Shown piece after piece: positions 1 to 64,000 of a stretch of DNA of 64,000 nucleotides; within the stretch, counting starts at the first letter, position 1; each line of letters begins with the position of its first letter. The DNA comes from Thalassospira sp. MCCC 1A01148 (GTDB lineage: Bacteria; Pseudomonadota; Alphaproteobacteria; Rhodospirillales; Thalassospiraceae): the NCBI RefSeq assembly GCF_001613795.1, contig NZ_LPVZ01000019.1, forward strand, positions 124,001 through 188,000, written 5' to 3'. The position numbers were made by a program, and so were the translations under genes. The notes under the pieces were generated by a model. The model made no database searches, was not told where the DNA came from, and saw only the letters and a program-made list of their open reading frames with translations.

Positions 1-685
1 ACGACAGATAGCTGACCACATGGGCCACGCCATACACCATGGTTTTCGTACTGCCGTCCTGATAGCGCACACCATTGACATCAAGCCACATGGCAAGGTT
101 TTGCGGATCCTCGATCTCGTCGCGGGTCACAAGCCACGGACCCGTCGGGCCAAAGGTATCAGCACTTTTGCCTTTCACCCACTGACCGGAATGCTCAAGC
201 TGGAAAGTGCGCTCCGAGACATCATTGATCAAACAATAGCCTGCGACATAATCAAGCGCGTCGGCTTCATCGACATATTTGGCATGCTTGCCAATCACAA
301 TGCCAAGCTCGACCTCCCAGTCGGTTTTTGTCGAACCGCGCGGGATTTCGATGGCATCATTCGGGCCGCACACGGCCGACGTCGCCTTAAAGAAAATGAT
401 TGGTTCGGGCGGAACGTCCATACCAGCCTCAGCCGCATGGTCCGAATAATTCAACCCGATACAAATGAACTTGCCCGGCTGGCCGACACAGGCCCCAATG
501 CGCGGGTTGCCCGACACAACAGGCAGACTTTCAGGATCAAGTGCTGCAATACGCGCAAAGGTTTCATCAGAAATCGTGGTCGGATCAAAATCATCAACCA
601 CACCCGACAGATCCCGAATGACACCACCAACATCACAAAGCCCCGGTTTTTCTGCCCCCAATGGGCCATAGCGCAAAAGCTTCAT
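1..685 (-). CDS. Fumarylacetoacetate hydrolase (FAH) family protein, partial
   Basis: The reverse strand encodes about 228 residues from ATG at 685, preceded by a purine-rich ribosome site (CAGGAGAGAG). The frame stays open to the left edge, so the C-terminus lies outside the window. The visible part has the FAH fold signatures IGLNYSDHAAE, then FFKATSAVCGPND, then the metal-binding stretch DWEVELGIVIG, and later GPTGPWLVT. Family members are Mg-dependent hydrolases, isomerases or decarboxylases acting on 2-oxo acids (2-hydroxyhepta-2,4-dienedioate isomerase, acylpyruvate hydrolase, ureidoglycolate lyase-like). The substrate cannot be told from sequence. It is transcribed divergently from the dienelactone-hydrolase-family gene, with about 230 bp between the two starts. 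Confidence 0.85.
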   Translation of the reverse strand, partial: MKLLRYGPLGAEKPGLCDVGGVIRDLSGVVDDFDPTTISDETFARIAALDPESLPVVSGNPRIGACVGQPGKFICIGLNYSDHAAEAGMDVPPEPIIFFKATSAVCGPNDAIEIPRGSTKTDWEVELGIVIGKHAKYVDEADALDYVAGYCLINDVSERTFQLEHSGQWVKGKSADTFGPTGPWLVTRDEIEDPQNLAMWLDVNGVRYQDGSTKTMVYGVAHVVSYLS

Positions 686-915
686 GAATTCTCTCTCCTG
701 AGTTCGTCATTGGGATGATTTGCGCGTCTTGTTCTTCGCCAAACGCTGCAAAAAGATGGGTTATTCCTCATACAATATTGATGTCATATCATGTTCCCCC
801 AAGGCAAGCCTCTTGGACAAAACATTATCCAATTAATTCAACAGCATTGTTCTGGTCCGGCAATTCGATATCATCGCAGCCAAAATCAGTTCGGCATGAA
901 ACGGAAACGACGACC

Positions 916-1572
916 ATGATGAAAACCATAACTGCGGCTGATGGCCATACACTGGATTGCTGGTTTGAAGACCCTGTTGGCGCGCGCCGCGGCGGTATCG
1001 TGATCCTGCAAGAAATCTTTGGCGTCACCGATCAACTCAAGGGTGTTGCAAGAAAGTATGCTGAACTTGGCTATGAGGTTGCCGTCCCTGCCCTGTTTGA
1101 CCGGATTGAACCCAAGGCGGCTGTCGACTTCAACGATTTCGAGCGGGCCCGCGCCTTGATGATGGCGTCTGACCTGTCAGACAATCTTTGTGACATTGAT
1201 GCCACCATCAACGCCCTCAAGGCCAATGGCGGCAAAGTTGCGGTGATCGGTTTTTGCTGGGGCGGTGGTTTGGCTTTGCGCTGTGCCCAAAGCCTTGATA
1301 TCGCGGCAGCTGTGGCATTTTACGGGACACGGCTGAACCTGTATCTGGACCGCCCGTTGGCCAAGCCGTTCCTTGGACATTTTGGCCTTGCCGACAGTCA
1401 CGTGCCGATCGAGATGATCGAAGAGGCAAAGGCCGCCATGCCCGACATGGAAATCCACATGTATGAAGCCGGTCATGCCTTCGCCAACGAAGCGCGCACA
1501 GCCTATGTCCCCGCCGCTGCTGAAGTGGCCCATGCCCGCACGCAAGAATTTCTGGCAACGCATTTGAAGTAG
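916..1572 (+). CDS. Dienelactone hydrolase family protein
   Basis: A 218-residue alpha/beta hydrolase of the normal length for this family. The nucleophile elbow is GFCWGG with Cys114, the acid is probably Asp160 (GLADSHVP) and the base is His187 (AGHAF). Glu33 in LQEIFGV matches the conserved Glu that activates the Cys in carboxymethylenebutenolidase. I start it at the double ATG (916/919), because the 67 codons upstream in the same frame have no family similarity. Known members hydrolyse dienelactones in chloroaromatic breakdown, but many are general esterases and no other chlorocatechol gene is nearby. No signal peptide, so cytoplasmic. The gene is followed by a strong bidirectional terminator. 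Confidence 0.85.
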   Translation: MMKTITAADGHTLDCWFEDPVGARRGGIVILQEIFGVTDQLKGVARKYAELGYEVAVPALFDRIEPKAAVDFNDFERARALMMASDLSDNLCDIDATINALKANGGKVAVIGFCWGGGLALRCAQSLDIAAAVAFYGTRLNLYLDRPLAKPFLGHFGLADSHVPIEMIEEAKAAMPDMEIHMYEAGHAFANEARTAYVPAAAEVAHARTQEFLATHLK

Positions 1573-1682
1573 TCTGCTTGCCGCCCGCATTTCGCGTAGA
1601 GGATATCTGCGGATCCCGTGGCCCGTGCCCTTGGCCCGAAGACAGCACCAACAAAACCGCGTCACCTGGATTTAGTGGTTGC

Positions 1683-1721
1683 AAAACACCCCCGTCACAT
1701 AACGAATGACGGGGGTGTTTT
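1683..1721. terminator. Bidirectional intrinsic terminator
   Basis: A perfect 15-bp inverted repeat (AAAACACCCCCGTCA and its complement) with a 9-nt loop lies between two convergent genes. The A run on one side and T run on the other allow termination in both directions: the hydrolase gene from the left and the kinase gene from the right. Confidence 0.93.
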
Positions 1722-1738
1722 GATGCAAGCTTGTTGTT

Positions 1739-3364
1739 TTACTGGGCGCTGAGCTGTTCGAACAAACGGGCTACGGCCTCGGCCCCGGGGTCAATATGAC
1801 CTTCAAGCTGTTCGGCATTGATATAGGATGCGCGCCCGGCTTTTGCCTTCACAATGGTCGAGGTATGAACAGCCCCCTTGCGCGCAGCATCTGCCGCAGC
1901 CGAAAGGTCTTTTTCTTCAAGAGCATTCAGTGCGGGTTTCAGGGCATCAACCATGGTGCGATCACCAAGCTCAGCCCCCCCGATTTGCTGCATCCGCTCC
2001 AGACCGTCCTTGAGCGATGCGACCATCGAGCGCCCGCTTGAGGCCGCATCACCGGCAGCGGTAAAGAAGATTGCCAGCAACACACCGGATGATCCGCCCA
2101 TTGTCTGGCTAAGCTCCTGCCCGATGGCGCGCAAAAGCTGGGTGTGATCGGCAAGCGGCAGTCGATCAAGCGCCCCCATCAAGGCCCTTGCGGCAGTGGC
2201 AAGCGTTGAGCCTGTATCCCCGTCACCTGACTTGGCATCAAGCGCATTCAGGTCATTCTCGGCATCAATCAGAATGTGACAGCATTGGGTCAGGAACGCC
2301 GCTGTCTGCCGGTGTTCAGAGGGGATCGGCTGTATCGGCGTCAGTCCATCGGGAAGCTCAACAACACTGACCGGCTTTATCGGGTTGCATCCAGGCCACG
2401 CCGACGGGGCGCAGGGTGCCGACAACCAGGCATGGTCTTCGGCACTAACCGGATACACGGAAACAGAAAAGCCCCGCATATCAAGCGACGTCATCATGGC
2501 GGCTGGCCCTACGATGAATTTCAGATTCTTGGCAATCGACGAATTGATCAGGTCGTTTGCCAGAATCGCCATCTCAAGCACAGACGTCCCGCCAAGGTTG
2601 TTGAGCAACACCACATGCGGCTTGTTTTCCATCACCGCAGCAAGTTTGGCCGTGACCGCAGCCATGGCCTGTTCGGCATTATGGTAATCAATCTGCTGAA
2701 CACCCGCTTCACCGTGAATACCAAGGCCAAGCTCTGCCTTACCATCACCAATGCGGTTTTCCTTGGGGGAACCCGGAACGGTACAGGTATCAAGTGACAT
2801 GCCGATGGATTTGGTCCCGGCAATCACCCGCTCGGCAGCCGCAGTGACATCTTCAAGCGACGCCCCGCTTTCGGCCATCGCACCTGCTATCTTGTGAACA
2901 AAAAGCGTCCCCGCCACACCGCGGGGCTGCGGCAAGTCCGGCAAGGCAATATCATCATCAACAATGACAATGTTGACCTTAAGACCAAAAGCACGCGCGC
3001 GTTCTGCTGCCAAACCAAAATTCAGCCGGTCGCCCGTATAGTTTTTGACAATCAGCAAACACCCTGACGGGCCGGTGACAGACAAGATACCGGCAAGCAC
3101 CGCGTCAACCGACGGAGATGCAAACACATCCCCGCAAACAGCTGCCGTAAGCATGCCCGCCCCGACAAATCCGGCATGTGCCGGTTCATGGCCGGAACCA
3201 CCACCAGACACGATGGCAACCTTTGACTTGTCCCAGTCGTTGCGCACAACCACGCGAATATGCGGATAACCGTCAATCCGGGCCAACTTACCGCCGGATG
3301 CCTTTATCACACCGTCAATGGCTTCGGTTACAGTCGCGTCTTTATTGTTTATGAATTGGGCCAT
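1739..3364 (-). CDS. dhaK: ATP-dependent dihydroxyacetone kinase (DhaK-DhaL fusion)
   Basis: A 541-residue single-chain dihydroxyacetone kinase. The N-terminal DhaK domain (about 1-330) has the GGGSGHEPAH substrate loop (54-63) and His217 in GIHGEAG, the residue that forms the covalent hemiaminal with dihydroxyacetone. The C-terminal DhaL domain (about 350-541) has DAKSGDGDTGSTL (376-388), the Mg-ADP site. Having both domains in one chain is typical of ATP-dependent enzymes (EC 2.7.1.29) rather than the PTS type. It is the last gene of a sugar-type ABC operon, 11 bp after the second ATPase gene. That suggests the imported compound is, or is converted to, dihydroxyacetone or another short ketose; this is inference from position. 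Confidence 0.92.
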   Translation of the reverse strand: MAQFINNKDATVTEAIDGVIKASGGKLARIDGYPHIRVVVRNDWDKSKVAIVSGGGSGHEPAHAGFVGAGMLTAAVCGDVFASPSVDAVLAGILSVTGPSGCLLIVKNYTGDRLNFGLAAERARAFGLKVNIVIVDDDIALPDLPQPRGVAGTLFVHKIAGAMAESGASLEDVTAAAERVIAGTKSIGMSLDTCTVPGSPKENRIGDGKAELGLGIHGEAGVQQIDYHNAEQAMAAVTAKLAAVMENKPHVVLLNNLGGTSVLEMAILANDLINSSIAKNLKFIVGPAAMMTSLDMRGFSVSVYPVSAEDHAWLSAPCAPSAWPGCNPIKPVSVVELPDGLTPIQPIPSEHRQTAAFLTQCCHILIDAENDLNALDAKSGDGDTGSTLATAARALMGALDRLPLADHTQLLRAIGQELSQTMGGSSGVLLAIFFTAAGDAASSGRSMVASLKDGLERMQQIGGAELGDRTMVDALKPALNALEEKDLSAAADAARKGAVHTSTIVKAKAGRASYINAEQLEGHIDPGAEAVARLFEQLSAQ

Positions 3365-3375
3365 TGTGATCTCCT

Positions 3376-4371
3376 TCAGGCCATCCGGGCGCCATCAGCG
3401 CCGAAGTAGAATGGGTTCCGTGGACTAATCTTGACGATGTCTCCGGTTTTCAGTTCGGTGTGGGCATCGGTGACCGTGATCAGGTCATGGGACTTGAACG
3501 TCAGATGCAGGCGCGTCTGATCCCCAAGATGCTCAACCCGCTGGACAAAGCTTTCTTCGCCCTCGCCCTGAATGATTTGTTCCGGACGCAATCCGATTTG
3601 GGTTGCGCCGCTGGGGGCGCCTGCAAAAACATCGGCAGGCAGAACATTGATCCGTGGCAGGCCAAGGCGGCTTGCCGCATAGATACTGACCGGATCTTCA
3701 TAGATCTCGCGCGGTGCCCCGAACTGAACCAACCGCCCCTGATCAAGCACCCCGACATGGGTTGCCATGGTCATGGCTTCGATTTGATCGTGGGTAACGT
3801 ACAAAAGGGTCGCACCCGAGTCCGCCTGAATGGATTTCAGTTCAACCCGAAGATCTGCACGCAGCTTGGCATCAAGGGAACTTAGCGGTTCATCCATCAG
3901 ATAAACTGTTGGTTTACGCACCAGCGCCCGCCCGATTGACACACGCTGCATCTCGCCGCCTGACAACTCGGTCGCCTTGTTGTCCAGCTTGTGACTGATC
4001 TGCAAGATTTCGGCGATTTCACCGACTTTGCGTTTGATTTCATCCCTGGGCGTTTTCAGAATTGGTGATTTCAGCGGGAATTCCAGATTTTCGCGCACCG
4101 TCATATGCGGATAAAGCGAATATTGCTGAAACACCATGGCGACGTCGCGTTGCGCCGGGGTCAGCCCGGTCATGTCGCGGCCACCAATCATGATTTGCCC
4201 GGCATCCGGCTTATCAAGCCCCGAAACCATGCGAAGCGTTGTGGTTTTTCCAGCCCCGGTCGGCCCCAGCAGCACAACAAAAGAACCATGCGGAATGGTC
4301 ATAGTCACATCATCAAGCGCCACATCCGCCCCAAAACGCTTGGTTACGCCGGTCAAGCTTACCTCAGCCAT
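3376..4371 (-). CDS. ABC transporter ATP-binding protein (MalK/UgpC type), second ATPase
   Basis: About 331 residues. Walker A is GPTGAGKTTT, the Q-loop lies in VFQQYSLYPH, the signature is LSGGEMQRV, Walker B ends in LMDEP and the H-loop is YVTHDQ. A C-terminal TOBE/OB region follows, as in CUT1 sugar importers. I start it at ATG 4371 (MAEVSLTGV), which overlaps the stop of the upstream ATPase gene by 8 bp; the longer open frame upstream lies inside that neighbour. It differs clearly from the other ATPase, so the transporter probably uses a heterodimeric ATPase, as glycerol-type importers (GlpS/GlpT) do. It acts on the inner face of the cytoplasmic membrane. Confidence 0.9.
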   Translation of the reverse strand: MAEVSLTGVTKRFGADVALDDVTMTIPHGSFVVLLGPTGAGKTTTLRMVSGLDKPDAGQIMIGGRDMTGLTPAQRDVAMVFQQYSLYPHMTVRENLEFPLKSPILKTPRDEIKRKVGEIAEILQISHKLDNKATELSGGEMQRVSIGRALVRKPTVYLMDEPLSSLDAKLRADLRVELKSIQADSGATLLYVTHDQIEAMTMATHVGVLDQGRLVQFGAPREIYEDPVSIYAASRLGLPRINVLPADVFAGAPSGATQIGLRPEQIIQGEGEESFVQRVEHLGDQTRLHLTFKSHDLITVTDAHTELKTGDIVKISPRNPFYFGADGARMA

Positions 4372-5461
4372 GTCCGAGCACTCCTTCATTCGCCTGTGAA
4401 CGCAATGCCTTGCCATGTTGGGCATCGAACAATGTGATGGTTCTTGGATCAAACCGCAGACCAATCAACTGCCCGTTCGTTACCACTTCATGGCTGGGGA
4501 CACGCGCCTTGAGCAAACCATTTGGCGTATCGAAAGTGACGATCTGGGTGGTGCCAAGATACTCGGTCGCAATCACCCGCCCGCGATAGGGCGCATCATC
4601 ATCAAAATCGACATGTTCGGGACGTATGCCAAATGTCAGTTTGCCATTTGCTCCTTCGCGGCTTTGCGGCACCTCCATGGGGACATCGTTTAACCGTACC
4701 TCTGTTCCGCCAGTGCCAATCATCCCGTCGAACTCAAGAAAGTTCATTGGTGGCGATCCGATAAATTCGGCAACAAAGCGGGTCGCAGGCCAGTCATAGA
4801 TGTCCTGGGGAACGCCAAACTGTTCGACAACGCCATGGTTCATAACCACGATCTTGTCGCCCATCTGCATTGCTTCGAGCTGATCATGGGTGACGTAAAC
4901 CGTGGTTGCCCCCATCCGGTCATGCAGCGCGCGCAGTTCCTCGGACATATGTTCGCGGAACTCGGCATCCAGCGCACCAAGCGGCTCATCCATGAAAAAT
5001 GCCTTGGGGTCACGGACAATTGCCCGACCCAACGCAACGCGCTGGCGATCACCGCCGGACAACCCGCCAACCGGGCGGTCAAGGATGTTCGTGATGCCAA
5101 GAATCTCGGCAACTTCCCCGACCTTCTTCTTGATATCGCCTGATTTCATCCCCTGACTTTTCAGAGGATAGCTGATATTGGCGCGCACATTCATATGCGG
5201 ATAAAGGGCAAACATCTGAAAAACAAAGGCAATATCGCGCTGGCTCGCAGGCTTTTGGCCCACTTCCTCGCCATCGATAAAGATTTCGCCCCGGGTTGGC
5301 AATTCAAGCCCGGCCATCATGCGCAGCGTGGTCGTCTTGCCACAGCCAGACGGCCCCAGAAGCATGAAGAACTCGCCGTCTTCAATCGTGAAGCTTGACG
5401 ACTGAACCGCCGTAAACGCCCCGAAATCCTTGCGCACGTTTTCAATTCTGATCTGTGCCAT
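4364..5461 (-). CDS. ABC transporter ATP-binding protein (MalK/UgpC type), first ATPase
   Basis: 365 residues, the usual length for MalK-like subunits. Walker A is GPSGCGKTTT, the Q-loop is VFQMFALYPH, the signature is LSGGDRQRV and Walker B ends in FMDEP, with YVTHDQ and a C-terminal TOBE domain. ATG at 5461 follows the small membrane protein gene by 3 bp. With the two permease genes and the SBP gene upstream it forms a complete CUT1-like importer, probably working as a pair with the next ATPase. Which sugar or polyol is carried cannot be read from the ATPase itself. Confidence 0.92.
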   Translation of the reverse strand: MAQIRIENVRKDFGAFTAVQSSSFTIEDGEFFMLLGPSGCGKTTTLRMMAGLELPTRGEIFIDGEEVGQKPASQRDIAFVFQMFALYPHMNVRANISYPLKSQGMKSGDIKKKVGEVAEILGITNILDRPVGGLSGGDRQRVALGRAIVRDPKAFFMDEPLGALDAEFREHMSEELRALHDRMGATTVYVTHDQLEAMQMGDKIVVMNHGVVEQFGVPQDIYDWPATRFVAEFIGSPPMNFLEFDGMIGTGGTEVRLNDVPMEVPQSREGANGKLTFGIRPEHVDFDDDAPYRGRVIATEYLGTTQIVTFDTPNGLLKARVPSHEVVTNGQLIGLRFDPRTITLFDAQHGKALRSQANEGVLGHG

Positions 5462-5464
5462 GGG

Positions 5465-5653
5465 TTACTCCGGGAAATGGCTGACGATGATGAACATGAC
5501 TGTTCCGATCAGCGTGGTGATAAAGGAATAGGTGTAAAGCGTGATCGCAAACGGTTGCATCAGCATGACAACACCCAGCGCAATAAGAACCGACGCCACC
5601 ATTTCCCATGGACCACGGCGCAGCATCAGAAGTTTATTGATGAAATTGCTCAT
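5465..5653 (-). CDS. Small membrane protein embedded in the ABC operon
   Basis: 62 residues from ATG 5653, which overlaps the permease stop in an ATGA junction. There are two hydrophobic stretches (about residues 17-33 and 37-58) with a short polar N-terminus (MSNFINKLLMLRRG), so a two-helix inner-membrane protein is likely. I do not recognise a named family. Tight translational coupling on both sides (4-bp overlap upstream, 3 bp to the ATPase) argues that it is a real member of the transporter complex or its assembly. Glycerol ABC operons of rhizobia also contain a small membrane protein, but similarity to it is not evident. Confidence 0.75.
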   Translation of the reverse strand: MSNFINKLLMLRRGPWEMVASVLIALGVVMLMQPFAITLYTYSFITTLIGTVMFIIVSHFPE

Positions 5654-6588
5654 TTGCGTACGGCTCCAAACGTGATCCCGCGCAACAGATGTTTGCGCAA
5701 CAGGATGGTGAAGACCATGACGGGCACAAGGAAGATGGTTGCCCCGGCGGCAACCGCCGGCCAGTCCTTGCCACCCACACCAATGATTGTCGGGATGAAG
5801 GGTGGCGCTGTCTGGGCAGTACCAGACGTCAGCAGCACAGCAAACGCATATTCGTTCCACGCAAAGATCAAACAGAAGATTGCTGTGGATGCGATGCCCG
5901 TAGCCGCCTGTGGCAACACCACCTTGTAGAAGGCCTGAAAACGGGTATAGCCATCAATGAGGGCGGCTTCTTCATACTCAATCGGGATTTCATCAATGAA
6001 TCCCTTCAGCAACCAAACCGACAATGACAGGTTTACGGCCGTATAAAGCAGGATCATTCCCAAATGCGTGTCATTCAGCCCTAGATTTCTGAACATCAGA
6101 AAAATCGGAATGGCGACCGCAATTGGCGGCATCATGCGCGTTGAAAGAATGAAGAACAGCAGGTCATCCTTGAGCGGCACCCGAAAACGGCTGAACGCAT
6201 AGGCAGCAGCCGTCCCAAGGATCATGCACAGTGCGGTTGAGCCAAAACCGATAATGACCGAGTTGAGGAAACGTTCACCATAGCGCGACGGACCGCTGAT
6301 CACGGTTCCCTGATTGCGCGCGATTTCTTCGTACCAGGTTTCGGGCTCCCCGGCTTCTTCAAGCATATCGTCGGTCGCCCGTGTACGTTCGGTAAACAGG
6401 TTCACATATCCTTCCATCGATGGTTCAAAAACCACCTTTGGCGGATAGGCGATGGAATCAGCAGGTGACTTGAACCCGGTCGCAATGATCCATAACAAGG
6501 GTGCGATCGTTACCAGCGCATAGCCAACAACAAGGACCCCGGCGACCCATTTGGTCCCCTTATTTGGTTCTGTAACAGAAAAACTCAT
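5650..6588 (-). CDS. Sugar-type ABC transporter permease (MalG-like)
   Basis: 312 residues from ATG 6588, which overlaps the previous permease stop in an ATGA junction. The longer open frame upstream lies inside that gene. About six transmembrane helices are visible. The EAA loop reads EEAALIDGYTRFQAFYKVVLP, where the cytoplasmic ATPase docks. An unusually long periplasmic segment follows helix 1 (about residues 45-115, rich in E, T and R). This is the second permease of a CUT1-type importer and it pairs with the upstream gene. Confidence 0.92.
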   Translation of the reverse strand: MSFSVTEPNKGTKWVAGVLVVGYALVTIAPLLWIIATGFKSPADSIAYPPKVVFEPSMEGYVNLFTERTRATDDMLEEAGEPETWYEEIARNQGTVISGPSRYGERFLNSVIIGFGSTALCMILGTAAAYAFSRFRVPLKDDLLFFILSTRMMPPIAVAIPIFLMFRNLGLNDTHLGMILLYTAVNLSLSVWLLKGFIDEIPIEYEEAALIDGYTRFQAFYKVVLPQAATGIASTAIFCLIFAWNEYAFAVLLTSGTAQTAPPFIPTIIGVGGKDWPAVAAGATIFLVPVMVFTILLRKHLLRGITFGAVRK

Positions 6589-7532
6589 CTTTCTTTTACC
6601 TTGTTGAGAGCTTTGACATAAATCGACGCAAGCCCGAACACAGTGACAAACAGAATGACGGCATAAGCCGACGAATATCCGGTTCGCCATTTTTCAAAGG
6701 CTTCGCGTTTCAGATCGATTGACGTCAATGTCGTCGTATTTCCGGGACCACCGCCCGTAAGCTGGACCACAAGGTCAAACATCTTGAAGTTCTCAATCCC
6801 GCGGAACAGTACGGCCAGCATCAAGAACGGCAGCACCATGGGAACCGTGATCGTCCAGAACTGCCGCCATTTCGACGCCCGATCACACTCGGCCGCCTCA
6901 TAGATACTTTCGGGAATTGATCGCAGACCTGCCAGACAGATCAGCATCACGAACGGCGTCCACATCCAGGTATCGGCAATCACGATTGCCCAGGGTGCCA
7001 GATGCACATCACCAATCATCGAAAAGCTTGCCGGATCAGCACCGTTAAAGAAGGCGATGACATAATTGAAAAGACCAATTTGCGGCTGATACAAAAAGGT
7101 CCAGAAGTTGCCGACCACCGCTGGTGACAGCATCATTGGAAAGACAATTATCGTCGTCCACAGGTCGTTACCCCGGAACTTCTTGTTAATCAGGAATGCC
7201 AGCATAAAACCGATCAGGACCTGCAAGACGATGGTCCAGATCAGAAAATGTGCCGTTGCCTGCATCGTGTTCCAGATATCGGAATCGGTCAGGATGCGCT
7301 CGTAATTGCGCAACCCCACCCAATCAACATCACGGTTGGGGCGGTTTACACGGCTGTTGGTAAAGCTCAGCCAGACCGTCCAGATCAGTGGGAAAATGTT
7401 GATCGCCAGCAACAGGAAGATCGTTGGTGCAACAAAAATCCATGCAATGCTTCGGTCCGACAGGCCCCGAATGTGCCGCGCCACACCGTCCGGCGTCGCG
7501 CTGGCGATCTTTTCGATCGGAATATTCTTCAT
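6585..7532 (-). CDS. Sugar-type ABC transporter permease (MalF-like)
   Basis: 315 residues with six predicted membrane helices and the EAA loop YEAAECDRASKWRQFWTITV, marking it as a binding-protein-dependent inner-membrane component. It begins 121 bp after the SBP gene and overlaps the next permease gene by 4 bp. The gap to the SBP gene contains a GGACCGGTCC palindrome that could form a weak hairpin, consistent with making more SBP than permease. Confidence 0.92.
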   Translation of the reverse strand: MKNIPIEKIASATPDGVARHIRGLSDRSIAWIFVAPTIFLLLAINIFPLIWTVWLSFTNSRVNRPNRDVDWVGLRNYERILTDSDIWNTMQATAHFLIWTIVLQVLIGFMLAFLINKKFRGNDLWTTIIVFPMMLSPAVVGNFWTFLYQPQIGLFNYVIAFFNGADPASFSMIGDVHLAPWAIVIADTWMWTPFVMLICLAGLRSIPESIYEAAECDRASKWRQFWTITVPMVLPFLMLAVLFRGIENFKMFDLVVQLTGGGPGNTTTLTSIDLKREAFEKWRTGYSSAYAVILFVTVFGLASIYVKALNKVKER

Positions 7533-7653
7533 TATGGATGCCCTTGACCATGCGGCAAGGCCACACGGTTTCTGCTTTTGTCAGGAATGGTCCCGGCGCA
7601 ATTACACATCACACCAGGACCGGTCCAGAGCCAGTCATCTTCAATAAGACGAC

Positions 7654-8976
7654 TTACAGCTTACCTTCGTCTTCGAAGACTTCGATCCAGTCCTTGACCA
7701 GATCATCAAGCGCTTCCTTTGCCGTGCCGTCACCGGCAACAACATAGTTGTGGACGCGCTCCTGCATCGACAAAAGCAGATCGGCATAAGCAGGTTCCGC
7801 CCAGAAGTCCTTCACGATGGCCATGCTATCAAGGAAGGTCTGTGCATATGGCTGGCTGCTGGCGAAACCGGGATCTTCGACCACGGCACGCAGCGCAGAA
7901 TAGCCACCAAGCTCCCACCAGCGGGCCTGGATTTCAGGCTGGGCAAACCACTTGATGTATTCAAGCGCGGCATCCTGTTTTTCGGAATAGGCAACAACCG
8001 AAATTCCCTGGCCACCAAGCTGGGCGTATTGCCCTTCCGGACCTGCCGGGTTCGGGAAGTATCCCGATTTTCCACCACCAACATTGGCATCGGCTTCAAC
8101 CCCGGGCCAGATGAAGGCGAAGTTCATCTGAAGGGCAACCTGGCCAGATTTATAGGCATCAATATTTTCGCCCATATACCAGTTCGAAGACCCCGGGGGC
8201 GTGGCGGTATCATAAAGTTCCTTGTAATACTCCAGCCCGGCGACCGCACCGTCGGAATTGACAAACCCTTCAATATCATAGGGCTGATCCGGGTTTTCAT
8301 ACTGGAAACCATAGTTGTACAGCGCGTTGGTGACACCCATGGTGATGCCTTCAGAGCCACGCTCTGTATAAATCGCCGCACCATAGACCGTGTTTCCATC
8401 AATCTCGCGCCCCTGGAAGAACTGCGCAATATCTTTCAGTTCCTCAAGGGTTTCCGGCACGCCCAGTTCACGGCCGTACTTTTCCTTATACTCGGCACGG
8501 ATTTCCGGACGCTCGAACCAGTCCTTGCGATACGTCCAGCCGACCACATCCCCGAAAGCCGGCAGCGCGTAGTAATTCGGTGTGTTTTTGGGCCATTCGG
8601 CATAACCGGTCACGGTAGCCGGAATGAAGTCGCCCATATCGATGCTGTTCGCATCAAAGAAGTCATTCAGTTTGACGTAGTGACCGTTTTCGGCACCGCC
8701 ACCAATCCACTGGCTGTCGCCGATCATCAGATCACAAAGTTGACCACCTGAATTCAGCTCATTGAGCATACGGTCAGCAAACGAGGTCCACGGCACAAAC
8801 TCAAAGCTCATGTTGTGGCCGCTTTTGGCCTCGAAGTCCTTGGAAAGTTCTACCAGGGCATTTGCCGGATCCCATGCCGCCCAGCAAAGGGTTAGATCTT
8901 CTGCAGCGGCGGCTGTTGGAAGCGCGCCTGCCACGATTGCGGACGCAACCGCGGTCTTTAAAACTGTTGATTTCAT
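7654..8976 (-). CDS. ABC transporter substrate-binding protein (extracellular sugar-binding family)
   Basis: 440 residues from ATG 8976, with a strong ribosome site (GGGAGG, 9 nt upstream). The signal peptide is clear: MKSTVLKTAVASAIVAGALP then cleavage near AAAAE. The mature protein has the SBP_bac_1 layout (WAAWDPANALVELSKDF, then GDVVGWTYRKDWFE, then the C-terminal QARWWELGGYSA). It is first in an operon of two permeases, two ATPases and dihydroxyacetone kinase, opposite a LacI regulator. It would capture the substrate in the periplasm. The kinase hints at glycerol, dihydroxyacetone or a related short sugar; that is inference. Confidence 0.92.
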   Translation of the reverse strand: MKSTVLKTAVASAIVAGALPTAAAAEDLTLCWAAWDPANALVELSKDFEAKSGHNMSFEFVPWTSFADRMLNELNSGGQLCDLMIGDSQWIGGGAENGHYVKLNDFFDANSIDMGDFIPATVTGYAEWPKNTPNYYALPAFGDVVGWTYRKDWFERPEIRAEYKEKYGRELGVPETLEELKDIAQFFQGREIDGNTVYGAAIYTERGSEGITMGVTNALYNYGFQYENPDQPYDIEGFVNSDGAVAGLEYYKELYDTATPPGSSNWYMGENIDAYKSGQVALQMNFAFIWPGVEADANVGGGKSGYFPNPAGPEGQYAQLGGQGISVVAYSEKQDAALEYIKWFAQPEIQARWWELGGYSALRAVVEDPGFASSQPYAQTFLDSMAIVKDFWAEPAYADLLLSMQERVHNYVVAGDGTAKEALDDLVKDWIEVFEDEGKL

Positions 8977-8999
8977 TTTGTTTTTCCTCCCGTTGGAAA

Positions 9000-9024
9000 G
9001 TCGCAGCTTTTTAGCGACTGCGAC
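9000..9024 (-). other. Hairpin in the SBP leader
   Basis: The 7-bp inverted repeat GTCGCAG / CTGCGAC with an 11-nt loop lies between the operators and the SBP ribosome site, so it is probably in the 5' leader of that mRNA. It has no U run. It may stabilise the transcript or affect initiation; the role is inference. Confidence 0.4.
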
Positions 9025-9041
9025 ACTTCTACCACAAGTTT

Positions 9042-9059
9042 TTGAGGTACGCACCTCAA
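9042..9059. promoter_or_regulatory. LacI-type operator 1
   Basis: TTGAGGTACGCACCTCAA is an 18-bp near-perfect palindrome with a central CG, as LacI-family sites have. It lies in the divergent region between the SBP and LacI genes, exactly 30 bp from a second copy. Confidence 0.8.
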
Positions 9060-9071
9060 AATGAGCATTTT

Positions 9072-9089
9072 TTGCGGTACGTACCTCAA
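9072..9089. promoter_or_regulatory. LacI-type operator 2
   Basis: TTGCGGTACGTACCTCAA has a perfect 10-bp core palindrome (GGTACGTACC) and matches operator 1 at 16 of 18 positions. The 30-bp centre spacing is close to three helical turns, so two dimers could bind the same DNA face. Confidence 0.8.
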
Positions 9090-9164
9090 TTTTCTTGCAG
9101 AGACGTCTCCGATGGTTGAGGGTAAGATAGAAAAAAACAGACTGAATCTGGGCCTTATGAAACA

Positions 9165-10187
9165 ATGAGACCGACCACAAAAGATCTTGCGAAGGCCGCC
9201 GGTGTCAGCCTTGCGACGGTTGACCGGGTACTGAATGGACGATCCGGTGTGCGCCAGAAAACCGTCGATGCCGTTAACGACGCAATCACGCGCATCGGCT
9301 TTGAACGCAATCAGGTCGCCGCCACACTGGCCCGCCAGCGCGGCTATCGATTTGGATTTGTCGTGCCGCGTTCCGGTGACGAGTTCCTGAGTGTCATCAT
9401 CAAACATATCTCTGAATTTGATCAGGCCAGCCGGGCCGAGATGATCCAGACAAAAGTCATTCGCATTGACGACCATGACCCCCATCGCGCAGCAAGAACG
9501 CTTTCGCGTCTGTCAGCAGATGAATATGACGGCATCGCAATCATGGCCCCGGAAACCCCGCAAATTCGCGATGCGCTTTATCGGATGCGTGAACGCGGCA
9601 TTCAGACGGTTGCTATTGTTTCCAACCAGCAGGAAGAAGACGGCCAATCGTTTGTCGGCATTGATAACGTGGCCGCGGGCGCCACAGCCGGGCGCCTTAT
9701 GGCGCGGTTTCTTGGCACCCAATCGGGTGATATCCTTGTCCTTGCCGAAACCATGCAATCTCGCGACAGCCTTGAACGGCGCCTTGGCTTTGACCGCATC
9801 ATGAGCCCCGGCTGCCCGCAATTCCATGCGCTGCCAACCCTTGAAACACATGGCTATCCGGAACGAACCAAACTTGTTCTGGAAAACGCCTTCGCCGCCC
9901 ACCCCGATATCGTCGGATTGTACATCATGGGCTCGGAAGCGCGTTTGGCAATTGAATGCGCACGCAAGCTAAACCCTGACAAGAAACTGATTACCATTGC
10001 GCACGAGCGCACCCCATCCACTGAACAGGCGTTACGTGACAACAGGCTTGATGCACTGATCAATCAAGATCCCGGCCACATTGTACGAAGCGCCATTCGC
10101 ACCCTCAGAGCCAAATGCGAAAACCGCGAGACACTGGCCTCTCAGGAACGCATTCGCATCGAAATTCTGATTTCCGAAAATCTGTAA
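9165..10187 (+). CDS. LacI family transcriptional regulator
   Basis: 340 residues. The N-terminal HTH (TTKDLAKAAGVSLATVDRVL) and hinge helix region are typical of LacI/GalR, followed by a periplasmic-binding-protein-like sensor domain (about 62-340). ATG 9165 opens right at the HTH; the nearby ATG at 9156 stops after three codons. It is divergent from the SBP-permease-ATPase-kinase operon, with two 18-bp operators between them. It most likely represses that operon until the imported sugar or a derivative binds. No ribosome site stronger than scattered purines is visible. Confidence 0.93.
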   Translation: MRPTTKDLAKAAGVSLATVDRVLNGRSGVRQKTVDAVNDAITRIGFERNQVAATLARQRGYRFGFVVPRSGDEFLSVIIKHISEFDQASRAEMIQTKVIRIDDHDPHRAARTLSRLSADEYDGIAIMAPETPQIRDALYRMRERGIQTVAIVSNQQEEDGQSFVGIDNVAAGATAGRLMARFLGTQSGDILVLAETMQSRDSLERRLGFDRIMSPGCPQFHALPTLETHGYPERTKLVLENAFAAHPDIVGLYIMGSEARLAIECARKLNPDKKLITIAHERTPSTEQALRDNRLDALINQDPGHIVRSAIRTLRAKCENRETLASQERIRIEILISENL

Positions 10188-10265
10188 CGCGCCGATGTGG
10201 TGTGGCCTTCAAGAAAACATTTGGCAAAGCTGGTCAATGGCCGACTTCGCCCACCAGAACCGCAA

Positions 10266-10967
10266 TCAGATCGCAGAATGCTTGCGATAGCCCGGTGCAA
10301 ACAGAAGCCTGGCCGATGTGATGCCGGTGTTATTTTCCCAGGTGGTACGTTCCATCAGGAAAAGCGATGTGCCGGGGTCGGTGCGCAGCACCTTCGCCTC
10401 TGCCGCGCTGGCATTGACCGCGGAAAAATAGATATCGCCGCGCGTATAGGGTGCATGCAACACCAGCCATTCATTGGCGCTGATTTTTTCAAGATCGGCA
10501 TCAAGGATCGTCGGGGTTGCCTTGATCGACACCCAGCGATCCTCAAACATGAACGGTTTGCCATCGGCCAGATGAAGCGACGTGATATGCAGCATGTCGC
10601 TTTCGGCCGTGACACCCAGATTGGCGCAGATTTCCGGGGGCGGTGTGCGCCGTTCGCTAAACAGCAGGGCGTAGGCATATTTCTGTCCGCGCCCTTCGAT
10701 CTCAAGCCGGATGACCGGAATATCAAGCTTGGCGCGCCGCACCGGGTGGGCCGCCACGCGCGTGCCCGCCTTGCGCCTGCGATCCAGGAACCCTTCGGAT
10801 GCCAGTTCGCGCAGCGCACGGTTCACGGTGGCCCGCGCACAGCCAAGTTGCTCGGCCAGCTCGACTTCCTTGGGGATCAGATCGCCGGGCTTCCAAACAC
10901 GCGTATGAATGCGGCGCAAAACCTCGTCATGGACGGATTGCCAGCTTTGCTGTTCCGTGCTGTTCAC
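10266..10967 (-). CDS. hutC: Histidine utilisation repressor HutC (GntR family)
   Basis: 233 residues. An N-terminal GntR winged helix (SVHDEVLRRI, then PKEVELAEQLGCARATVNRAL) is followed by a UTRA ligand domain (about 95-233), the HutC architecture. In characterised HutC proteins urocanate is the inducer. The gene overlaps hutF by 4 bp (10964-10967) and is co-transcribed with it, divergent from hutIHGU. A palindrome at 12365-12378 between the two units is its likely operator. The gene ends convergent with the LacI gene, 78 bp away. Confidence 0.93.
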   Translation of the reverse strand: MNSTEQQSWQSVHDEVLRRIHTRVWKPGDLIPKEVELAEQLGCARATVNRALRELASEGFLDRRRKAGTRVAAHPVRRAKLDIPVIRLEIEGRGQKYAYALLFSERRTPPPEICANLGVTAESDMLHITSLHLADGKPFMFEDRWVSIKATPTILDADLEKISANEWLVLHAPYTRGDIYFSAVNASAAEAKVLRTDPGTSLFLMERTTWENNTGITSARLLFAPGYRKHSAI

Positions 10968-12337
10968 ACTGCTTCCTTGAGTTGTTCCATCACTTTGCGA
11001 TACCGGCTGGTGATTGCGTCATGGGCGATGTGGCGGCCCTCGGTCACAACATGGCGACCGGCCGACCAGACATCACGCACCATGCGATCATCTCCGGCAA
11101 AGATATATGTATCGAGGATCGTATCGCCTGTCCGGCCGATCAGGTCAACCGCCGAACCATCAAGGGCCATCAAATCGGCCAGTGCGCCGACCTCAATCCG
11201 GCCTGCATCGCGCCCGGCGGCCTGTGCGCCGCCCTTGGCCGCTGCATCATAAATGCGCCGTGCGGTCGATTTTTGTTCGGTTGCCAAAGCCGCGCGGGAA
11301 TTATCGCGCAGGCGCTGGCTGTATTCCAATGTGCGGAGTTCTTCCGAAAGCGAAATACGGATATTGGAATCCGATCCCACACCAATCACGCCACCGGCAT
11401 TGAGATAACGAACGCCATCAAAGATACCATCGCCCAGACTGCTTTCGGTGATCGGGCACAGCCCCGCCACAGCACCGGTTTTGGCGAGGGCAAGCGTTTC
11501 GTGTTCTTCCATCTGTGTACAGTGGATCAAACACCAGTTCGCATTAACATCGGCATTTTCAAGCAGCCATTCGGTCGGGCGCTTGCCCCAGCTTTCACGA
11601 ACTTCATCGACCTCGGCCAGTTGTTCGGCCAGATGCATGTGGATCGGTCCGTCCTTGGAAAGAAGACTTGTCGCAAGCAGGTCTTCACGGCCCACCGCAC
11701 GCAGGGAATGCGGCGCGACACCCATTACCGTATCCGCGGGAAGGTTTTTGATTGCGCGAGCGGATTCCTCATACAATTTGGTAAACTGGTCGGGATCGTT
11801 GCCAAACCGGATTTGACCGGGACCAAGCGGGCGCTTGTCACAGCCGCCATATTGATAATGCACCGGCAGAAGCGTCAGGCCGATGCCGGTGATTTCGGTG
11901 GCCGCTGCGATACGTTCGGCCATCTCGGCGATATTGTCATACAAATGCCCGCCGGGGCGGTGATGCAGGTAATGGAACTCTGTATTGTTGGCATACCCGG
12001 CTTCCAGCATTTCCATCTGAACGAAGGCTGCGATCGCCTCGACATGGTCCGGGGTCAGCTGATCCAGAAAGCGGAACATCAATTGCCGCCAGGTCCAGAA
12101 GGTATCGCGCGGATCAGGGCCGCGCCTTTCGGTCAGGCCGGCCATGGAGCGCTGAAACGCGTGGCTGTGCAGGTTTGAGATCGCCGGAAGAAGAATATCG
12201 GTTTTGCTCGTGGCATCGGATGGCGCAGCAGAATCGGCCTGAATCGCAGCAATTCTGCCATTCTCATCAATCTCGATCCGGACATTGTGCTGCCAGCCTG
12301 ATGTCGTAAGTGCCTGATTTGCCCAAAGAACCTTCAT
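10964..12337 (-). CDS. hutF: Formimidoylglutamate deiminase HutF
   Basis: 457 residues, amidohydrolase superfamily. The metal-site motif HSHAFQR is near the N-terminus, with PHSLRAV, HMHLAEQ and GSDSNIRISL further along, matching HutF. It converts N-formimidoyl-L-glutamate to N-formyl-L-glutamate and ammonia, the step that commits the pathway to the five-step route with HutG. I start at ATG 12337 (MKVLWANQA). The longer open frame would run through the operator and promoter region, and the extra N-terminus is not HutF-like. First gene of hutF-hutC. Confidence 0.95.
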   Translation of the reverse strand: MKVLWANQALTTSGWQHNVRIEIDENGRIAAIQADSAAPSDATSKTDILLPAISNLHSHAFQRSMAGLTERRGPDPRDTFWTWRQLMFRFLDQLTPDHVEAIAAFVQMEMLEAGYANNTEFHYLHHRPGGHLYDNIAEMAERIAAATEITGIGLTLLPVHYQYGGCDKRPLGPGQIRFGNDPDQFTKLYEESARAIKNLPADTVMGVAPHSLRAVGREDLLATSLLSKDGPIHMHLAEQLAEVDEVRESWGKRPTEWLLENADVNANWCLIHCTQMEEHETLALAKTGAVAGLCPITESSLGDGIFDGVRYLNAGGVIGVGSDSNIRISLSEELRTLEYSQRLRDNSRAALATEQKSTARRIYDAAAKGGAQAAGRDAGRIEVGALADLMALDGSAVDLIGRTGDTILDTYIFAGDDRMVRDVWSAGRHVVTEGRHIAHDAITSRYRKVMEQLKEAV

Positions 12338-12351
12338 TGCCTCTACCCGTC

Positions 12352-12382
12352 TTGACAGAAATATTATGTACGTACATATTAT
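12352..12382. promoter_or_regulatory. hut divergent promoter with HutC operator
   Basis: A 14-bp perfect palindrome TATGTACGTACATA occupies 12365-12378, with outer matches at 12361-12363/12380-12382. TTGACA at 12352-12357 is a good -35 for hutI, with CATATT or TATTAT (12375-12382) as -10, so the operator sits in the spacer and bound HutC would block RNA polymerase. Palindromes built on TGTA/TACA are the known form of HutC sites. Confidence 0.8.
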
Positions 12383-12419
12383 CTTTAATAACAAACTTAT
12401 CAAGGGGTGATGCTTCGCG

Positions 12420-13622
12420 ATGCTGCTTCGAAACGCAAAAATCGTCACGATTGAGGATCAGGACAGTTATGGCCTGATCGAGTGCGGCGCGATTGCCATC
12501 AAGGACGGCCTGATCGATTGGGTTGGCGCGGATGACGCCATCCCGGCCGAATATCTTGACGGTCCAGTGCGTGACCTTGAAGGTCGCCTGATCACCCCGG
12601 CCCTGATTGATTGCCATACCCATGTTGTCCATGGCGGCGACCGCGCGGTTGAGTTTGAAATGCGCCTGCAGGGTGCAAGCTATGAAGAAGTCGCGCGTGC
12701 TGGCGGCGGCATTGTTTCGACCGTGAAGGCGACCCGCGAAGCATCAATTGAGGATCTTCTGACATCCGCCCTACCGCGCGTGGATGCGCTGCTGGCAGAG
12801 GGCGTGTCGGTGATCGAGGTCAAGTCGGGTTACGGCCTTGATCGCGAGACCGAACTTAATATGCTGCGCGCAGCCCGGAAAATTGCCGATCATCGTAATG
12901 TGCGGATCAAGACCACCTTCCTTGGCGCCCATGCGGTGCCGGTTGAATATAAAGACAACCCGGACGGCTATATTGATGATGTCTGCATTCCGGCCCTGAA
13001 AGCCGCCCACGCCGAAGGGCTGGTGGACGCCGTTGACGGTTTCTGCGAAGGCATTGCCTTTAACACCGATCAAATCAAACGCGTTTTTGATGTTGCCCGC
13101 GAGCTTGGCATTCCGGTCAAACTCCATGCCGAACAGCTATCGAACATCGGCGGCACCAAACTGGCCGCCGAATATGGGGCAATTTCGGTCGATCATATTG
13201 AATACGCCACCGAAGAAGACGCGGTCGCCATGGCCAAGGCTGGCTCCGTCGCGGTACTTCTGCCCGGTGCGTTTTATACCCTGCATGAAACCCAGTTGCC
13301 GCCGATTGACGCATTCCGCAAGCACGGCGTGCCGATGGCAATTGCGACCGATTGCAATCCCGGCTCTTCGCCGCTGGCATCAATCCTTTTGACCATGAAC
13401 ATGTCCTGCACGCTGTTCCGCCTGACGCCCGAAGAAGCGCTTGTTGGCGCGACTGCCCATGCGGCGCGCGCCCTTGGTCTGTCGGATACCGGTCGGATCA
13501 AGCCGGGACTGCGGGCTGATCTTGCCATCTGGAATGCCAAACACCCGGCCGAGCTTGCATACCGCATCGGGTTCAACCCGCTGTTCGAACGCATTGTTGG
13601 CGGTGAAAGCACCGCCGCCTGA
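12420..13622 (+). CDS. hutI: Imidazolonepropionase HutI
   Basis: 400 residues, amidohydrolase family, normal HutI length. The metal-binding motif is [13 protein letters not shown], followed by the HutI-typical [13 protein letters not shown], then HAEQLSN and [10 protein letters not shown]. It hydrolyses 4-imidazolone-5-propionate to N-formimidoylglutamate. The start at 12420 follows an AAGGGG run with slightly long spacing; the ATG at 12409 is in a different frame. It leads hutI-hutH-hutG-hutU, divergent from hutF-hutC. Confidence 0.96.
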
Positions 13623-13672
13623 ACCCAAAGATAACTGCGCCACCGCATCAACATATGCCCTGAGGATAGATT

Positions 13673-15214
13673 ATGACTGTCACCCTTATCCCCGCCTCGG
13701 TCAAACTGGCAGAGCTTGAACGCATCTGGCGTGATCAGGTCGCAGTCAAACTCGACCCATCGGCCCGCGACGATGTTGAAGCCGCAAACGCAATGGTGCG
13801 CAAGGCGGCCGACGGCAGCGACGCGGTATATGGCGTGAATACAGGCTTTGGCAAACTGGCCTCGGTCAAGATTGCCCCGGAAGATACCGAAACCCTGCAA
13901 CGCAACCTGATCCTCAGCCATTGCTGCGGCGTGGGTGAGCCGCTTGATATCGCGACCACCCGTTTGATGATGGCGTTGAAGTTGCTGTCGCTTGGTCGCG
14001 GGGCATCGGGTGTGCGCTGGGATCTGATCGAACTGATCGAAGGCATGCTGGCCAAGGGTGTTACCCCCGTCGTCCCGTCGCAAGGATCGGTTGGCGCATC
14101 GGGCGATCTGGCCCCGCTGGCGCACATGGCAGCCGTCATGATCGGTGCGGGCGAAGCCACATATGAAGGTAAAACCCTTCCGGGTGGCGAGGCACTTGCC
14201 AAGGCCGGCCTGACCCCGGTTGTACTGGGTCCGAAAGAGGGCCTGGCGCTGATTAACGGTACGCAGTTTTCCACAGCCTGCGCGCTGGTCGGGCTGTTTT
14301 CGGCATGGCGCAATGCGGCGAGTTCGATTGTCACAGCATCGCTTTCGACCGATGCCATCATGGGATCGACCGCCCCGCTGGTCGATGAAATCCATACGCT
14401 GCGCGGTCATCCAGGCCAGATCAATGTCGCGCGTGCGATGCGCGATCTGATGACCGGATCGGAAATCCGCGAAAGCCACCGCGAAGGCGATACCCGCGTT
14501 CAGGACCCCTATTGCATCCGCTGCCAGCCGCAAGTCACCGGGGCGGCGATGGATTTGCTGCGCTTTGCCGGTCAGACGCTTGAGATCGAAGCCAATGCCG
14601 TGACCGACAACCCGCTGGTTCTGAAAGAAGACGGCCGCATTGTTTCGGGCGGCAACTTCCATGCCGAGCCGGTGGCGTTTGCCGCCGATCAGATCGCGCT
14701 TGCCGTTGCCGAGATCGGTGCAATTGCCCAGCGCCGTGTCGCATTGATGGTCGATCCGACCCTGTCACATGATTTGCCGCCGTTCCTGACCCCGGAGCCC
14801 GGCCTGAATTCCGGCCTGATGATTGCCGAAGTCACGACCGCAGCCCTGATGAGTGAAAACAAGCATCTCGCCAACCCGTGTTCGACCGATAGCACACCGA
14901 CCAGTGCCAATCAGGAAGACCACGTGTCGATGGCGGCCCACGGCGCACGCCGCCTGGCCCGGATGAACGCCAATCTTTCCAAAATTCTTGGTGTCGAGCT
15001 GATCTGTGCCGCGCAGGGTGTTGAATTCCGTGCGCCGCTTAAGACCAGCCCGGGGCTGCTCAATGTTCTGAAATCCGTTCGTGCCGACATTCCGACCGTC
15101 AAGGAAGACCGTTACATGGCGCCGGATTTGGCCAAGGCCGCAGAGCTTGTAAGCCAAGGCACCCTTGTCGCCGCGGCCAAGCTTTCGGGCTTTGTCGTTG
15201 GGGAGGATGCATAA
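13673..15214 (+). CDS. hutH: Histidine ammonia-lyase HutH
   Basis: 513 residues. The Ala-Ser-Gly triad (142-144, in [15 protein letters not shown]) forms the MIO electrophile. Tyr53 in [21 protein letters not shown] and the [20 protein letters not shown] region complete the family pattern. It removes ammonia from L-histidine to give urocanate, the first step of the pathway and the source of the HutC inducer. ATG 13673 has a GAGGAT ribosome site. It lies 50 bp after hutI and 2 bp before hutG. Confidence 0.97.
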
Positions 15215-15216
15215 TC

Positions 15217-16020
15217 ATGACCAACCCGGTTGAAATCAAGCGCGGCGATAGCCCGGTCGTTCTGGGTCTGCCCCACACGGGTACTTTTGTGCCAGGTGAC
15301 ATTGCAGCAAAGCTGAATGATCGTGGCCGTGAACTGGCTGATACCGACTGGCATATTCACACCCTTTATGACGGGTTGCTGGATGGTGCGACGACGGTGC
15401 GTGCGACGTTCCATCGTTATGTGATTGATGCCAACCGCGACCCCGAAGGTGTCAGCCTTTATCCCGGTCAAAACACCACCACCCTTGTGCCGCTGACCGA
15501 TTTTGACGGCGAGAATATCTGGAACGTTGCCCCGACCGAGGATGACATCGCCTATCGGGCGGCAACCTTCCACGCGCCCTATCATCAGGCACTGGCCGCC
15601 GAGCTTGAGCGCGTGCGCGCCAAACACGGTGTGGCGATCCTTTATGATTGCCATTCGATCCGCTCGCACATTCCGTTCCTGTTTGACGGGACCCTGCCGG
15701 ACTTCAATATCGGCACCAATCTGGGCGCGACATGCGATCCGATGATCGAAACGCTGACGTCGGAAATCTGTTCGCAGGCCCAAGGATACAGTGCGGTTCT
15801 GAACGGTCGTTTCAAGGGTGGCTGGACCACCCGCCATTACGGCCGCCCGGAGATCAATCAACACGCCATCCAGATGGAACTGGCGCAATCCACCTATCTG
15901 ACGGCCGAGGAAGCCCCTTGGTCCTATGACGAAAGCCGTGCAGCAAAATTGCGCACGCATCTTACTGAAATCCTTAAGACACTGGCCGATTTGGCCCCAG
16001 CACTAAGAGGCAAGTCATGA
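15217..16020 (+). CDS. hutG: N-formylglutamate deformylase HutG
   Basis: 267 residues, N-formylglutamate amidohydrolase family. Motifs: LPHTGTFVP near the N-terminus, [36 protein letters not shown] and [13 protein letters not shown]. It releases formate and L-glutamate, finishing the five-step route that needs HutF, so formamide is not the one-carbon product here. The gene starts 2 bp after hutH, and its stop overlaps the hutU start by 4 bp (ATGA). Confidence 0.94.
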
Positions 16021-17693
16021 CCAACAATCCGCGTCACAACCAGCGTGATATCTATCCCGACACCGGGAGCGAAATTTCGGCGAAAAGCTGGCTGACCGAA
16101 GCACCGATGCGCATGTTGATGAACAACCTGCATCCCGATGTTGCCGAAAACCCGCATGAGCTGGTTGTTTATGGCGGCATTGGCCGGGCTGCGCGCACCT
16201 GGAAGGACTTCGATCAGATCGTTGCCAGCCTGAAGGAACTTGAAGATGATCAGACCCTTCTGGTGCAGTCAGGCAAGCCGGTTGGTGTATTCCGCACCCA
16301 CAAGGACGCACCGCGCGTTCTGATCGCGAACTCCAACCTTGTGCCGCATTGGGCCAACTGGGACCATTTCAACGAACTCGATAAGAAAGGTCTGGCGATG
16401 TATGGCCAGATGACGGCGGGTTCGTGGATCTATATCGGGTCACAGGGCATCGTTCAGGGCACCTATGAAACCTTTGTCGAGGCAGGCCGCCAGCATTATG
16501 ACGGTGACCTTAAGGGCAAATGGATCCTGACCGGTGGCCTTGGCGGCATGGGTGGCGCACAGCCGTTGGCCGCCGTGATGGCCGGTGCATGCTGTTTGGC
16601 AGTCGAGTGCGATGAAACCCGTGCAGACTTCCGCCTGCGCACCCGTTATGTCGACGAGAAGACCCATTCGCTGGACGAAGCGCTTGAAATGATCGAACGC
16701 TGGACCAAGGCAGGCGAAGCCAAGTCCGTTGCCCTGATCGGCAATGCGGCCGATGTCTTCCCGGAACTGGTCAAGCGCGGCGTTCGCCCGGACATCGTCA
16801 CCGACCAGACATCAGCACATGATCCCGTGCATGGATACCTGCCGCAGGGTTGGACCGTTGCCGAATGGCGCGAAAAGCAGGAATCCGATCCCAAGGCTGT
16901 CTCCAAGGCCGCACGTGCTTCGATGCGCGTTCAGGTCGAGGCCATGGTTGCCTTCCACGAGGCGGGCGTCCCGACGGTCGATTACGGCAACAACATCCGT
17001 CAGATGGCGCTTGAGGAAGGGTTTGAAAACGCCTTTGCTTTCCCGGGGTTTGTTCCGGCCTATATCCGTCCGCTGTTCTGCAAGGGCATCGGTCCGTTCC
17101 GTTGGGCAGCACTTTCGGGTGATCCGGAGGACATCTACAAGACCGACCAGAAGGTCAAGGAACTGATCCCCGATGATCCGCACCTGCATAACTGGCTGGA
17201 TATGGCGCGCGAACGCATTTCGTTCCAGGGCCTACCGGCGCGTATTTGCTGGGTCGGTCTGGGACAGCGCCATCGTCTGGGTATGGCGTTTAACGAAATG
17301 GTCAAGAATGGTGAACTGAAAGCCCCGGTCGTCATCGGGCGTGACCATCTTGACAGCGGTTCGGTCGCAAGTCCGAACCGCGAGACCGAAGCCATGAAAG
17401 ATGGCTCGGATGCGGTCAGTGACTGGCCGTTGCTTAATGCGCTGCTGAATACGGCGTCCGGGGCAACCTGGGTATCGCTGCATCATGGCGGCGGTGTCGG
17501 AATGGGCTTCTCGCAGCATTCCGGCATGGTGATTTGTTGTGACGGCACAGAAGATGCCGCACGAAGGGTCGAACGCGTCCTTTGGAACGATCCCGCAACC
17601 GGTGTGATGCGTCATGCGGATGCAGGATATGACATCGCACTGGATTGCGCACGAGAACACGGGCTGAACCTGCCCGGGATTCTCGGCAAGTAA
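16017..17693 (+). CDS. hutU: Urocanate hydratase HutU
   Basis: 558 residues, the standard length. Typical HutU segments are visible: [27 protein letters not shown] (NAD-binding glycine-rich loop), [30 protein letters not shown] and the C-terminal [19 protein letters not shown]. It adds water to urocanate with tightly bound NAD+, forming imidazolonepropionate. Translationally coupled to hutG. The TRAP transporter genes start 77 bp downstream on the same strand. Confidence 0.97.
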
Positions 17694-17770
17694 GTCGAAC
17701 TTTCACGTGGGGGCAATGACGATTGCCCCTGCACCGCCCTTTTGGGGTACAATCAAGGAGGCTTCTTAAC

Positions 17771-18865
17771 ATGAAAAGACGTGAATTTCTGACCGCCGGT
17801 GTTGCCGGCGCAGGTGCAGCGGCCGCTGCAACATTCGCAACCCCTGCCATCGCACAGGACAAGCGCCAGTGGAACATGGTTACCGCATGGCCGAAAAACC
17901 TGCCTGGGCCGGGTGTCGCTGCACAGAAACTGGCAGACCGTATCACCACACTTTCGGGCGGTCGTCTTGAAGTCAAACTTCATGCGGCTGGCGAACTGGT
18001 TCCGGGCAATGGTGTTTTTGACGCCGTCGCCGAAGGTACGGCCGAGATTTATCACGCGGTTCCGGCATACTGGGGTTCGAAATCCAAAGGTATCCTTCTG
18101 TTCGGGTCGCAGCCGTTTGGCCTGCGTGCCGATGAACAGGTTGGCTGGCTGAACTATGGTGGCGGTCAGGAACTGTATGACGAAGTCTATGGCCAGTTCG
18201 GTCTTAAACCGTTCCTTTGCGGTAACTCCGGCCCGCAGTGGGCAGGTTGGTTCCGCAACGAAATCAACTCGGTAGATGACCTCAAGGGTCTCAAGTTCCG
18301 TACCACCGGTCTGGCATCGGAGATGTGCTCGAAACTTGGCATGGCGGTTCAGGCCATGGGCGGCCGTGACATGTTCCAGGCACTTCAGTCTGGTGCGCTT
18401 GATGCCGGTGAGTTCATTGGCCCGTGGAGTGACAGTGCGCTTGGCTTCTATCAGGTTGCCAAGAACTACTACTGGCCGGGTGTTGGTGAGCCGTCCTCAG
18501 CCGAGGAATGTGCGGTGAACGCCAAGGCCTATGCCGATCTTCCCGATGACCTGAAAGCCGTCGTCAAGTTCGCGGCAGACAGCCTTTATAACGAAGTCTG
18601 GACCGAGTACGAGACCAAGCATGCCATGGCGCTGAAACAGCTTGTTGCAGAACAGGATGTCAAGGTTCGCAAGCTTCCGGACGAAGTTGTCGAAGCCATG
18701 GCCAAAGCCGGTGCCGAGGTGATTGCGGAGCTTCGCGAAAGCGACGATGCACTGACCCGCAAAGTTACGGAAAGCTTTGTTTCTTACCGTGACCTGATCG
18801 GCGGTTACATGACCTATGCCGATAACGGTCAGATGAATGCACGCGCCAAAGCGCTCGGCTTCTGA
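17771..18865 (+). CDS. TRAP transporter substrate-binding protein, TakP-like
   Basis: 364 residues from ATG 17771 with an AAGGAGG ribosome site. The N-terminus KRREFLTAGVAGAG is a twin-arginine (Tat) signal ending near AIAQ, so the protein is probably exported folded. The body resembles the 2-oxo-acid-binding TakP group: WPKNLPGPG, a PWSDSALGFYQVAKNYYWPG segment and the conserved Arg in KGLKFRTTG that holds a carboxylate. It follows hutU in the same direction, so an acid of the histidine pathway (urocanate, imidazole-pyruvate or -lactate) is a possible ligand; that is inference. The other subunits follow after a terminator. Confidence 0.9.
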   Translation: MKRREFLTAGVAGAGAAAAATFATPAIAQDKRQWNMVTAWPKNLPGPGVAAQKLADRITTLSGGRLEVKLHAAGELVPGNGVFDAVAEGTAEIYHAVPAYWGSKSKGILLFGSQPFGLRADEQVGWLNYGGGQELYDEVYGQFGLKPFLCGNSGPQWAGWFRNEINSVDDLKGLKFRTTGLASEMCSKLGMAVQAMGGRDMFQALQSGALDAGEFIGPWSDSALGFYQVAKNYYWPGVGEPSSAEECAVNAKAYADLPDDLKAVVKFAADSLYNEVWTEYETKHAMALKQLVAEQDVKVRKLPDEVVEAMAKAGAEVIAELRESDDALTRKVTESFVSYRDLIGGYMTYADNGQMNARAKALGF

Positions 18866-18875
18866 TAAACACTGA

Positions 18876-18909
18876 AACCGACGCTGGACAAACCAGCGTC
18901 GGTTTTTTC
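18876..18909 (+). terminator. Intrinsic terminator or attenuator after the TRAP SBP
   Basis: A 13-bp perfect stem (AAACCGACGCTGG with its complement), a 5-nt loop and a T6 run lie between the SBP and small permease genes. Placed inside the transporter operon, it should let much more SBP than membrane subunit be made. Confidence 0.88.
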
Positions 18910-18940
18910 TTTTCAGGCGTGCCTTTCGCGGGGAGATGTC

Positions 18941-19462
18941 ATGCAACGCCTTGCTGATGCACTTGATCAGGTAAACATTTGGACCGGAAAGACTGTGCGC
19001 TGGTTCGCACTTTTGATGGTTCTGTTGCAATTTACCGTGGTCATGCTGCGCTATGTTTTCGGGTTTAGTTCGATTGCGCTAAATGAAAGCGTTCTGTATC
19101 TGCATGCCGCTTTGTTCATGTTGGGGGCGGGTTATACGCTGTTGGTTGATGGCCATGTCCGCGTGGACATTTTTTATGCCGCAGCCACCGACAGGACCAA
19201 GGCGCGGATCGATGCGTTTGGCTATGTGGTACTGGCAATCCCGTCGATGGCAGCCCTGCTGTATTGGACCTGGCCGTCGGTGGTCAATTCGATCGCGATG
19301 ATGGAAGGGGCCATTTCGGTGGGTGGCATTCCCGCCGTCTGGCTTTTGAAATCACTGATACCGGCCTTTTGCATTCTTTTGATTATTCAGTCTGTCGCCT
19401 GCTTGCTCAGACAGATCATTGCCTTGCGCAGTGGCGTTGAAGACCGGGGTGCGCAAAGCTAA
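18941..19462 (+). CDS. TRAP transporter small permease (DctQ-like)
   Basis: 173 residues with four predicted membrane helices (about 17-37, 48-66, 94-112 and 130-155) and the DctQ-family stretch SVLYLHAALFMLGAGYTLLVDGHVRVD. This Q subunit joins the M subunit in the inner membrane to form the Na+-driven importer. Its stop overlaps the dctM start by one base (TAATG). A GGGGAG site precedes ATG 18941. It belongs with the TakP-like SBP upstream. Confidence 0.9.
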   Translation: MQRLADALDQVNIWTGKTVRWFALLMVLLQFTVVMLRYVFGFSSIALNESVLYLHAALFMLGAGYTLLVDGHVRVDIFYAAATDRTKARIDAFGYVVLAIPSMAALLYWTWPSVVNSIAMMEGAISVGGIPAVWLLKSLIPAFCILLIIQSVACLLRQIIALRSGVEDRGAQS

Positions 19463-21009
19463 TGGAATATCTTGATCTTTTGATGTTTGCCGCCCTGATG
19501 GGCTGCATCCTTCTGGGCTTTCCGGTGTCGTTTTCGATTGCCGGAACGGCGGTGATTTTTGGCTATCTCGGCTGGGTCACGGATTCGATGAATATCGGCC
19601 TGATGGGGGCGTTCGGTCAGCGCGTGTTTGGTACGCTGACCAATGATGTCCTGATCGCCATCCCGCTGTTTGTCGTCATGGGTGTCGTCCTTGAACGATC
19701 CCGCATTGCCGAAGATTTGCTCCATACCATGGGCCGACTGTTTGGGCAGTTGCGCGGCGGCCTGGGCATTTCGGTGGTGCTGGTGGGGGCGTTGCTTGCG
19801 GCCTCGACCGGGATTGTCGGGGCCACTGTCATTGCCATGGGCATGATTGCCCTGCCAACCATGTTGCGCACTGGCTATAACCCCAAAATGGCATCGGGCC
19901 TTGTCTGCACCGCAGGCACATTGGGCCAGATTATCCCGCCCTCGACGCTTTTGATCATTCTGTCTGACGTGATGTCGTCGGCCTATCAGCAAGCGCAATA
20001 CGAACAGGGCAAGTTCACGATTGAAACCATTTCGGTCGGGCAGATTTTTGCCGGCGCGCTGATCCCCGGCCTGACGCTGGTGGCGATTTATATCATCTAT
20101 ATCCTGCTGCGCGGGGTGTTCCGCCCGGCCGACATGCCACCGGTGCAAAGTGATGATGGCCGCCCCAGTGTGGGCGAAGTGGTCGGTGCAGTTTTGCCGC
20201 CTGTGCTTCTGATCATTGCCGTGCTGGGTGCCATTCTGGGCGGCGTTGCCACCCCGACCGAGGCGGCGTCAGTGGGTGCAATCGGCGCGATCCTGATGGC
20301 GGGCGTCCGTCAGGGGGCGAACCGCAATCTGGTTCTGACCGGGACTGTGGCACTTCTGATTCTTGCAGTCATGGCTGGTGTCGCGCCAGTGCGTTTCCAG
20401 CGCAGTGATCTGACCGGTTTCGATTATGTGTTGGGTGCCGGTTATGTGACGCTGGCTGTTGTCGGAATTATCGCGATCCTCGCCTGCCTGCGTCAGGCAT
20501 GGAAGACCGACATTCTGAAATCGGCCCTGACGTCGACCATGACGGTCAGCTCAATGATCTTTGCCACCATCCTGACGGCCAGCATGTTCTCGCTGGTGTT
20601 TATCGGGCTGGGCGGCGAAGACCATGTAGAAGAAATTCTTGAATCCATGCCGGGTGGCCCGACAGGGGCGCTGATCTTCTGCATGGCGTTGATCTTTGTG
20701 CTGGGCTTCTTCCTTGATTTCGTTGAAATCACGGTGATCCTGCTGCCGCTGATTGCGCCGGGCCTGATCATGATGGGCCACGATCCGGTGTGGCTGGCGA
20801 TCCTGATTGCAATCAACCTGCAGACATCGTTCCTGACCCCGCCATTCGGCTTCTCGCTGTTTTATCTGCGCAGTGCCGCCCCGCCGGAAATCACCACCGG
20901 CCAGATTTATCAGGGCGTCATTCCGTTCATCGCCCTTCAGCTGTTTGGCATTTTCGTGATCTGGCTGTGGCCGTCACTCGCCAACTGGCTGCCAAGTGTC
21001 GTGTTCTAA
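19462..21009 (+). CDS. TRAP transporter large permease, long DctM type
   Basis: 515 residues, longer than the usual ~430 for DctM. The extra length is a central insertion (about residues 275-350) of added hydrophobic segments, as in the mannitol/chloroaromatic subtype that pairs with TakP-like SBPs. Family motifs include LMGCILLGFPVSFSIAG, ASTGIVGATVIAMG, GTLGQIIPPSTLLI and the C-terminal LTPPFGFSLFYLR. It forms the transport path in the inner membrane. Last gene of the hut/TRAP run, followed by a strong terminator. Confidence 0.92.
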   Translation: MEYLDLLMFAALMGCILLGFPVSFSIAGTAVIFGYLGWVTDSMNIGLMGAFGQRVFGTLTNDVLIAIPLFVVMGVVLERSRIAEDLLHTMGRLFGQLRGGLGISVVLVGALLAASTGIVGATVIAMGMIALPTMLRTGYNPKMASGLVCTAGTLGQIIPPSTLLIILSDVMSSAYQQAQYEQGKFTIETISVGQIFAGALIPGLTLVAIYIIYILLRGVFRPADMPPVQSDDGRPSVGEVVGAVLPPVLLIIAVLGAILGGVATPTEAASVGAIGAILMAGVRQGANRNLVLTGTVALLILAVMAGVAPVRFQRSDLTGFDYVLGAGYVTLAVVGIIAILACLRQAWKTDILKSALTSTMTVSSMIFATILTASMFSLVFIGLGGEDHVEEILESMPGGPTGALIFCMALIFVLGFFLDFVEITVILLPLIAPGLIMMGHDPVWLAILIAINLQTSFLTPPFGFSLFYLRSAAPPEITTGQIYQGVIPFIALQLFGIFVIWLWPSLANWLPSVVF

Positions 21010-21028
21010 GTAAAAACCCATCGAAAAC

Positions 21029-21062
21029 AAAAAACGCCCCGGTTCGTTCCGGGGCGTTTTTT
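21029..21062 (+). terminator. Intrinsic terminator
   Basis: A GC-rich stem (AAAAACGCCCCGG with its complement) with a 6-nt loop and T6 tail, 20 bp after the dctM stop, closes the hut/TRAP transcription unit. The flanking A and T runs make it usable from both sides. Confidence 0.93.
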
Positions 21063-21247
21063 AGTGCTGGCATATATGGGCAAGGTCAAATGTATCAAGC
21101 TGATTGCTGCCCTTTGTGACACGTAATTGCAAGGCCACCCAAAGCATCACACCGGAAAGTTGTAGATATTTGCATTGCCGTTTTGGCGGAATTCGGCGAG
21201 AACTTAGGAAACAATAAAACGAAAAACGCTGAGAACAGGGAACGCTC

Positions 21248-23002
21248 GTGACCGGATTTCATTGGTCCCGAAATCAACGACTAAGCCTTGTGGGCCGATA
21301 TACCTTGTTATCGGTCGGTGTTGTCGTGTGCGCGCTTCTGGCACTCAGTTTCTTTTATCAGCGCTTTTCCAATGAACTGATTGACCGTCTGACTGGTGAA
21401 CGGCTCAGTGCGCAGGTCGCGGCAACGTCAAACAAGCTTTCTGCCTTTCTTGATGCGCGCATCTATCAGCTGGTTACGCTGTCCAACCACCCGGCCCTGC
21501 CGGCCTTTATTGAAGCGCCGAATTCCCCACAGGCTGAAGAGGCCCTGACCCTGCTTCGGGTGGAGGCAGATTCGCCCGACCTTTATGGTGTGCTGTTTTT
21601 TGACTGGTACGACAATCTTGATCGCCTGGTCGCCGGCCAAGCCGCATCCGGCCCGCCTTATTGGTCGAAAAACGGCTGGGATATTTCCGGCCTGCCGCGT
21701 GTAGAGCACGAAGGTATTGAGTTTATCGGTCCCAAATTGCCCGAAAATGGCAATTCCGGCTGGATCTTGATGCGGGCCCATATCCGCGATACCGGCTTGG
21801 GGCAGAACACGTCTGTGGCCCTGCATGTGCGTCTGGCATCCCTGACCGAGCTTCTGGCAAGTGCCGGGGTGTCGGGCGTGATTGATCCGCTTTTGCGCAC
21901 GCCGGGCGGTATTGTTCTTGATGCCACCGGGCGGCCGACCGAGGTCACTGGCGAACTGATCGAAGGCCCCAGCATCCTTCCGGGATGGAACCTTGTGATG
22001 AGTGTTCGACCGGGCACCATCCTGCAGCCGATTGATGAAACGCGCTTTTGGCTGACGGTGACAGCCGCCGTCATCATTGTGGTTATTCTGGCGATCTTTT
22101 TTGCCCTGTCGCGCAGTCTGCGCCGACGGGTCGATACACTTGTTCAGGGGGCACACAGTATTGCATCGGGCGATCTGTATTACCGCCTGCCCGAAGGTCG
22201 CCGTCGCGATGAAATCAGCACGGTCGCCAAGGCCTTCAACACCATGGCCTGGCAGCTTAAAGACCTGATTGATCGGACAGTGCGCGCCGAAAAACTTGCC
22301 GTTCTGGGCCAGTTTGCCACCGGTGTGGCGCACGAGGTCCGCAATCCGCTGGCGACGATGAAAACCACCGTTCAGGCCCTTGTGCGCAAGGAACCCGATG
22401 GCGAGCGCAAAACACTTTTGGATGATATGGGCCACCAGATTGATCGTCTGTCACGCGTGGTGAATGATCTTCTGGCCTATGGCCGACCGGGTGAGGCTTG
22501 CCCGCAGGAAACCGAAATACGGGATCTGTTCCGACAGTCATCGCGCGTCCTGACCCCGGTCGCCGAAGAGGCCCAGGTGCGGTTTTACACCAGCGGCGAT
22601 TCCCGCCTGACGATCTTTGTCGACCCCGATCAGGTGCTGCAGATCCTGCTCAATATCGGGATCAATGCGATTCAGGCCTGCCAGCCCGGCGGCACAGTGA
22701 GCCTGCGCGCAGAACGCCACCACGATCAGGTCGAAATCCGCGTCACCGATGATGGCTCCGGCATCCCCAAAGAGCATTTGCTTGACGTCGTGCAGCCATT
22801 TTTTACCATGAAAAGCAAAGGAACCGGACTTGGCCTGACAATCAGCCAACAACTGGTCGAGTCAAATAACGGTTCAATCAATATTGAAAGTGCCCCGCAA
22901 GAGGGCACGACAATCACATTGAAGTTCCCGGCAACGAAATCGGAAACTTCAAAGGAGGAAACATCGAAAAATGCCCCGCCAGATCAGGATTCTGATCGTT
23001 GA
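21248..23002 (+). CDS. Sensor histidine kinase of a sigma-54 two-component system
   Basis: 584 residues from a GTG start. Membrane helix 1 is about residues 17-37, a periplasmic sensor domain (about 38-265, dCache-like by size) follows, then helix 2 (about 268-288) and HAMP (about 290-345). The HisKA box VAHEVRNPLATMKT has His362, and the HATPase region has N-box NIGINAIQA, G1 DDGSGIP and G2 GTGLGL. It is a NtrB/DctB-like kinase sensing something outside the cytoplasm. The 3' end overlaps the response regulator gene by 32 bp, and the tail after the ATPase domain is low-complexity (K, S, T, E). Downstream sites suggest it controls the ABC/dehydrogenase operon. Confidence 0.92.
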   Translation: MTGFHWSRNQRLSLVGRYTLLSVGVVVCALLALSFFYQRFSNELIDRLTGERLSAQVAATSNKLSAFLDARIYQLVTLSNHPALPAFIEAPNSPQAEEALTLLRVEADSPDLYGVLFFDWYDNLDRLVAGQAASGPPYWSKNGWDISGLPRVEHEGIEFIGPKLPENGNSGWILMRAHIRDTGLGQNTSVALHVRLASLTELLASAGVSGVIDPLLRTPGGIVLDATGRPTEVTGELIEGPSILPGWNLVMSVRPGTILQPIDETRFWLTVTAAVIIVVILAIFFALSRSLRRRVDTLVQGAHSIASGDLYYRLPEGRRRDEISTVAKAFNTMAWQLKDLIDRTVRAEKLAVLGQFATGVAHEVRNPLATMKTTVQALVRKEPDGERKTLLDDMGHQIDRLSRVVNDLLAYGRPGEACPQETEIRDLFRQSSRVLTPVAEEAQVRFYTSGDSRLTIFVDPDQVLQILLNIGINAIQACQPGGTVSLRAERHHDQVEIRVTDDGSGIPKEHLLDVVQPFFTMKSKGTGLGLTISQQLVESNNGSINIESAPQEGTTITLKFPATKSETSKEETSKNAPPDQDSDR

Positions 23003-24341
23003 TGATGAAGAATCATTCGTCCGATCACTAAGCTTTGCGCTTCGTACCGAAGGCATGGATGTCACCGGCGTCCATTCCGGTGAAGATGCGTTTTTGCAAG
23101 TCCGTGAAAACAAGTTCGATATCATCCTGCTTGATCTGCGCCTGCCCGGTGCCGATGGTATGGAGGTCCTTGATAGCATCCGCAAACTTGATATCGACGT
23201 GCCCGTCATCATGATTTCGGCCCATGGCGATACCCGTGCGGCGGTGAAAGCCGTCAAGCTTGGTGCGGCCGATTACCTGAGCAAGCCGTTCGAACTTGAT
23301 GAGCTGATCCACACGATCAACACCACCCTTGATCAGAACCGCACCGCGCTTGAGCTTGATTACCACCGCAAGCGCAATGTCCCGACCAACGGTCTGATTG
23401 GCGAATGCGCGCCGATGCGCGAATTGCGCACAACGATCGACCGTGTCGCACAAAGCAGTGCCAGCCGCATCCTGCTGCAAGGGGAGTCCGGGACCGGCAA
23501 GGCGCTGGTTGCGCGCGCAATTCACGGCCAAAGCCCGCGTGCCTCCAACGCCTTTATCGAGGTCAACTGTGCCGCCCTGCCAGAACAGCTGATTGAAAGC
23601 GAACTGTTTGGCGCCGAAAAGGGCTCCTACACCGGCGCGCATCAGAAACGCACCGGCCTTGTCCGTCTTGCCGATGGTGGCAGTCTGTTTCTGGATGAAA
23701 TCGGCGAATTGCCGCTGGCGCTGCAGGCGAAGTTCTTGCACTTCCTTGAAAACGGCGACTATCGCCCGGTCGGGAGCGAACATTCCGCATCGGCCGATGT
23801 CCGCGTGATTGCCGCGACCAACCGCGACCTTGCCGAGGAAGTCCGGTTGGGCAATTTCCGTGAAGACCTGTTTTACCGCCTGAACGTCATCACCATTGAT
23901 ATCCCCGCCCTGCGCCACCGCGGCGAGGACATTATCAAACTGGTCGACCATTTCGCCGATCATCAGGCCAAGGCCGAAGGATGCCATCCGATCCATTTTG
24001 ACGATGCAACCCTTGATCTGCTGCGCCATCATCGCTGGCGCGGCAATGTGCGCGAACTTAAAAACCTGATTGAGCGTCTGACCATTCTTTATCCGTCCAA
24101 ACAGATTTCGCCCGACCTGCTGCCGGCTGAATTCCACGTCACGGATGATAACCCCGATGATCTGCATGGCGGAGTTTCGGATGGCAATGCGCAATTGCAG
24201 GACCGCATGGACAACACCGAGCGTCATCTGGTGCAAGATGCGCTTGATCAGGCCGACGGTCACAAAGGCCGTGCGGCAGAAATACTTGGTATTTCACGTC
24301 ATGCCCTGAAACGCCGACTACAAAGGCTGGGCCTGCAATAA
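22971..24341 (+). CDS. Sigma-54-dependent response regulator (NtrC family)
   Basis: 456 residues. The receiver domain (1-120) has phospho-acceptor Asp55 in LLDLRLPG and Lys105. The AAA+ domain (about 140-375) has Walker A GESGTGKA (171-178), the sigma-54 contact loop GSYTGA (218-223) in place of the commoner GAFTGA, and Walker B LFLDEIGE. A Fis-type HTH (about 430-455, GRAAEILGISRHALKRRLQR) ends it. An AGGAGG site lies inside the kinase gene ahead of ATG 22971. Its likely binding site is the palindrome TTGAGCG-N5-CGCTCAA, found twice just downstream and once upstream of the cyclase gene. Confidence 0.94.
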   Translation: MPRQIRILIVDDEESFVRSLSFALRTEGMDVTGVHSGEDAFLQVRENKFDIILLDLRLPGADGMEVLDSIRKLDIDVPVIMISAHGDTRAAVKAVKLGAADYLSKPFELDELIHTINTTLDQNRTALELDYHRKRNVPTNGLIGECAPMRELRTTIDRVAQSSASRILLQGESGTGKALVARAIHGQSPRASNAFIEVNCAALPEQLIESELFGAEKGSYTGAHQKRTGLVRLADGGSLFLDEIGELPLALQAKFLHFLENGDYRPVGSEHSASADVRVIAATNRDLAEEVRLGNFREDLFYRLNVITIDIPALRHRGEDIIKLVDHFADHQAKAEGCHPIHFDDATLDLLRHHRWRGNVRELKNLIERLTILYPSKQISPDLLPAEFHVTDDNPDDLHGGVSDGNAQLQDRMDNTERHLVQDALDQADGHKGRAAEILGISRHALKRRLQRLGLQ

Positions 24342-24370
24342 CGTATCCCCAACCCGAAGCATTTCCGATG

Positions 24371-24399
24371 CACCCTTGAGCGGTTTCCGCTCAAGGGTG
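24371..24399. promoter_or_regulatory. Upstream activating site 1, also a terminator hairpin
   Basis: TTGAGCG-GTTTC-CGCTCAA (24376-24394) lies inside a longer inverted repeat with 12-bp arms, from CACCC at 24371 to GGGTG at 24399, followed by TTTTGCTGTTT. The same DNA can act as a terminator for the regulator gene and as a binding site for the NtrC-type regulator. Confidence 0.78.
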
Positions 24400-24408
24400 T
24401 TTTGCTGT

Positions 24409-24427
24409 TTGAGCGCCTAACGCTCAA
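24409..24427. promoter_or_regulatory. Upstream activating site 2
   Basis: TTGAGCG-CCTAA-CGCTCAA is a perfect 7+7 palindrome with the same arms as site 1 and its centre 33 bp away, about three helical turns. A further half site CGCTCAA occurs at 24433-24439. The centre lies about 95 bp before the -24 element, a normal distance for enhancer binding. Confidence 0.82.
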
Positions 24428-24511
24428 ATTCGCGCTCAAGACCGCTCCATGATTTTGGCCCAAAACGGTCAATCGCGCGGCTTTCCTGACTTTGCGCCGA
24501 AATTTCGCAAC

Positions 24512-24526
24512 TGGCACAGCCTTTGC
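24512..24526 (+). promoter_or_regulatory. Sigma-54 promoter (-24/-12) of the ABC/dehydrogenase operon
   Basis: TGGCAC-AGCCT-TTGC matches the sigma-54 consensus exactly, with correct GG-to-GC spacing. Transcription would begin near 24537, about 50 nt before the first start codon. It rules out the longer open frame starting at 24523. Confidence 0.92.
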
Positions 24527-24585
24527 GGAATAGCGAGACAAAGGTACAAACGCGGATGGAACAACCATTCGCAGGGAGGAAAGTC

Positions 24586-25923
24586 ATGGAGATGCTCAAA
24601 CACCCGGTTTCCGGGTGCATCACCATTATTGTAGCCACGTTCGCACTGTTTGCGGCCAATACCGCACAGGCAGAACGTTTTGAGCTGGGCGCATCTGCAC
24701 AGAACGCAGATGCTGTCATCGGCTGTTTGTACCCGATGACCGGACGGTCGGCCACCTATGGCCGCGACAGTATTTCCGGCATCAAGATCGCCCTTCAGGA
24801 CCTCGAAGCCGAAGCAAAGTCCGGCCTGGATGTGCCCAATCTGCGCGTCATCGCCGATGACCCGCGATCAAAGGCATCCTATGCGGTCCGTCTGGCACAG
24901 GATTTCATCACCAATGACAATGCCAAGTTCTTCTGCGGCATCGTGTCATCGGGAGTGGCCCACGCCGTGAGCGATCTCGCCAAGAACGAAAAGATCATCA
25001 TGGTCGGTACCGATCATGCATCATCGCGGCTCAGCATCGAGGCCGGCCACGATTATTACTTCCGCGTCACCAATGACAGCTGGACGTCGATGGCCGCCGG
25101 TGCGCGCTATTTACGCGATCTGCAAAAGGAAACCGGGTGGAAACGCCTTGCCTTTGTCGGACCGGATTATGATTACGGCCATGTTTCCTGGACGGATCTG
25201 CAACTCGCCCTTGATGAACTGGGTGTCGAATATGAGACCGTCGGCGATCTGTGGCCGAAGCTTTATGAGCCGGATTATTCGATTTACATCAACGCCCTGC
25301 AATCGGCGAAGGCCGACGTGGTCGTAACCGCCCTTTGGGGCGGCGATTTCATCGCCTTTATCAAGCAGGCGGCATCAACCCGTTTCTTTGAAACCACCCG
25401 TCTGGCCAATTTCGATACCGGTGCAAATTACGATGTGATGATGGCCCTTGGTGATCAGCCCTATCCGGGTTTGATCCTGTCGGCACGCCATCACAATAAC
25501 TGGCCCGACACCGGCCGTAACAAGCGGTTCGTCAAACAGTTTCACGACATGACCGGGCGTTATCCGACCTATGCGGCCGAAGGCGCCTATACCGGGATCA
25601 TCGCCATTGCACGCGCCATTGAAAAGGCTGGTGGCGTTGACGATGACCGCGCGCTCATCACCGCACTTGAAGGATTGCAACTGGCCCTGCCCGAAGATCC
25701 GCCGGGCTTTGCATCCTATATCGATCCCGAAACTCACCAGATTGTCCAGGCGCAAGCCGTGGGCACGGTCGTCCACAACGAAGACTTTCCACCATCGAAA
25801 CTGATGGTGGGGAACTGGGCGATCTACGATGCCGAAGACCTCAAACCATCGAAAGAGATGGTCAAACGTCGCCGCGATGCCGTGGCCGGCGGGTCAGAGG
25901 CAGTTCCACCGCCAACTCCATGA
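24586..25923 (+). CDS. ABC transporter substrate-binding protein 1 (Leu/Ile/Val-binding family)
   Basis: 445 residues from ATG 24586, with GGGAGGAAAG just upstream. The signal peptide (about 1-29) ends in NTAQA. The mature part is a Peripla_BP_6 type I fold (IGCLYPMTGRSATYGRD near the N-terminus; VGTDHASSRLS; FVGPDYDYGH). A short Arg-rich, then Pro-rich tail ends it. First gene of the sigma-54-controlled operon. A second SBP of the same family follows 21 bp later. The two are only distantly alike, so they probably offer different ligand preferences to one transporter. Confidence 0.9.
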   Translation: MEMLKHPVSGCITIIVATFALFAANTAQAERFELGASAQNADAVIGCLYPMTGRSATYGRDSISGIKIALQDLEAEAKSGLDVPNLRVIADDPRSKASYAVRLAQDFITNDNAKFFCGIVSSGVAHAVSDLAKNEKIIMVGTDHASSRLSIEAGHDYYFRVTNDSWTSMAAGARYLRDLQKETGWKRLAFVGPDYDYGHVSWTDLQLALDELGVEYETVGDLWPKLYEPDYSIYINALQSAKADVVVTALWGGDFIAFIKQAASTRFFETTRLANFDTGANYDVMMALGDQPYPGLILSARHHNNWPDTGRNKRFVKQFHDMTGRYPTYAAEGAYTGIIAIARAIEKAGGVDDDRALITALEGLQLALPEDPPGFASYIDPETHQIVQAQAVGTVVHNEDFPPSKLMVGNWAIYDAEDLKPSKEMVKRRRDAVAGGSEAVPPPTP

Positions 25924-25944
25924 CCTTTCCCAAGGGAGGAAATA

Positions 25945-27258
25945 GTGAAGAACAATAAATCAAAATTCAGCAAATACCTTGTATCGGGCGTCGCAGCGCT
26001 TGCCCTTGCAGCTGGCGCAGCCGGTTCTGCATCGGCCGCTGAGAACGGCAAATTCCGCGTCGGGATCGTGACCTTCCTGTCCGGTCCGGCAGCTGGTCCG
26101 TTCGGCGTTCCGTCGGCAAATGCCGCCAAGGTTCTTGTTGAAGAACTGAACAAGGGCAACCTGCCTGCACCATACGACAAGATCGGCATCAATGGTGCTG
26201 AAATCGAAGCCGTGATCATCGACGAAGCCGGTGGTGCAACCAAGCAGGTTGAAGAATACCGCAACCTTGTTCAGCGTCAGAAAGTCGATGCTGTCATCGG
26301 CTATGTTTCTTCGGGCGACTGCCTGGCGATTGCGCCGGTTGCCGAAGAACTGAAAACCTTCACCATCGCATATGATTGCGGTACTCCCCGCCTGTTTGCT
26401 GACAACCCGGACGCGGCCTACATGTTCCGTACCGGCCTTGACGCATCTGTCGATAACATCGGTGCGGTTCGCTACCTTGCGGCAACCCGCCCGGACGTTA
26501 CCCGTCTTGCCGGTATCCAGCAGAACTATTCCTGGGGTCAGGACAGCTGGGCTGACTTCACCGCGGCTGCATCGGTCCTGATGCCCGAAGCAGAAATCGT
26601 CGAAGAGCAATTCCCGAAAATCTATCAGGGTCAGTACGGTGCAGAAATCTCTGCCCTGTCCGTGAAGCGCCCGGAAATCGTTCACAGCTCCTTCTGGGGT
26701 GGTGACATGGAAGCCCTGGTTCTGCAGGCAAATGCACGTGGCCTGCTTGAAGATGCAACCGGCCTTCTGACCTGCGGCGAAGCATCCTTTGCCACCTACA
26801 AGGATCAGGCCCCGAACGGCATGATCATCGGTGCACGTGGCCCGTTTGGCCAGTTCGCCCCGGACAACGAACTGAACACCTGGTTTGAGGGTGTCTATCA
26901 GAACGCCTATGACCTTGAGCCGGTCTATCCGGCAACCAAGATGGCCCAGGCGATCCTTGGTCTGAAATATGCCGCCGAGAATGCCGGTGTCGCCGATAAG
27001 GAAATCCCGTCGGCAGAACAACTTGCTGCTGCGATGAAAGGTGCAACCTTTGAGTCGGTTTCGGGCACGGTTGAAATGGCACGAGCCAATGGTCATCAGG
27101 CCATGCAGGGTATCACCTATGGTGAATACCACTACGAAGATGGCGTTGCCTCGATCAAGAACGCTGTTTCGTTTGATGGCGAATGCGTAACACCCCCGGA
27201 AGGTGTTGCTGCTGCGGACTGGATCGCAGACGGCTTCCCGGGCGCTAAGTGTAACTAA
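25945..27258 (+). CDS. ABC transporter substrate-binding protein 2 (Leu/Ile/Val-binding family)
   Basis: 437 residues from a GTG start preceded by AGGGAGGAAATA. The signal peptide ends near GSASAAE. Type I periplasmic binding fold: FRVGIVTFLSGPAAGPFG, VIIDEAGGATKQVEEYR, YVSSGDCLAIAPVAEE, and a Cys-containing C-terminus (GECVTPPEG, then GAKCN) that may form a disulfide. Strong, regular codon use suggests high expression. Two intercistronic hairpins follow before the first permease gene, typical where SBP must outnumber membrane subunits. Confidence 0.92.
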   Translation: MKNNKSKFSKYLVSGVAALALAAGAAGSASAAENGKFRVGIVTFLSGPAAGPFGVPSANAAKVLVEELNKGNLPAPYDKIGINGAEIEAVIIDEAGGATKQVEEYRNLVQRQKVDAVIGYVSSGDCLAIAPVAEELKTFTIAYDCGTPRLFADNPDAAYMFRTGLDASVDNIGAVRYLAATRPDVTRLAGIQQNYSWGQDSWADFTAAASVLMPEAEIVEEQFPKIYQGQYGAEISALSVKRPEIVHSSFWGGDMEALVLQANARGLLEDATGLLTCGEASFATYKDQAPNGMIIGARGPFGQFAPDNELNTWFEGVYQNAYDLEPVYPATKMAQAILGLKYAAENAGVADKEIPSAEQLAAAMKGATFESVSGTVEMARANGHQAMQGITYGEYHYEDGVASIKNAVSFDGECVTPPEGVAAADWIADGFPGAKCN

Positions 27259-27265
27259 GTTGCCC

Positions 27266-27324
27266 GCTCTGTTTCACAGAGCTTCCTGATCCTGCGGACA
27301 TCCCGTCTCCCTTGGGGTGTCCGC
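27266..27324 (+). other. Intercistronic hairpins after SBP 2
   Basis: Two inverted repeats: GCTCTG-TTTCA-CAGAGC (27266-27282) and GCGGACA...TGTCCGC (27294-27324) with extra inner CCC/GGG pairing. Neither is followed by a clear T run, so partial termination or protection of the upstream mRNA end is likelier than full termination. Confidence 0.65.
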
Positions 27325-27352
27325 CCCTTTCCCTGCACACTGGATATTTGTG

Positions 27353-28252
27353 ATGACAAGTCTTCTTGCCGTCCTGATTGATGGCTCGATCTATGCATCG
27401 TGGCTGTTTCTTGTGGCTGCCGGCCTGACCGTGATTTACGGGGTGATGCGCATCCTGAACATGGCGCATGGCAGCTTTTATGCCATCGGCGCCTATTCGG
27501 CAGCGTCACTGGTTGGCTGGTATTTCAACAACGGCATGGGCCCGGCGTGGGTCAGCTATTTGTTGCTGGTTGGTGCCGCGCTGGTTGCCGGTCTGATTGT
27601 CGGTGTGATCGTCGAACGCGGATTGCTGCGCCTCATGTATGGCCGCGACGAAATCCTGATGGTGATCATTACCTATGCCCTTCTTCTGATTCTTGAAGAC
27701 GGTATGAAAATCGTCTGGGGTGTCAGCCCCTATTTCGCCTATCAGCCTTATTCCGAGCTTGGGCGAACATCGCTCGGCTTGCTTAAGGTTTCCAATTACG
27801 ACGTCGCCCTGGTCGGGGTATCCGCATTGCTTGGGCTTGGCCTGTGGGCGTGGCTTGAACGCACCAATCAGGGCAAGGTCCTGCGTGCAGTGATCCATGA
27901 CCGCGAAATCGCGGTTGCCATGGGCGTGAACGTGAAACTGATGTTCACCATTACCTTCGTTCTGGGCACCACACTGGGCGCACTTGCCGGTGCGCTGACT
28001 GCGCCTGCGATCTCTGTCGTGCCGGGGATCGGCATCGAAGTGATCGTTCTGGCCTTTGCCGTGGTGGTTATCGGTGGCCTTGGCAGCATCGGAGGGGCCG
28101 CTGTTGGTGCCCTTTTGGTCGGGCTAAGCCGTGCAGCCGCTGTTCACTATGCCCCTGAATTCGAACTGTTCGTCATTTACGGCGTGATGTCACTGGTTCT
28201 GGCGTTCCGTCCCGAAGGCCTGTTTGGCCGTACTTTGGCGAGGAAAATCTGA
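27353..28252 (+). CDS. Branched-chain-type ABC permease (LivH-like)
   Basis: 299 residues with eight or so hydrophobic helices. Family motifs include GLTVIYGVMRILNMAHGSFYAIGAY near the N-terminus, ALRAV-type loop KVLRAVIHDREIAVAMGVN, and VIGGLGSIGGAAVGALLVG. I start at ATG 27353 rather than the in-frame GTG at 27317, because the latter lies inside the intercistronic hairpin. It forms the inner-membrane channel with the LivM-like protein. The stop is 1 bp before the next start. Confidence 0.9.
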   Translation: MTSLLAVLIDGSIYASWLFLVAAGLTVIYGVMRILNMAHGSFYAIGAYSAASLVGWYFNNGMGPAWVSYLLLVGAALVAGLIVGVIVERGLLRLMYGRDEILMVIITYALLLILEDGMKIVWGVSPYFAYQPYSELGRTSLGLLKVSNYDVALVGVSALLGLGLWAWLERTNQGKVLRAVIHDREIAVAMGVNVKLMFTITFVLGTTLGALAGALTAPAISVVPGIGIEVIVLAFAVVVIGGLGSIGGAAVGALLVGLSRAAAVHYAPEFELFVIYGVMSLVLAFRPEGLFGRTLARKI

Positions 28253-28253
28253 C

Positions 28254-29201
28254 ATGCGTCTTGATAAAACTGAAATCTCGCTCGGACTGATCGCGCTTGC
28301 CTGCGTTCTGTTCGGCTTCGTTTCGCCGGGTTGGCTGATCTTCCTTTTGACCATCGCGCTGGCCAAGGCACTTGTCGTCCAGGGCGTCGTCATGCAGATG
28401 CGTTCCGGCCTCGTATCCTTTGGTCAGGGCCTGTTCTATTGCATCGGTGGTTACACCGTTGGCATGGGCGGCCAGTTCTTTGGCATTCATGATGCGATTG
28501 CTGCCCTGTCACTTGGCATGTTTGTCGCAATCGTCGTTGCCATGCTGTTGGGTCTGTTGCTGACGCGCTATCGCGAAATCTTCTTTGCCATGCTGTCGCT
28601 GGCATTTTCGATGATCCTGTTTGGCATCCTTGTCAAAAGTCAGGAACTGGGCAGCACGGACGGCTTTAACGTTCATGACTGGACCCTGTTTGGCTGGGCC
28701 CCCGAAGCAGGCGCTGGCAGCCAGCACACCGTCTTTACCATGACTGTGGTCTCTGGTCTGATCGTTGCTGTTCTGATCCATCGGTACACCAAGGCAGGCA
28801 TTGGCGTCATTTGCGAGGCTGTTCGCGAAAATGAAGTCCGTGTTGAATATCTTGGTCTGTCACCGCGCTGGTTGCTTTATGGCAACTATGTTGCTGCGGC
28901 TGCGGTATCGGCCCTTGGCGGCGGTCTGACGGCGCTGGCCACCGGCCACGTTGATCCGGAGATGGCCTATTGGACCACGTCGGGTGAATTTGTCTTCATC
29001 GCGCTTTTGGGTGGTTTGGGCCACGTGGCAGCACCGTTTATTGCGGCCATCGTGTTCTCGTTCGTGCGGACCTACGCCATCGAATTCGTTCCCCATACCT
29101 GGCAGATGATCCTCGGTTTCACGCTGCTTGCGGTCATTATCTTCCTGCCCAAAGGGCTGTGGAGCCTGGTCAGCCGTGAAAAAACAGGAGAACGGGCATG
29201 A
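28254..29201 (+). CDS. Branched-chain-type ABC permease (LivM-like)
   Basis: 315 residues from ATG 28254 with an AGGAAAAT site overlapping the end of the previous gene. About ten hydrophobic segments. Family motifs: MQMRSGLVSFGQGLFYCIGGYT, LLTRYREIFFAMLSLAFSM, AVRENEVRVEYLG and a glycine-rich LLGGLGHVAAPFI near the C-terminus. It partners the LivH-like subunit. The stop overlaps the ATPase start by 4 bp. Confidence 0.91.
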   Translation: MRLDKTEISLGLIALACVLFGFVSPGWLIFLLTIALAKALVVQGVVMQMRSGLVSFGQGLFYCIGGYTVGMGGQFFGIHDAIAALSLGMFVAIVVAMLLGLLLTRYREIFFAMLSLAFSMILFGILVKSQELGSTDGFNVHDWTLFGWAPEAGAGSQHTVFTMTVVSGLIVAVLIHRYTKAGIGVICEAVRENEVRVEYLGLSPRWLLYGNYVAAAAVSALGGGLTALATGHVDPEMAYWTTSGEFVFIALLGGLGHVAAPFIAAIVFSFVRTYAIEFVPHTWQMILGFTLLAVIIFLPKGLWSLVSREKTGERA

Positions 29202-29974
29202 CCTGCATTCTTGAAACACGTTCGCTGAACAAGGAATTCGGCGCGGTCATCGCCGCAAAGGATTTGAACGTTCAGATCAACAAGGGTGAAGTCGTTGGTG
29301 TGATCGGCTCCAACGGGGCTGGCAAAACGACCTTCATCAACATGGTGACGGGCTATCTCAAGCCGACACGCGGCGAGATCCTGTTTAACGGCAAGTCCAT
29401 CATGGGCCATTCCCCGCGTGCGATCACGCGGGCCGGTATGGCGCGTTCCTTTCAGGTTGCGCAGCTGTTCCCGGAAATGACCGTGCTCGACAACCTGATT
29501 GTCGCGCTGGCTGCGGCCGAAAGCGCCCGTCCGAGTTTCCTAAGCCCCCTGCGCAGCGATGCCCGTATTGCCAGGGCTGAGGAAATCCTTAAGGAATTCG
29601 GTGTCGAAAACTATCGCAATTCACTGGTAACCGCCGTTCCGCAGGGTGCGCGTAAACTAGTTGATATCGCCATGGCGTTGATCGGCAATCCTCAGATGCT
29701 GCTGCTTGATGAACCGACCAGTGGTGTCAGCGTGGATGAAAAAACCGACCTGATGGATACGGTCATGAATGCCGTGCGTCAGCATGGCGTAACCGTGCTG
29801 TTTGTCGAACATGACATGGATGTGGTCGAACGCTATGTCTCGCGCGTTCTGGCATTCTATAGCGGCGAAATCATTGCTGATGGCGAACCTGCGGCTGTTC
29901 TGGCCGATCAGCAGGTCCGCGATCTTGTGACCGGCCATCGTCCCACCACCAAACAAGGGAATGGCGCATCATGA
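29198..29974 (+). CDS. ABC transporter ATP-binding protein (LivG-like)
   Basis: 258 residues. Walker A is GSNGAGKTTF; Walker B and D-loop are LLLLDEPTSG; the H-loop is FVEHDMDVV. The signature is not LSGGQ but VPQGARKLVDIA, a divergence also found among LivG-type subunits, so activity need not be lost. A LivG-typical long helical insert follows the Q-loop (QLFPEMTVLDNL). Overlaps both neighbours by 4 bp, showing tight co-translation. Confidence 0.92.
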   Translation: MTCILETRSLNKEFGAVIAAKDLNVQINKGEVVGVIGSNGAGKTTFINMVTGYLKPTRGEILFNGKSIMGHSPRAITRAGMARSFQVAQLFPEMTVLDNLIVALAAAESARPSFLSPLRSDARIARAEEILKEFGVENYRNSLVTAVPQGARKLVDIAMALIGNPQMLLLDEPTSGVSVDEKTDLMDTVMNAVRQHGVTVLFVEHDMDVVERYVSRVLAFYSGEIIADGEPAAVLADQQVRDLVTGHRPTTKQGNGAS

Positions 29975-30633
29975 CCCTGGAAATCAGTAATCTCGATGTA
30001 TCGATCGGTAATATTCCGATCCTGCGCGATGTCTCGCTTTCGGTGCCGTCCGGCAAGATGTTTGGCCTGATCGGCCATAACGGGGCGGGCAAGACCACGC
30101 TGATGCGCGCCATCATGGGCCTTCTGGACGCAGATCAGGGCACCATCACCTTTGATGGGCAGGACCTGCGCAAGATGGCTGACTTTGCCCGTGCCAAAGC
30201 CGGCATCAGCTATATGCCCGAAGATCGCCGTCTGATCCCGTCCCTGACGGTCGAGGAAAACATTCTTCTTCCGGCCTGGACCAACGGTATTGCGGACGCC
30301 GAGGAACGGTTGAAATGGGTCTATGACCTGCTGCCGGAAATCGCCCAGTTCCGGGATCGCCGTGCGCTGCAGCTTTCCGGTGGTCAGCAGAAACTGGTCT
30401 CGCTCGGGCGTGCATTGATGCCCGGTCGCAATCTTTTGTTGCTCGATGAACCGTTCGAAGGGGTCGCACCGGTCCTGTCACGCCGCCTGTCGGAAGTCAT
30501 TTCCGATCTTGGCAGCAGCGGGCTGTGCGTTCTGATCTCTGAATCTGATGACAGCCACTCCGCCGATCTGGTGGCGGGCAGTTATCGCATCGAACGTGGC
30601 ACCGTTTCCAAGGCTGAACTGGAAACCGCCTGA
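29971..30633 (+). CDS. ABC transporter ATP-binding protein (LivF-like)
   Basis: 220 residues, slightly short for LivF (about 235). Walker A is GHNGAGKTTL, the Q-loop is YMPEDRRLIPSLTV, the signature is LSGGQQKLV, Walker B is LLLLDEPFEG. The usual H-loop His appears replaced: the position reads VLISESDD where most LivF have a VEQ/EHN-type sequence; several LivF proteins lack a canonical His, so this may be tolerated. It pairs with the LivG-like ATPase. Last transporter gene before the dehydrogenases. Confidence 0.9.
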   Translation: MTLEISNLDVSIGNIPILRDVSLSVPSGKMFGLIGHNGAGKTTLMRAIMGLLDADQGTITFDGQDLRKMADFARAKAGISYMPEDRRLIPSLTVEENILLPAWTNGIADAEERLKWVYDLLPEIAQFRDRRALQLSGGQQKLVSLGRALMPGRNLLLLDEPFEGVAPVLSRRLSEVISDLGSSGLCVLISESDDSHSADLVAGSYRIERGTVSKAELETA

Positions 30634-30668
30634 TCCCGACAACAGACATGTCAAAAGACGAGGTCCCC

Positions 30669-31823
30669 ATGTCAGACTTTGTGTTTGAAACCACTCCTCG
30701 CGTCATCTGCGAGTTCGACGGTGCCTTGCAACTCGGCACCCTGTGCAAGGAGTTCGGCGCGAAACGCGCCGTTCTTCTGTCCGATCCGGGTTTGCAGAAG
30801 GTTGGCCTGATCGACGCCCCTTATGCAGCACTTAAGGAAGCCGGGATTGAAACCCTGCTTTGGACCGATGTTCAGGCAGACCCGCCCGAGGAAAGCATTC
30901 TTGCCGCGGTCAAGGGTGCCCGTGACTTCAAGGCCGATATCGTCATCGGCCTTGGCGGCGGTTCATCGCTTGATACCGCAAAACTGGTCGCCCTTCTGTG
31001 TGGCAAGGATCAGAAACTTGACGAGATCTATGGCATCGGTCTGGCAACCGTTCCGCGCCTGCCGCTTATTCAGGTGCCGACCACGGCGGGCACCGGTTCG
31101 GAAGTCACGCCGATTTCGATCGTTACCACGCCAACGCACGAGAAAAAGGGCGTGGTGTCCAGCCTGCTTTATCCCGATGTCGCACTGCTTGATGCCAAAC
31201 TGACCATGGGCCTTCCGGCCCCGATCACGGGCATGACCGGCATTGATGCCATGGTACACGCCATTGAGGCCTACACCACCAAGCACAAGAAAAATGCCCT
31301 GTCGGACGGACTTGCCATCCGCGCGATGCAGCTGATGACAGCCCATATCGATGATGCGGTTTCTGCCAGCCCGTCACGCGAAGCCCGTGAAGCCATGCTT
31401 CAGGGGTCCATGCTGGCCGGAATGGCCTTTGCCAATGCCCCGGTCGCAGCGGTTCATGCCCTTGCCTATCCACTGGGCGGGCATTTCCATGTCCCGCATG
31501 GACACAGCAATGCGCTGGTCCTGATCGAGGTTTTGAAATTCAATCGGGATGCGGCCGTATCGCAATATGCCGAACTCGCCCGCGCCATTCTGCCGGGTGA
31601 AAAGTTCGCAAATGACGATGCTGCCTGTGATCGCTTCATTGCTTTCATGACCGACATGGTCGAACGCATGCCATTCAGCCGCACCTTGCGCGAAGTCGGC
31701 GTGGCGGAAAGCGATCTCGACATGCTGGCGACCGATGCGATGAAGGTTGAACGCCTTTTGATCAACAATCCGCGTGAAATGACGTTCGACGCCGCCCGCG
31801 CGATCTATGCCGCCGTGCTGTAA
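30669..31823 (+). CDS. Iron-containing alcohol dehydrogenase 1
   Basis: 384 residues from ATG 30669, preceded by GAGGT at proper distance; an in-frame ATG at 30648 lacks a site. Group III (Fe) ADH fold: NAD-binding GLGGGSSLDTAK, PTTAGTGSEVT, then metal ligands Asp and His in MTGIDAMVHAIEAY and two His in the HALAYPLGG / VPHGHSNA segment. It would oxidise an alcohol group to an aldehyde with NAD+. It is a paralogue of the gene after gabD. Together they suggest stepwise oxidation of a diol or omega-hydroxy acid. Confidence 0.92.
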   Translation: MSDFVFETTPRVICEFDGALQLGTLCKEFGAKRAVLLSDPGLQKVGLIDAPYAALKEAGIETLLWTDVQADPPEESILAAVKGARDFKADIVIGLGGGSSLDTAKLVALLCGKDQKLDEIYGIGLATVPRLPLIQVPTTAGTGSEVTPISIVTTPTHEKKGVVSSLLYPDVALLDAKLTMGLPAPITGMTGIDAMVHAIEAYTTKHKKNALSDGLAIRAMQLMTAHIDDAVSASPSREAREAMLQGSMLAGMAFANAPVAAVHALAYPLGGHFHVPHGHSNALVLIEVLKFNRDAAVSQYAELARAILPGEKFANDDAACDRFIAFMTDMVERMPFSRTLREVGVAESDLDMLATDAMKVERLLINNPREMTFDAARAIYAAVL

Positions 31824-31841
31824 CGAAAAGGAATAGCCACC

Positions 31842-33317
31842 ATGACCATCCAGCTAAATGATACTGGCCTTTGGCAAACCCAGGGGCATATCGACGGCAA
31901 ATGGGTTGCATCGGACAGCGGCAAGACCTTTGCGGTTGTTGACCCGGCCACCGGCGAACATCTTGCCGATGTTCCCGATATGGGCGCGGCAGAAACCAAT
32001 CGTGCGATTGATGCCGCCAATGCCGCCCTTCCAACTTGGCGGGCCAAAACCGCCAAGGAACGTGCAAATGTGTTGCGCAAATGGTTTGACCTCTGCATGG
32101 CGGCACAGGCCGACCTTGCATTGCTGATGACCCGCGAACAGGGCAAACCCCTGGCCGAGGCATCCGGCGAAGTGGCCTATGGCGCGTCCTTCCTTGAATG
32201 GTTTGCCGAAGAAGGCAAACGCATTTACGGCGATGTCATCCCGTCCCATGGCGCGGACAAACGCATCATCACCGTCAAACAGCCGATTGGTGTTGTTGCC
32301 GCGATCACGCCGTGGAACTTCCCGATGGCAATGATCACGCGCAAATGTGCCCCGGCCCTTGCCGCGGGTTGCACGGTCGTCATCAAACCGGCGGAAGATA
32401 CCCCGCTGACCGCGCTTGCACTGGTCGAACTGGCCAAACGTGCCGGGTTCCCCGATGGCGTACTCAATATCGTCACGGCATCACACGGGGCGGAAATCGG
32501 TGGTGAACTGACTGCCAACCCGATCGTGCGCAAGTTGTCCTTCACCGGCTCCACCCAGGTCGGCAAACTTTTGATGCGTCAATGTTCTGATACCGTCAAA
32601 AAAGTCAGCCTGGAGCTTGGCGGCAATGCGCCGTTTATTGTCTTTGACGACGCCGATCTGGATGCGGCCGTTGCAGGCGCGATTGCCTCGAAATACCGCA
32701 ATGCCGGTCAGACCTGTGTCTGTGCCAACCGCATTCTGGTTCAGGAAGGTGTCTATGACGCCTTCGCCGCCAAACTGGCCGAGGCCGTTGGCAAATTGCG
32801 TGTCGGTTTGGGCACCGAAGAAGGCATCACCCAGGGCCCGCTGATCAATGCCAAGGCGATTGAAAAAGTCGAAGCACTTGTCGAAGACGCGGTTTCACGT
32901 GGGGCAAAGGCTGTTCTGGGTGGTGACCGGGCCAAACCGGATAGCAACTTCTTTACCCCGACCATTCTGACCGGGGTTACGTCGGATATGCGGATTTTCT
33001 CCGAGGAAATCTTTGGTCCGGTTGCACCGCTGTTCAAATTCAGCAGCGAAGAAGACGCCATTCGCATGGCCAATGACACGCCATTTGGTCTGGCTGCCTA
33101 TTTCTATGCCCGTGATATCGGCCGCATCTGGCGGGTTGGCGAGGCGCTTGAATACGGCATCGTTGGCATCAACGAAGGCATCATTTCGACCGAATCAGCC
33201 CCGTTTGGCGGGGTCAAGGAATCCGGCATCGGCCGCGAAGGGTCGAAATACGGCGTCGATGACTTCGTCGAGATTAAATATATGTGCCTCGGCGGTCTCG
33301 CCGGGAATGCCAACTGA
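31842..33317 (+). CDS. gabD: NAD(P)-dependent succinate-semialdehyde dehydrogenase, GabD type
   Basis: 491 residues, highly similar in layout to E. coli GabD: SGEVAYGASFLEWFAEEGKRI-like block around 108-128, PWNFP (157-161), FTGSTQVG (234-241), catalytic Glu259 in LELGGNAPF and Cys292 in NAGQTCVCAN, and the C-terminal GREGSKYG. GabD enzymes oxidise succinate semialdehyde, and often glutarate semialdehyde, to the acid. No GABA aminotransferase gene is nearby; the partners are two Fe-alcohol dehydrogenases. So the semialdehyde probably comes from a hydroxy acid or diol rather than GABA. That last point is inference. Confidence 0.9.
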   Translation: MTIQLNDTGLWQTQGHIDGKWVASDSGKTFAVVDPATGEHLADVPDMGAAETNRAIDAANAALPTWRAKTAKERANVLRKWFDLCMAAQADLALLMTREQGKPLAEASGEVAYGASFLEWFAEEGKRIYGDVIPSHGADKRIITVKQPIGVVAAITPWNFPMAMITRKCAPALAAGCTVVIKPAEDTPLTALALVELAKRAGFPDGVLNIVTASHGAEIGGELTANPIVRKLSFTGSTQVGKLLMRQCSDTVKKVSLELGGNAPFIVFDDADLDAAVAGAIASKYRNAGQTCVCANRILVQEGVYDAFAAKLAEAVGKLRVGLGTEEGITQGPLINAKAIEKVEALVEDAVSRGAKAVLGGDRAKPDSNFFTPTILTGVTSDMRIFSEEIFGPVAPLFKFSSEEDAIRMANDTPFGLAAYFYARDIGRIWRVGEALEYGIVGINEGIISTESAPFGGVKESGIGREGSKYGVDDFVEIKYMCLGGLAGNAN

Positions 33318-33338
33318 TCCCGGATAAGGAGACACATC

Positions 33339-34493
33339 ATGAGTTTCATGTTCCGAAGCGTGCCGCGCATCGTCTGCGAAGCCGGCGGCATTGCCAAGAC
33401 CGGCAGCCTGATGAAGGAACTCGGCGCCAGCCGTGTCACCATTGTCTGCGATCCGGGCATCGTCAAACTGGGCTTTGCGCAAAAGGCGCAAGATGCACTT
33501 GAGGCCGCCGGTATCGCGGTTCAGGTCTTTTCCGAGGTCGAAGCCGACCCGCCCCAGAAAATCGTCGAAGCCGCCATTGCCGGTGCACGTGAATGGAAGG
33601 CGGATGGCGTAATCGGTCTTGGCGGCGGCAGCTCGCTCGATAGTGCCAAGCTGGTTGCATTGCTTGCCAACAGCGATCAGACCATCGAAGAGATCTATGG
33701 GGTGGACAAGGCAACCGGTGATCGCCTGCCGTTGATCCAGATCCCGACCACCGCCGGGACCGGATCGGAAGTTACATGGGTGTCGGTGATTACCGATAAC
33801 GACCACCTCAAACAGGTTGTCTACACCCCGCAACTGATGCCCGATATCGCGCTTCTTGATGCGGAACTGACCTATGGCCTGCCGCAAAAGGTCACAGCGG
33901 CCACGGGCCTTGATGCCATGGTCCATGCGATCGAAGGCTATACCAGCCGCACACGCAAAAACCCGATTGCCGATGGCATGGCGGTCACCGCCCTTTCGCT
34001 GCTCGGCAAGAACCTGATGAAGGTGATTGAAAATCCGGGTGACAAGCAAGCACGCTCTGCCATGTTGCAGGGATCGCTGATTGCCGGGATGGCCTTTGCC
34101 AATGCATCGGTTGCCGCCATTCATGGATTGGCCTATCCGCTGGGCGCACGTTTCCACATCCCGCATGGCCATGCCAATGCGCTGGTGATGGCGCAGGTGA
34201 TCCGCTTTAACCTGCCAGCCGCGAAAAAGCTGTATGCCGAACTCGCCCCGTGCCTGATCGAAGGGGTCGATTTTGACAGCGAAGACGCCGCCGCCGAGGC
34301 GTTCGTCAAACGGATCGAGGAAATGGTCCCGGCCAGCGGTCTTGAAATCCGCCTGCGCGATCTTGGCGTTACCGAAGAGTCCCTGCCTGAAATGGCCGAG
34401 GAAGTCTTTACCAAGATCCATCGCCTGATCGACAGCAATCCGCGCGACATGACTACCAAGGAAATCGAGGCGATTTATCGCAGCGTTTATTGA
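33339..34493 (+). CDS. Iron-containing alcohol dehydrogenase 2
   Basis: 384 residues, the same length and fold as Fe-ADH 1 (GLGGGSSLDSAK, PTTAGTGSEVTWVS, ATGLDAMVHAIEGY with metal Asp/His, HGLAYPLGARFHIPHGHANA with metal His). It reads as a diverged tandem duplicate with gabD in between. ATG 33339 has an AAGGAGA site 10 nt upstream. Last gene of the sigma-54-controlled operon. Keeping both copies suggests they act on two different alcohol groups or chain lengths. Confidence 0.92.
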   Translation: MSFMFRSVPRIVCEAGGIAKTGSLMKELGASRVTIVCDPGIVKLGFAQKAQDALEAAGIAVQVFSEVEADPPQKIVEAAIAGAREWKADGVIGLGGGSSLDSAKLVALLANSDQTIEEIYGVDKATGDRLPLIQIPTTAGTGSEVTWVSVITDNDHLKQVVYTPQLMPDIALLDAELTYGLPQKVTAATGLDAMVHAIEGYTSRTRKNPIADGMAVTALSLLGKNLMKVIENPGDKQARSAMLQGSLIAGMAFANASVAAIHGLAYPLGARFHIPHGHANALVMAQVIRFNLPAAKKLYAELAPCLIEGVDFDSEDAAAEAFVKRIEEMVPASGLEIRLRDLGVTEESLPEMAEEVFTKIHRLIDSNPRDMTTKEIEAIYRSVY

Positions 34494-34531
34494 TTTGCCC
34501 GTTTGCAAACTTCGGTTTGTATCGTGGCACA

Positions 34532-34570
34532 AGAACCGGCGGCCTGTTTGGTCGCTTGGCCGCCGGTTCT
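34532..34570. terminator. Probable terminator hairpin between convergent genes
   Basis: A 13-bp perfect stem (AGAACCGGCGGCC with its complement) and 13-nt loop lie between the Fe-ADH 2 and cyclase stops. T runs are weak on both sides, so termination efficiency is uncertain. Confidence 0.6.
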
Positions 34571-34596
34571 AAAGTTATCAAAATGATCAGACCGGC

Positions 34597-35544
34597 TTAG
34601 CGAATGGCAACCGGGTTGATGATCATCTGTACAGCGCCCTTAAGCTTGGCCTGCCCGAGAACGAACAGGAACTCGTGCGCCCGGTCTGCGGCCAGGTCCC
34701 GGGTGACGATATTTTCAAGAATATAGACACCGTTTTCTGCCAGAAGCTTCACATGGACCGGGAAGAAAGTACTGGGATCTTCATGGGGAACAGCTTCAAG
34801 CCCCCATGTATCGGCGCCAACGGCCACAACACCCTGATTTGCCAACCATTCCGCTGCTTCCAGACCGAGGCCCGGTTCGGTCGTCCCGTAAAGCTCGTTG
34901 TCCTTCCCGACCAAATCAAGCCATCCGGTATGGATCAGAGCCACATCTCCCTTGCGAATTTCGGTACCTGCCGCTTTTTGGGCCGCCAAGATGTCCTCAA
35001 GGGTGATGACATAGCCGCCTTCAAGACGATCCGTCCCCTTGATCGCCGCAACGTCCAGCAGAACACCACGCGTTGCCATTGGTGGCACGTTTTCAATGCC
35101 AAGCTTGGTCAGGCCGGTGGCTGCGACCATGTCTTCGGCGTGGTTATTGTTATAATAGGTATGATGATCACCCAGATGGCCCAGACCATCAATCTGTGTC
35201 CCGACACCGAGCCAGCCGGTGAACATGTCATCGTTGTAGGTTCCCGCATTGCTGCCGATTGTTTTGTTACCGCTTTGTCCGGGCGAGAAAACCGTCACTG
35301 CGACACCACGTGGTGCAAAGGCCGGCGTATCACGTGAAACTTCCATTCCCAGTGAATAGACCTTGCCTTCGGAAATCAGCTTGCTGGCTGCAAGTGTTAC
35401 TTCCGAAGTCAGATAGTTCGCTGCCCCGATCTGATCTTCCGGACCAAAGTGAGAACTGAACCTTTCATCAGCACACGCAGAGCCAACAATTCCGATTGCA
35501 CCAAGCATTGCGGATGCAAAGGTCACGATTTTTACTTTTTGCAT
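34597..35544 (-). CDS. Exported cyclase-family (kynurenine formamidase-like) hydrolase
   Basis: 315 residues from ATG 35544 with GGGAGGAAAT upstream. A signal peptide (about 1-25, ending SACADE) sends it to the periplasm. Cyclase family (PF04199-like) with GTQIDGLGHLGD in place of the usual HxGTHxDxPxH: Asp and the last His are kept, while two His positions are Gly and Gln, as in the long-form members of the family. Relatives hydrolyse amide or lactam bonds (formylkynurenine, isatin) with Mn or Zn. A sigma-54 promoter and a TTGAGCG palindrome upstream put it under the neighbouring two-component system, so it may open a ring or amide before import. Confidence 0.85.
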   Translation of the reverse strand: MQKVKIVTFASAMLGAIGIVGSACADERFSSHFGPEDQIGAANYLTSEVTLAASKLISEGKVYSLGMEVSRDTPAFAPRGVAVTVFSPGQSGNKTIGSNAGTYNDDMFTGWLGVGTQIDGLGHLGDHHTYYNNNHAEDMVAATGLTKLGIENVPPMATRGVLLDVAAIKGTDRLEGGYVITLEDILAAQKAAGTEIRKGDVALIHTGWLDLVGKDNELYGTTEPGLGLEAAEWLANQGVVAVGADTWGLEAVPHEDPSTFFPVHVKLLAENGVYILENIVTRDLAADRAHEFLFVLGQAKLKGAVQMIINPVAIR

Positions 35545-35580
35545 TATTTCCTCCCTAAGTTGATAAGGACTCAGGGAAGG

Positions 35581-35595
35581 GCAATTCTTGTGCCA
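35581..35595 (-). promoter_or_regulatory. Sigma-54 promoter (-24/-12) of the cyclase gene
   Basis: On the minus strand TGGCAC-AAGAA-TTGC matches the sigma-54 consensus exactly, the same 15-bp architecture as at 24512. The predicted start near 35570 leaves a leader of about 26 nt containing the ribosome site. Confidence 0.9.
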
Positions 35596-35633
35596 ACAAA
35601 AAATGACCAAAACTCAGGGAAATCAGCGTTTTG

Positions 35634-35652
35634 TTGAGCGGTCGCCGCTCAA
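35634..35652. promoter_or_regulatory. Upstream activating site 3 (cyclase gene)
   Basis: TTGAGCG-GTCGC-CGCTCAA has both 7-bp arms identical to sites 1 and 2 upstream of the ABC/dehydrogenase operon. It lies about 50 bp beyond the -24 element of the cyclase promoter. This shared site is the main evidence for a common regulator. Confidence 0.85.
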
Positions 35653-35750
35653 GAACTCCTTGAGATGATCGCTTGCCGCTCCGGCTGCCAGACCAGCCAT
35701 ACAATGCACGGCATGGTTTTGTCGCGATATATTACGTTTGGAGAAAAAGC

Positions 35751-35806
35751 GATGGTGCCCCCGGGGAGAATCGAACTCCCACTCACTAGGTGAAACAGAT
35801 TTTGAG
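35751..35806 (-). pseudogene. Orphan 3' fragment of tRNA-Leu(CAA), att-like repeat copy A
   Basis: 56 bp that match the anticodon loop to CCA end of the intact tRNA-Leu at 62329-62414 at 55 of 56 positions (difference at 35789 versus 62365, in the variable arm). The 5' half of the tRNA is absent. Identity starts exactly at the anticodon-loop CTCAAAA and runs 2 bp past the CCA. This is the kind of fragment left by site-specific integration into a tRNA gene. The 378-bp gap 35545-35922 holds this, the sigma-54 promoter and activating site 3, and no gene. Confidence 0.9.
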
Positions 35807-35922
35807 GCAGAATATTATTCAAGAAAATCAATCGATTATCGTGCCCTCACGGTCGAGCACAGTAACTTCCTCGGGTAAGTTTTTGACGAATTTCCACGGT
35901 TTTACGGAATAAAGAAACTCGT

Positions 35923-36378
35923 TCAAAGAACCTGATAGACCGACACATAAACCGTGCTTTTTTCGCGCTGTCCGGATCCGACAAAGATGCGATGGTTCAG
36001 CCAGCTATAGCGTTCATCGCCGGTTTCAAACCGGGGCTGCGTGCGCATGTAATATTTCGACGGATCGACATGTTCGCCGCGTGCAAGCGCGTCCAGAACA
36101 TCCTTGGGACCATGCCGGAACCCGAAATTGCGGATGTCAATCAACGCCCCGTCGTGGGTTTCGATGCAATACCGGGTGTCGAGTTCGGCCACACCGTTGT
36201 CGAAAACGGTTTGCCAGTCCGCACCCAAAGCCAGAACGCGACCATTCAACGACTTGCCTTCAACATGGCCGCCTATGATCGGGATGATCCGGCGTGTGCC
36301 GCGCATCGAGTTGCCCAATTCCATCGGGGCTTCCAGTTCGACCGTCAGATCGCAAAAATGTTCAATCTCAAGCTTCAT
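35923..36378 (-). CDS. DUF3237 family protein
   Basis: 151 residues, the normal length for DUF3237, with its marker pattern: LTVELEAPMELGNSMRGTRRIIPIIGG, then LNGRVLALGADWQT, ARYCIE-like DTRYCIETHDGALIDIRN and a C-terminal HRIFVGSGQRE. Predicted all-beta and cytoplasmic; no catalytic residues are established for the family. It is the last gene after a TRAP transporter (10 bp from the DctM stop). DUF3237 genes are often found beside aromatic-acid or CoA-thioester catabolism, which fits this neighbourhood, but no function should be claimed. Confidence 0.85.
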   Translation of the reverse strand: MKLEIEHFCDLTVELEAPMELGNSMRGTRRIIPIIGGHVEGKSLNGRVLALGADWQTVFDNGVAELDTRYCIETHDGALIDIRNFGFRHGPKDVLDALARGEHVDPSKYYMRTQPRFETGDERYSWLNHRIFVGSGQREKSTVYVSVYQVL

Positions 36379-36388
36379 ATCGGCCTCT

Positions 36389-37684
36389 TTAGTTCATGGT
36401 CGTCGGCAGGAAAAGAACAATGGATGGCACCGCAACCAAAAGGATCAGACGAATGATGTCGACCGCAACAAACGGGATGACGCCCTGAAAAACCTTTTGT
36501 AGCGGCACTTCGCGCGCAATCGAATTGATGACAAACACATTCATTCCGACAGGCGGGGTGATCAGGCCAAGTTCAACCGTCATGACGACGATGATGCCAA
36601 ACCAGATCGGATCAAACCCCAACTGGGTGACCACAGGAAAAACGATGGGCACCAGAAGAATGATCATCGCCATGGCATCAAGGATGCAGCCCAGCAACAG
36701 GAAGAACACAAGGATCAGGGCAAGTGTCGGATAGGCCCCGATATCAAGCCCGACCAGCCAAGCTGTGATCTTTTGCGGTGTCTGGGTGATGGCCAGAAAA
36801 TAGCCAAACAGGATCGCACCGATCAGGATGGTATAAATCGCAACCGAGGTGCGCAGGGCCTCAATCAGGCTATCAAGAATACTGCGCCAGCCAAGCCGAC
36901 CGCGGATCACCCCGATCAGGGCGGTCAGGACAGACCCAACTGCCGCGGCCTCGGTCGCGGTCACGACACCCAGATAGATGCTGCCGATAATGGCGATGAA
37001 CAGGGCGAGGACCGCCCACACATCGCGCAAGGAGCGAATGGCGTTGCGCAAATCAAAGGGTTCGCCTGCTGGTAATCCACGAGCATAGGTCACCCGAAAG
37101 GCCAGCATATACATCACAATCGCCAGAAGGCCCGGAATGATTCCCGCGATGAAAAGCTTGCCGACATCCTGTTCGGTGATAAAGCCATACACCGCCAGAA
37201 CAACCGATGGCGGGATCAGAATGCCAAGCGTTCCGCCCGCAGCAATCACCCCGGTCGCCACATGATCGCGATAGCCGCTGCGTTGCATTTCCGGCAAAGC
37301 AACCTTGGTCATCGTTGCCGCTGTTGCCACTGATGATCCCGATATGGCGGCAAACCCGGCACAGGATGCAATGGTCGAAAGCGCCATGCCGCCCCGAAAT
37401 GATCCCAGCCACGCCTGCCCTGCGCGAAACAGTTCGCGCGACATGCCGGAATTGGTGGCAAGAACGCCCATCAGAATAAAGAACGGAATGAGGCTGAGGT
37501 TAAAGTCGGTGATGGTGCGGATCGGCGATTGCGCCAGCAGGTTGAGTGCAGGCGTCGGGCCGACAATCGCGGCAAATCCACCGACACCAACAATCCCCAT
37601 CGCAATGCCGATCGGAACCCGAAGCAGCATCAGGGCAAACAGCGCAACAAACCCGCCCAGTGCGACAAAATCGGCTTCAGTCAT
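36389..37684 (-). CDS. TRAP transporter large permease (DctM)
   Basis: 431 residues from ATG 37684, which overlaps the DctQ stop by 8 bp; the open frame upstream lies within dctQ. Multiple helices and DctM motifs: VPIGIAMGIVGVGG, GSSVATAATMTKVALPEM, GGTLGILIPPSVVLAVYG, VTATEAAAVGSVLTA and LITPPVGMNVFVIN. It is the transport subunit of the first aromatic-cluster TRAP system (with 37677-38264 and 38330-39358). Standard length, unlike the long DctM behind the hut operon. Confidence 0.93.
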   Translation of the reverse strand: MTEADFVALGGFVALFALMLLRVPIGIAMGIVGVGGFAAIVGPTPALNLLAQSPIRTITDFNLSLIPFFILMGVLATNSGMSRELFRAGQAWLGSFRGGMALSTIASCAGFAAISGSSVATAATMTKVALPEMQRSGYRDHVATGVIAAGGTLGILIPPSVVLAVYGFITEQDVGKLFIAGIIPGLLAIVMYMLAFRVTYARGLPAGEPFDLRNAIRSLRDVWAVLALFIAIIGSIYLGVVTATEAAAVGSVLTALIGVIRGRLGWRSILDSLIEALRTSVAIYTILIGAILFGYFLAITQTPQKITAWLVGLDIGAYPTLALILVFFLLLGCILDAMAMIILLVPIVFPVVTQLGFDPIWFGIIVVMTVELGLITPPVGMNVFVINSIAREVPLQKVFQGVIPFVAVDIIRLILLVAVPSIVLFLPTTMN

Positions 37685-38264
37685 CACTTCCCCCTGAACC
37701 ACCAGTTTGCTTTTGTTTTTGCGGGTCGGAGGCAATATGCGGCTCTGACTCGGCGGGTTCAAAATCATCCAGACCGGCATTGGTCAGCGCGATCATCAAG
37801 GCACGCGCCAGAATGGTCAGCATGCTGACCGCAACACCAAGCCAGATCAGCCCCATGACCGGCCAGACGGGCACTTGCAGATCAAATGTCGTCTCGCCAC
37901 TGTTATAGGCGCTGGTGACACGCGCCAGCATCTTCCAGCACAGCAAGCCGGTGAAGCCCAGCAAGACCATCCAGGCAAAGAAATCCGTCCAACGCCGGAC
38001 GCGCGCGGGCAGCATCAGGGCGAACAGATCAACCTTGATGTGCGACCCGCGATACCCCACGCAGGCAAAACCCCACATAATGACCACGCCCAGAAACAGG
38101 CGCGAAAAATCAAACGCGTCGGGGATCGGCCATGCAAACAGGTAGCGCCCAATTGCGGATGCCAGAACCAGCAACGTGATCACCGCAAGCAAAATGGCCG
38201 AGACTATTTCGACCTTGCGCGAAAAGGCTTCGAGATATGTCAGGGAGCGATGAAGAACCCGCAT
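37677..38264 (-). CDS. TRAP transporter small permease (DctQ)
   Basis: 195 residues with four predicted helices (about 17-38, 52-70, 90-112, 135-158), the DctQ core FSRLFLGVVIMWGFACVGYRGSHIKVD and a long, polar C-terminal tail ending GGSGGSDD. It lies between the SBP and DctM genes of the same transporter and overlaps dctM by 8 bp, indicating coupled translation. Confidence 0.9.
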   Translation of the reverse strand: MRVLHRSLTYLEAFSRKVEIVSAILLAVITLLVLASAIGRYLFAWPIPDAFDFSRLFLGVVIMWGFACVGYRGSHIKVDLFALMLPARVRRWTDFFAWMVLLGFTGLLCWKMLARVTSAYNSGETTFDLQVPVWPVMGLIWLGVAVSMLTILARALMIALTNAGLDDFEPAESEPHIASDPQKQKQTGGSGGSDD

Positions 38265-38329
38265 GATTTATGCACTTTCAGAGGTATCGGCAGCACCGGG
38301 ATGCGATGCCGCCGATACAGGGAGTGTCA

Positions 38330-39358
38330 TCAATACTTGGCGTTCTCGGCTTGGAGCGCGTCGATGAAAGCCTTGTAAATGGCATCGGCATCACCGCCCT
38401 TGGCCGTAACACTTTCGCGCCATTGGGCAACAAGCGGTTCGGCGGCATCGCGCCATTGTTGCAGTTCATCGGCGGTCGGCTGATACAGTTCATGATCGCC
38501 CGATGCCATCATCTTGTCGCGACCCGATGCCTCGTTCTCGGCCCAGCCCTTGGAAAAACGACCGGACCATTCCGGCGTGCAGTGATCATCCATGACCTTG
38601 CGGTTTTCGGCCGACAATCCGTCATAGACACCGCGATTGATCACAAGGATCTGCGAGGAGACATAGAACGGCATATCAAGGTGATATTTGGTTTCCTGAT
38701 CAATCCCGAAGATATAGATCGAGTTCCACGGGAAGGTGATCGCATCTGCCGTGCCCTTGGCAATGGCTTCGCGGGCCTCGGGGGCCGGGACCTGAACGCT
38801 GGCCCCACCCAGCAGGTTTACAAACCGTGCCATGGTGGCATGGGCCGGACGCACGGCATGGCCGTTGATATCTTCCGGAACGCGGACCGGCATTTTTGAG
38901 TGGATGGTGCCGGGGTCATGCGGGTTCACCAGACACAGTTTGACTTCCGGCATTTCCTGTTCGGCGTAGTTGGCATACCACTTGTGAAGGGCGACCGACC
39001 CATTGACCGCATCCTTCACATTGAAGGGCACCTCGGTCAGGCCATAGATCGGGAAACGCCCGGCCTGATAACCCGGATTGATATAGCCGATATCGGCAAT
39101 GCCATCGCGGGTCATGTCATAGTGATCAGGTGCTGAGCCCAGTTGCTGGGCCGGGAAAATCGTGAAGTCGATTTTGCCGCCCGATGCATCGCGAATAGAG
39201 TTAGTCCAATCCTCAAGACCCATGGTTTGGACCGGGTGGGTTGGCGGCAACCAGTGGGCCAGACGGAAATTCACTTCCTGGGCAGACGCACCGGAAATGG
39301 CCGACATGGCGGCAACTGAAGCCAAGGCAATCACTGAACCAAGTTTAAGTCGTTTCAT
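38330..39358 (-). CDS. TRAP transporter substrate-binding protein (DctP)
   Basis: 342 residues from ATG 39358 with a strong GGGAGGAAAC site. Sec signal peptide about 1-26 (ending SGASAQE). DctP fold: FRLAHWLPPTHPVQ, GKIDFTIFPAQQLG, and the carboxylate-binding Arg in INGHAVRPAH. It shares the operon with DctQ, DctM and DUF3237. The neighbouring CoA ligase and beta-oxidation genes make an aromatic or phenylpropenoic acid a plausible ligand; the sequence alone does not decide it. Confidence 0.91.
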   Translation of the reverse strand: MKRLKLGSVIALASVAAMSAISGASAQEVNFRLAHWLPPTHPVQTMGLEDWTNSIRDASGGKIDFTIFPAQQLGSAPDHYDMTRDGIADIGYINPGYQAGRFPIYGLTEVPFNVKDAVNGSVALHKWYANYAEQEMPEVKLCLVNPHDPGTIHSKMPVRVPEDINGHAVRPAHATMARFVNLLGGASVQVPAPEAREAIAKGTADAITFPWNSIYIFGIDQETKYHLDMPFYVSSQILVINRGVYDGLSAENRKVMDDHCTPEWSGRFSKGWAENEASGRDKMMASGDHELYQPTADELQQWRDAAEPLVAQWRESVTAKGGDADAIYKAFIDALQAENAKY

Positions 39359-39564
39359 TGTTTCCTCCCTGAGCAAACCGGCACCGGCAATTTTGTTTTT
39401 GTTGCCTTGTCTGTCGGTTTCTCGATTTGATCAGACCACCCTTGGAAGCCTTTGCCCCATGGGTTGGGCTGATCGCCAAACCGGGCCCAAAACCAATGTC
39501 CCGGCTAAAAATAACGTCTCCGGTTGTCGCGACCCGGCGCAGCGGATGGCGCCTTGGATCGTGC

Positions 39565-40815
39565 CTATGCCAATTCTGAATTTTCGATCAAAACTGCAAT
39601 CCCCTGACCACCGCCGATGCAAGCGGATGCGATGCCATAGCGACCGCCGGATTTGGTCAGTTCGCGCGCAAGCGTGTTGGTAATGCGCACGCCGGTCGCG
39701 CCAAGCGGATGACCAATCGCAATTGCGCCGCCATTAACGTTGACCTTGTCCTCGTCCAAGCCAAGTTCGCGAATACAGGCCAGGATCTGTGCCCCAAAGG
39801 CCTCGTTGATTTCGATCCGGTCAATCTGATCAACGGTCAGACCGGTTTGATCAAGAACCGCCTGAATGGCCGGGACCGGGCCGATACCCATGATTTCCGG
39901 GGGCACACCCACAGCCGCGCCCGCAATAATGCGCGCATGCGGTGTCAGACCGTTGCGCCTGGCATATTCGGAACTTCCCAGAACCACACCGGCGGCACCG
40001 TCAACCACGGCAGATGAATTACCGCCGGTCTGGACACCCCCGAATGCCGGGCGAAGCTTGGACAGGATTTCATAGGGAGACGGGCGAATGTGACTGTCGG
40101 CGTCAACGGCTTCGACCTTGCGCGGGAGTTTGATGGTGCGCGGATTACCGTTTTCCATTTCAAAGGTTTCATTGGTGACGGCGACAATCTCGCCACCGAG
40201 GAACCCATTTTGCTGCGCACTGACCGCGCGCGCAAAACTGCGTTCGGCAAAACGATCCACTTCTTCACGGGTGATGTTGTATTTTTTGGCAAGGTTTTCG
40301 GCCGTATCGCCCATGGTGCAACTAACGGCCGGATCCAGAAGGGCTTCCCACAGGAAGTCCTTGAATTCGACCTGCCCCATGCGAAAACCACTGCGATGGG
40401 TATAGGCCGCAATCGGGTTGCGGCTCATGGATTCTGTGCCAACGCATAGCGCCAGATCACCACGACCAAGCGAAATATGGTCCGCCGCCTGCAAGATCAC
40501 TTCGATGCCTGTCCCGCAGATACGCTGCACAAGATGCGCTGGACGATCGTAGGGAACGCCCGCGTATAACCCGATATGGCGCGGCGTCATATAGGCGTCA
40601 TAAGACGCCTGGGCCATCGAACCGGCAACCGTGAAATCGATATCAGCGGCGCTCACCCCGGCATCCGCAATGGCGGCACGTGCGGCCTTGATCCCCAGAT
40701 CAATCGGCGAAATCAGGCCGAAAGCGCCCGTGTAGTCAATAAAAGGTGTGCGTTTGCCGCCAAGCAGCCAAACGTCTTCAAACTCGGTCCGCAGACCTTT
40801 GGAATTCGCAGCCAT
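39565..40815 (-). CDS. Thiolase family acetyl-CoA acyltransferase
   Basis: 416 residues from ATG 40815 (MAANSKGLR), one base after the CoA-ligase stop region. Thiolase active site: acyl-accepting Cys in [12 protein letters not shown], His in [12 protein letters not shown] and second Cys in SACIGGGQG, with NEAFGAQ. It cleaves a 3-oxoacyl-CoA to acetyl-CoA plus a shortened acyl-CoA. Beside a feruloyl-CoA-synthetase-like ligase it would produce an aroyl-CoA (such as hydroxybenzoyl-CoA) in a beta-oxidative route; the substrate is inference. Confidence 0.92.
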
Positions 40816-40816
40816 G

Positions 40817-42682
40817 TCAGTTCCCTTTTTTCGCAACCATGACGCCGGCCGGAATCGGATCACGATACAGATCCGCAACCTTGTCAGCGCGCTTGGCCTG
40901 AACGGCACGTTGATTGATGGATCCCTTATCGGTCACTTCATGCGCATCAAGGTCTGGCGAGCTTTCCAGCAGAATGGCGCGCGCCACAAACTGGGCACTT
41001 CCCGTTGCCTTGGCACCAAGCGCGTTAAGACGTTCCTGAAACACAGATCGCACAACCGGGTGGGTTGCGATGTCACGTTCAGATGCATCTGCGGGAAGGT
41101 CGTCGCACAGTTTCCGACACGCGGTGAAATCGGCAAACAAAAGAGCACCGATATGATTTTCATTCAGACCGGTCAGAACCGCATCACGCACATAAGGCGC
41201 AAAGGTCTCGGCAATCGCCGCACGGATGGAGCCGACATGAACCCACGTACCTGTCGAAAGCTTGAAATCTTCGCTGACGCGGCCGTCAAAGAGGAAGCCG
41301 CGCTCAATATCATCGGGGTCAACAAATTTGAGCGCGTCACCGATCATGTAATAGCCTTCTTCATCGAAGGACTCGCGGGTCTTGTCCGGCTGACGCCAGT
41401 AGCCCGGCGTGATGCTTGGCCCACGCAGGCGCAGTTCCTGCTTTTCAGCATTGGGGACAAGTTTGACTTCGAGACCGACGGCAGGCAGACCAACACTTCC
41501 GGCCTGATCAACAGGCCAAGTGGTTGTGAAGGCAAATGGCGCAGTTTCCGTCGAGCCATAACCGGTGACGATCATGACCTTTTCGCCAACGGTATCAACA
41601 GCCACCTCTTCAAGACTGTCCCAAACATACTGTGACAGTCCCGCCCCGGCATATTGCATCAGTTTCAATCTGGCAAAGAAGCTTTCGCACAGCCGCTTGT
41701 TGTCCCGAAGGTGGTGGACGAGGGCCTCGTATCCCTTTGGGACGTTGAAATACAATGTCGGGGAAACGTCGCAGAGATTTCGGACAGTTTCGATAATGCC
41801 ATCGGGTGTCGGCTTGCCCTGATCAATATAGAAGCTGCCGCCATTGTAGAGGGCGATCCCGAAATTATGGTTCCCGCCTGCGGTATGATTCCATGGCAAC
41901 CAGTCAATAAGAACGGGGGGCTCGTCCTGCAAGAATGCAAGAGTATGACGCAGCATCATCTGATTGAAACACAACATGCGCTGGGTATTAATCACCGCCT
42001 TCGGCATACCCGTTGAGCCGGACGTAAACAGGAACTTGGCGATTGTGTCTTCGGTGATTTTTGCATTCGCACTGTCAACAGCGCCGGTTGCCTTGGTGTT
42101 CACGACATCACTGAAAAGGTCACAGGTATGTGCACTTAGCGGGTTTTCAATCACGACGAGGCGGGCATCTGCTGGCATCACTGCTGCCAGTGCCTTGACG
42201 TATTTGGCACCATTATCAACAAAGATCAGACCAGGTTGCAGCAAATCAACGATATGACGCAACTTGGCATAGTCTGTTGAAATCAAAGAATAAGCCGGTG
42301 AGACTGGCGCATAAGGGATGCCGACATACATTGATGCCAGCGCCAGCAAGCCATGTTCAAGGCTGTTGCCTGACAAAACCAGAACCGGACGATCTTCTGA
42401 CAGGTTCTGCGCCAAAAGATACTGCGCAATGCTGCGCACCTGATCGCGGGTTTCCCGATAGGTGCGCGATTGCCATTCACCTTTGGCATCCCGGTCAGCA
42501 ATGAACAATCGGTCCGGCGCCTGCTCCGCCCAGTGATCCAGGCGGTCCGTAATGGCACGCGGGTATTCATCCGGCTCTTCGCACGATCGCATATAGATCG
42601 TGCCGTTTTCTCCCTTTGATACAGCGACACGCGTATCACCCATGCGAACCGGACGGAGTCCGGGTTCAGCAACCATCGCCAT
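40817..42682 (-). CDS. fcs: Feruloyl-CoA synthetase-like acyl-CoA ligase
   Basis: 621 residues, ANL superfamily. The phosphate loop is FLFTSGSTGMPKAV, the A5-type motif is VTGYGSTETAPFAFTT, the hinge is GRVSEDFKLSTG and the C-terminal catalytic Lys is probably in VTDKGSINQRAVQ. The segment DWLPWNHTAGGNHNFG and the length are characteristic of feruloyl-CoA/hydroxycinnamoyl-CoA synthetases. It would form the CoA thioester of ferulate, p-coumarate or a related acid using ATP. It heads the minus-strand unit (ligase then thiolase). A TTGTTAT-N5-ATAACAA operator lies 32 bp before its start. Confidence 0.85.
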   Translation of the reverse strand: MAMVAEPGLRPVRMGDTRVAVSKGENGTIYMRSCEEPDEYPRAITDRLDHWAEQAPDRLFIADRDAKGEWQSRTYRETRDQVRSIAQYLLAQNLSEDRPVLVLSGNSLEHGLLALASMYVGIPYAPVSPAYSLISTDYAKLRHIVDLLQPGLIFVDNGAKYVKALAAVMPADARLVVIENPLSAHTCDLFSDVVNTKATGAVDSANAKITEDTIAKFLFTSGSTGMPKAVINTQRMLCFNQMMLRHTLAFLQDEPPVLIDWLPWNHTAGGNHNFGIALYNGGSFYIDQGKPTPDGIIETVRNLCDVSPTLYFNVPKGYEALVHHLRDNKRLCESFFARLKLMQYAGAGLSQYVWDSLEEVAVDTVGEKVMIVTGYGSTETAPFAFTTTWPVDQAGSVGLPAVGLEVKLVPNAEKQELRLRGPSITPGYWRQPDKTRESFDEEGYYMIGDALKFVDPDDIERGFLFDGRVSEDFKLSTGTWVHVGSIRAAIAETFAPYVRDAVLTGLNENHIGALLFADFTACRKLCDDLPADASERDIATHPVVRSVFQERLNALGAKATGSAQFVARAILLESSPDLDAHEVTDKGSINQRAVQAKRADKVADLYRDPIPAGVMVAKKGN

Positions 42683-42713
42683 GAGACGAAACCTCCAATT
42701 TATCTTTTCTTAT

Positions 42714-42732
42714 TTGTTATAATTCATAACAA
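42714..42732. promoter_or_regulatory. MarR-type operator A (CoA ligase side)
   Basis: TTGTTAT-AATTC-ATAACAA is a perfect 7+7 palindrome just upstream of the CoA-ligase gene. Its arms are identical to operator B. The AT-rich site overlaps a possible minus-strand -10 (TTATAAC). Confidence 0.82.
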
Positions 42733-42893
42733 TCATGATTCATTACATCAAGTGGAATATCTTGCAGCGTGCCTATGACAGGAACATGATCGCGCATTGC
42801 ATTATATAGATCGCGCGCGAGTACAGGAGAATCTGCCTGTATTTTCATCGCATTAAACGCGATTGACGCAGCATTTTTGATGTGTAAATATAA

Positions 42894-42912
42894 TTGTTAT
42901 AAAACATAACAA
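42894..42912. promoter_or_regulatory. MarR-type operator B (SDR side)
   Basis: TTGTTAT-AAAAC-ATAACAA repeats the arms of operator A. It abuts a TATAAT at 42889-42894 that is a good -10 for the SDR gene, and ends 14 bp before its ATG. Binding here should block the rightward promoter. The 244-bp gap 42683-42926 holds only these divergent promoter elements. Confidence 0.82.
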
Positions 42913-42926
42913 ACTCAGGTGAGGAA

Positions 42927-43691
42927 ATGCTGCTTAATCAGATTCCCGCAATCGTAACAGGCGGCGGAAGCGGTCTTGGCGCGGCAACGGCACGTACATT
43001 TGCAGTTGCCGGGGCACGGGTTGCGATATTTGACCGCGACCCGGATGCAGCGAAACGCATTGCAAGCGAAACGGGCGGCATCGGCTTTGAAGTCGATGTT
43101 TCAGATCCTGACTCGGTTGCAGAGGCCTTCAAGAAGGTTAAGCAGAGTTTGGGCATCCCGCGCGTGTTGGTTAATTGCGCTGGTATCGGTACAGCAAGCC
43201 GCATCTTGCCCCGCGACGGGACACTGCCGATCAACGATTTCATCAAGACACTCAATGTCAACCTGACGGGCAGCTACATCAGCATGAGTCATGCTGCACA
43301 ACTGATGTCTGAAGCGACCCCTCTTAATGACGACGGGGAGCGCGGCGTCATCATCAATACATCGTCAGTCGGGTATGAGGACGGGCAAATTGGTCAGTGT
43401 GCCTATGCGGCGTCCAAAGGCGGGATTGCGTCAATGACCCTGCCCGCTGCGCGTGAGCTTGCGCGGATCGGTGTACGGGTGATGGCAATTGCGCCCGGAT
43501 TGTTTGCCACCGCCATGACCGACACCCTGCCCGATGCTGCCCGCGAAGCAATTGCGGCAAATATCCCGTTTCCCAAGCGCCTTGGCAAAGCACAGGAATT
43601 TGCCGATCTGGCGCGGCACATTGTTGAAAACACCATGCTCAACGGCACTGTTGTTCGCCTTGACGGCGCAGTTCGCCTCCAGGCCCGATAA
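42927..43691 (+). CDS. Short-chain dehydrogenase, 3-hydroxyacyl-CoA dehydrogenase type (HSD10-like)
   Basis: 254 residues, classical SDR. NAD-binding VTGGGSGLGAATA, Asp36-type cofactor residue in VAIFDRD, NCAG-like VNCAGIG, active-site Ser in INTSSVGYEDG and YAASK catalytic motif. The C-terminal HIVENTMLNGTVVRLDGAVR closely follows the HSD17B10/type-2 3-hydroxyacyl-CoA dehydrogenase pattern. It would oxidise the 3-hydroxyacyl-CoA to the 3-oxoacyl-CoA for the thiolase. It opens the rightward unit, with AGGTGAGGAA as ribosome site. Confidence 0.9.
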   Translation: MLLNQIPAIVTGGGSGLGAATARTFAVAGARVAIFDRDPDAAKRIASETGGIGFEVDVSDPDSVAEAFKKVKQSLGIPRVLVNCAGIGTASRILPRDGTLPINDFIKTLNVNLTGSYISMSHAAQLMSEATPLNDDGERGVIINTSSVGYEDGQIGQCAYAASKGGIASMTLPAARELARIGVRVMAIAPGLFATAMTDTLPDAAREAIAANIPFPKRLGKAQEFADLARHIVENTMLNGTVVRLDGAVRLQAR

Positions 43692-43725
43692 AGACAGACT
43701 GATAGTTAAATTAAGGAACAAGAAC

Positions 43726-44505
43726 ATGACGAATGGCGCGAATGACGTATTGGACGTTGCGATCGATGGTTCGATTGCACGTTTGACCATCACGCGACCT
43801 GACAAGCGAAACGCCGTCAGTGATACGCTCATGGAAGCACTGGATGCATTTTTCTCCAACCCGCCCAAGGATGTCAGGGTCATCATTCTGGCCGGGGAAG
43901 GCGGGCATTTTTCTGCGGGGCTTGATCTTGCCGAACATGTGGCACGCAATGCTGCGGAAACGATGCGTCATTCGCGAAACTGGCACCGGATCATGGACAT
44001 GATCCAGTTTGGCGGATTGCCGGTCATTTCGCTTCTTAAGGGTGCGGTGATTGGCGGGGGTCTTGAACTGGCCAGCGCCACCCACATCCGTATTGCCGAC
44101 AAGACAACCTTTTATCAACTGCCGGAAGGCCGCCGTGGCATCTTTGTCGGTGGCGGTGCCTCTGTGCGGATCGGCCGCATCCTGGGCGCAGACCGCATGA
44201 TCGAAATGATGCTGACCGGGCGGAAATATGACGCCGAAAATGGTCTGCGTCTCGGATTGTCTCATTACGTGTGTGACACCGAAGACGATGCAAAATCCAA
44301 AGCTGAAGAACTGGCAGCCACGGTTGCCGAAAACGCACAGCTTTCCAACTATGTCATGATCCAGGCACTGGCCCGGATTGAAGACATGGCAAAGGCCGAC
44401 GGTCTGTTTACCGAAAGTCTTTGCGCCGCATTGACCCAAACAAGTGAAGACGCACAGGAAGGTCTTCGGGCCTTTCTGGAAAAACGCGCCCCGAATTTCA
44501 AGTGA
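43726..44505 (+). CDS. Enoyl-CoA hydratase/isomerase family protein
   Basis: 259 residues from ATG 43726, preceded by TTAAGGAAC. Crotonase fold: RPDKRNAVSDTLM, oxyanion-hole Gly in GGHFSAGLDLAEH and GGGLELASATHIRIADKTTF, with both candidate catalytic Glu present (GGGLELAS; LPEGRRGIF). It probably hydrates the unsaturated aryl-acyl-CoA. It does not show an obvious match to the hydratase-lyase (retro-aldol) enzymes of vanillin formation, and no vanillin dehydrogenase gene is present, so plain beta-oxidation is the better reading. Confidence 0.88.
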   Translation: MTNGANDVLDVAIDGSIARLTITRPDKRNAVSDTLMEALDAFFSNPPKDVRVIILAGEGGHFSAGLDLAEHVARNAAETMRHSRNWHRIMDMIQFGGLPVISLLKGAVIGGGLELASATHIRIADKTTFYQLPEGRRGIFVGGGASVRIGRILGADRMIEMMLTGRKYDAENGLRLGLSHYVCDTEDDAKSKAEELAATVAENAQLSNYVMIQALARIEDMAKADGLFTESLCAALTQTSEDAQEGLRAFLEKRAPNFK

Positions 44506-44646
44506 AGCTTGGGTTCAGGGGGCGTGTCGTTCTTCTGCACCTAAAACATCAGGCAAGAAACCGCACCAAAGCGGTCGCCAGAACAGTCAGGTAGGAACAG
44601 GAACACCGGCAAACAAAGGTGTATCCAATTTTTGAGGAGACGTTCG

Positions 44647-45699
44647 ATGTCAGGATTTTCAGTGAACCGCCGACAGATGCTCGGAATTATGGGTGGTGCT
44701 CTTGCTGCCCCGGCCATCATCGGCAAAGCACGGGCAGCCGAAGTGACACTTCGTTTGCACCACATGCTGCCACCCGTTGCCCCCATGCACAAAGCATTCT
44801 TTGAACCATGGGCCAAGACCATTCGCGAGCAATCAGATGGCCGCATTGATATCCAGATTTTCCCGGCCATGCAGCTTGGTGGCAAACCACCGCAACTCGC
44901 AGATCAGGTGGCAAACAATGTCGTTGATATCGCCTGGACATTGACGGTGTATACGCCGGGCCGCTATCCGGTCTCCGAAACGCTCAGCCTGCCCTTCATG
45001 GTCACGACTGCCGAAGCAACATCGGTGGCGATGCATAAATTCATGGATGAGTTCGGTCAGGACGAATATCGCGGCATGAAGCCGTTGGCATTCCATGTTC
45101 ATGCAGGTGGCAAATTCCACATGCGCGACCAGCCAATCCAAAGTCAGGCGGACCTGGATGGCCTGCAGATCCGCGCACCAAACCAGAGTGTCGGCAAAGC
45201 CTTGTCCATTCTGGGCGCGGAGCCCGTCTTTTTCCCGGTCACAGAGATGGCAGTGGGCCTGGCCAATGGCGTGATTGACGGCACCTGCCTGCCATATGAG
45301 GTTGTCCCTGCGTTCAAGCTTCATGAACTGACATCGGTACATTGCGCACCTGCCGAGGGTGGTCGCGGCCTTTATGCCAACTCGTTTGGCTTGTTGATGG
45401 CGGGTAATGCCTATGACCGCATGCCTGATGACCTGAAAGCTGTGATTGATGCCAACTCCGGCATCGAACTTTCACGCCAGATCGGCAAACAGTTCGACAG
45501 CTTTGAATCGGTTGGATACAAAATGTGTGCAGACCGCGGGAACCAGTTCGTCGAGATTCCCAAAGACGAGGTTCAACGCTGGCAGACGGCCACCCAGCCG
45601 GTAATTGATGACTGGATCGAAACGCTGAACGATGCAGGACATGACGGCAAGGCGATGATTGATCGCCTTAATCAACTGATCGACGCAGAGACCGCCTGA
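44647..45699 (+). CDS. TRAP transporter substrate-binding protein (DctP), Tat-type signal
   Basis: 350 residues from ATG 44647 with GAGGAG 8 nt upstream. The N-terminus has a twin-arginine motif (SVNRRQMLG) and ends near ARAAE. DctP fold: HHMLPPVAPMHK, GRIDIQIFPAMQLG, and the ligand Arg in LDGLQIRAPNQ. This is the SBP of the second aromatic-cluster TRAP system. It is not a close copy of the SBP at 38330, so the two transporters likely take different acids. The 141-bp gap to the previous gene has no clear terminator. Confidence 0.9.
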   Translation: MSGFSVNRRQMLGIMGGALAAPAIIGKARAAEVTLRLHHMLPPVAPMHKAFFEPWAKTIREQSDGRIDIQIFPAMQLGGKPPQLADQVANNVVDIAWTLTVYTPGRYPVSETLSLPFMVTTAEATSVAMHKFMDEFGQDEYRGMKPLAFHVHAGGKFHMRDQPIQSQADLDGLQIRAPNQSVGKALSILGAEPVFFPVTEMAVGLANGVIDGTCLPYEVVPAFKLHELTSVHCAPAEGGRGLYANSFGLLMAGNAYDRMPDDLKAVIDANSGIELSRQIGKQFDSFESVGYKMCADRGNQFVEIPKDEVQRWQTATQPVIDDWIETLNDAGHDGKAMIDRLNQLIDAETA

Positions 45700-45700
45700 G

Positions 45701-46264
45701 ATGTCAGGATCCACCCGTGATCACAATGGGCGCGGCAACCTTGCCGCGTCCATTCAATCCCTTGGCCAGTTTGTTGATCGCGCCTGCATTGCCGCTGCGG
45801 CAATTGCCGGGGCGGTGATTGTTGGCGTGGCGGTTACCGTCACGCTGTCGGTTTTGATGCGATATATCGGCATTGGCGGTATTCGTGGTGACTTTGAAAT
45901 CGTCGAAATGGGATGCGGAATAGCCGCATTTCTGTTTTTGCCGTTGTGCCAGCGCAAGGGCAACCATGTCATGGTCGATATTTTCAGCATGGCTTTCCCC
46001 ATGCGGACCCGCAAGCTTCTTGATCAAGTGTGGGAAGCCCTGTTCTGTCTTGCCTGGGTTATCATCACGTGGCGCGTCGCATACGGCCTGATTGATATGT
46101 ATGAGTATAACGACCGCAGTATGCTTCTGAGAATGCCCACATGGATCGTCTACGGGTTCGCACTGCTTGGACTTGGACTTTCATCCCTGACTGCGTTGTC
46201 GAACGCACTTGAACAGTTTGCGCGACCCGATCCCAATAATTCCCAAACGGAAACCCTGAAATGA
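45701..46264 (+). CDS. TRAP transporter small permease (DctQ)
   Basis: 187 residues. Four hydrophobic segments (about 30-55, 68-88, 107-125, 148-168) and the DctQ-type core FEIVEMGCGIAAFLFLPLCQRKGNHVMVD. It starts 1 bp after the SBP stop and overlaps dctM by 4 bp. Membrane partner of the DctM that follows. Confidence 0.9.
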   Translation: MSGSTRDHNGRGNLAASIQSLGQFVDRACIAAAAIAGAVIVGVAVTVTLSVLMRYIGIGGIRGDFEIVEMGCGIAAFLFLPLCQRKGNHVMVDIFSMAFPMRTRKLLDQVWEALFCLAWVIITWRVAYGLIDMYEYNDRSMLLRMPTWIVYGFALLGLGLSSLTALSNALEQFARPDPNNSQTETLK

Positions 46265-47583
46265 GTCCGGTTGAAATCAGCATCGTCATGGTCATCGTCC
46301 TGATGATCCTTATCTTCTTGCGCATGCCTATTGCATTGGCGATGGCCATCGTTGGCGCCGGCGGGTATGTGGTTCTGTCGGGATGGCTACCGTTGTCGGC
46401 CTATCTGAAGACTGCGATTGTAGACAAATACATCTCCTATGACCTTGCTGTTATCCCGCTGTTTATCCTGATGGGGCAAATTGCGACCCGGACCGGCATT
46501 AGCAGAGCAATCTTTACCGCATCCAATGCTTGGCTTGGTCATTGGCGCGGGGGTCTGGCGATGGCATCGGTTGCAGGCTGCGCCGCATTCGGGTCAATTT
46601 GTGGATCATCCATTGCCACCGCGACCACCATGGGCAAGGTCGCACTGCCGGAGATGCGCCGACATGGTTATTCCGGCGCGTTGGGCGCGGGCACGCTTGC
46701 TGCGGGCGGCACACTTGGGATATTGATCCCGCCGTCGGTTGTCTTGATCATTTATGCCCTGCTGACTGAACAGAACATCGTCAAACTGTTTCTGGCTGCA
46801 ACGGTTCCCGGCATTCTTGCAGTACTGGGTTTCATTCTGGCGATCGGGGTGTATGTGCGCCTGTTCCCCGAAGAAGGCCCCGCCCATCCCGGTGTTCCCA
46901 TGCGCGAACGGATCAAATCGCTTGGCGGAATCTGGCATATTGCACTGGTGTTCATTGCCGTGCTTGGCGGCATTTATGGCGGTGTCTTTACCCCGGCCGA
47001 GGGGGCGTCGGTCGGTGTTGTATTGATTGCCCTAACCGGTTTTCTGATGCGCAGCCTTACAGCCAAGGGTCTGTTTGAATGTGTGATTGAAACAGCCGGG
47101 TCCACTGCCATGATTTTTGCGATCATCTTTGGGGCGGACCTTTTCAACGTGGCGCTTGCCCTGACCCGTGTCCCGACCATGGCCGCCGAGTGGGTCGGAA
47201 CGGCAGGCATCGCGCCGATGACTGTGTTGCTGGCCGTCATTCTGTTTTACATCATTATGGGCTGCATCATGGACAGCCTGTCGATGATCCTGTTGACGGT
47301 TCCGGTATTTTTCCCCGCTTTTATGGCGATGGACTTTGGCATGGATCCGACGCACCAGGCGATCTGGTTCGGTATCATTTCCCTGATCGTTGTTGAATTG
47401 GGTATGATTACGCCACCTGTGGGCTTGAACCTGTTCATGATATCGGCAATGGCACCAGACATTCCGACACGCAAGATCTTTCGCGGGGCTGTGCCTTTCC
47501 TGATCGTTGAATGCCTGCGCATCGCGGTGATTGTTGCGTTTCCTGCCCTGACATTCTGGCTTGTTGATATCGTTACAGGTTAG
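46261..47583 (+). CDS. TRAP transporter large permease (DctM)
   Basis: 440 residues with DctM motifs: FLRMPIALAMAIVGAGG, GSICGSSIATATTMGKVALPEM, GGTLGILIPPSVVLIIYALL, FTPAEGASVGVVLIA and MITPPVGLNLFMI. Transport subunit of the second aromatic-cluster TRAP system. The 4-bp overlap with dctQ and the 12-bp gap to the MarR gene place regulator and transporter in one transcript. Confidence 0.93.
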   Translation: MSPVEISIVMVIVLMILIFLRMPIALAMAIVGAGGYVVLSGWLPLSAYLKTAIVDKYISYDLAVIPLFILMGQIATRTGISRAIFTASNAWLGHWRGGLAMASVAGCAAFGSICGSSIATATTMGKVALPEMRRHGYSGALGAGTLAAGGTLGILIPPSVVLIIYALLTEQNIVKLFLAATVPGILAVLGFILAIGVYVRLFPEEGPAHPGVPMRERIKSLGGIWHIALVFIAVLGGIYGGVFTPAEGASVGVVLIALTGFLMRSLTAKGLFECVIETAGSTAMIFAIIFGADLFNVALALTRVPTMAAEWVGTAGIAPMTVLLAVILFYIIMGCIMDSLSMILLTVPVFFPAFMAMDFGMDPTHQAIWFGIISLIVVELGMITPPVGLNLFMISAMAPDIPTRKIFRGAVPFLIVECLRIAVIVAFPALTFWLVDIVTG

Positions 47584-47595
47584 CCTGGCCAACAA

Positions 47596-48087
47596 ATGGA
47601 GAAACCCTTGCACGCAAACAAGAAAAAGACTGCAGATCAGGATACGCAGCTTACGGACTTGTCAACAGACAGCCCGTTGCGCGGGTTTGTCGGATATAAC
47701 CTCAAACGCGCTTATATGTCGTTGCACAGCGATTTCGTCGCCAGCCTGACGCATCTTGACCTTAAACCAACGACCTTCAGTGCGCTTGCGATCATCAACG
47801 AGAACCCGGACATCAGCCAAACCGATCTTGCACGCGCCCTTTCGATGGAGCGATCCAACATTGTGGTGATGGTCGATGAATTGCAATCACGCGGGTTGAT
47901 CGTACGCAACAAGGTCCCGACGGATCGCCGGGTCTATGCCCTTAGAACAACCACCAAAGGCGTCAGCCTGTTTTACGAGGCAAGTCTGGCCGTTCAAAGG
48001 CACGAGGAAAAGCTTCTTGAAGATTTCAGCCCAGAAGAACGTGATCTTCTGGTCCGGATGCTGATCCGGATTCAACAGGTTAAATAA
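47596..48087 (+). CDS. MarR family transcriptional regulator
   Basis: 163 residues from ATG 47596; a TTG at 47608 with a better-placed GGAG site could be the real start, giving 159. Winged-helix core: TTFSALAIINENPDISQTDLARALSMERSNIVVMVDELQSRGLI, then the wing KVPTDRRVYALRTT. It sits inside the aromatic-acid cluster. In such clusters MarR repressors usually respond to a hydroxycinnamoyl-CoA. Its likely sites are the two TTGTTAT-N5-ATAACAA palindromes at the ligase/SDR divergent promoter; this pairing is inference. Confidence 0.9.
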   Translation: MEKPLHANKKKTADQDTQLTDLSTDSPLRGFVGYNLKRAYMSLHSDFVASLTHLDLKPTTFSALAIINENPDISQTDLARALSMERSNIVVMVDELQSRGLIVRNKVPTDRRVYALRTTTKGVSLFYEASLAVQRHEEKLLEDFSPEERDLLVRMLIRIQQVK

Positions 48088-48108
48088 CTTTCAGATCAGG
48101 TTACGCCC

Positions 48109-48570
48109 ATGCTGCGACTATCCCGAGAAATCCGTGTTGAATGGGGTCACTGCGATCCGGCCCGGATTGTCTACAACCCGAACTTCTACGACTGGATGGA
48201 AGGTGGCCTTCTGGCCTTGCTGTCGGTGGCCGGGTTCGATCTTGCGACCATGATTGCAAACGATCCCGATTTTCGTGGCACGCCATTGGTGCGCGGTGAC
48301 GCCAGCTTCATGGCACCCGCACGGGTCGGGGATTTGATTGAGCATCATGTCGAAGTGTCACGCTGGGGTGGGAAATCATTTGATCTTTCCCATCGGTTCA
48401 CGCTGGGCGAAACAACCTTGCTTGAAGGATCGCAAACCCGTGTTTGGGGGCGCGCAAGCCCGGACAACCCGGCAAGTCTGGCAGCTGTTCCTGTGCCGGA
48501 CGCGGTCAAGACCGCTTTGTCTGAAGACAAGGTTATCCGCCTGACCCTTCGCCAGGAAACACAAGTCTAA
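48109..48570 (+). CDS. Acyl-CoA thioesterase, 4-hydroxybenzoyl-CoA thioesterase-like
   Basis: 153 residues, hot-dog fold. The N-terminal VEWGHCDPARIVYNPNFYDWME carries the catalytic Asp (Asp16) in the HCDPA context of the Pseudomonas-type 4-hydroxybenzoyl-CoA thioesterase. It would free hydroxybenzoate (or vanillate) from its CoA ester, ending the side-chain shortening. It is 21 bp after the MarR gene and 11 bp before the acyl-CoA dehydrogenase gene. The aromatic ring-cleavage genes are not in this window. Confidence 0.88.
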   Translation: MLRLSREIRVEWGHCDPARIVYNPNFYDWMEGGLLALLSVAGFDLATMIANDPDFRGTPLVRGDASFMAPARVGDLIEHHVEVSRWGGKSFDLSHRFTLGETTLLEGSQTRVWGRASPDNPASLAAVPVPDAVKTALSEDKVIRLTLRQETQV

Positions 48571-48581
48571 GAGACGCCATC

Positions 48582-50213
48582 GTGATCCCCTTCAAAGCCC
48601 CAACTGAAGATATTCTGTTTGCCCTGTCTGTAACCGGCGATGAAAATCACGCTGCAGAACACGGGTTTGACGCGGAAATCACCCGTGAAATTCTGGATCA
48701 TTTTGCCCGCTTTGCCGAAGACGTGATCGCGCCGATTGATGAACAGGGCGATCAGGAAGGTTGCCGGATCGAAAATGGACGGGTCCAGATGCCATCGGGT
48801 TTCAGCGATGCCTATCAGGCCTATGTCGAACAGGGTTGGCAGGCGATATCACTGGCCGAGGAATTTGATGGTCAGGGTGCCCCCGCCACCGTCTGTGGCG
48901 CGATCAGCGAGATACTGGCAGGGGCCTGCCATTCCTTTCAGATGATCACCGGACTTGTCCCGGGTGCGGCCAGACTGATTGCCAAATTTGGCACGGATGA
49001 ACAACGCCATACCTGGTTGCCAAAGCTGGCATCAGGCAGCCACCTTGCCACCATGTGCCTGACCGAACCGCAAGCAGGGTCCGATCTTTCGGATATCCGC
49101 ACGATTGCAAGCCAAAGGCAAGACGGCCACTGGATTCTGAACGGAGAGAAAATCTTTATTTCCGGCGGGGATCAGGACCTGAGCGATGAAATCCTGCATC
49201 TGGTTTTGGCCAGGACCGGCACCCGTGAAGACGGCGTACGGGGCCTGACGCTTTTTCTTTGTCCGTCACATTCGAGCGAGACCGACCGCAACGCTGTTAC
49301 GGTCACCCGGATCGAAGAAAAGATGGGTTTGCATGCCTCCCCCACCTGCCAACTGGCGTTTGACCGGGCAACCGCAACGCCGATTGGACCGATTGGCAAG
49401 GGCTTGATGTGCATGTTCACCATGATGAACCATGCGCGCCTTGATGTCGCCTTACAGGGGGTGGCCCATGCGGCGCGCGCCCATCAAATTGCCCAAAGCT
49501 ACGCCGCAGAGCGCAAACAGGGCCGGGATCGCGCCAGTGGGCAACCGATTGCAATCGATCAGCATCACGATATTGCGCGCCAGCTTGCCCGTCAGGACAT
49601 GCTGGCCATGACAGGTCGCCTGATGGCCTACAAGACCTTTGCCCTGATGGAGACAGACACACATTCCGACCTTGTCGAATTCCTGACCCCGATTTGCAAA
49701 TCGTTCTGCACCGATGCCGGGGTTGAAGCAGCCCATATCGGCATACAGGTTCTTGGCGGGTATGGATATTTACGTGAATACCGGGTGGAACAAACACTGC
49801 GTGATGCCCGCATCTGCCAGATTTATGAGGGCACGAACGGCATCCATGCGCTGACGCTTGCCGGCCGACTGACACGCCACAAGGATGGCGCGAGTGCCAA
49901 GGCCTTTGACGCATGGATTGGCGAATTGCTTGCCGCGTCCGACAGCTACATCACTCTGGCGACGGAACTTCTCGAACACTGGCGTCAGATGACCTCGGAA
50001 ATCACCACCAGCGACACCCCGGAAAAGTTCGCCCACGACTATATGCAAATCAGTGCCGCGACCTATGGGGTTGCGATTTGGAGCGAGCTGGCGGGCAGCC
50101 TTTCCGCATCCCAGAGCACGCGCTATCAGGCCTGCCTTGATCAGGCAAGGGAATGGGGTGCTGTTGCACTGGCCACCAGCAAAGCCCGCAACGCAGTTAC
50201 CAGCCCAAACTGA
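48582..50213 (+). CDS. Acyl-CoA dehydrogenase (long, C-terminally extended type)
   Basis: 543 residues from a GTG start, longer than the ~380 of basic acyl-CoA dehydrogenases and nearer to the FadE5/DmdC type with an extra helical C-terminal domain (about 440-543). FAD and substrate motifs: MCLTEPQAGSDLSDI, WILNGEKIFISGGDQD, and the catalytic Glu in ICQIYEGTNGIHALTL. It introduces the alpha-beta double bond, so the cluster can also take saturated aryl-propionyl-CoA (dihydroferulate or phloretate type), not only cinnamates. Last gene of the rightward unit; ends convergent with the GMC gene. Confidence 0.9.
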   Translation: MIPFKAPTEDILFALSVTGDENHAAEHGFDAEITREILDHFARFAEDVIAPIDEQGDQEGCRIENGRVQMPSGFSDAYQAYVEQGWQAISLAEEFDGQGAPATVCGAISEILAGACHSFQMITGLVPGAARLIAKFGTDEQRHTWLPKLASGSHLATMCLTEPQAGSDLSDIRTIASQRQDGHWILNGEKIFISGGDQDLSDEILHLVLARTGTREDGVRGLTLFLCPSHSSETDRNAVTVTRIEEKMGLHASPTCQLAFDRATATPIGPIGKGLMCMFTMMNHARLDVALQGVAHAARAHQIAQSYAAERKQGRDRASGQPIAIDQHHDIARQLARQDMLAMTGRLMAYKTFALMETDTHSDLVEFLTPICKSFCTDAGVEAAHIGIQVLGGYGYLREYRVEQTLRDARICQIYEGTNGIHALTLAGRLTRHKDGASAKAFDAWIGELLAASDSYITLATELLEHWRQMTSEITTSDTPEKFAHDYMQISAATYGVAIWSELAGSLSASQSTRYQACLDQAREWGAVALATSKARNAVTSPN

Positions 50214-50296
50214 AAAGTTGGCAGGAATGTTGGGGGCAAGCGGTGATGCCAACGTGCTGGGTGAAGCTCCCCCGCACAAATCAACTTGCCGCAGGC

Positions 50297-51910
50297 CTAG
50301 CCTTTTTGATCTTCGAGTATTGCCTGACTTGCCTTTTCTGCAATCATGACAACCGGGGCATGTGTGTTGCCCGAAACAATTGACGGCATTACCGACGCAT
50401 CGACGACCCGCAAGTTGCAGAAGCCGCGAACAAGCAGGCGATGATCAACGACACCCATCGGGTCATCCCTGTGCGCGATCCTTGCGGTTCCGACCGGATG
50501 AAAGATTGTCGTTGCGACCTTTCCGGCCGCCTCGGCCAAGGCTTCATCTGATGTGATTTCCGCGCCTGGTGCAAATTCAACCGGACAGAATTGCGCCATG
50601 CGTTTGGTCGCCATCAACCTTCTGGCATGACGAATTGACTGCACGGAAACCTGCCGGTCCTGATCTGTACTGAGGTAATTTGGCGCAATATGCGGCGCAG
50701 CATTCGGGTCCCGCGATGTCAGTGTGACACGTCCGGTGCTGGTCGGACGCAAGTTGCAAACCGAAACCGTGATTGCTGGAAAATCGTGCAAGGGATCCCC
50801 GAACTTATCAAGTGACAACGGTTGAACGTGATATTCGATGTTGGGTGTTTCAAAAGCCGGATCGGACTTTGTGAAGATGCCCAACTGACTTGGCGCCATC
50901 GCCATCGGCCCACGCCGCCGCAAGGCATAGTCTAGCGCAATCTTAACTTTGCCGAGTGCGGTTGACTGTATCTCGTTCAGTGTCCTCGCCCCCTGGACGC
51001 GGAAGGCCGTTCGAATTTGCAGATGGTCCTGAAGGTTTTCGCCGACACCGGGCAAGTCATGTTTCACCGTAATACCGTGATCGCAAAGCTCTGCCCCCGG
51101 CCCAATTCCAGACAGTTTGAGGATTTGCGGCGTTCCGATTGCACCCGCGGACAAAATGACCTCGCGGTTGGCCCGTACTGTTTTGGTCTTGCCTCCGCGT
51201 TGATAGGTCACGCCCCGTGCAATCGCACCTTCAGTTTCGAGGCCCACCACTGTGGCCTTTGTCATCACCGACAGATTGGGCCGCGACAAGACAGGCTTCA
51301 GGAAGGCACGCGCAGCACTCCAGCGAACGCCGCGTTTTTGCGTCACATCGAAATAGCCCGATCCCTCATTGTTCCCGGCGTTGAAATCATCGGTTTTGGG
51401 AATGCCGATTTCTTCGGCCGCATCGCGGACTGCATCAAGAACATCCCAGCGCAGGCGTTGTCTTTCGACACGCAGTTCACCGTGGTTGCCATGACCGTTT
51501 GCCAGTTCGTGATAATTTTCGGATTTCACAAAATAGGGCAAAACATCATTCCAGCCCCAGCCAGTCGCCCCTTGTGATTGCCAGCGATCGTAATCAGCGG
51601 CCTGTCCGCGCATATAGATCATGCCATTGATCGAGGAACAGCCGCCCAGCACCTTCCCGCGCGGATAGGCAATGGAGCGTCCACCCAAACCTTTTTCGGC
51701 AGCCGTTTTATAAAGCCAGTCGGTTTTGGGATTGCCGATGCAAAACAGATAACCGACCGGAATATGGATCCACGGATAGCTGTCCTTGCCCCCGGCTTCG
51801 ACCAGCAAAACACTGTTGCGTGGATCCGCACTTAGCCGATTGGCCAGAACGCAGCCGGCAGATCCGGCACCGATAATAATGTAGTCAAAGGATGCATTGT
51901 CGAACGACAT
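50297..51910 (-). CDS. GMC family FAD-dependent oxidoreductase (choline dehydrogenase-like)
   Basis: 537 residues from ATG 51910 (MSFDNASFDY); the extra upstream codons are not family-like. FAD-binding IIIGAGSAGCVLANRL, GKVLGGCSSINGMIYMRG, EVILSAGAIGTPQILKLSGIG, and the active-site His in FHPVGTARI near the C-terminus. No signal peptide. Members oxidise alcohols, choline or sugar alcohols and pass electrons to quinone or other acceptors. It follows the FGGY kinase gene on the same strand, after a hairpin, so it may belong to the polyol module or stand alone. Substrate unknown. Confidence 0.9.
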   Translation of the reverse strand: MSFDNASFDYIIIGAGSAGCVLANRLSADPRNSVLLVEAGGKDSYPWIHIPVGYLFCIGNPKTDWLYKTAAEKGLGGRSIAYPRGKVLGGCSSINGMIYMRGQAADYDRWQSQGATGWGWNDVLPYFVKSENYHELANGHGNHGELRVERQRLRWDVLDAVRDAAEEIGIPKTDDFNAGNNEGSGYFDVTQKRGVRWSAARAFLKPVLSRPNLSVMTKATVVGLETEGAIARGVTYQRGGKTKTVRANREVILSAGAIGTPQILKLSGIGPGAELCDHGITVKHDLPGVGENLQDHLQIRTAFRVQGARTLNEIQSTALGKVKIALDYALRRRGPMAMAPSQLGIFTKSDPAFETPNIEYHVQPLSLDKFGDPLHDFPAITVSVCNLRPTSTGRVTLTSRDPNAAPHIAPNYLSTDQDRQVSVQSIRHARRLMATKRMAQFCPVEFAPGAEITSDEALAEAAGKVATTIFHPVGTARIAHRDDPMGVVDHRLLVRGFCNLRVVDASVMPSIVSGNTHAPVVMIAEKASQAILEDQKG

Positions 51911-51992
51911 CTGTTTTCTCCGCGATGCCAGAACGGCACACAAATCCAGCCCCACGCCACAGGGTGGTATCGTCAGAAGATCAAGAAACGGG

Positions 51993-52022
51993 ACCCTGTC
52001 AGGCCGCTGGCTCTGACAGGGT
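51993..52022 (-). terminator. Hairpin after the kinase gene
   Basis: A perfect 10-bp stem ACCCTGTCAG / CTGACAGGGT with a 10-nt loop lies between the kinase stop and the GMC start. The following sequence (CCCGTTTCTTG on the minus strand) is only moderately T-rich, so it may be a partial terminator. Confidence 0.6.
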
Positions 52023-52050
52023 CAAGGACGACGCAGTCGTCTGCCACGCG

Positions 52051-53568
52051 CTAACAGGCGGCGGCAAAGCGCGACCAGAATGGCAGCATGGCCTGTTCCA
52101 GTTCGCGCCAGGTGGCAAACCGTTTGCGATAAATTTCACTGGCATCGGCATTTGGACTGTAATGACGGTCCGCCTGAACCATCTTGTCAGCGGCTTGCGC
52201 GTAATCATGATACATCTCGACCCCAACGGATGCTGCCATGGCAGCGCCCAACGCCCCGGTTTCCTGACACTTCGCCACAGTCAGCGGCAGTTCAAGAATG
52301 TCTGAGATGATCTGGGGCCAGATGTTGCTGCGTGCCCCACCGCCTGACAAGATGATCTTGTCAAAGGTGACCCCCGTGGCACGCAGCTTGTCCATGTGGT
52401 TAAGGTGGGCAAAGGTCACGCCTTCATAGATTGCGCGCAACATGTCGCCACGCCCATGCCAACCACCAACCCCGAAGAACCCGGCGCGCGCAGTACCATT
52501 GCCCGGCGCCCCGTACAGATACGGATGATAATACGGCCCGTCTTCACGAAATGCACTTTGGCTGACCAGTTCATTGGCCAATTCAAAGGGCGATTTCCCG
52601 GCAGCAACCTCGGCGTCATGTTCAAGGTATTCTCGCACCAGCCATTCAAGGTTGACGGCCGATGTCGCCGAGCTTTCGATCGACATGAACCGGTCATCGG
52701 CATAGCCCGATGACATGAAAATCTCGTTCTCGCTGGTGAAATCAATGTTCTCGACAATAATCTGATTGATGCTCCAGGTGCCAATGATCATGGAAGCCTG
52801 GCCCGGCCGCGCAACACCTGATCCGAGCGCACTTGCAATCACATCAAAGAAACCCGCAACCACAGGCGTCCCGGCACACAGGCCGGTTTCACGCGCGACT
52901 GCTTCGGTTACGTGACCAACGATTTCGCTTGGCTTTGCGAGACGCGGAAGCTTGCTACGCGCATCACCAATGCCAAACGCATCAAGCAAGCCATCGTCAT
53001 AGACATTTTCGGGCATACGCAACATGCCGCATCCCCCCATGTCCGAAATGTCGCTGACAAGCTCGCCGGTCAGGGCATGGGTCACGATATCCTTGCACAG
53101 CAAGACAGTCTGCGTTTTGGCATAGATTTCAGGGCGTTCGCGCTTGATCCATGCCAACAAGGTCGGCGTTTGTGACACCCAGGGCCGTTGACCGGAAATT
53201 GGATAGCTAACGTCCCCGACGCCCTTCGATGTCAGGGTATCGACGAGTGCGTTGGCCCGCGTATCAAGCGACTGAATTCCCAAAAGCGCCTTGCCACCTG
53301 CACCCAAAAGGTACAGGCCATTGCCATGCCCAGCACTGCCAATTGCGGCAATGTCGCTGGTCTCGACACCGGCTTTCTGGACGACTTCTGTCACCACGGC
53401 CATCAAGTCATGACGAAGCTGGTCAATATCGCGCTCGACAAACCCCGGATGCGGGCAATGTGAAACCGCCTCGCGGCAGGCATGGGCAATTTCGGATCCC
53501 GCGGCGTCAAACAACACGGTCTTTACGACCGTGTTGCCCGCATCAATTCCAAGAAAATAACGTCCCAT
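52051..53568 (-). CDS. FGGY family carbohydrate kinase (L-xylulokinase/LyxK-like)
   Basis: 505 residues. FGGY N-lobe: FLGIDAGNTVVKTVLFD (phosphate-binding), GHGNGLYLLG; C-lobe: KIILSGGGARSNIWPQIISDIL and ETGALGAAMAAS. The pattern PGFVERDIDQL plus GTPVVAGFFDV and IIGTWSINQ is like E. coli LyxK, but kinases for erythritol and other polyols and LsrK share this family. It phosphorylates a sugar or polyol after import by the ABC system at 58143-61885. The start is 5 bp after the aldolase stop. Specific substrate not assigned. Confidence 0.9.
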   Translation of the reverse strand: MGRYFLGIDAGNTVVKTVLFDAAGSEIAHACREAVSHCPHPGFVERDIDQLRHDLMAVVTEVVQKAGVETSDIAAIGSAGHGNGLYLLGAGGKALLGIQSLDTRANALVDTLTSKGVGDVSYPISGQRPWVSQTPTLLAWIKRERPEIYAKTQTVLLCKDIVTHALTGELVSDISDMGGCGMLRMPENVYDDGLLDAFGIGDARSKLPRLAKPSEIVGHVTEAVARETGLCAGTPVVAGFFDVIASALGSGVARPGQASMIIGTWSINQIIVENIDFTSENEIFMSSGYADDRFMSIESSATSAVNLEWLVREYLEHDAEVAAGKSPFELANELVSQSAFREDGPYYHPYLYGAPGNGTARAGFFGVGGWHGRGDMLRAIYEGVTFAHLNHMDKLRATGVTFDKIILSGGGARSNIWPQIISDILELPLTVAKCQETGALGAAMAASVGVEMYHDYAQAADKMVQADRHYSPNADASEIYRKRFATWRELEQAMLPFWSRFAAAC

Positions 53569-53573
53569 CTGCG

Positions 53574-54422
53574 TTAACCTTCAAACCCGCTGTAAATGTC
53601 CCACGCAGCAGCACCATCTGCCCCTTCGTGAATCATTGCCATCAAGGCCGCAACAACGGCCTTGGGATTGTCATGTTGATAGATATTGCGCCCATACACC
53701 ATCCCGTGTGCGCCCTGCGCCATTAGGGCTGCCGAGTTATCAAACACGGTGCGCAATTCGGCCTTGCCACCGCCACGCACGAGAACAGGACAACGGGCCG
53801 CCTGAACCACATGGTGGAAATCGTTGGGATCGTCGGTCGGATCCGCCTTGATGATGTCGGCACCCAATTCACGGGCAAGACGGACAAGTGTGGTGACCTT
53901 TTCGGTATCACCATCAACAAGATACCCGCCACGTGCGCTGTTGGGTTGCATGACCAGTGGTTCGATCATAAGCGGCATACCGTATTTTTCGCAGTCATTG
54001 CCAAGCTTTGAGATGTTCTGGACGCATTGACGGAACAGGTCCGGCTCATCGGGCAGCATGAACAGATTGACAACGACACAAGCCGCATCCATCCGCAGGG
54101 CCGGCAGGATCGGATCTGTTTCATTTTGCATGATAGCCCACATCGCACGATGGCGTTCCTTGTTATAGGGGTTCCCCATATCAACACGCATCACCAATGC
54201 CGGACGGTTTTCGCCGGGCAAGGTCTGCAACACATCGGACTGCCCGTAGTTCATCTGAATGGCATCCGGGCCCGCATCCACCAGCGACCTGACGACGGCC
54301 TCAACGTCTTCAAGACCGACCATGAAGCTTGGTTCATTACACACGCCGTGATCAATCGCGACATCAAGGCAACGGCCGTTTTTCATCAAACGGTTCAAAC
54401 GAACTTTCTTGGTTACGTACAT
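53574..54422 (-). CDS. Class I aldolase, DhnA/LsrF (DeoC/LacD) type
   Basis: 282 residues, TIM barrel. CLDVAIDHGVCNEPSF holds the substrate-site Asp-His, and the Schiff-base Lys lies in GADIIKADPTDDPNDF, followed by CPVLVRGGGKAE and the phosphate-binding AHGMVYGRNIYQ. Relatives cleave or transfer on phosphorylated ketoses (fructose-bisphosphate aldolase type 1B, LsrF). With the kinase and a GlpD-like dehydrogenase it could split a ketose phosphate to DHAP and an aldehyde; this is inference. A GAGGT site precedes ATG 54422. Confidence 0.85.
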   Translation of the reverse strand: MYVTKKVRLNRLMKNGRCLDVAIDHGVCNEPSFMVGLEDVEAVVRSLVDAGPDAIQMNYGQSDVLQTLPGENRPALVMRVDMGNPYNKERHRAMWAIMQNETDPILPALRMDAACVVVNLFMLPDEPDLFRQCVQNISKLGNDCEKYGMPLMIEPLVMQPNSARGGYLVDGDTEKVTTLVRLARELGADIIKADPTDDPNDFHHVVQAARCPVLVRGGGKAELRTVFDNSAALMAQGAHGMVYGRNIYQHDNPKAVVAALMAMIHEGADGAAAWDIYSGFEG

Positions 54423-54459
54423 AATACCTCCTCTATCCCCGGTGGCCCGGGATTGTTAT

Positions 54460-56154
54460 TCAGACAATGCTGTGTTTTTTGCCGAGCTCGTCGCGCAGCA
54501 ATTGTTTGTGGTGATCAAGTTCCGATGCCGACCAGCCCAGGATGTCCGACATCAACTTGCCAATTTCTTCGATCAGGTTTTGCGTGATCCCGCCCTCAAG
54601 ACCGATTGCGGTCCGGCGCAACAGAATGTCGGAAAGACTGCGTGCCTTTTCGTTGCGAACAAGAAATTCAATTTCGCGCTGACTATAGGTTTGTACAGCC
54701 GAAAGGGGCTTGTCCGCGCCCGACTGGCAAAAGCGTGCAACATCCCGTGCCCGACTGCCGTAACGTTCGGCAAAACGTTCCAATGTTGGACGATCAATTT
54801 CCAGGTCAATCAGCTCTGCACTGATCCAGTCATCCAGATCACTTTCGGACATCGGGAAATCACGTCCGCCGCCAATCTTGATATTCACTGTGCTGCAATT
54901 GCGTTTGCGTCCCAGACGTTTCAAAACGACATCCGCAATTTCTTCGCCGAATACGCGGAATGTTGTCCACTTTCCGCCGATCAGGCTGATGACCGGGAAG
55001 TTCCGCTTTTCATTGGCTTCCTGTTCCCGATGCGAATGATCCCGACTTATTCTGCCTGTCGCATCTGCATCACTGACAGGCAATGGCCTGACACCGGTGA
55101 AGACATGAACAATGTCTTTCTCGGCAACCTTGATGTCCGGGAACACAAAGCGCAGGGCGCGGAGCATATAGTCCTTTTCAGTGGCTTCGCAGCGTGCCAG
55201 TTCCGGATCGTCAATCAGGATGTCGGTCGACCCGACCAGCGACACACCAAGATAGTTAAATGCGATGCAAATCCGGCCATCGGCATTTTCGTAATAGACC
55301 ATCTGATCGCCAAGCGCCTTTGCCAGCTGGTCATTGCGGATCATCAAATGCGATCCCTTGGTCCCGCGCACAAAACGCGGCGTGTCGTTTTCCTGACCAC
55401 CGGCCAAAGCCAGGTTTGTGAAATCAACCCACGCGCCGGTGGCATTTACCACAAGATCAGGCGTGATAGTCCCGGTTTCGCCTGTCAGGCGATCACGCCA
55501 ATGGATGTCGGCACCGTCGACGTCTTCCACCGCGACATATGAATAGGCCCGCGCATTCGGACAGCTTTGCTGAGTATCAAGAATCATCTCGATACCAAGG
55601 CGCTCGGGATATTTCACCCAAGCGTCGTAATAGATCGCCCCAAATTTGGCGTTGGGTGAAAGTGCCGGTGCCATATCTCGCAGCTTTCGGCGCGAGACGA
55701 ATTCATGGGCTGGCATCGTACGGCTTTTGCGTGATAGCCAGTCATAAAGCGTCAAACCGATCTTGATCATAACAGCAGATCGACGTGACGGACCGCCGCC
55801 CAAACCAATGAAACGTTTCAGCGATGCAAGCGACCCTTGAAACGTATCAAAGATCGGCACAAGCGTTGGCAACGGAAAGACGTAATGCGGGGCATTGCGC
55901 AGCAGAAAATCACGTTCCTGCAAGGACTGGCGCACCAGACGAAACTCGCCATTTTCAAGGTAACGCAAACCGCCATGCACCATCCGTGACAACGCGGCAC
56001 TGGCCCCGGAACAGAAATCACTCTGTTCAAGCAACACTACATCCACCCCCTGCAGGGCAAGATCACGGAACACACTGATCCCGTTGATCCCGCCCCCAAC
56101 GACCACAACCGTGGCCCGTTGCGGGATTGCTGTCTCCTGTGAATTCTGTGTCAT
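54460..56154 (-). CDS. FAD-dependent glycerol-3-phosphate dehydrogenase family protein (GlpD/EryB-like)
   Basis: 564 residues from ATG 56154 (a GTG directly before it is possible). FAD-binding VVVVGGGINGISVFRDLALQG, then SGASAALSRMVHGGLRYLE, and DLVVNATGAWVDF, with the GlpD C-terminal domain (about 400-560). GlpD oxidises glycerol 3-phosphate at the membrane; EryB-type relatives act on erythritol phosphate. In this operon, next to a sugar kinase and an aldolase, oxidation of an imported polyol phosphate is more likely than housekeeping glycerol use. It follows the aldo/keto reductase gene by 11 bp. Confidence 0.88.
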   Translation of the reverse strand: MTQNSQETAIPQRATVVVVGGGINGISVFRDLALQGVDVVLLEQSDFCSGASAALSRMVHGGLRYLENGEFRLVRQSLQERDFLLRNAPHYVFPLPTLVPIFDTFQGSLASLKRFIGLGGGPSRRSAVMIKIGLTLYDWLSRKSRTMPAHEFVSRRKLRDMAPALSPNAKFGAIYYDAWVKYPERLGIEMILDTQQSCPNARAYSYVAVEDVDGADIHWRDRLTGETGTITPDLVVNATGAWVDFTNLALAGGQENDTPRFVRGTKGSHLMIRNDQLAKALGDQMVYYENADGRICIAFNYLGVSLVGSTDILIDDPELARCEATEKDYMLRALRFVFPDIKVAEKDIVHVFTGVRPLPVSDADATGRISRDHSHREQEANEKRNFPVISLIGGKWTTFRVFGEEIADVVLKRLGRKRNCSTVNIKIGGGRDFPMSESDLDDWISAELIDLEIDRPTLERFAERYGSRARDVARFCQSGADKPLSAVQTYSQREIEFLVRNEKARSLSDILLRRTAIGLEGGITQNLIEEIGKLMSDILGWSASELDHHKQLLRDELGKKHSIV

Positions 56155-56165
56155 CACAAAATCAA

Positions 56166-57161
56166 TCAGGCAGCCCGTGCAACTGGGCCAAGATGGGCCG
56201 CGATTGCCTGGTCAATGATGGCAAGTTCATCGGTGCTGAGCGTCACCTCACCCGCGCGGGCATTTTCGATTGCCTGCGTCGCATTACGCGCCCCGCAAAG
56301 TGAAAACGTGATCCCCTTCTGAGAAATGGTCCACGCAATCACGATCTGGCCCGGTTCGACATTGTGAGCCCGCGCAATCGGATCAAGGACCTTCATGAAG
56401 TCGGCAACACGTTTGCGGTTCTCGACCGAGAATTTAGGGTTTTCACGACGAAGATCGTCGCCTTCGAACACGCGGTCCGGGCCGATTTTGCCTGAAAGCA
56501 GACCAAGCGCCATCGATGAATAGCTCAGTATCGCCACGTTATTTTCGACACATAGCGGGATCAGCTCATCTTCAAGCTGGCGGTCGAGCATGTTGTAGCA
56601 TTCCTGAATGCAGTCGAGTTGACCAGCCGCCAGATACTGCTTCATTTCATCGGCGTTCACGTTGCTAATCCCGATCGAGCGGATCTTGCCTTCTTTTTTC
56701 AGATCAAGAAGGGCCCCCATGGTTTCGGAAATCGGCGTCGTCGGGTCCTGCCAGTGGGTAATGTAAAGGTCGACATAATCGGTGCGCAGACGCTTCAGGC
56801 TTGTTTCAAGCTCGCTGCGAACAGATTCCGCACCGAGATAGCGGTGGATTTTCTTGTCATGCTCGTCGACAAAATAGTTCCCCTTGTCGGTGTCCCAGAC
56901 CATGCCGCATTTGGTGGCAATCACGACCTGATCACGACGATCCTCAATGGCCTTGCCAACCAGTTCTTCTGCACGACCAAGCCCATATGCCGGTGCTGTA
57001 TCAATCAGGGTCACACCGGCATCAACCGATGCCTGAATGGCCTTGATGGAATTGACGTCGTCGTGACCGCCCCACATCCAGCCCCCCATGGCCCAGGTGC
57101 CCAGCCCGATTGCAGATGCCGAAACACCGGATTTTCCAATTTCACGAATAAGCTGTGCCAT
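56166..57161 (-). CDS. Aldo/keto reductase
   Basis: 331 residues, AKR TIM barrel. The catalytic tetrad is visible: Asp in LIDTAPAYGLG with Tyr following, Lys in VVIATKCGM, and His in LYITHWQDP. NADP-binding features are at the C-terminal end (FSLCGARNATQAIENA). It interconverts an aldehyde or ketone and an alcohol; in this operon perhaps the aldehyde product of the aldolase. The start overlaps the SorC regulator stop by one base. Confidence 0.9.
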   Translation of the reverse strand: MAQLIREIGKSGVSASAIGLGTWAMGGWMWGGHDDVNSIKAIQASVDAGVTLIDTAPAYGLGRAEELVGKAIEDRRDQVVIATKCGMVWDTDKGNYFVDEHDKKIHRYLGAESVRSELETSLKRLRTDYVDLYITHWQDPTTPISETMGALLDLKKEGKIRSIGISNVNADEMKQYLAAGQLDCIQECYNMLDRQLEDELIPLCVENNVAILSYSSMALGLLSGKIGPDRVFEGDDLRRENPKFSVENRKRVADFMKVLDPIARAHNVEPGQIVIAWTISQKGITFSLCGARNATQAIENARAGEVTLSTDELAIIDQAIAAHLGPVARAA

Positions 57162-58123
57162 CAGGCATCTCCTTTTAGTATGTCGTTGACCGCATAGGCG
57201 GTTTGCTCGTCCATGGCCAAAGTCGTCAGGAAATCACCGCGCAGGACGGCCGCAATCGGTTCTGCCTTGTGTTGTCCACTGGCAATTGCAAAGCGGTGCG
57301 GGATCTGACGCAGTTCATCGAGCGAAAGGGCAACCACACGGTCGTTGCCCGAATAATCAGAAGGCGCACCGTCCTTGTTGATCACATGTGCCAACAATTC
57401 GCCGCATGCCCCGGACGCAAGGACTTCTTCCCGGTCGATATCTTCGTCAAGTGACAGATAGGTCGATGTGCTGGCGCGGACTGAACCAATGCCCATCACC
57501 GCGATATCCGCCTTGCGCGCGACATCAAAAACGTCACGGATAGAGCGAACATCGAGCAGCGTATCGCGGGCTTCCCGCGACCCTGCAATGATCGGGGCAT
57601 GAAGCTGAAGGGCACGCCCGCCAAGCTTTTCGGCCATCGCCATCGATACCTGATTGACGTCGGTGTAATATTTGCCCTGAACGCCTCCGGTTGCCGGCAC
57701 GACGGTCACGTCGTAGCTGCGTTTAGGTTTCATCGCTTCGACAATCGCACTGACACCGACCCCGCCGGAAATGGCAATTGTCATGCCGTCTTCAAGCTTT
57801 TCAAACAGGGCCGCTGCCGCAGCATCAGCCGTTGATTTGATTGTGATATTTGGATCGGTCGACACTTCGGGCACGACAATCGCGTTATCGATGCGCCCAA
57901 GTTCCGCGATCACTGCACCAAGGTCGGTCATGTTGCCAAACGGTGATTTGACCGTAATTTCGACCAGCCCACGTTCCTGACCTTCCTTGACCAACCGGTT
58001 GACGGTGGTATGGGAAATGCCCGTCATTTCTGCGATTTTGGCCTGGGAGATATTCTGTTCATAGAACATCACCAGCACTTTGTGCAGACGGCGCAGACGT
58101 TCGAATTCTGTACTGTTCGTCAT
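57161..58123 (-). CDS. SorC/DeoR-like sugar-responsive regulator
   Basis: 320 residues. N-terminal HTH: QNISQAKIAEMTGISHTTVNRLVKEGQERG; C-terminal sugar-phosphate-sensing domain (about 65-315) with TIAISGGVGVSAIVEAM, VVPATGGVQGKYYTDVN and VMGIGSVRAS, as in SorC, DeoR(Bs), LsrR and EryD. The effector is usually a phosphorylated product of the operon's kinase. It lies within the operon (20 bp after the permease gene), so it is probably autoregulated. Palindromes upstream of the SBP gene (61955-61989 and 62023-62036) are likely targets. Confidence 0.92.
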   Translation of the reverse strand: MTNSTEFERLRRLHKVLVMFYEQNISQAKIAEMTGISHTTVNRLVKEGQERGLVEITVKSPFGNMTDLGAVIAELGRIDNAIVVPEVSTDPNITIKSTADAAAAALFEKLEDGMTIAISGGVGVSAIVEAMKPKRSYDVTVVPATGGVQGKYYTDVNQVSMAMAEKLGGRALQLHAPIIAGSREARDTLLDVRSIRDVFDVARKADIAVMGIGSVRASTSTYLSLDEDIDREEVLASGACGELLAHVINKDGAPSDYSGNDRVVALSLDELRQIPHRFAIASGQHKAEPIAAVLRGDFLTTLAMDEQTAYAVNDILKGDA

Positions 58124-58142
58124 TGTTATTATCTCGCCTGGA

Positions 58143-59198
58143 TTACGATTGGGCCGACGTGTTGCGTTTGCGACGGTTCAGCAAGTGATCTGCTGAAACC
58201 GCAACCAGAAGAATCAGACCGCGGATGATGTCCTGCCAATAAACCGGCACATCAAGAAGGATCAGCGAACTGGTCACAAGTGACAGAAGTGCAGCACCCA
58301 AAACTGCGCCAAAGATGGTGCCTACCCCACCATTCAGGCTTGCGCCCCCAATGACGGCCGCGGCAATCACACTCAATTCCATACCGATGCCAAATTGCGG
58401 TGTCGCGGCGCCAAAACGGGCCATATAGACGACACCGGCGACACCCGACAGCAGACCGCAAAGGGTCGAACAGAAGATTTTGATGTTCTTGGTTTTAATG
58501 CCCGAGAACAGCGCGGCCTTTTCGTTACTGCCGGTGTAATAGACCTTGCGAAAGATCGTCGAATGACGCAGCAGCAGATCGAAAAAGATAACCAGTCCAA
58601 AAAACAGAATGATCACAAACGGCATGCCTGCGATATCTCCCTGTCCGACAAACTTGAAGCTTGGCGGCAGCGAGAACAGCGACTGCGGCGTGCCCTTGGT
58701 GATCAGAAGCGACAACCCGCGCGCGATCACCATGAAGGCAAGTGACACGATAAAGAAATGAAGTCCTATTCGCGTGACACATTGCCCCATCAGGAAACCG
58801 ATAAAACCGCACGCAAGGATCGCGATCACGCTGGCAGACCAGGGATCCACCCCCATCAGGAACAGCTTCCCGCCAATCACCATTGAAAGGCACACAACCG
58901 ACCCGACCGACAAATCAATGCCCCCGACAATCAGCAGTATCGTCATGCCAACAACGACAATCCCCTCAATCGAGAAGGACAGCAACATCGCGCGGAAGTT
59001 CTGCCAGGTCAGGAAATAGGGCGAGGCAAAGCTCATTGCGATGCAGATGATCAGAATGATGGCCACAAGCCCTGCTTCGCGGGCCTTGAAGATGCCAAGC
59101 ATCCGGTTGTGCACACCGTTTTCCAATGTGGTTGTCTCCGGTTTTGTCGTTTCAGTTTTTGATTTGGTTCCTGATTTCAGTGCCTTGACCATCGTCAT
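58143..59198 (-). CDS. Ribose-type ABC transporter permease (RbsC-like)
   Basis: 351 residues with an unusual polar N-terminal extension (about 1-38, rich in K, T and E) before the first helix. Ten or so helices; family motifs GIVVVGMTILLIVGGIDLSVGSVV, YYTGSNEKAALFSGIKTKNIK and VIGGASLNGGVGTIFGAVLGA. A single permease gene means it would act as a homodimer. Overlaps the ATPase gene by 4 bp. Confidence 0.92.
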   Translation of the reverse strand: MTMVKALKSGTKSKTETTKPETTTLENGVHNRMLGIFKAREAGLVAIILIICIAMSFASPYFLTWQNFRAMLLSFSIEGIVVVGMTILLIVGGIDLSVGSVVCLSMVIGGKLFLMGVDPWSASVIAILACGFIGFLMGQCVTRIGLHFFIVSLAFMVIARGLSLLITKGTPQSLFSLPPSFKFVGQGDIAGMPFVIILFFGLVIFFDLLLRHSTIFRKVYYTGSNEKAALFSGIKTKNIKIFCSTLCGLLSGVAGVVYMARFGAATPQFGIGMELSVIAAAVIGGASLNGGVGTIFGAVLGAALLSLVTSSLILLDVPVYWQDIIRGLILLVAVSADHLLNRRKRNTSAQS

Positions 59199-60727
59199 AA
59201 CGCCACCCCCCTCTTTGCCGGGCTTCCATTTTGGCCCCCCAGCCCCGAAGCCAATTTCATGATCTCTTCTTCGGTCATGGTTTCGCCTTCGACTTCGCCG
59301 GCAATTGACCCTTCGTGCAGCACGAGGATGCGGTCACACAGGCCAATCAGTTCGGGCATTTCCGATGAGATCACCAGAACCCCGACCCCATCTGCCGCCA
59401 GGTTTCGAAGAATGCTGTAAATTTCACTTTTTGCACCGACATCAACGCCGCGCGTTGGCTCGTCAAAAATGATGATGTCCGGCTGCACCGAGAGCATCTT
59501 GGCAATGGCGACCTTTTGCTGGTTACCACCGCTGAGTGACGACACAGGTTGTGATACATGCGCACAGCGCAGGGACATCAATTTTCCAAGTTCCTCGGCA
59601 CGGTTTTGTTCCATGCGCTGACGCACAAAGCCACGCGCACTGACATACGCAAGATCGAGGGCGGAAATGTTGGCCGATATCGAAAGATCAAGAAACACGC
59701 CCGATCCCTTGCGATCTTCTGACAGATAAACCAGACCGTTCTTGATGCTGTCGGAATAATCTTTCGGTGCAAAATCGGCACCATGCATGGTGATGTGCCC
59801 AGCTGTTTTTTTGCCAAAGCCACAAATTGCATGGGCAAGCTCGCTGCGCCCCGCACCAATCAAACCACCAAGCCCGAGAACCTCGCCTTTGCGCAGATCA
59901 AAACTGATATCGCGCAGGAAACCGTCATCCGACAGGTCACGCACCGACATCAGGGGCTGGATATCGTCGCCCGGGTTGTCGTTCTTGGCGGGAAACTGAT
60001 TAAGGATTTCGCGCCCGACCATTTTGGTCGCCACGGCATCTGGCGTGGTGTCGGCGGTCAAGAGTGTTTCGATGAATGTTCCATCACGGAAAACGGTAAT
60101 TCGGTCGGAAATGGCAAAGATTTCCGCCATGCGATGGCTGATATAGATGATGCCGATATTGCGTGCCTTCAGATCGGCAATGATGCGAAACAGCGCATCC
60201 GCTTCCTTGTCGGTCAGGGCCGCGGTTGGCTCGTCAAAGATCAAGACATCGCAATCAAGGGTCAATGCCTTGGCAATTTCGACGATCTGCTGACTTGCGA
60301 TGGGCAGGTTTCCGACCTTTTCATCGACCGGGATCGGCACCAGATCCGACAAGATCTTGGTCGCACGTTCGCGCAGTTCACGATCATTCATCAAGAACGA
60401 CCTCCGCGCATTGGTCGCCGCCATCAGGATGTTTTCGGCAACCGAGATATCGGGACACAGTGCAATTTCCTGATGCACCAAGCCGATACCGTGCGCCTGT
60501 GCCGTGGCCGGATTGGGCAGAATGATGTCTTGGCCCTTGAAATGAATACGTCCCTGATCAGGCGAGAATACACCACTCAGGATATTCATCAGGGTCGACT
60601 TTCCCGCACCGTTTTCCCCCATCAGGGCATGTACTTCGCCAGGTATCAACGACAGGTTCACACCGCGCAGTGCCTGTACGGGGCCGAATGACTTATGGAT
60701 ATCGTGAACTTCTAGAATGGGCTGCAT
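59195..60727 (-). CDS. Ribose-type ABC transporter ATP-binding protein (RbsA-like, two ABC domains)
   Basis: 510 residues, two fused nucleotide-binding domains. Domain 1 (about 1-245) has Walker A GENGAGKSTL and Walker B LIFDEPTAALT. Domain 2 (about 255-500) has the degenerate Walker A GLIGAGRSEL, the signature SLSGGNQQKVAIAKML and IIFDEPTRGVD. This asymmetry is normal for RbsA/MglA-type subunits. It lies 120 bp after the SBP gene, separated by two hairpins. Confidence 0.93.
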   Translation of the reverse strand: MQPILEVHDIHKSFGPVQALRGVNLSLIPGEVHALMGENGAGKSTLMNILSGVFSPDQGRIHFKGQDIILPNPATAQAHGIGLVHQEIALCPDISVAENILMAATNARRSFLMNDRELRERATKILSDLVPIPVDEKVGNLPIASQQIVEIAKALTLDCDVLIFDEPTAALTDKEADALFRIIADLKARNIGIIYISHRMAEIFAISDRITVFRDGTFIETLLTADTTPDAVATKMVGREILNQFPAKNDNPGDDIQPLMSVRDLSDDGFLRDISFDLRKGEVLGLGGLIGAGRSELAHAICGFGKKTAGHITMHGADFAPKDYSDSIKNGLVYLSEDRKGSGVFLDLSISANISALDLAYVSARGFVRQRMEQNRAEELGKLMSLRCAHVSQPVSSLSGGNQQKVAIAKMLSVQPDIIIFDEPTRGVDVGAKSEIYSILRNLAADGVGVLVISSEMPELIGLCDRILVLHEGSIAGEVEGETMTEEEIMKLASGLGGQNGSPAKRGVAL

Positions 60728-60761
60728 GGAACCAGATGCCTTGCGATGGAAAGAAGGACAT

Positions 60762-60835
60762 CCCTTCCTTTCGAACCGAAAACAATGGGAGGACCGAAAG
60801 GAAGGGTCGTCCGGTCGTTATGGGATAACGACCGG
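60762..60835 (-). other. Two intercistronic hairpins between SBP and ATPase genes
   Basis: The first is CCCTTCCTTTCG (60762-60773) pairing with CGAAAGGAAGGG (60795-60806). The second is a perfect 11-bp stem CCGGTCGTTAT / ATAACGACCGG with a 3-nt loop (60811-60835), starting 12 bp from the SBP stop. Neither has a good U run; they probably protect the abundant SBP mRNA. Confidence 0.75.
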
Positions 60836-60847
60836 ATGCGGATATCC

Positions 60848-61885
60848 TTATTCTTCGATACCTTTGGTACCGCGACGCTTGAGATATGCTTCCCAATAGA
60901 AATCGTCAGCATTCTCGGCTGTTACGACGGCATATCCATTATCGATATAGGGAACCAGCATCGGGTTGCTGCCCGTACGCTTGTAGTCGTTCATCGGGTC
61001 GATCAGTTCTGGATGAGCCGCAAGGAACAGGGAAATGAAGCCCATATAACCCTGAATACCCTGGTTCGGGTTGATTGAACCAAAGACTTCGCCAGCCTTG
61101 ATCATATCAAGAATTTTGGCATTCACGTCTGCCGTCATGACCTTGATGTCGGCTTTGGTCTCAATTGCCGCCTGTGCGGCACCAAGGGCACTGTTGGCCT
61201 CTGGCATAAAAACTGCACCCAAATTCGGATTGGCCTGATGCATGGTCAGAACCGCGTTATAGGCCTTGGTCGGATCCTGGTTTGATGCTGCACGTGCAAC
61301 CAGCTTCATGTCCGGGTATTTTTCTTCCATTCGGTCGATAAAGGCCGCAACGCGACGGTCATGGTTGTCCTGACCCGGGTTTTCGAGAACAGCATATTCG
61401 CCTTTTCCGCCCATTGCCTCGGCGATTGCGTCCGCAGCAGCGGCACCTTCGCGATCATTGTTTGAGGTGATGTAGGCCGCACGCTTGGAATTTGGTGAAT
61501 CTGCAGCAAAGGTCACAACTGCAATACCCTGTTCAACCGCACGGTTGATTGGCGCGATAAACGGGTCAGAGTTCATCGGGTGAACCATGATGCCGGCTGG
61601 CTGACGTGCCAGAACCTGTTCAAAGGTCGCGATTTGCTTGTTCACGTCATATTCCGGGGTACCGGTATAGACGGTATCACAGCCCATCTGTTGTGCGGCC
61701 TGCTTGAACATTTCGTAGACCGGGAACCAGTATTCAACGCCGCTGACCATGACGTTCATCGCGTAAAGCTCGCCGGGTTCACACTGGAATGCACTTTGTT
61801 TAGCTTCTTGCGCCATAGCCGAAGACGCCGTGAAAGTCAGAAAGGCAGCTGCTGCTGTTCCCAGCAGCATTGATTTGATTTTCAT
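60848..61885 (-). CDS. Sugar ABC transporter substrate-binding protein (RbsB-like)
   Basis: 345 residues from ATG 61885, with GGGAGGATAAC upstream. Signal peptide about 1-25 (ending SSAMAQE). Peripla_BP_4 fold: MNVMVSGVEYWFPVYEMF, YDVNKQIATFEQVLARQPAGIMVHP, TFAADSPNSKR, and VFMPEANSALGAAQA. First gene of the seven- or eight-gene SorC-regulated polyol module. Ligand unknown; the downstream kinase, GlpD-like enzyme and aldolase point to a sugar or sugar alcohol. Confidence 0.92.
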   Translation of the reverse strand: MKIKSMLLGTAAAAFLTFTASSAMAQEAKQSAFQCEPGELYAMNVMVSGVEYWFPVYEMFKQAAQQMGCDTVYTGTPEYDVNKQIATFEQVLARQPAGIMVHPMNSDPFIAPINRAVEQGIAVVTFAADSPNSKRAAYITSNNDREGAAAADAIAEAMGGKGEYAVLENPGQDNHDRRVAAFIDRMEEKYPDMKLVARAASNQDPTKAYNAVLTMHQANPNLGAVFMPEANSALGAAQAAIETKADIKVMTADVNAKILDMIKAGEVFGSINPNQGIQGYMGFISLFLAAHPELIDPMNDYKRTGSNPMLVPYIDNGYAVVTAENADDFYWEAYLKRRGTKGIEE

Positions 61886-61954
61886 GTTATCCTCCCTAAT
61901 GCGTAACCATTTCCGGGCTTTCCACGACACGGCTTGGTTCGCACGATGTTATTT

Positions 61955-61989
61955 ATGGTAGATATTTCATTGATCGAAATATCTACCAT
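61955..61989. promoter_or_regulatory. Long palindromic operator, probable SorC-family site
   Basis: A perfect inverted repeat with 14-bp arms (ATGGTAGATATTTC and its complement) and a 7-bp spacer lies 70 bp upstream of the SBP start. It shares GAAATAT/ATATTTC with the palindrome at 62023. The 443-bp gap 61886-62328 holds only these elements and no gene. Confidence 0.72.
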
Positions 61990-62022
61990 TCATTTGGGTT
62001 GATCCCATTTTTGGAGTCAACA

Positions 62023-62036
62023 TGAAATATATTTCA
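62023..62036. promoter_or_regulatory. Second palindrome upstream of the SBP gene
   Basis: TGAAATATATTTCA is a perfect 14-bp palindrome that repeats the inner arm motif of the 61955-61989 element, 58 bp away centre to centre. SorC-family tetramers bind paired sites, so both may be used together. Confidence 0.6.
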
Positions 62037-62076
62037 ACCATTTGGTTTTCGCGCAAAGCGTTCAAAACCAATGGTT
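62036..62076. other. Imperfect long hairpin
   Basis: AACCATTTGGTTTT pairs with AAAACCAATGGTT with one bulge, and an inner CGC/GCG pairing extends the stem. There is no T run after it. It could be a structured leader, a terminator remnant or a protein site; no function is assigned. Confidence 0.4.
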
Positions 62077-62328
62077 ATCGCAGGAAAAGAAAATTTTGCT
62101 GATCATGTTCAGCCGCATTTTCGCCTGAAGGATTCGGGCTGAATCACGGCCTGAGTATCAGTTGACAACCATAAACATCGAAGCATCTCGCAACCGACGG
62201 AAGCGAAACTCTCCACATTCTGGCACTGGCCAACGGGAGTTGTGTCTTGGTTGGATTAATATCAGAAGTGAATAATCAGCCTGATACAACAAAACCCAAC
62301 CATGAACTGGCTGGGTTTGGAAAAGTGA

Positions 62329-62414
62329 TGGTGCCCCCGGGGAGAATCGAACTCCCACTCACTAAGTGAAACAGATTTTGAGTCTGCCGCGTCTACCAAT
62401 TCCGCCACAGGGGC
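62329..62414 (-). tRNA. tRNA-Leu (CAA)
   Basis: 86-nt class II tRNA. Acceptor stem GCCCCTG pairs with CGGGGGC; discriminator A and encoded CCA follow (62329-62331 as TGG on the plus strand). D-arm GCGGAATTGGTAGACGC, anticodon stem GCAGA/TCTGT with loop CTCAAAA giving anticodon CAA (62378-62380), a long variable arm, and T-arm GGGAG-TTCGATT-CTCCC. It reads UUG codons. Its 3' 54 nt plus 2 bp downstream are repeated at 35751-35806, making it the likely attB of an integrated element. Confidence 0.96.
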
Positions 62415-62629
62415 AGGCAATCCGGGTGCGTTGCGCACCCTCCATCAACGGGCGGGATAATAGCTGTAAATTTCGCCGGGTCAATGGGGCTTTGTGCAAA
62501 AATGCGTTGCGGTAAACACCGATAAACTGTGTCATTGCGATTGTTGGCAAAATGCGGTTTGATCTGATCCGTTTTCAAGGCCATGGGCCGTTCATCAAAT
62601 ACACAAAATCAAGACAAGGCACCATCGCC

Positions 62630-63217
62630 GTGATCCGCAGCCTTTATGACTGGACCATGAACCTTGCTGCCCATCGCCATGCTGGCTGGGCCCTGTTTTT
62701 CATTGCAGCGATCGAAAGCTCTGTCTTTCCGATCCCGCCAGACATTCTGCTGATCCCGATGATTATTGCGGCGCCCACGCGCGCCTGGCGCTATGCGTTG
62801 ATCTGCCTTGTCGGGTCAGTGCTGGGTGGCTTGGTCGGCTATGGGATCGGATTCTTCCTGTTTGAAGCGGTTGGGCGTCCGGTGCTGGAGCTTTATGGCT
62901 ATGCCGGGAAATTTGATCAATTCCGCGATTATTATAATGAATGGGGCGCCTGGGCGGTGTTTATCGCCGGTGTCACACCATTCCCCTATAAGGTGATCAC
63001 CATCCTGTCTGGCGTCACCGCGCTTGATCCGACTGTTTTCACCATTGCATCGATCCTGGCGCGGGGATTGCGGTTCTTTGTTATTGCCGCGCTGATCTGG
63101 AAATTCGGCCCCGTCATCCGCGAATTTATCGAAAAGAGACTGGGCCTCGTTTTCACCATATTTATTGTGGTTCTTGTTGGTGGGTTTGCCGCACTCAAAC
63201 TGATCCCGCATGGTTGA
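62630..63217 (+). CDS. YqaA/DedA-type (VTT domain) membrane protein
   Basis: About 195 residues if started at GTG 62630 (VIRSLYDWTMNLA); an ATG at 62552 would add 26 residues without a ribosome site, so I prefer the GTG. The VTT/SNARE-associated domain is visible: FFIAAIESSVFPIPPDILLIPM, LVGSVLGGLVGYGIG, and FIAGVTPFPYKVITILSGVTAL, with four to five membrane helices. Related proteins act in phospholipid flipping or membrane homeostasis; the exact role here is unknown. It overlaps dsbB by 8 bp if the latter starts at 63210. Transcribed away from the tRNA. Confidence 0.8.
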   Translation: MIRSLYDWTMNLAAHRHAGWALFFIAAIESSVFPIPPDILLIPMIIAAPTRAWRYALICLVGSVLGGLVGYGIGFFLFEAVGRPVLELYGYAGKFDQFRDYYNEWGAWAVFIAGVTPFPYKVITILSGVTALDPTVFTIASILARGLRFFVIAALIWKFGPVIREFIEKRLGLVFTIFIVVLVGGFAALKLIPHG

Positions 63218-63767
63218 CCCGATGCCAGATTCTTATGGAAGACGAAAAACGGATTTGTTGATGTTTAAATTGCTGCGCCCACGCTTTATCCCGGCCTTTC
63301 CGCCCGTCGCCCTGCTGTTGATTTCGGTGGGCAGCCTCGGCTTTGCGTTTTATGCCCAGTATGTGCAGAAGCTACTGCCCTGCGTACTGTGCCTGTATCA
63401 GCGTGTGCCGTTTTATGTGGTTGCCGGTCTTGCGGTAGTTGCCCTGCTTCTGATCCGCTTTCCTGGCGCCGCGCGGATGGTGGTTTATCTCTGCGCTGCA
63501 ACGTTTGCAGTCGGAACGGCGATTGCGTTTTACCACGTCGGTGTTCAGGAACTGTGGTGGGAAGGGCCCGCCATGTGTGGCGGGGTTCAAAGCGGTGCGG
63601 CGTCGTTGGCGGACCTCAAGGCGCAGCTGATGGCGCAGCCAATCATCCGATGTGACAAGATCGACTGGACCCTGTTTGGCATCACCATGCCGACGGTGAA
63701 TGTCTTCTTCTCGGCAGCACTGACTGTTTTCTGTTTGATTGCGCCGTCGCGCTGGATGAAAAAGTAA
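63210..63767 (+). CDS. dsbB: Disulfide bond formation protein DsbB
   Basis: 185 residues (ATG 63210; 63222 and 63261 are alternative starts). Four helices. The first periplasmic loop has the redox pair in LLPCVLCLYQRVP (Cys-X2-Cys with the quinone-contact Arg), and the second loop has two further Cys (GPAMCGG and IIRCDKIDW). DsbB reoxidises DsbA and passes electrons to ubiquinone. Coupled with the upstream VTT-protein gene. Followed by a strong terminator. The segment before 63261 is charged and could be non-coding. Confidence 0.88.
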   Translation: MVDPMPDSYGRRKTDLLMFKLLRPRFIPAFPPVALLLISVGSLGFAFYAQYVQKLLPCVLCLYQRVPFYVVAGLAVVALLLIRFPGAARMVVYLCAATFAVGTAIAFYHVGVQELWWEGPAMCGGVQSGAASLADLKAQLMAQPIIRCDKIDWTLFGITMPTVNVFFSAALTVFCLIAPSRWMKK

Positions 63768-63805
63768 CAGCAAACGACTTTGGCCGCGCCCAAGCAAATC
63801 TTTGG

Positions 63806-63836
63806 AAAACCCGCCTGACACGCAAGGCGGGTTTTT
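63806..63836 (+). terminator. Intrinsic terminator after dsbB
   Basis: A 10-bp stem AAAACCCGCC / GGCGGGTTTT with a 10-nt loop and T5 tail, 38 bp after the dsbB stop. Confidence 0.92.
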
Positions 63837-63897
63837 GCATTTCCAAGGCTCGCCTTTTACGCGAACAATTGCTCATAAATCTGACAATTCTTCGCAT

Positions 63898-63917
63898 GAT
63901 AATGAGAATTGTTATTG
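63898..63917. promoter_or_regulatory. Fur-box-like sequence
   Basis: GATAATGAGAATTGTTATTG resembles the classical Fur site (GATAATGATAATCATTATC). It lies about 75 bp before a GTG-AGC-GCC at 63992 that follows AAAGGACC and may begin a gene running past the right edge. That gene would then be iron-regulated; only three codons are visible. Confidence 0.5.
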
Positions 63918-64000
63918 TTTGCAAAAAATTCCTGGTTATATTGAGAGCCATTCGCACCATAAGTTCCGACCGGACAAAGGACCCCATTGTCGTGAGCGCC

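Follow-up and report, generated by a model that had tools for sequence, protein, structure and literature searches.

Several adjacent genes of the marine bacterium Thalassospira sp. MCCC 1A01148, which lie within a 64-kb stretch of contig NZ_LPVZ01000019.1 (hereafter the window), are considered with moderate confidence to form a catabolic module under two-component and sigma-54 control. Its substrate would be a small omega-hydroxy acid, for which 4-hydroxybutyrate or a C5 homologue is the likeliest candidate and which some strains would derive from its lactone or ester. Small lactones and hydroxy acids are related to the degradation of polyesters and solvents. If true, the assignment would define a regulon, with two promoters, a single regulator and one DNA site, for the uptake and oxidation of such compounds. 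It would also give a ligand class to Liv-type solute-binding proteins (SBPs), which annotations commonly list as branched-chain amino-acid transporters, and a role to one branch of the PF04199 "cyclases."

Organization and Conservation of the Cassette

A sequence-only reading of this DNA had placed a GabD-type enzyme between two paralogous iron-containing alcohol dehydrogenases (Fe-ADHs), and the open reading frames are indeed present there, with their families confirmed by profiles (Table 1). That reading began at 30669; the conserved unit begins at the sensor kinase gene (21248). The predicted functional unit is thus larger than first noted and includes the kinase, an NtrC-type regulator, two SBPs, an ABC importer, ADH1, a succinate-semialdehyde-type dehydrogenase (SSADH) and ADH2. 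The importer operon and the cyclase gene are convergent and separate transcription units. The true start of SBP1 is probably ATG 24556 or later because the listed start, 24523, overlaps the promoter.

Table 1. Genes and candidate regulatory sites of the locus (window coordinates).
Feature	Position	Strand	Basis or remark
Sensor histidine kinase	21248..23002	+	HAMP, HisKA, HATPase_c domains
NtrC-type response regulator	22971..24341	+	Receiver, sigma-54 interaction domain, Fis-type HTH
Dyad TTGAGCG-N5-CGCTCAA, candidate regulator site 1	24376..24394		Upstream of importer promoter
Dyad TTGAGCG-N5-CGCTCAA, candidate regulator site 2	24409..24427		33 bp from site 1
Sigma-54 -24/-12 element TGGCAC-N5-TTGC, importer operon	24512..24526	+	Pattern match, no mismatch
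Solute-binding protein 1 (SBP1)	24556..25923	+	Peripla_BP_6
Solute-binding protein 2 (SBP2)	25945..27258	+	Peripla_BP_6
LivH-type permease	27317..28252	+	Profile match
LivM-type permease	28224..29201	+	Profile match
LivG-type ATPase	29198..29974	+	Profile match
LivF-type ATPase	29971..30633	+	Profile match
ADH1, iron-containing alcohol dehydrogenase	30669..31823 (ORF from 30648)	+	PF00465; BlcB-containing clade
SSADH, succinate-semialdehyde-type dehydrogenase	31842..33317	+	TIGR01780; 60% to BlcA, 66% to E. coli GabD
ADH2, second iron-containing alcohol dehydrogenase	33339..34493	+	PF00465; clade separate from ADH1
PF04199 cyclase-family hydrolase	34597..35544 (ORF extends to 35610)	-	Pfam; signal-peptide-like N-terminus
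Sigma-54 -24/-12 element, cyclase gene	35581..35595	-	Pattern match, no mismatch
Dyad TTGAGCG-N5-CGCTCAA	35634..35652		Upstream of cyclase promoter

Of the 54 loci fetched, 20 contain both SBP1 and SBP2 and are referred to as cassette loci. All 20 contain ADH1, and SSADH, ADH2 and the kinase with its regulator are each found in 18; the counts for SSADH and ADH2 are affected by locus L018, the sequence of which stops before both genes. The order of importer and ADH1 is stable across several families. The gap between ADH1 and SSADH measures only 19–28 bp in the 11 Thalassospira cassette loci. Outside this genus nine gaps were inspected (L019–L025, L053, and L056), and seven contain a hotdog thioesterase, which points to a CoA thioester in those other genera. 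The thioesterase was rejected as a general pathway step, being absent from L020, L024 and the Thalassospira gaps. A search of the window's genome for this type, run without a positive control, gave no match, and the window thioesterase at 48109 was rejected as an orthologue with just 20.6–28.6% identity to it. The upstream TRAP/Hut genes were also set aside, as other loci have only scattered weak matches to them beside the cassette. The same holds for the minus-strand TRAP-thiolase-ligase operon, which, scattered weak matches apart, does not recur beside the cassette; the cyclase gene has its own promoter.

Sigma-54 Promoters and Co-regulation

Only two mismatch-free sigma-54 sites occur in the window, one before the importer operon and one before the cyclase gene, and a perfect dyad lies upstream of each. 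The combination of both elements (≤1 mismatch each) was absent from 150 dinucleotide shuffles. Four perfect dyads exist in the whole genome; the fourth (C20:39506) is inside clpB, lacks a sigma-54 match (≤1 mismatch) over the surrounding 19.5 kb, and was taken as a chance occurrence. At ≤2 mismatches, the genome has 28 forward dyad matches as compared to 14 for a control pattern. Fifteen of these 28 places were looked at, and a sigma-54 element (≤1 mismatch) was present within 260 bp only at the three of this regulon and at none of the other 12. Upstream of SBP1, a sigma-54 element (≤1 mismatch) is present in all 20 cassette loci and a dyad (≤2 mismatches) in 17. In front of the Thalassospira cyclase genes, a sigma-54 element (≤1 mismatch) lies at -51 in all 13 cases, even at a distance of 42–58 kb, and 11 of these genes also have an upstream dyad (≤2 mismatches). 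These common sites lend strong sequence support to the earlier proposal that the cyclase is co-regulated with the importer operon. The kinase would sense the compound, and the NtrC-type regulator would bind the dyads and activate both sigma-54 promoters, one driving SBP1-SBP2-LivHMGF-ADH1-SSADH-ADH2 and the other the putatively exported PF04199 hydrolase.

Predicted Uptake and Oxidation

The importer has the composition of a HAAT (Liv-type) system, with a Peripla_BP_6 protein, two BPD_transp_2 permeases and two ATPases. Eight of the 20 SBP1 and eight of the 20 SBP2 sequences were aligned for comparison with LivJ. Residues T102, Y202, and E226, which are ligand contacts in LivJ, are replaced in both SBPs by A or G, W, and T or L, respectively, and S79 is kept. 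Both proteins carry Asp at position 100 (LivJ numbering), a residue that would not be obviously suited to an anion. The predicted fold of SBP2 (pLDDT 78.9 from 17 sequences) is nearest to 3i45, to 4maa, whose title is amino-acid ABC transporter protein, and to binders of hydroxybenzoate/vanillate at Z 37.5–39.5, and binders of amino acids, amides and urea follow at about Z 34–37. The ranks of these modeled comparisons are too close, and therefore no ligand is named for SBP2. The importer is predicted to take up the hydroxy acid.

ADH1 and ADH2 score 155.7 and 171.6 bits against PF00465 (cut-off 31.3), share 49.9% identity, and are 55.0 and 48.8% identical to BlcB, respectively. ADH1 and BlcB group in a clade of 54 sequences that is separate from the clade of ADH2 (support 0.967); the tree comprised 77 sequences, was rooted with E. 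coli FucO/YiaY and left out matches covering ≤90% of the query. Both enzymes are under every NCBIfam equivalog cut-off shown, including that of the Cupriavidus-type 4-hydroxybutyrate dehydrogenase NF058672 (220.9 and 246 against 500), and their sub-threshold matches include reductases such as SarD. In Methylobacterium trifolii (locus L055), the gene order is ADH1 relative, PhaE, class III PhaC, CoA transferase and SSADH (60%), an arrangement that is presumably sensible for 4-hydroxybutyrate by comparison with P4HB; this relative is also below the NF058672 cut-off (252.4 against 500). By homology, ADH1 and/or ADH2 would oxidize the hydroxy acid to a semialdehyde.

SSADH scores 733.7 against TIGR01780, over the cut-off of 646.35, and 796.3 against the GabD equivalog NF008415, short of the cut-off of 828. 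It is 60.2% identical to BlcA (482 columns) and 66.0% identical to E. coli GabD, and its likeness to BlcA should not be read as diagnostic because GabD is no less close. Both Arg residues and the catalytic Cys are kept in all 24 aligned sequences, and the Ser in 23. As noted earlier, the cassette has no GABA transaminase: no transaminase family was found among the ten proteins scanned from SBP1 to the cyclase, and TIGR00700 gave 12 matches genome-wide, the best at 460.3 and none above the cut-off of 506.65. The GabD-type enzyme is expected from homology to oxidize the semialdehyde to a dicarboxylate, which would be succinate in the case of a C4 compound.

The PF04199 Cyclase

The cyclase scores 94.0 bits against PF04199 (cut-off 23.1), and its putative periplasmic location is based on an N-terminus that looks signal-peptide-like by eye and on a hydropathy maximum. 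Its sole sequence match in the PDB is MGS0169 (5IBZ, E 1.2e-34), described as a metal-dependent (metal-stimulated) PF04199 carboxylesterase from a metagenome with the motif Q-x3-Q-x-D-x3-H (PMC5341072). Seven of the eight named active-site residues of MGS0169 are kept (F84, R87, Q131, D133, H137, H286, and E299), and Phe84, Arg87, His286, and Glu299 are kept in all 13 Thalassospira cyclases. The motif of the MGS0169/trans-dienelactone hydrolase-like subfamily is changed to G-x3-Q-x-D-x3-H, with Gly for Q127 in all 13 copies. An AlphaFold2 model (pLDDT 33.1 from six of the 13 copies) was too low for use.

Among 29 Thalassospira genomes the cyclase occurs in 13, comprising 13 of 18 SBP2-positive and none of 11 SBP2-negative genomes (Fisher p 1.3e-4, uncorrected for kinship). 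Within the fetched flanks it is present in four of the 20 cassette loci (the flanks of L011 and L018 stop before the cyclase place) and in none from other genera. The cyclase is accessory; the cassette does not need it, because it is missing from five of the 18 SBP2-positive Thalassospira genomes and unseen in the loci of other genera. It adjoins an SBP2-like Liv-type importer on a Palleronia plasmid and in a genome of another family (G179), and the stretches read there contain no Fe-ADH or SSADH, so that in these organisms the substrate of importer and cyclase may be a different one. The putatively exported hydrolase would open a lactone or cleave an ester. A lactam, which had also been suggested, is the weakest version, since its opening would yield an amino acid and the cassette has no transaminase.

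Alternative Interpretations

The sequence-only reading had proposed periplasmic ring or amide opening, import, and oxidation of a hydroxy acid or diol to a dicarboxylate. It is partly upheld by the match of the Fe-ADHs and the GabD-type enzyme to BlcB and BlcA, the M. trifolii gene order, the co-regulation of the cyclase and its occurrence only alongside SBP2 in Thalassospira, the esterase as its closest solved relative, and the lack of several LivJ amino-acid contacts; ring opening by the cyclase before uptake is a prediction only. A route from 4-hydroxybutyrate or its lactone to succinate is the best reading. Its fullest form, put forward only tentatively, is a dedicated system for scavenging lactones and omega-hydroxy acids under a two-component/sigma-54 regulon. 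In it, the PF04199 protein would be exported and act as a lactonase with a G-Q-D-H metal motif, opening the ring outside the inner membrane, and a two-SBP Liv-type importer would supply the hydroxy acid for Blc-like oxidation to succinate. No title or abstract describing such an assembly was found in the open-access full-text literature searched, subscription journals being mostly outside it. The two ADHs could instead act in series, ADH2 on an alpha,omega-diol (1,4-butanediol, for instance) and ADH1 on the resulting hydroxy acid; the aldehydes would then be oxidized by the GabD-type enzyme, and the cyclase would split an ester of the diol or hydroxy acid. The two distinct ADH clades, found together in 18 of 20 cassette loci, are consistent with this, as is the esterase activity of MGS0169, and in P. 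putida growth on 4-hydroxybutyrate depends on one Fe-ADH and use of the diol on different enzymes (PMC7090098). The sequence, however, gives nothing to separate diol from hydroxy acid, and by our reasoning small diols would hardly require a two-SBP importer; a diol module is judged unlikely.

It is also quite unlikely that the importer, its regulator and the cyclase are dedicated to some other substrate, such as an aromatic bearing a hydroxyl group or a carboxylic ester or lactone of another kind, of which ADH and SSADH process a short fragment. The Palleronia and G179 clusters, the thioesterase of other genera, and the modeled SBP2 fold, with hydroxybenzoate and vanillate binders as its nearest ligand-bound relatives, would agree with such a role, but amino-acid, amide and urea binders rank only a few Z lower, so that the ranking reveals no ligand, and the stable importer-ADH1 order speaks against it. 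Fe-ADHs are reversible enzymes, and the ADHs could act mainly in reverse, converting a semialdehyde of other origin to a hydroxy acid in a redox, storage or detoxification system; the sub-threshold reductases and the polymer-synthesis setting of the L055 relative, where reduction would be the useful direction, would suit this. It is very improbable here, as an importer and a semialdehyde-oxidizing enzyme in the same operon fit uptake and oxidation, and the window cassette has no PHA gene.

Comparison with Known Systems

The predicted route from 4-hydroxybutyrate to succinate has its nearest counterpart in blcABC (attKLM) of plasmid pAtC58 of Agrobacterium fabrum C58, which converts gamma-butyrolactone via 4-hydroxybutyrate to succinate (PMC3907764). 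The likeness lies in SSADH and Fe-ADH and in the predicted sequence of hydroxy acid, semialdehyde and dicarboxylate. BlcC is a lactonase of the metallo-beta-lactamase fold (matching Lactamase_B), whereas the cassette has a PF04199 protein in a separate unit and no Lactamase_B match among the ten proteins from SBP1 to the cyclase. BlcR is an IclR-type repressor, in place of which the cassette has a kinase, an NtrC-type regulator and sigma-54 sites. In addition, blcABC has one ADH against two, and the 11 kb read around the operon include no gene for an ABC importer. MGS0169 differs from the cyclase, which has a signal-peptide-like N-terminus, a sigma-54 promoter and Gly for Q127. In Pseudomonas putida KT2440, the Fe-ADH PP_2049 of the PP_2047-2051 operon is required for growth on 4-hydroxybutyrate, and an Fe-ADH is likewise essential on 1,4-butanediol; unlike the cassette, the operon sits among beta-oxidation genes and is described without importer or GabD (PMC7090098). 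The M. trifolii locus resembles the cassette in having an ADH1 relative and an SSADH from the same groups, with polymer-synthesis genes between them and no SBP1 or SBP2 in the fetched stretch. E. coli gabDT has the GabD-type enzyme in common, but the cassette lacks a transaminase among the proteins scanned, and its semialdehyde is predicted to come from an alcohol. Overall, the enzymes resemble a known pathway, but its regulation, importer and presumed ring-opening enzyme seem to set the cassette apart.

Extent and Conservation of the Cassette

The genes named in the sequence-only reading, a GabD-type dehydrogenase (SSADH) flanked by two iron-containing alcohol dehydrogenases (ADH1 and ADH2) and joined by a PF04199 cyclase, are present as open reading frames of these families where that reading placed them. 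The functional unit is larger than the region 30669-35544 covered there and runs kinase-regulator-SBP1-SBP2-LivHMGF-ADH1-SSADH-ADH2, SBP1 and SBP2 being the two solute-binding proteins of the importer. In the regulator, a sigma-54 interaction domain is accompanied by a Fis-type HTH.

Coordinates of the features in the window (G000:C19:124001-188000)
Feature	Position	Strand	Setting
ADH1, SSADH, ADH2	30648/30669-34493	+	one direction; downstream of two-SBP Liv-type ABC importer
PF04199 cyclase	34597-35544	-	convergent with ADH1-SSADH-ADH2
Perfect dyads	24376, 24409, 35634		
Acyl-CoA ligase, thiolase, TRAP transporter, DUF3237 gene	35923-50213	-	
SDR, crotonase, second TRAP, thioesterase, acyl-CoA dehydrogenase	35923-50213	+	opposite the minus-strand genes

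The cassette was surveyed by tblastn of 48 window proteins against 54 fetched loci chosen through close ADH1 relatives only. The window comes from a Thalassospira genome, and its ADH1 is 99% identical to the best named relatives. Both SBP1 and SBP2 were present in 20 of the 54 loci, belonging to Thalassospira, Novispirillum, Insolitispirillum, Magnetospirillum, Xanthobacter, one Rhodospirillaceae and one Rhodocyclales MAG. All 20 contained ADH1, 18 contained SSADH (L018 ends before it and L023 lacks it), 18 contained ADH2 (L018 again ends before it and L053 lacks it), and 18 had the kinase and regulator upstream (exceptions, L023 and L053). The cyclase was inside the fetched flank of 4 of these 20 loci, L011 and L018 ending before its place. 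The remaining 34 loci carried the ADH1 relative in different surroundings. A second ADH1-like gene with 78-79% identity, standing without the cassette, was seen in three Thalassospira loci (L014, L015, and L016). The gene content at 35923-50213 suggests a cluster that imports a carboxylic acid and degrades it by beta-oxidation.

A Predicted Sigma-54 Regulon

The strongest new result is a predicted two-unit sigma-54 regulon that would tie the cyclase to the importer. The window contains two perfect TGGCAC-N5-TTGC elements, at 24512 upstream of SBP1 and at 35581 upstream of the cyclase. Only perfect sites in context are informative, because at up to two mismatches the pattern gave 130 window matches against a shuffle mean of 99.45, modestly above chance. 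A candidate regulator site, the dyad TTGAGCG-N5-CGCTCAA, has four perfect copies in the whole genome (4.3 Mb), the one outside the window lying within clpB. Allowing one mismatch in each, a sigma-54 site with a dyad no more than 200 bp upstream was found at two places (SBP1 and cyclase) and in 0 of 150 shuffles; with two mismatches in each, a third combination emerged that shares the 35634 dyad. With up to two mismatches allowed, 28 dyad places were counted genome-wide, versus 14 for a control pattern; of the 15 inspected, three had a sigma-54 element downstream, exactly the three of the regulon.

The same arrangement is conserved. Among 29 Thalassospira genomes the perfect dyad occurred 23 times, in 14 genomes, and the control pattern 0 times; matching of coordinates to the SBP2 and cyclase survey located 22 of the 23 at the regulon. 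Upstream of SBP1, all 20 cassette loci carry a sigma-54 element with no more than one mismatch (a perfect one in 17), and 17 of the 20 carry the dyad with no more than two. L022 and L023 retained the core palindrome GAGCGG-N3-CCGCTC there, and L053 had neither dyad nor core palindrome. The cyclase was present in 13 of the 29 genomes, with a sigma-54 element at -51 (at most one mismatch) in all 13 and the dyad, by pattern, in 11 (exceptions, L080 and L084).

An SBP2 orthologue (at least 89% identity) was found in 18 of the 29 genomes. All 13 cyclase genomes are among these 18, and the cyclase was found in 0 of the 11 genomes without SBP2 (Fisher p 1.3e-4, kinship uncorrected; 4.1e-4 with G021, where SBP1 is at a contig end, scored SBP2-positive). 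The two genes are 8.2-8.7 kb apart in 9 genomes, 42-58 kb apart in 3 and on separate contigs in 1. All four distant cyclase copies retain both sigma-54 element and dyad, which argues for real co-regulation over shared neighbourhood and supports the earlier proposal of a co-regulated cyclase. In the order as a whole, SBP2 relatives (E<=1e-60) were found in 32 of 248 genomes, 14 of them outside Thalassospira, of which only G179 had a cyclase of >60% identity.

Importer Ligand and Cyclase Activity

In an alignment of 8 of the 20 sequences of each, both SBP1 and SBP2 keep S79 of LivJ but none of T102, Y202, and E226, and position 100 is Asp (LivJ numbering). The SBP2 model was closest to 3i45, 4maa, and binders of hydroxybenzoate/vanillate, with amino-acid, amide, and urea binders close behind. 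The lost contacts and these nearest folds make it less likely that the ligand is a canonical branched-chain amino acid.

The sole PDB match of the cyclase was 5ibz, MGS0169, described as a carboxylesterase that is stimulated by metal and has weak activity on isatin (PMC5341072). The motif reported for it, Q127-x3-Q131-x-D133-x3-H137, is shared with trans-dienelactone hydrolase and accompanied by F84, R87, H286, and E299; the text of that paper does not contain the word "lactone" (PMC5341072). The cyclase keeps 7 of these 8 residues and has Gly in place of Q127, as do all 13 copies from Thalassospira. Esterase or lactonase activity is plausible. Relatives of the cyclase adjoin SBP2-like importers on a Palleronia plasmid (binding protein 38.2% identical to SBP2) and in G179 (cyclase 60%, SBP2 51%). 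In Roseovarius, genes of Liv type, for a lyase, and of the muconate-lactonizing family lie close to a cyclase relative. Those of Palleronia and Azotobacter adjoin MDR-type dehydrogenases, and those of Rhizobium and Rhodococcus have different neighbours.

Dehydrogenases and Their Relatives

Two Arg and a Cys were conserved in 24 of 24 aligned SSADH sequences and a Ser in 23 (Thr in L055), positions that serve substrate binding and catalysis in human SSADH. The genome has 14 further aldehyde dehydrogenase matches, and therefore the cassette SSADH is probably dedicated to the cassette. One of the 14, 51% identical, adjoins an aminotransferase match (G000:C19:55627-58478) and may be part of a transaminase-linked route away from the cassette.

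In Methylobacterium trifolii (L055:10001-15500) the gene order is ADH1 relative, PhaE-like (NCBIfam 75.7, under the 154.95 cut-off; Pfam 71.3, over 25.7), class III PhaC (382.3, cut-off 365.3), CoA transferase (Pfam 104.3, cut-off 23), and SSADH (60%). This set fits 4-hydroxybutyrate polymer metabolism. It is possibly a 4-hydroxybutyrate polymer operon and supports a C4 hydroxy acid as substrate of the ADH1 group, raising confidence slightly.

Other settings were also observed. A 4HBT hotdog thioesterase gene lies between ADH1 and SSADH in 7 of 9 inspected non-Thalassospira loci (L019, L021, L022, L023, L025, L053, and L056; family scan of two of the seven). In Undibacterium, Noviherbaspirillum, and relatives (L032, L034, L035, L037-L041, L044-L046, L048, and L052), ADH1 relatives have as neighbours a Liv-type importer of another kind and a GMC oxidoreductase, joined in some loci by an aldehyde dehydrogenase; these genes may form a further alcohol-oxidation cluster. 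Marine plasmids of Ruegeria and Roseibium (L100, L101) carry an ADH2-like gene with SSADH, acyl-CoA dehydrogenase, and CoA transferase in identical arrangement.

Comparison with Known Systems

The Agrobacterium blcABC operon converts gamma-butyrolactone by way of 4-hydroxybutyrate and the semialdehyde (PMC3907764, PMC5924552). The iron-containing alcohol dehydrogenase PP_2049 is needed by P. putida for growth on 4-hydroxybutyrate, assays in extracts having been unsuccessful in that study (PMC7090098). The window SSADH is 60.2% identical to BlcA, and ADH1 and ADH2 are 55.0% and 48.8% identical to BlcB. SSADH alone is not diagnostic of the Blc pathway, because the window protein (66.0%) and BlcA (65.1%) are similarly close to E. 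coli GabD. In a tree of 77 sequences, ADH1 and BlcB fall in one clade (support 0.967), although other members of that clade are closer to ADH1 than BlcB is. ADH2 groups in another clade (support 0.988) with its orthologues from the other cassettes and two ADHs from marine plasmids. We infer 4-hydroxybutyrate or gamma-butyrolactone as the first guess for the substrate, followed by a C5 homologue or a diol. Membership in the Blc system is not claimed, since blcABC has a lactonase of a different family and a different regulator; the cassette enzymes would, by analogy, work like the Blc pathway.
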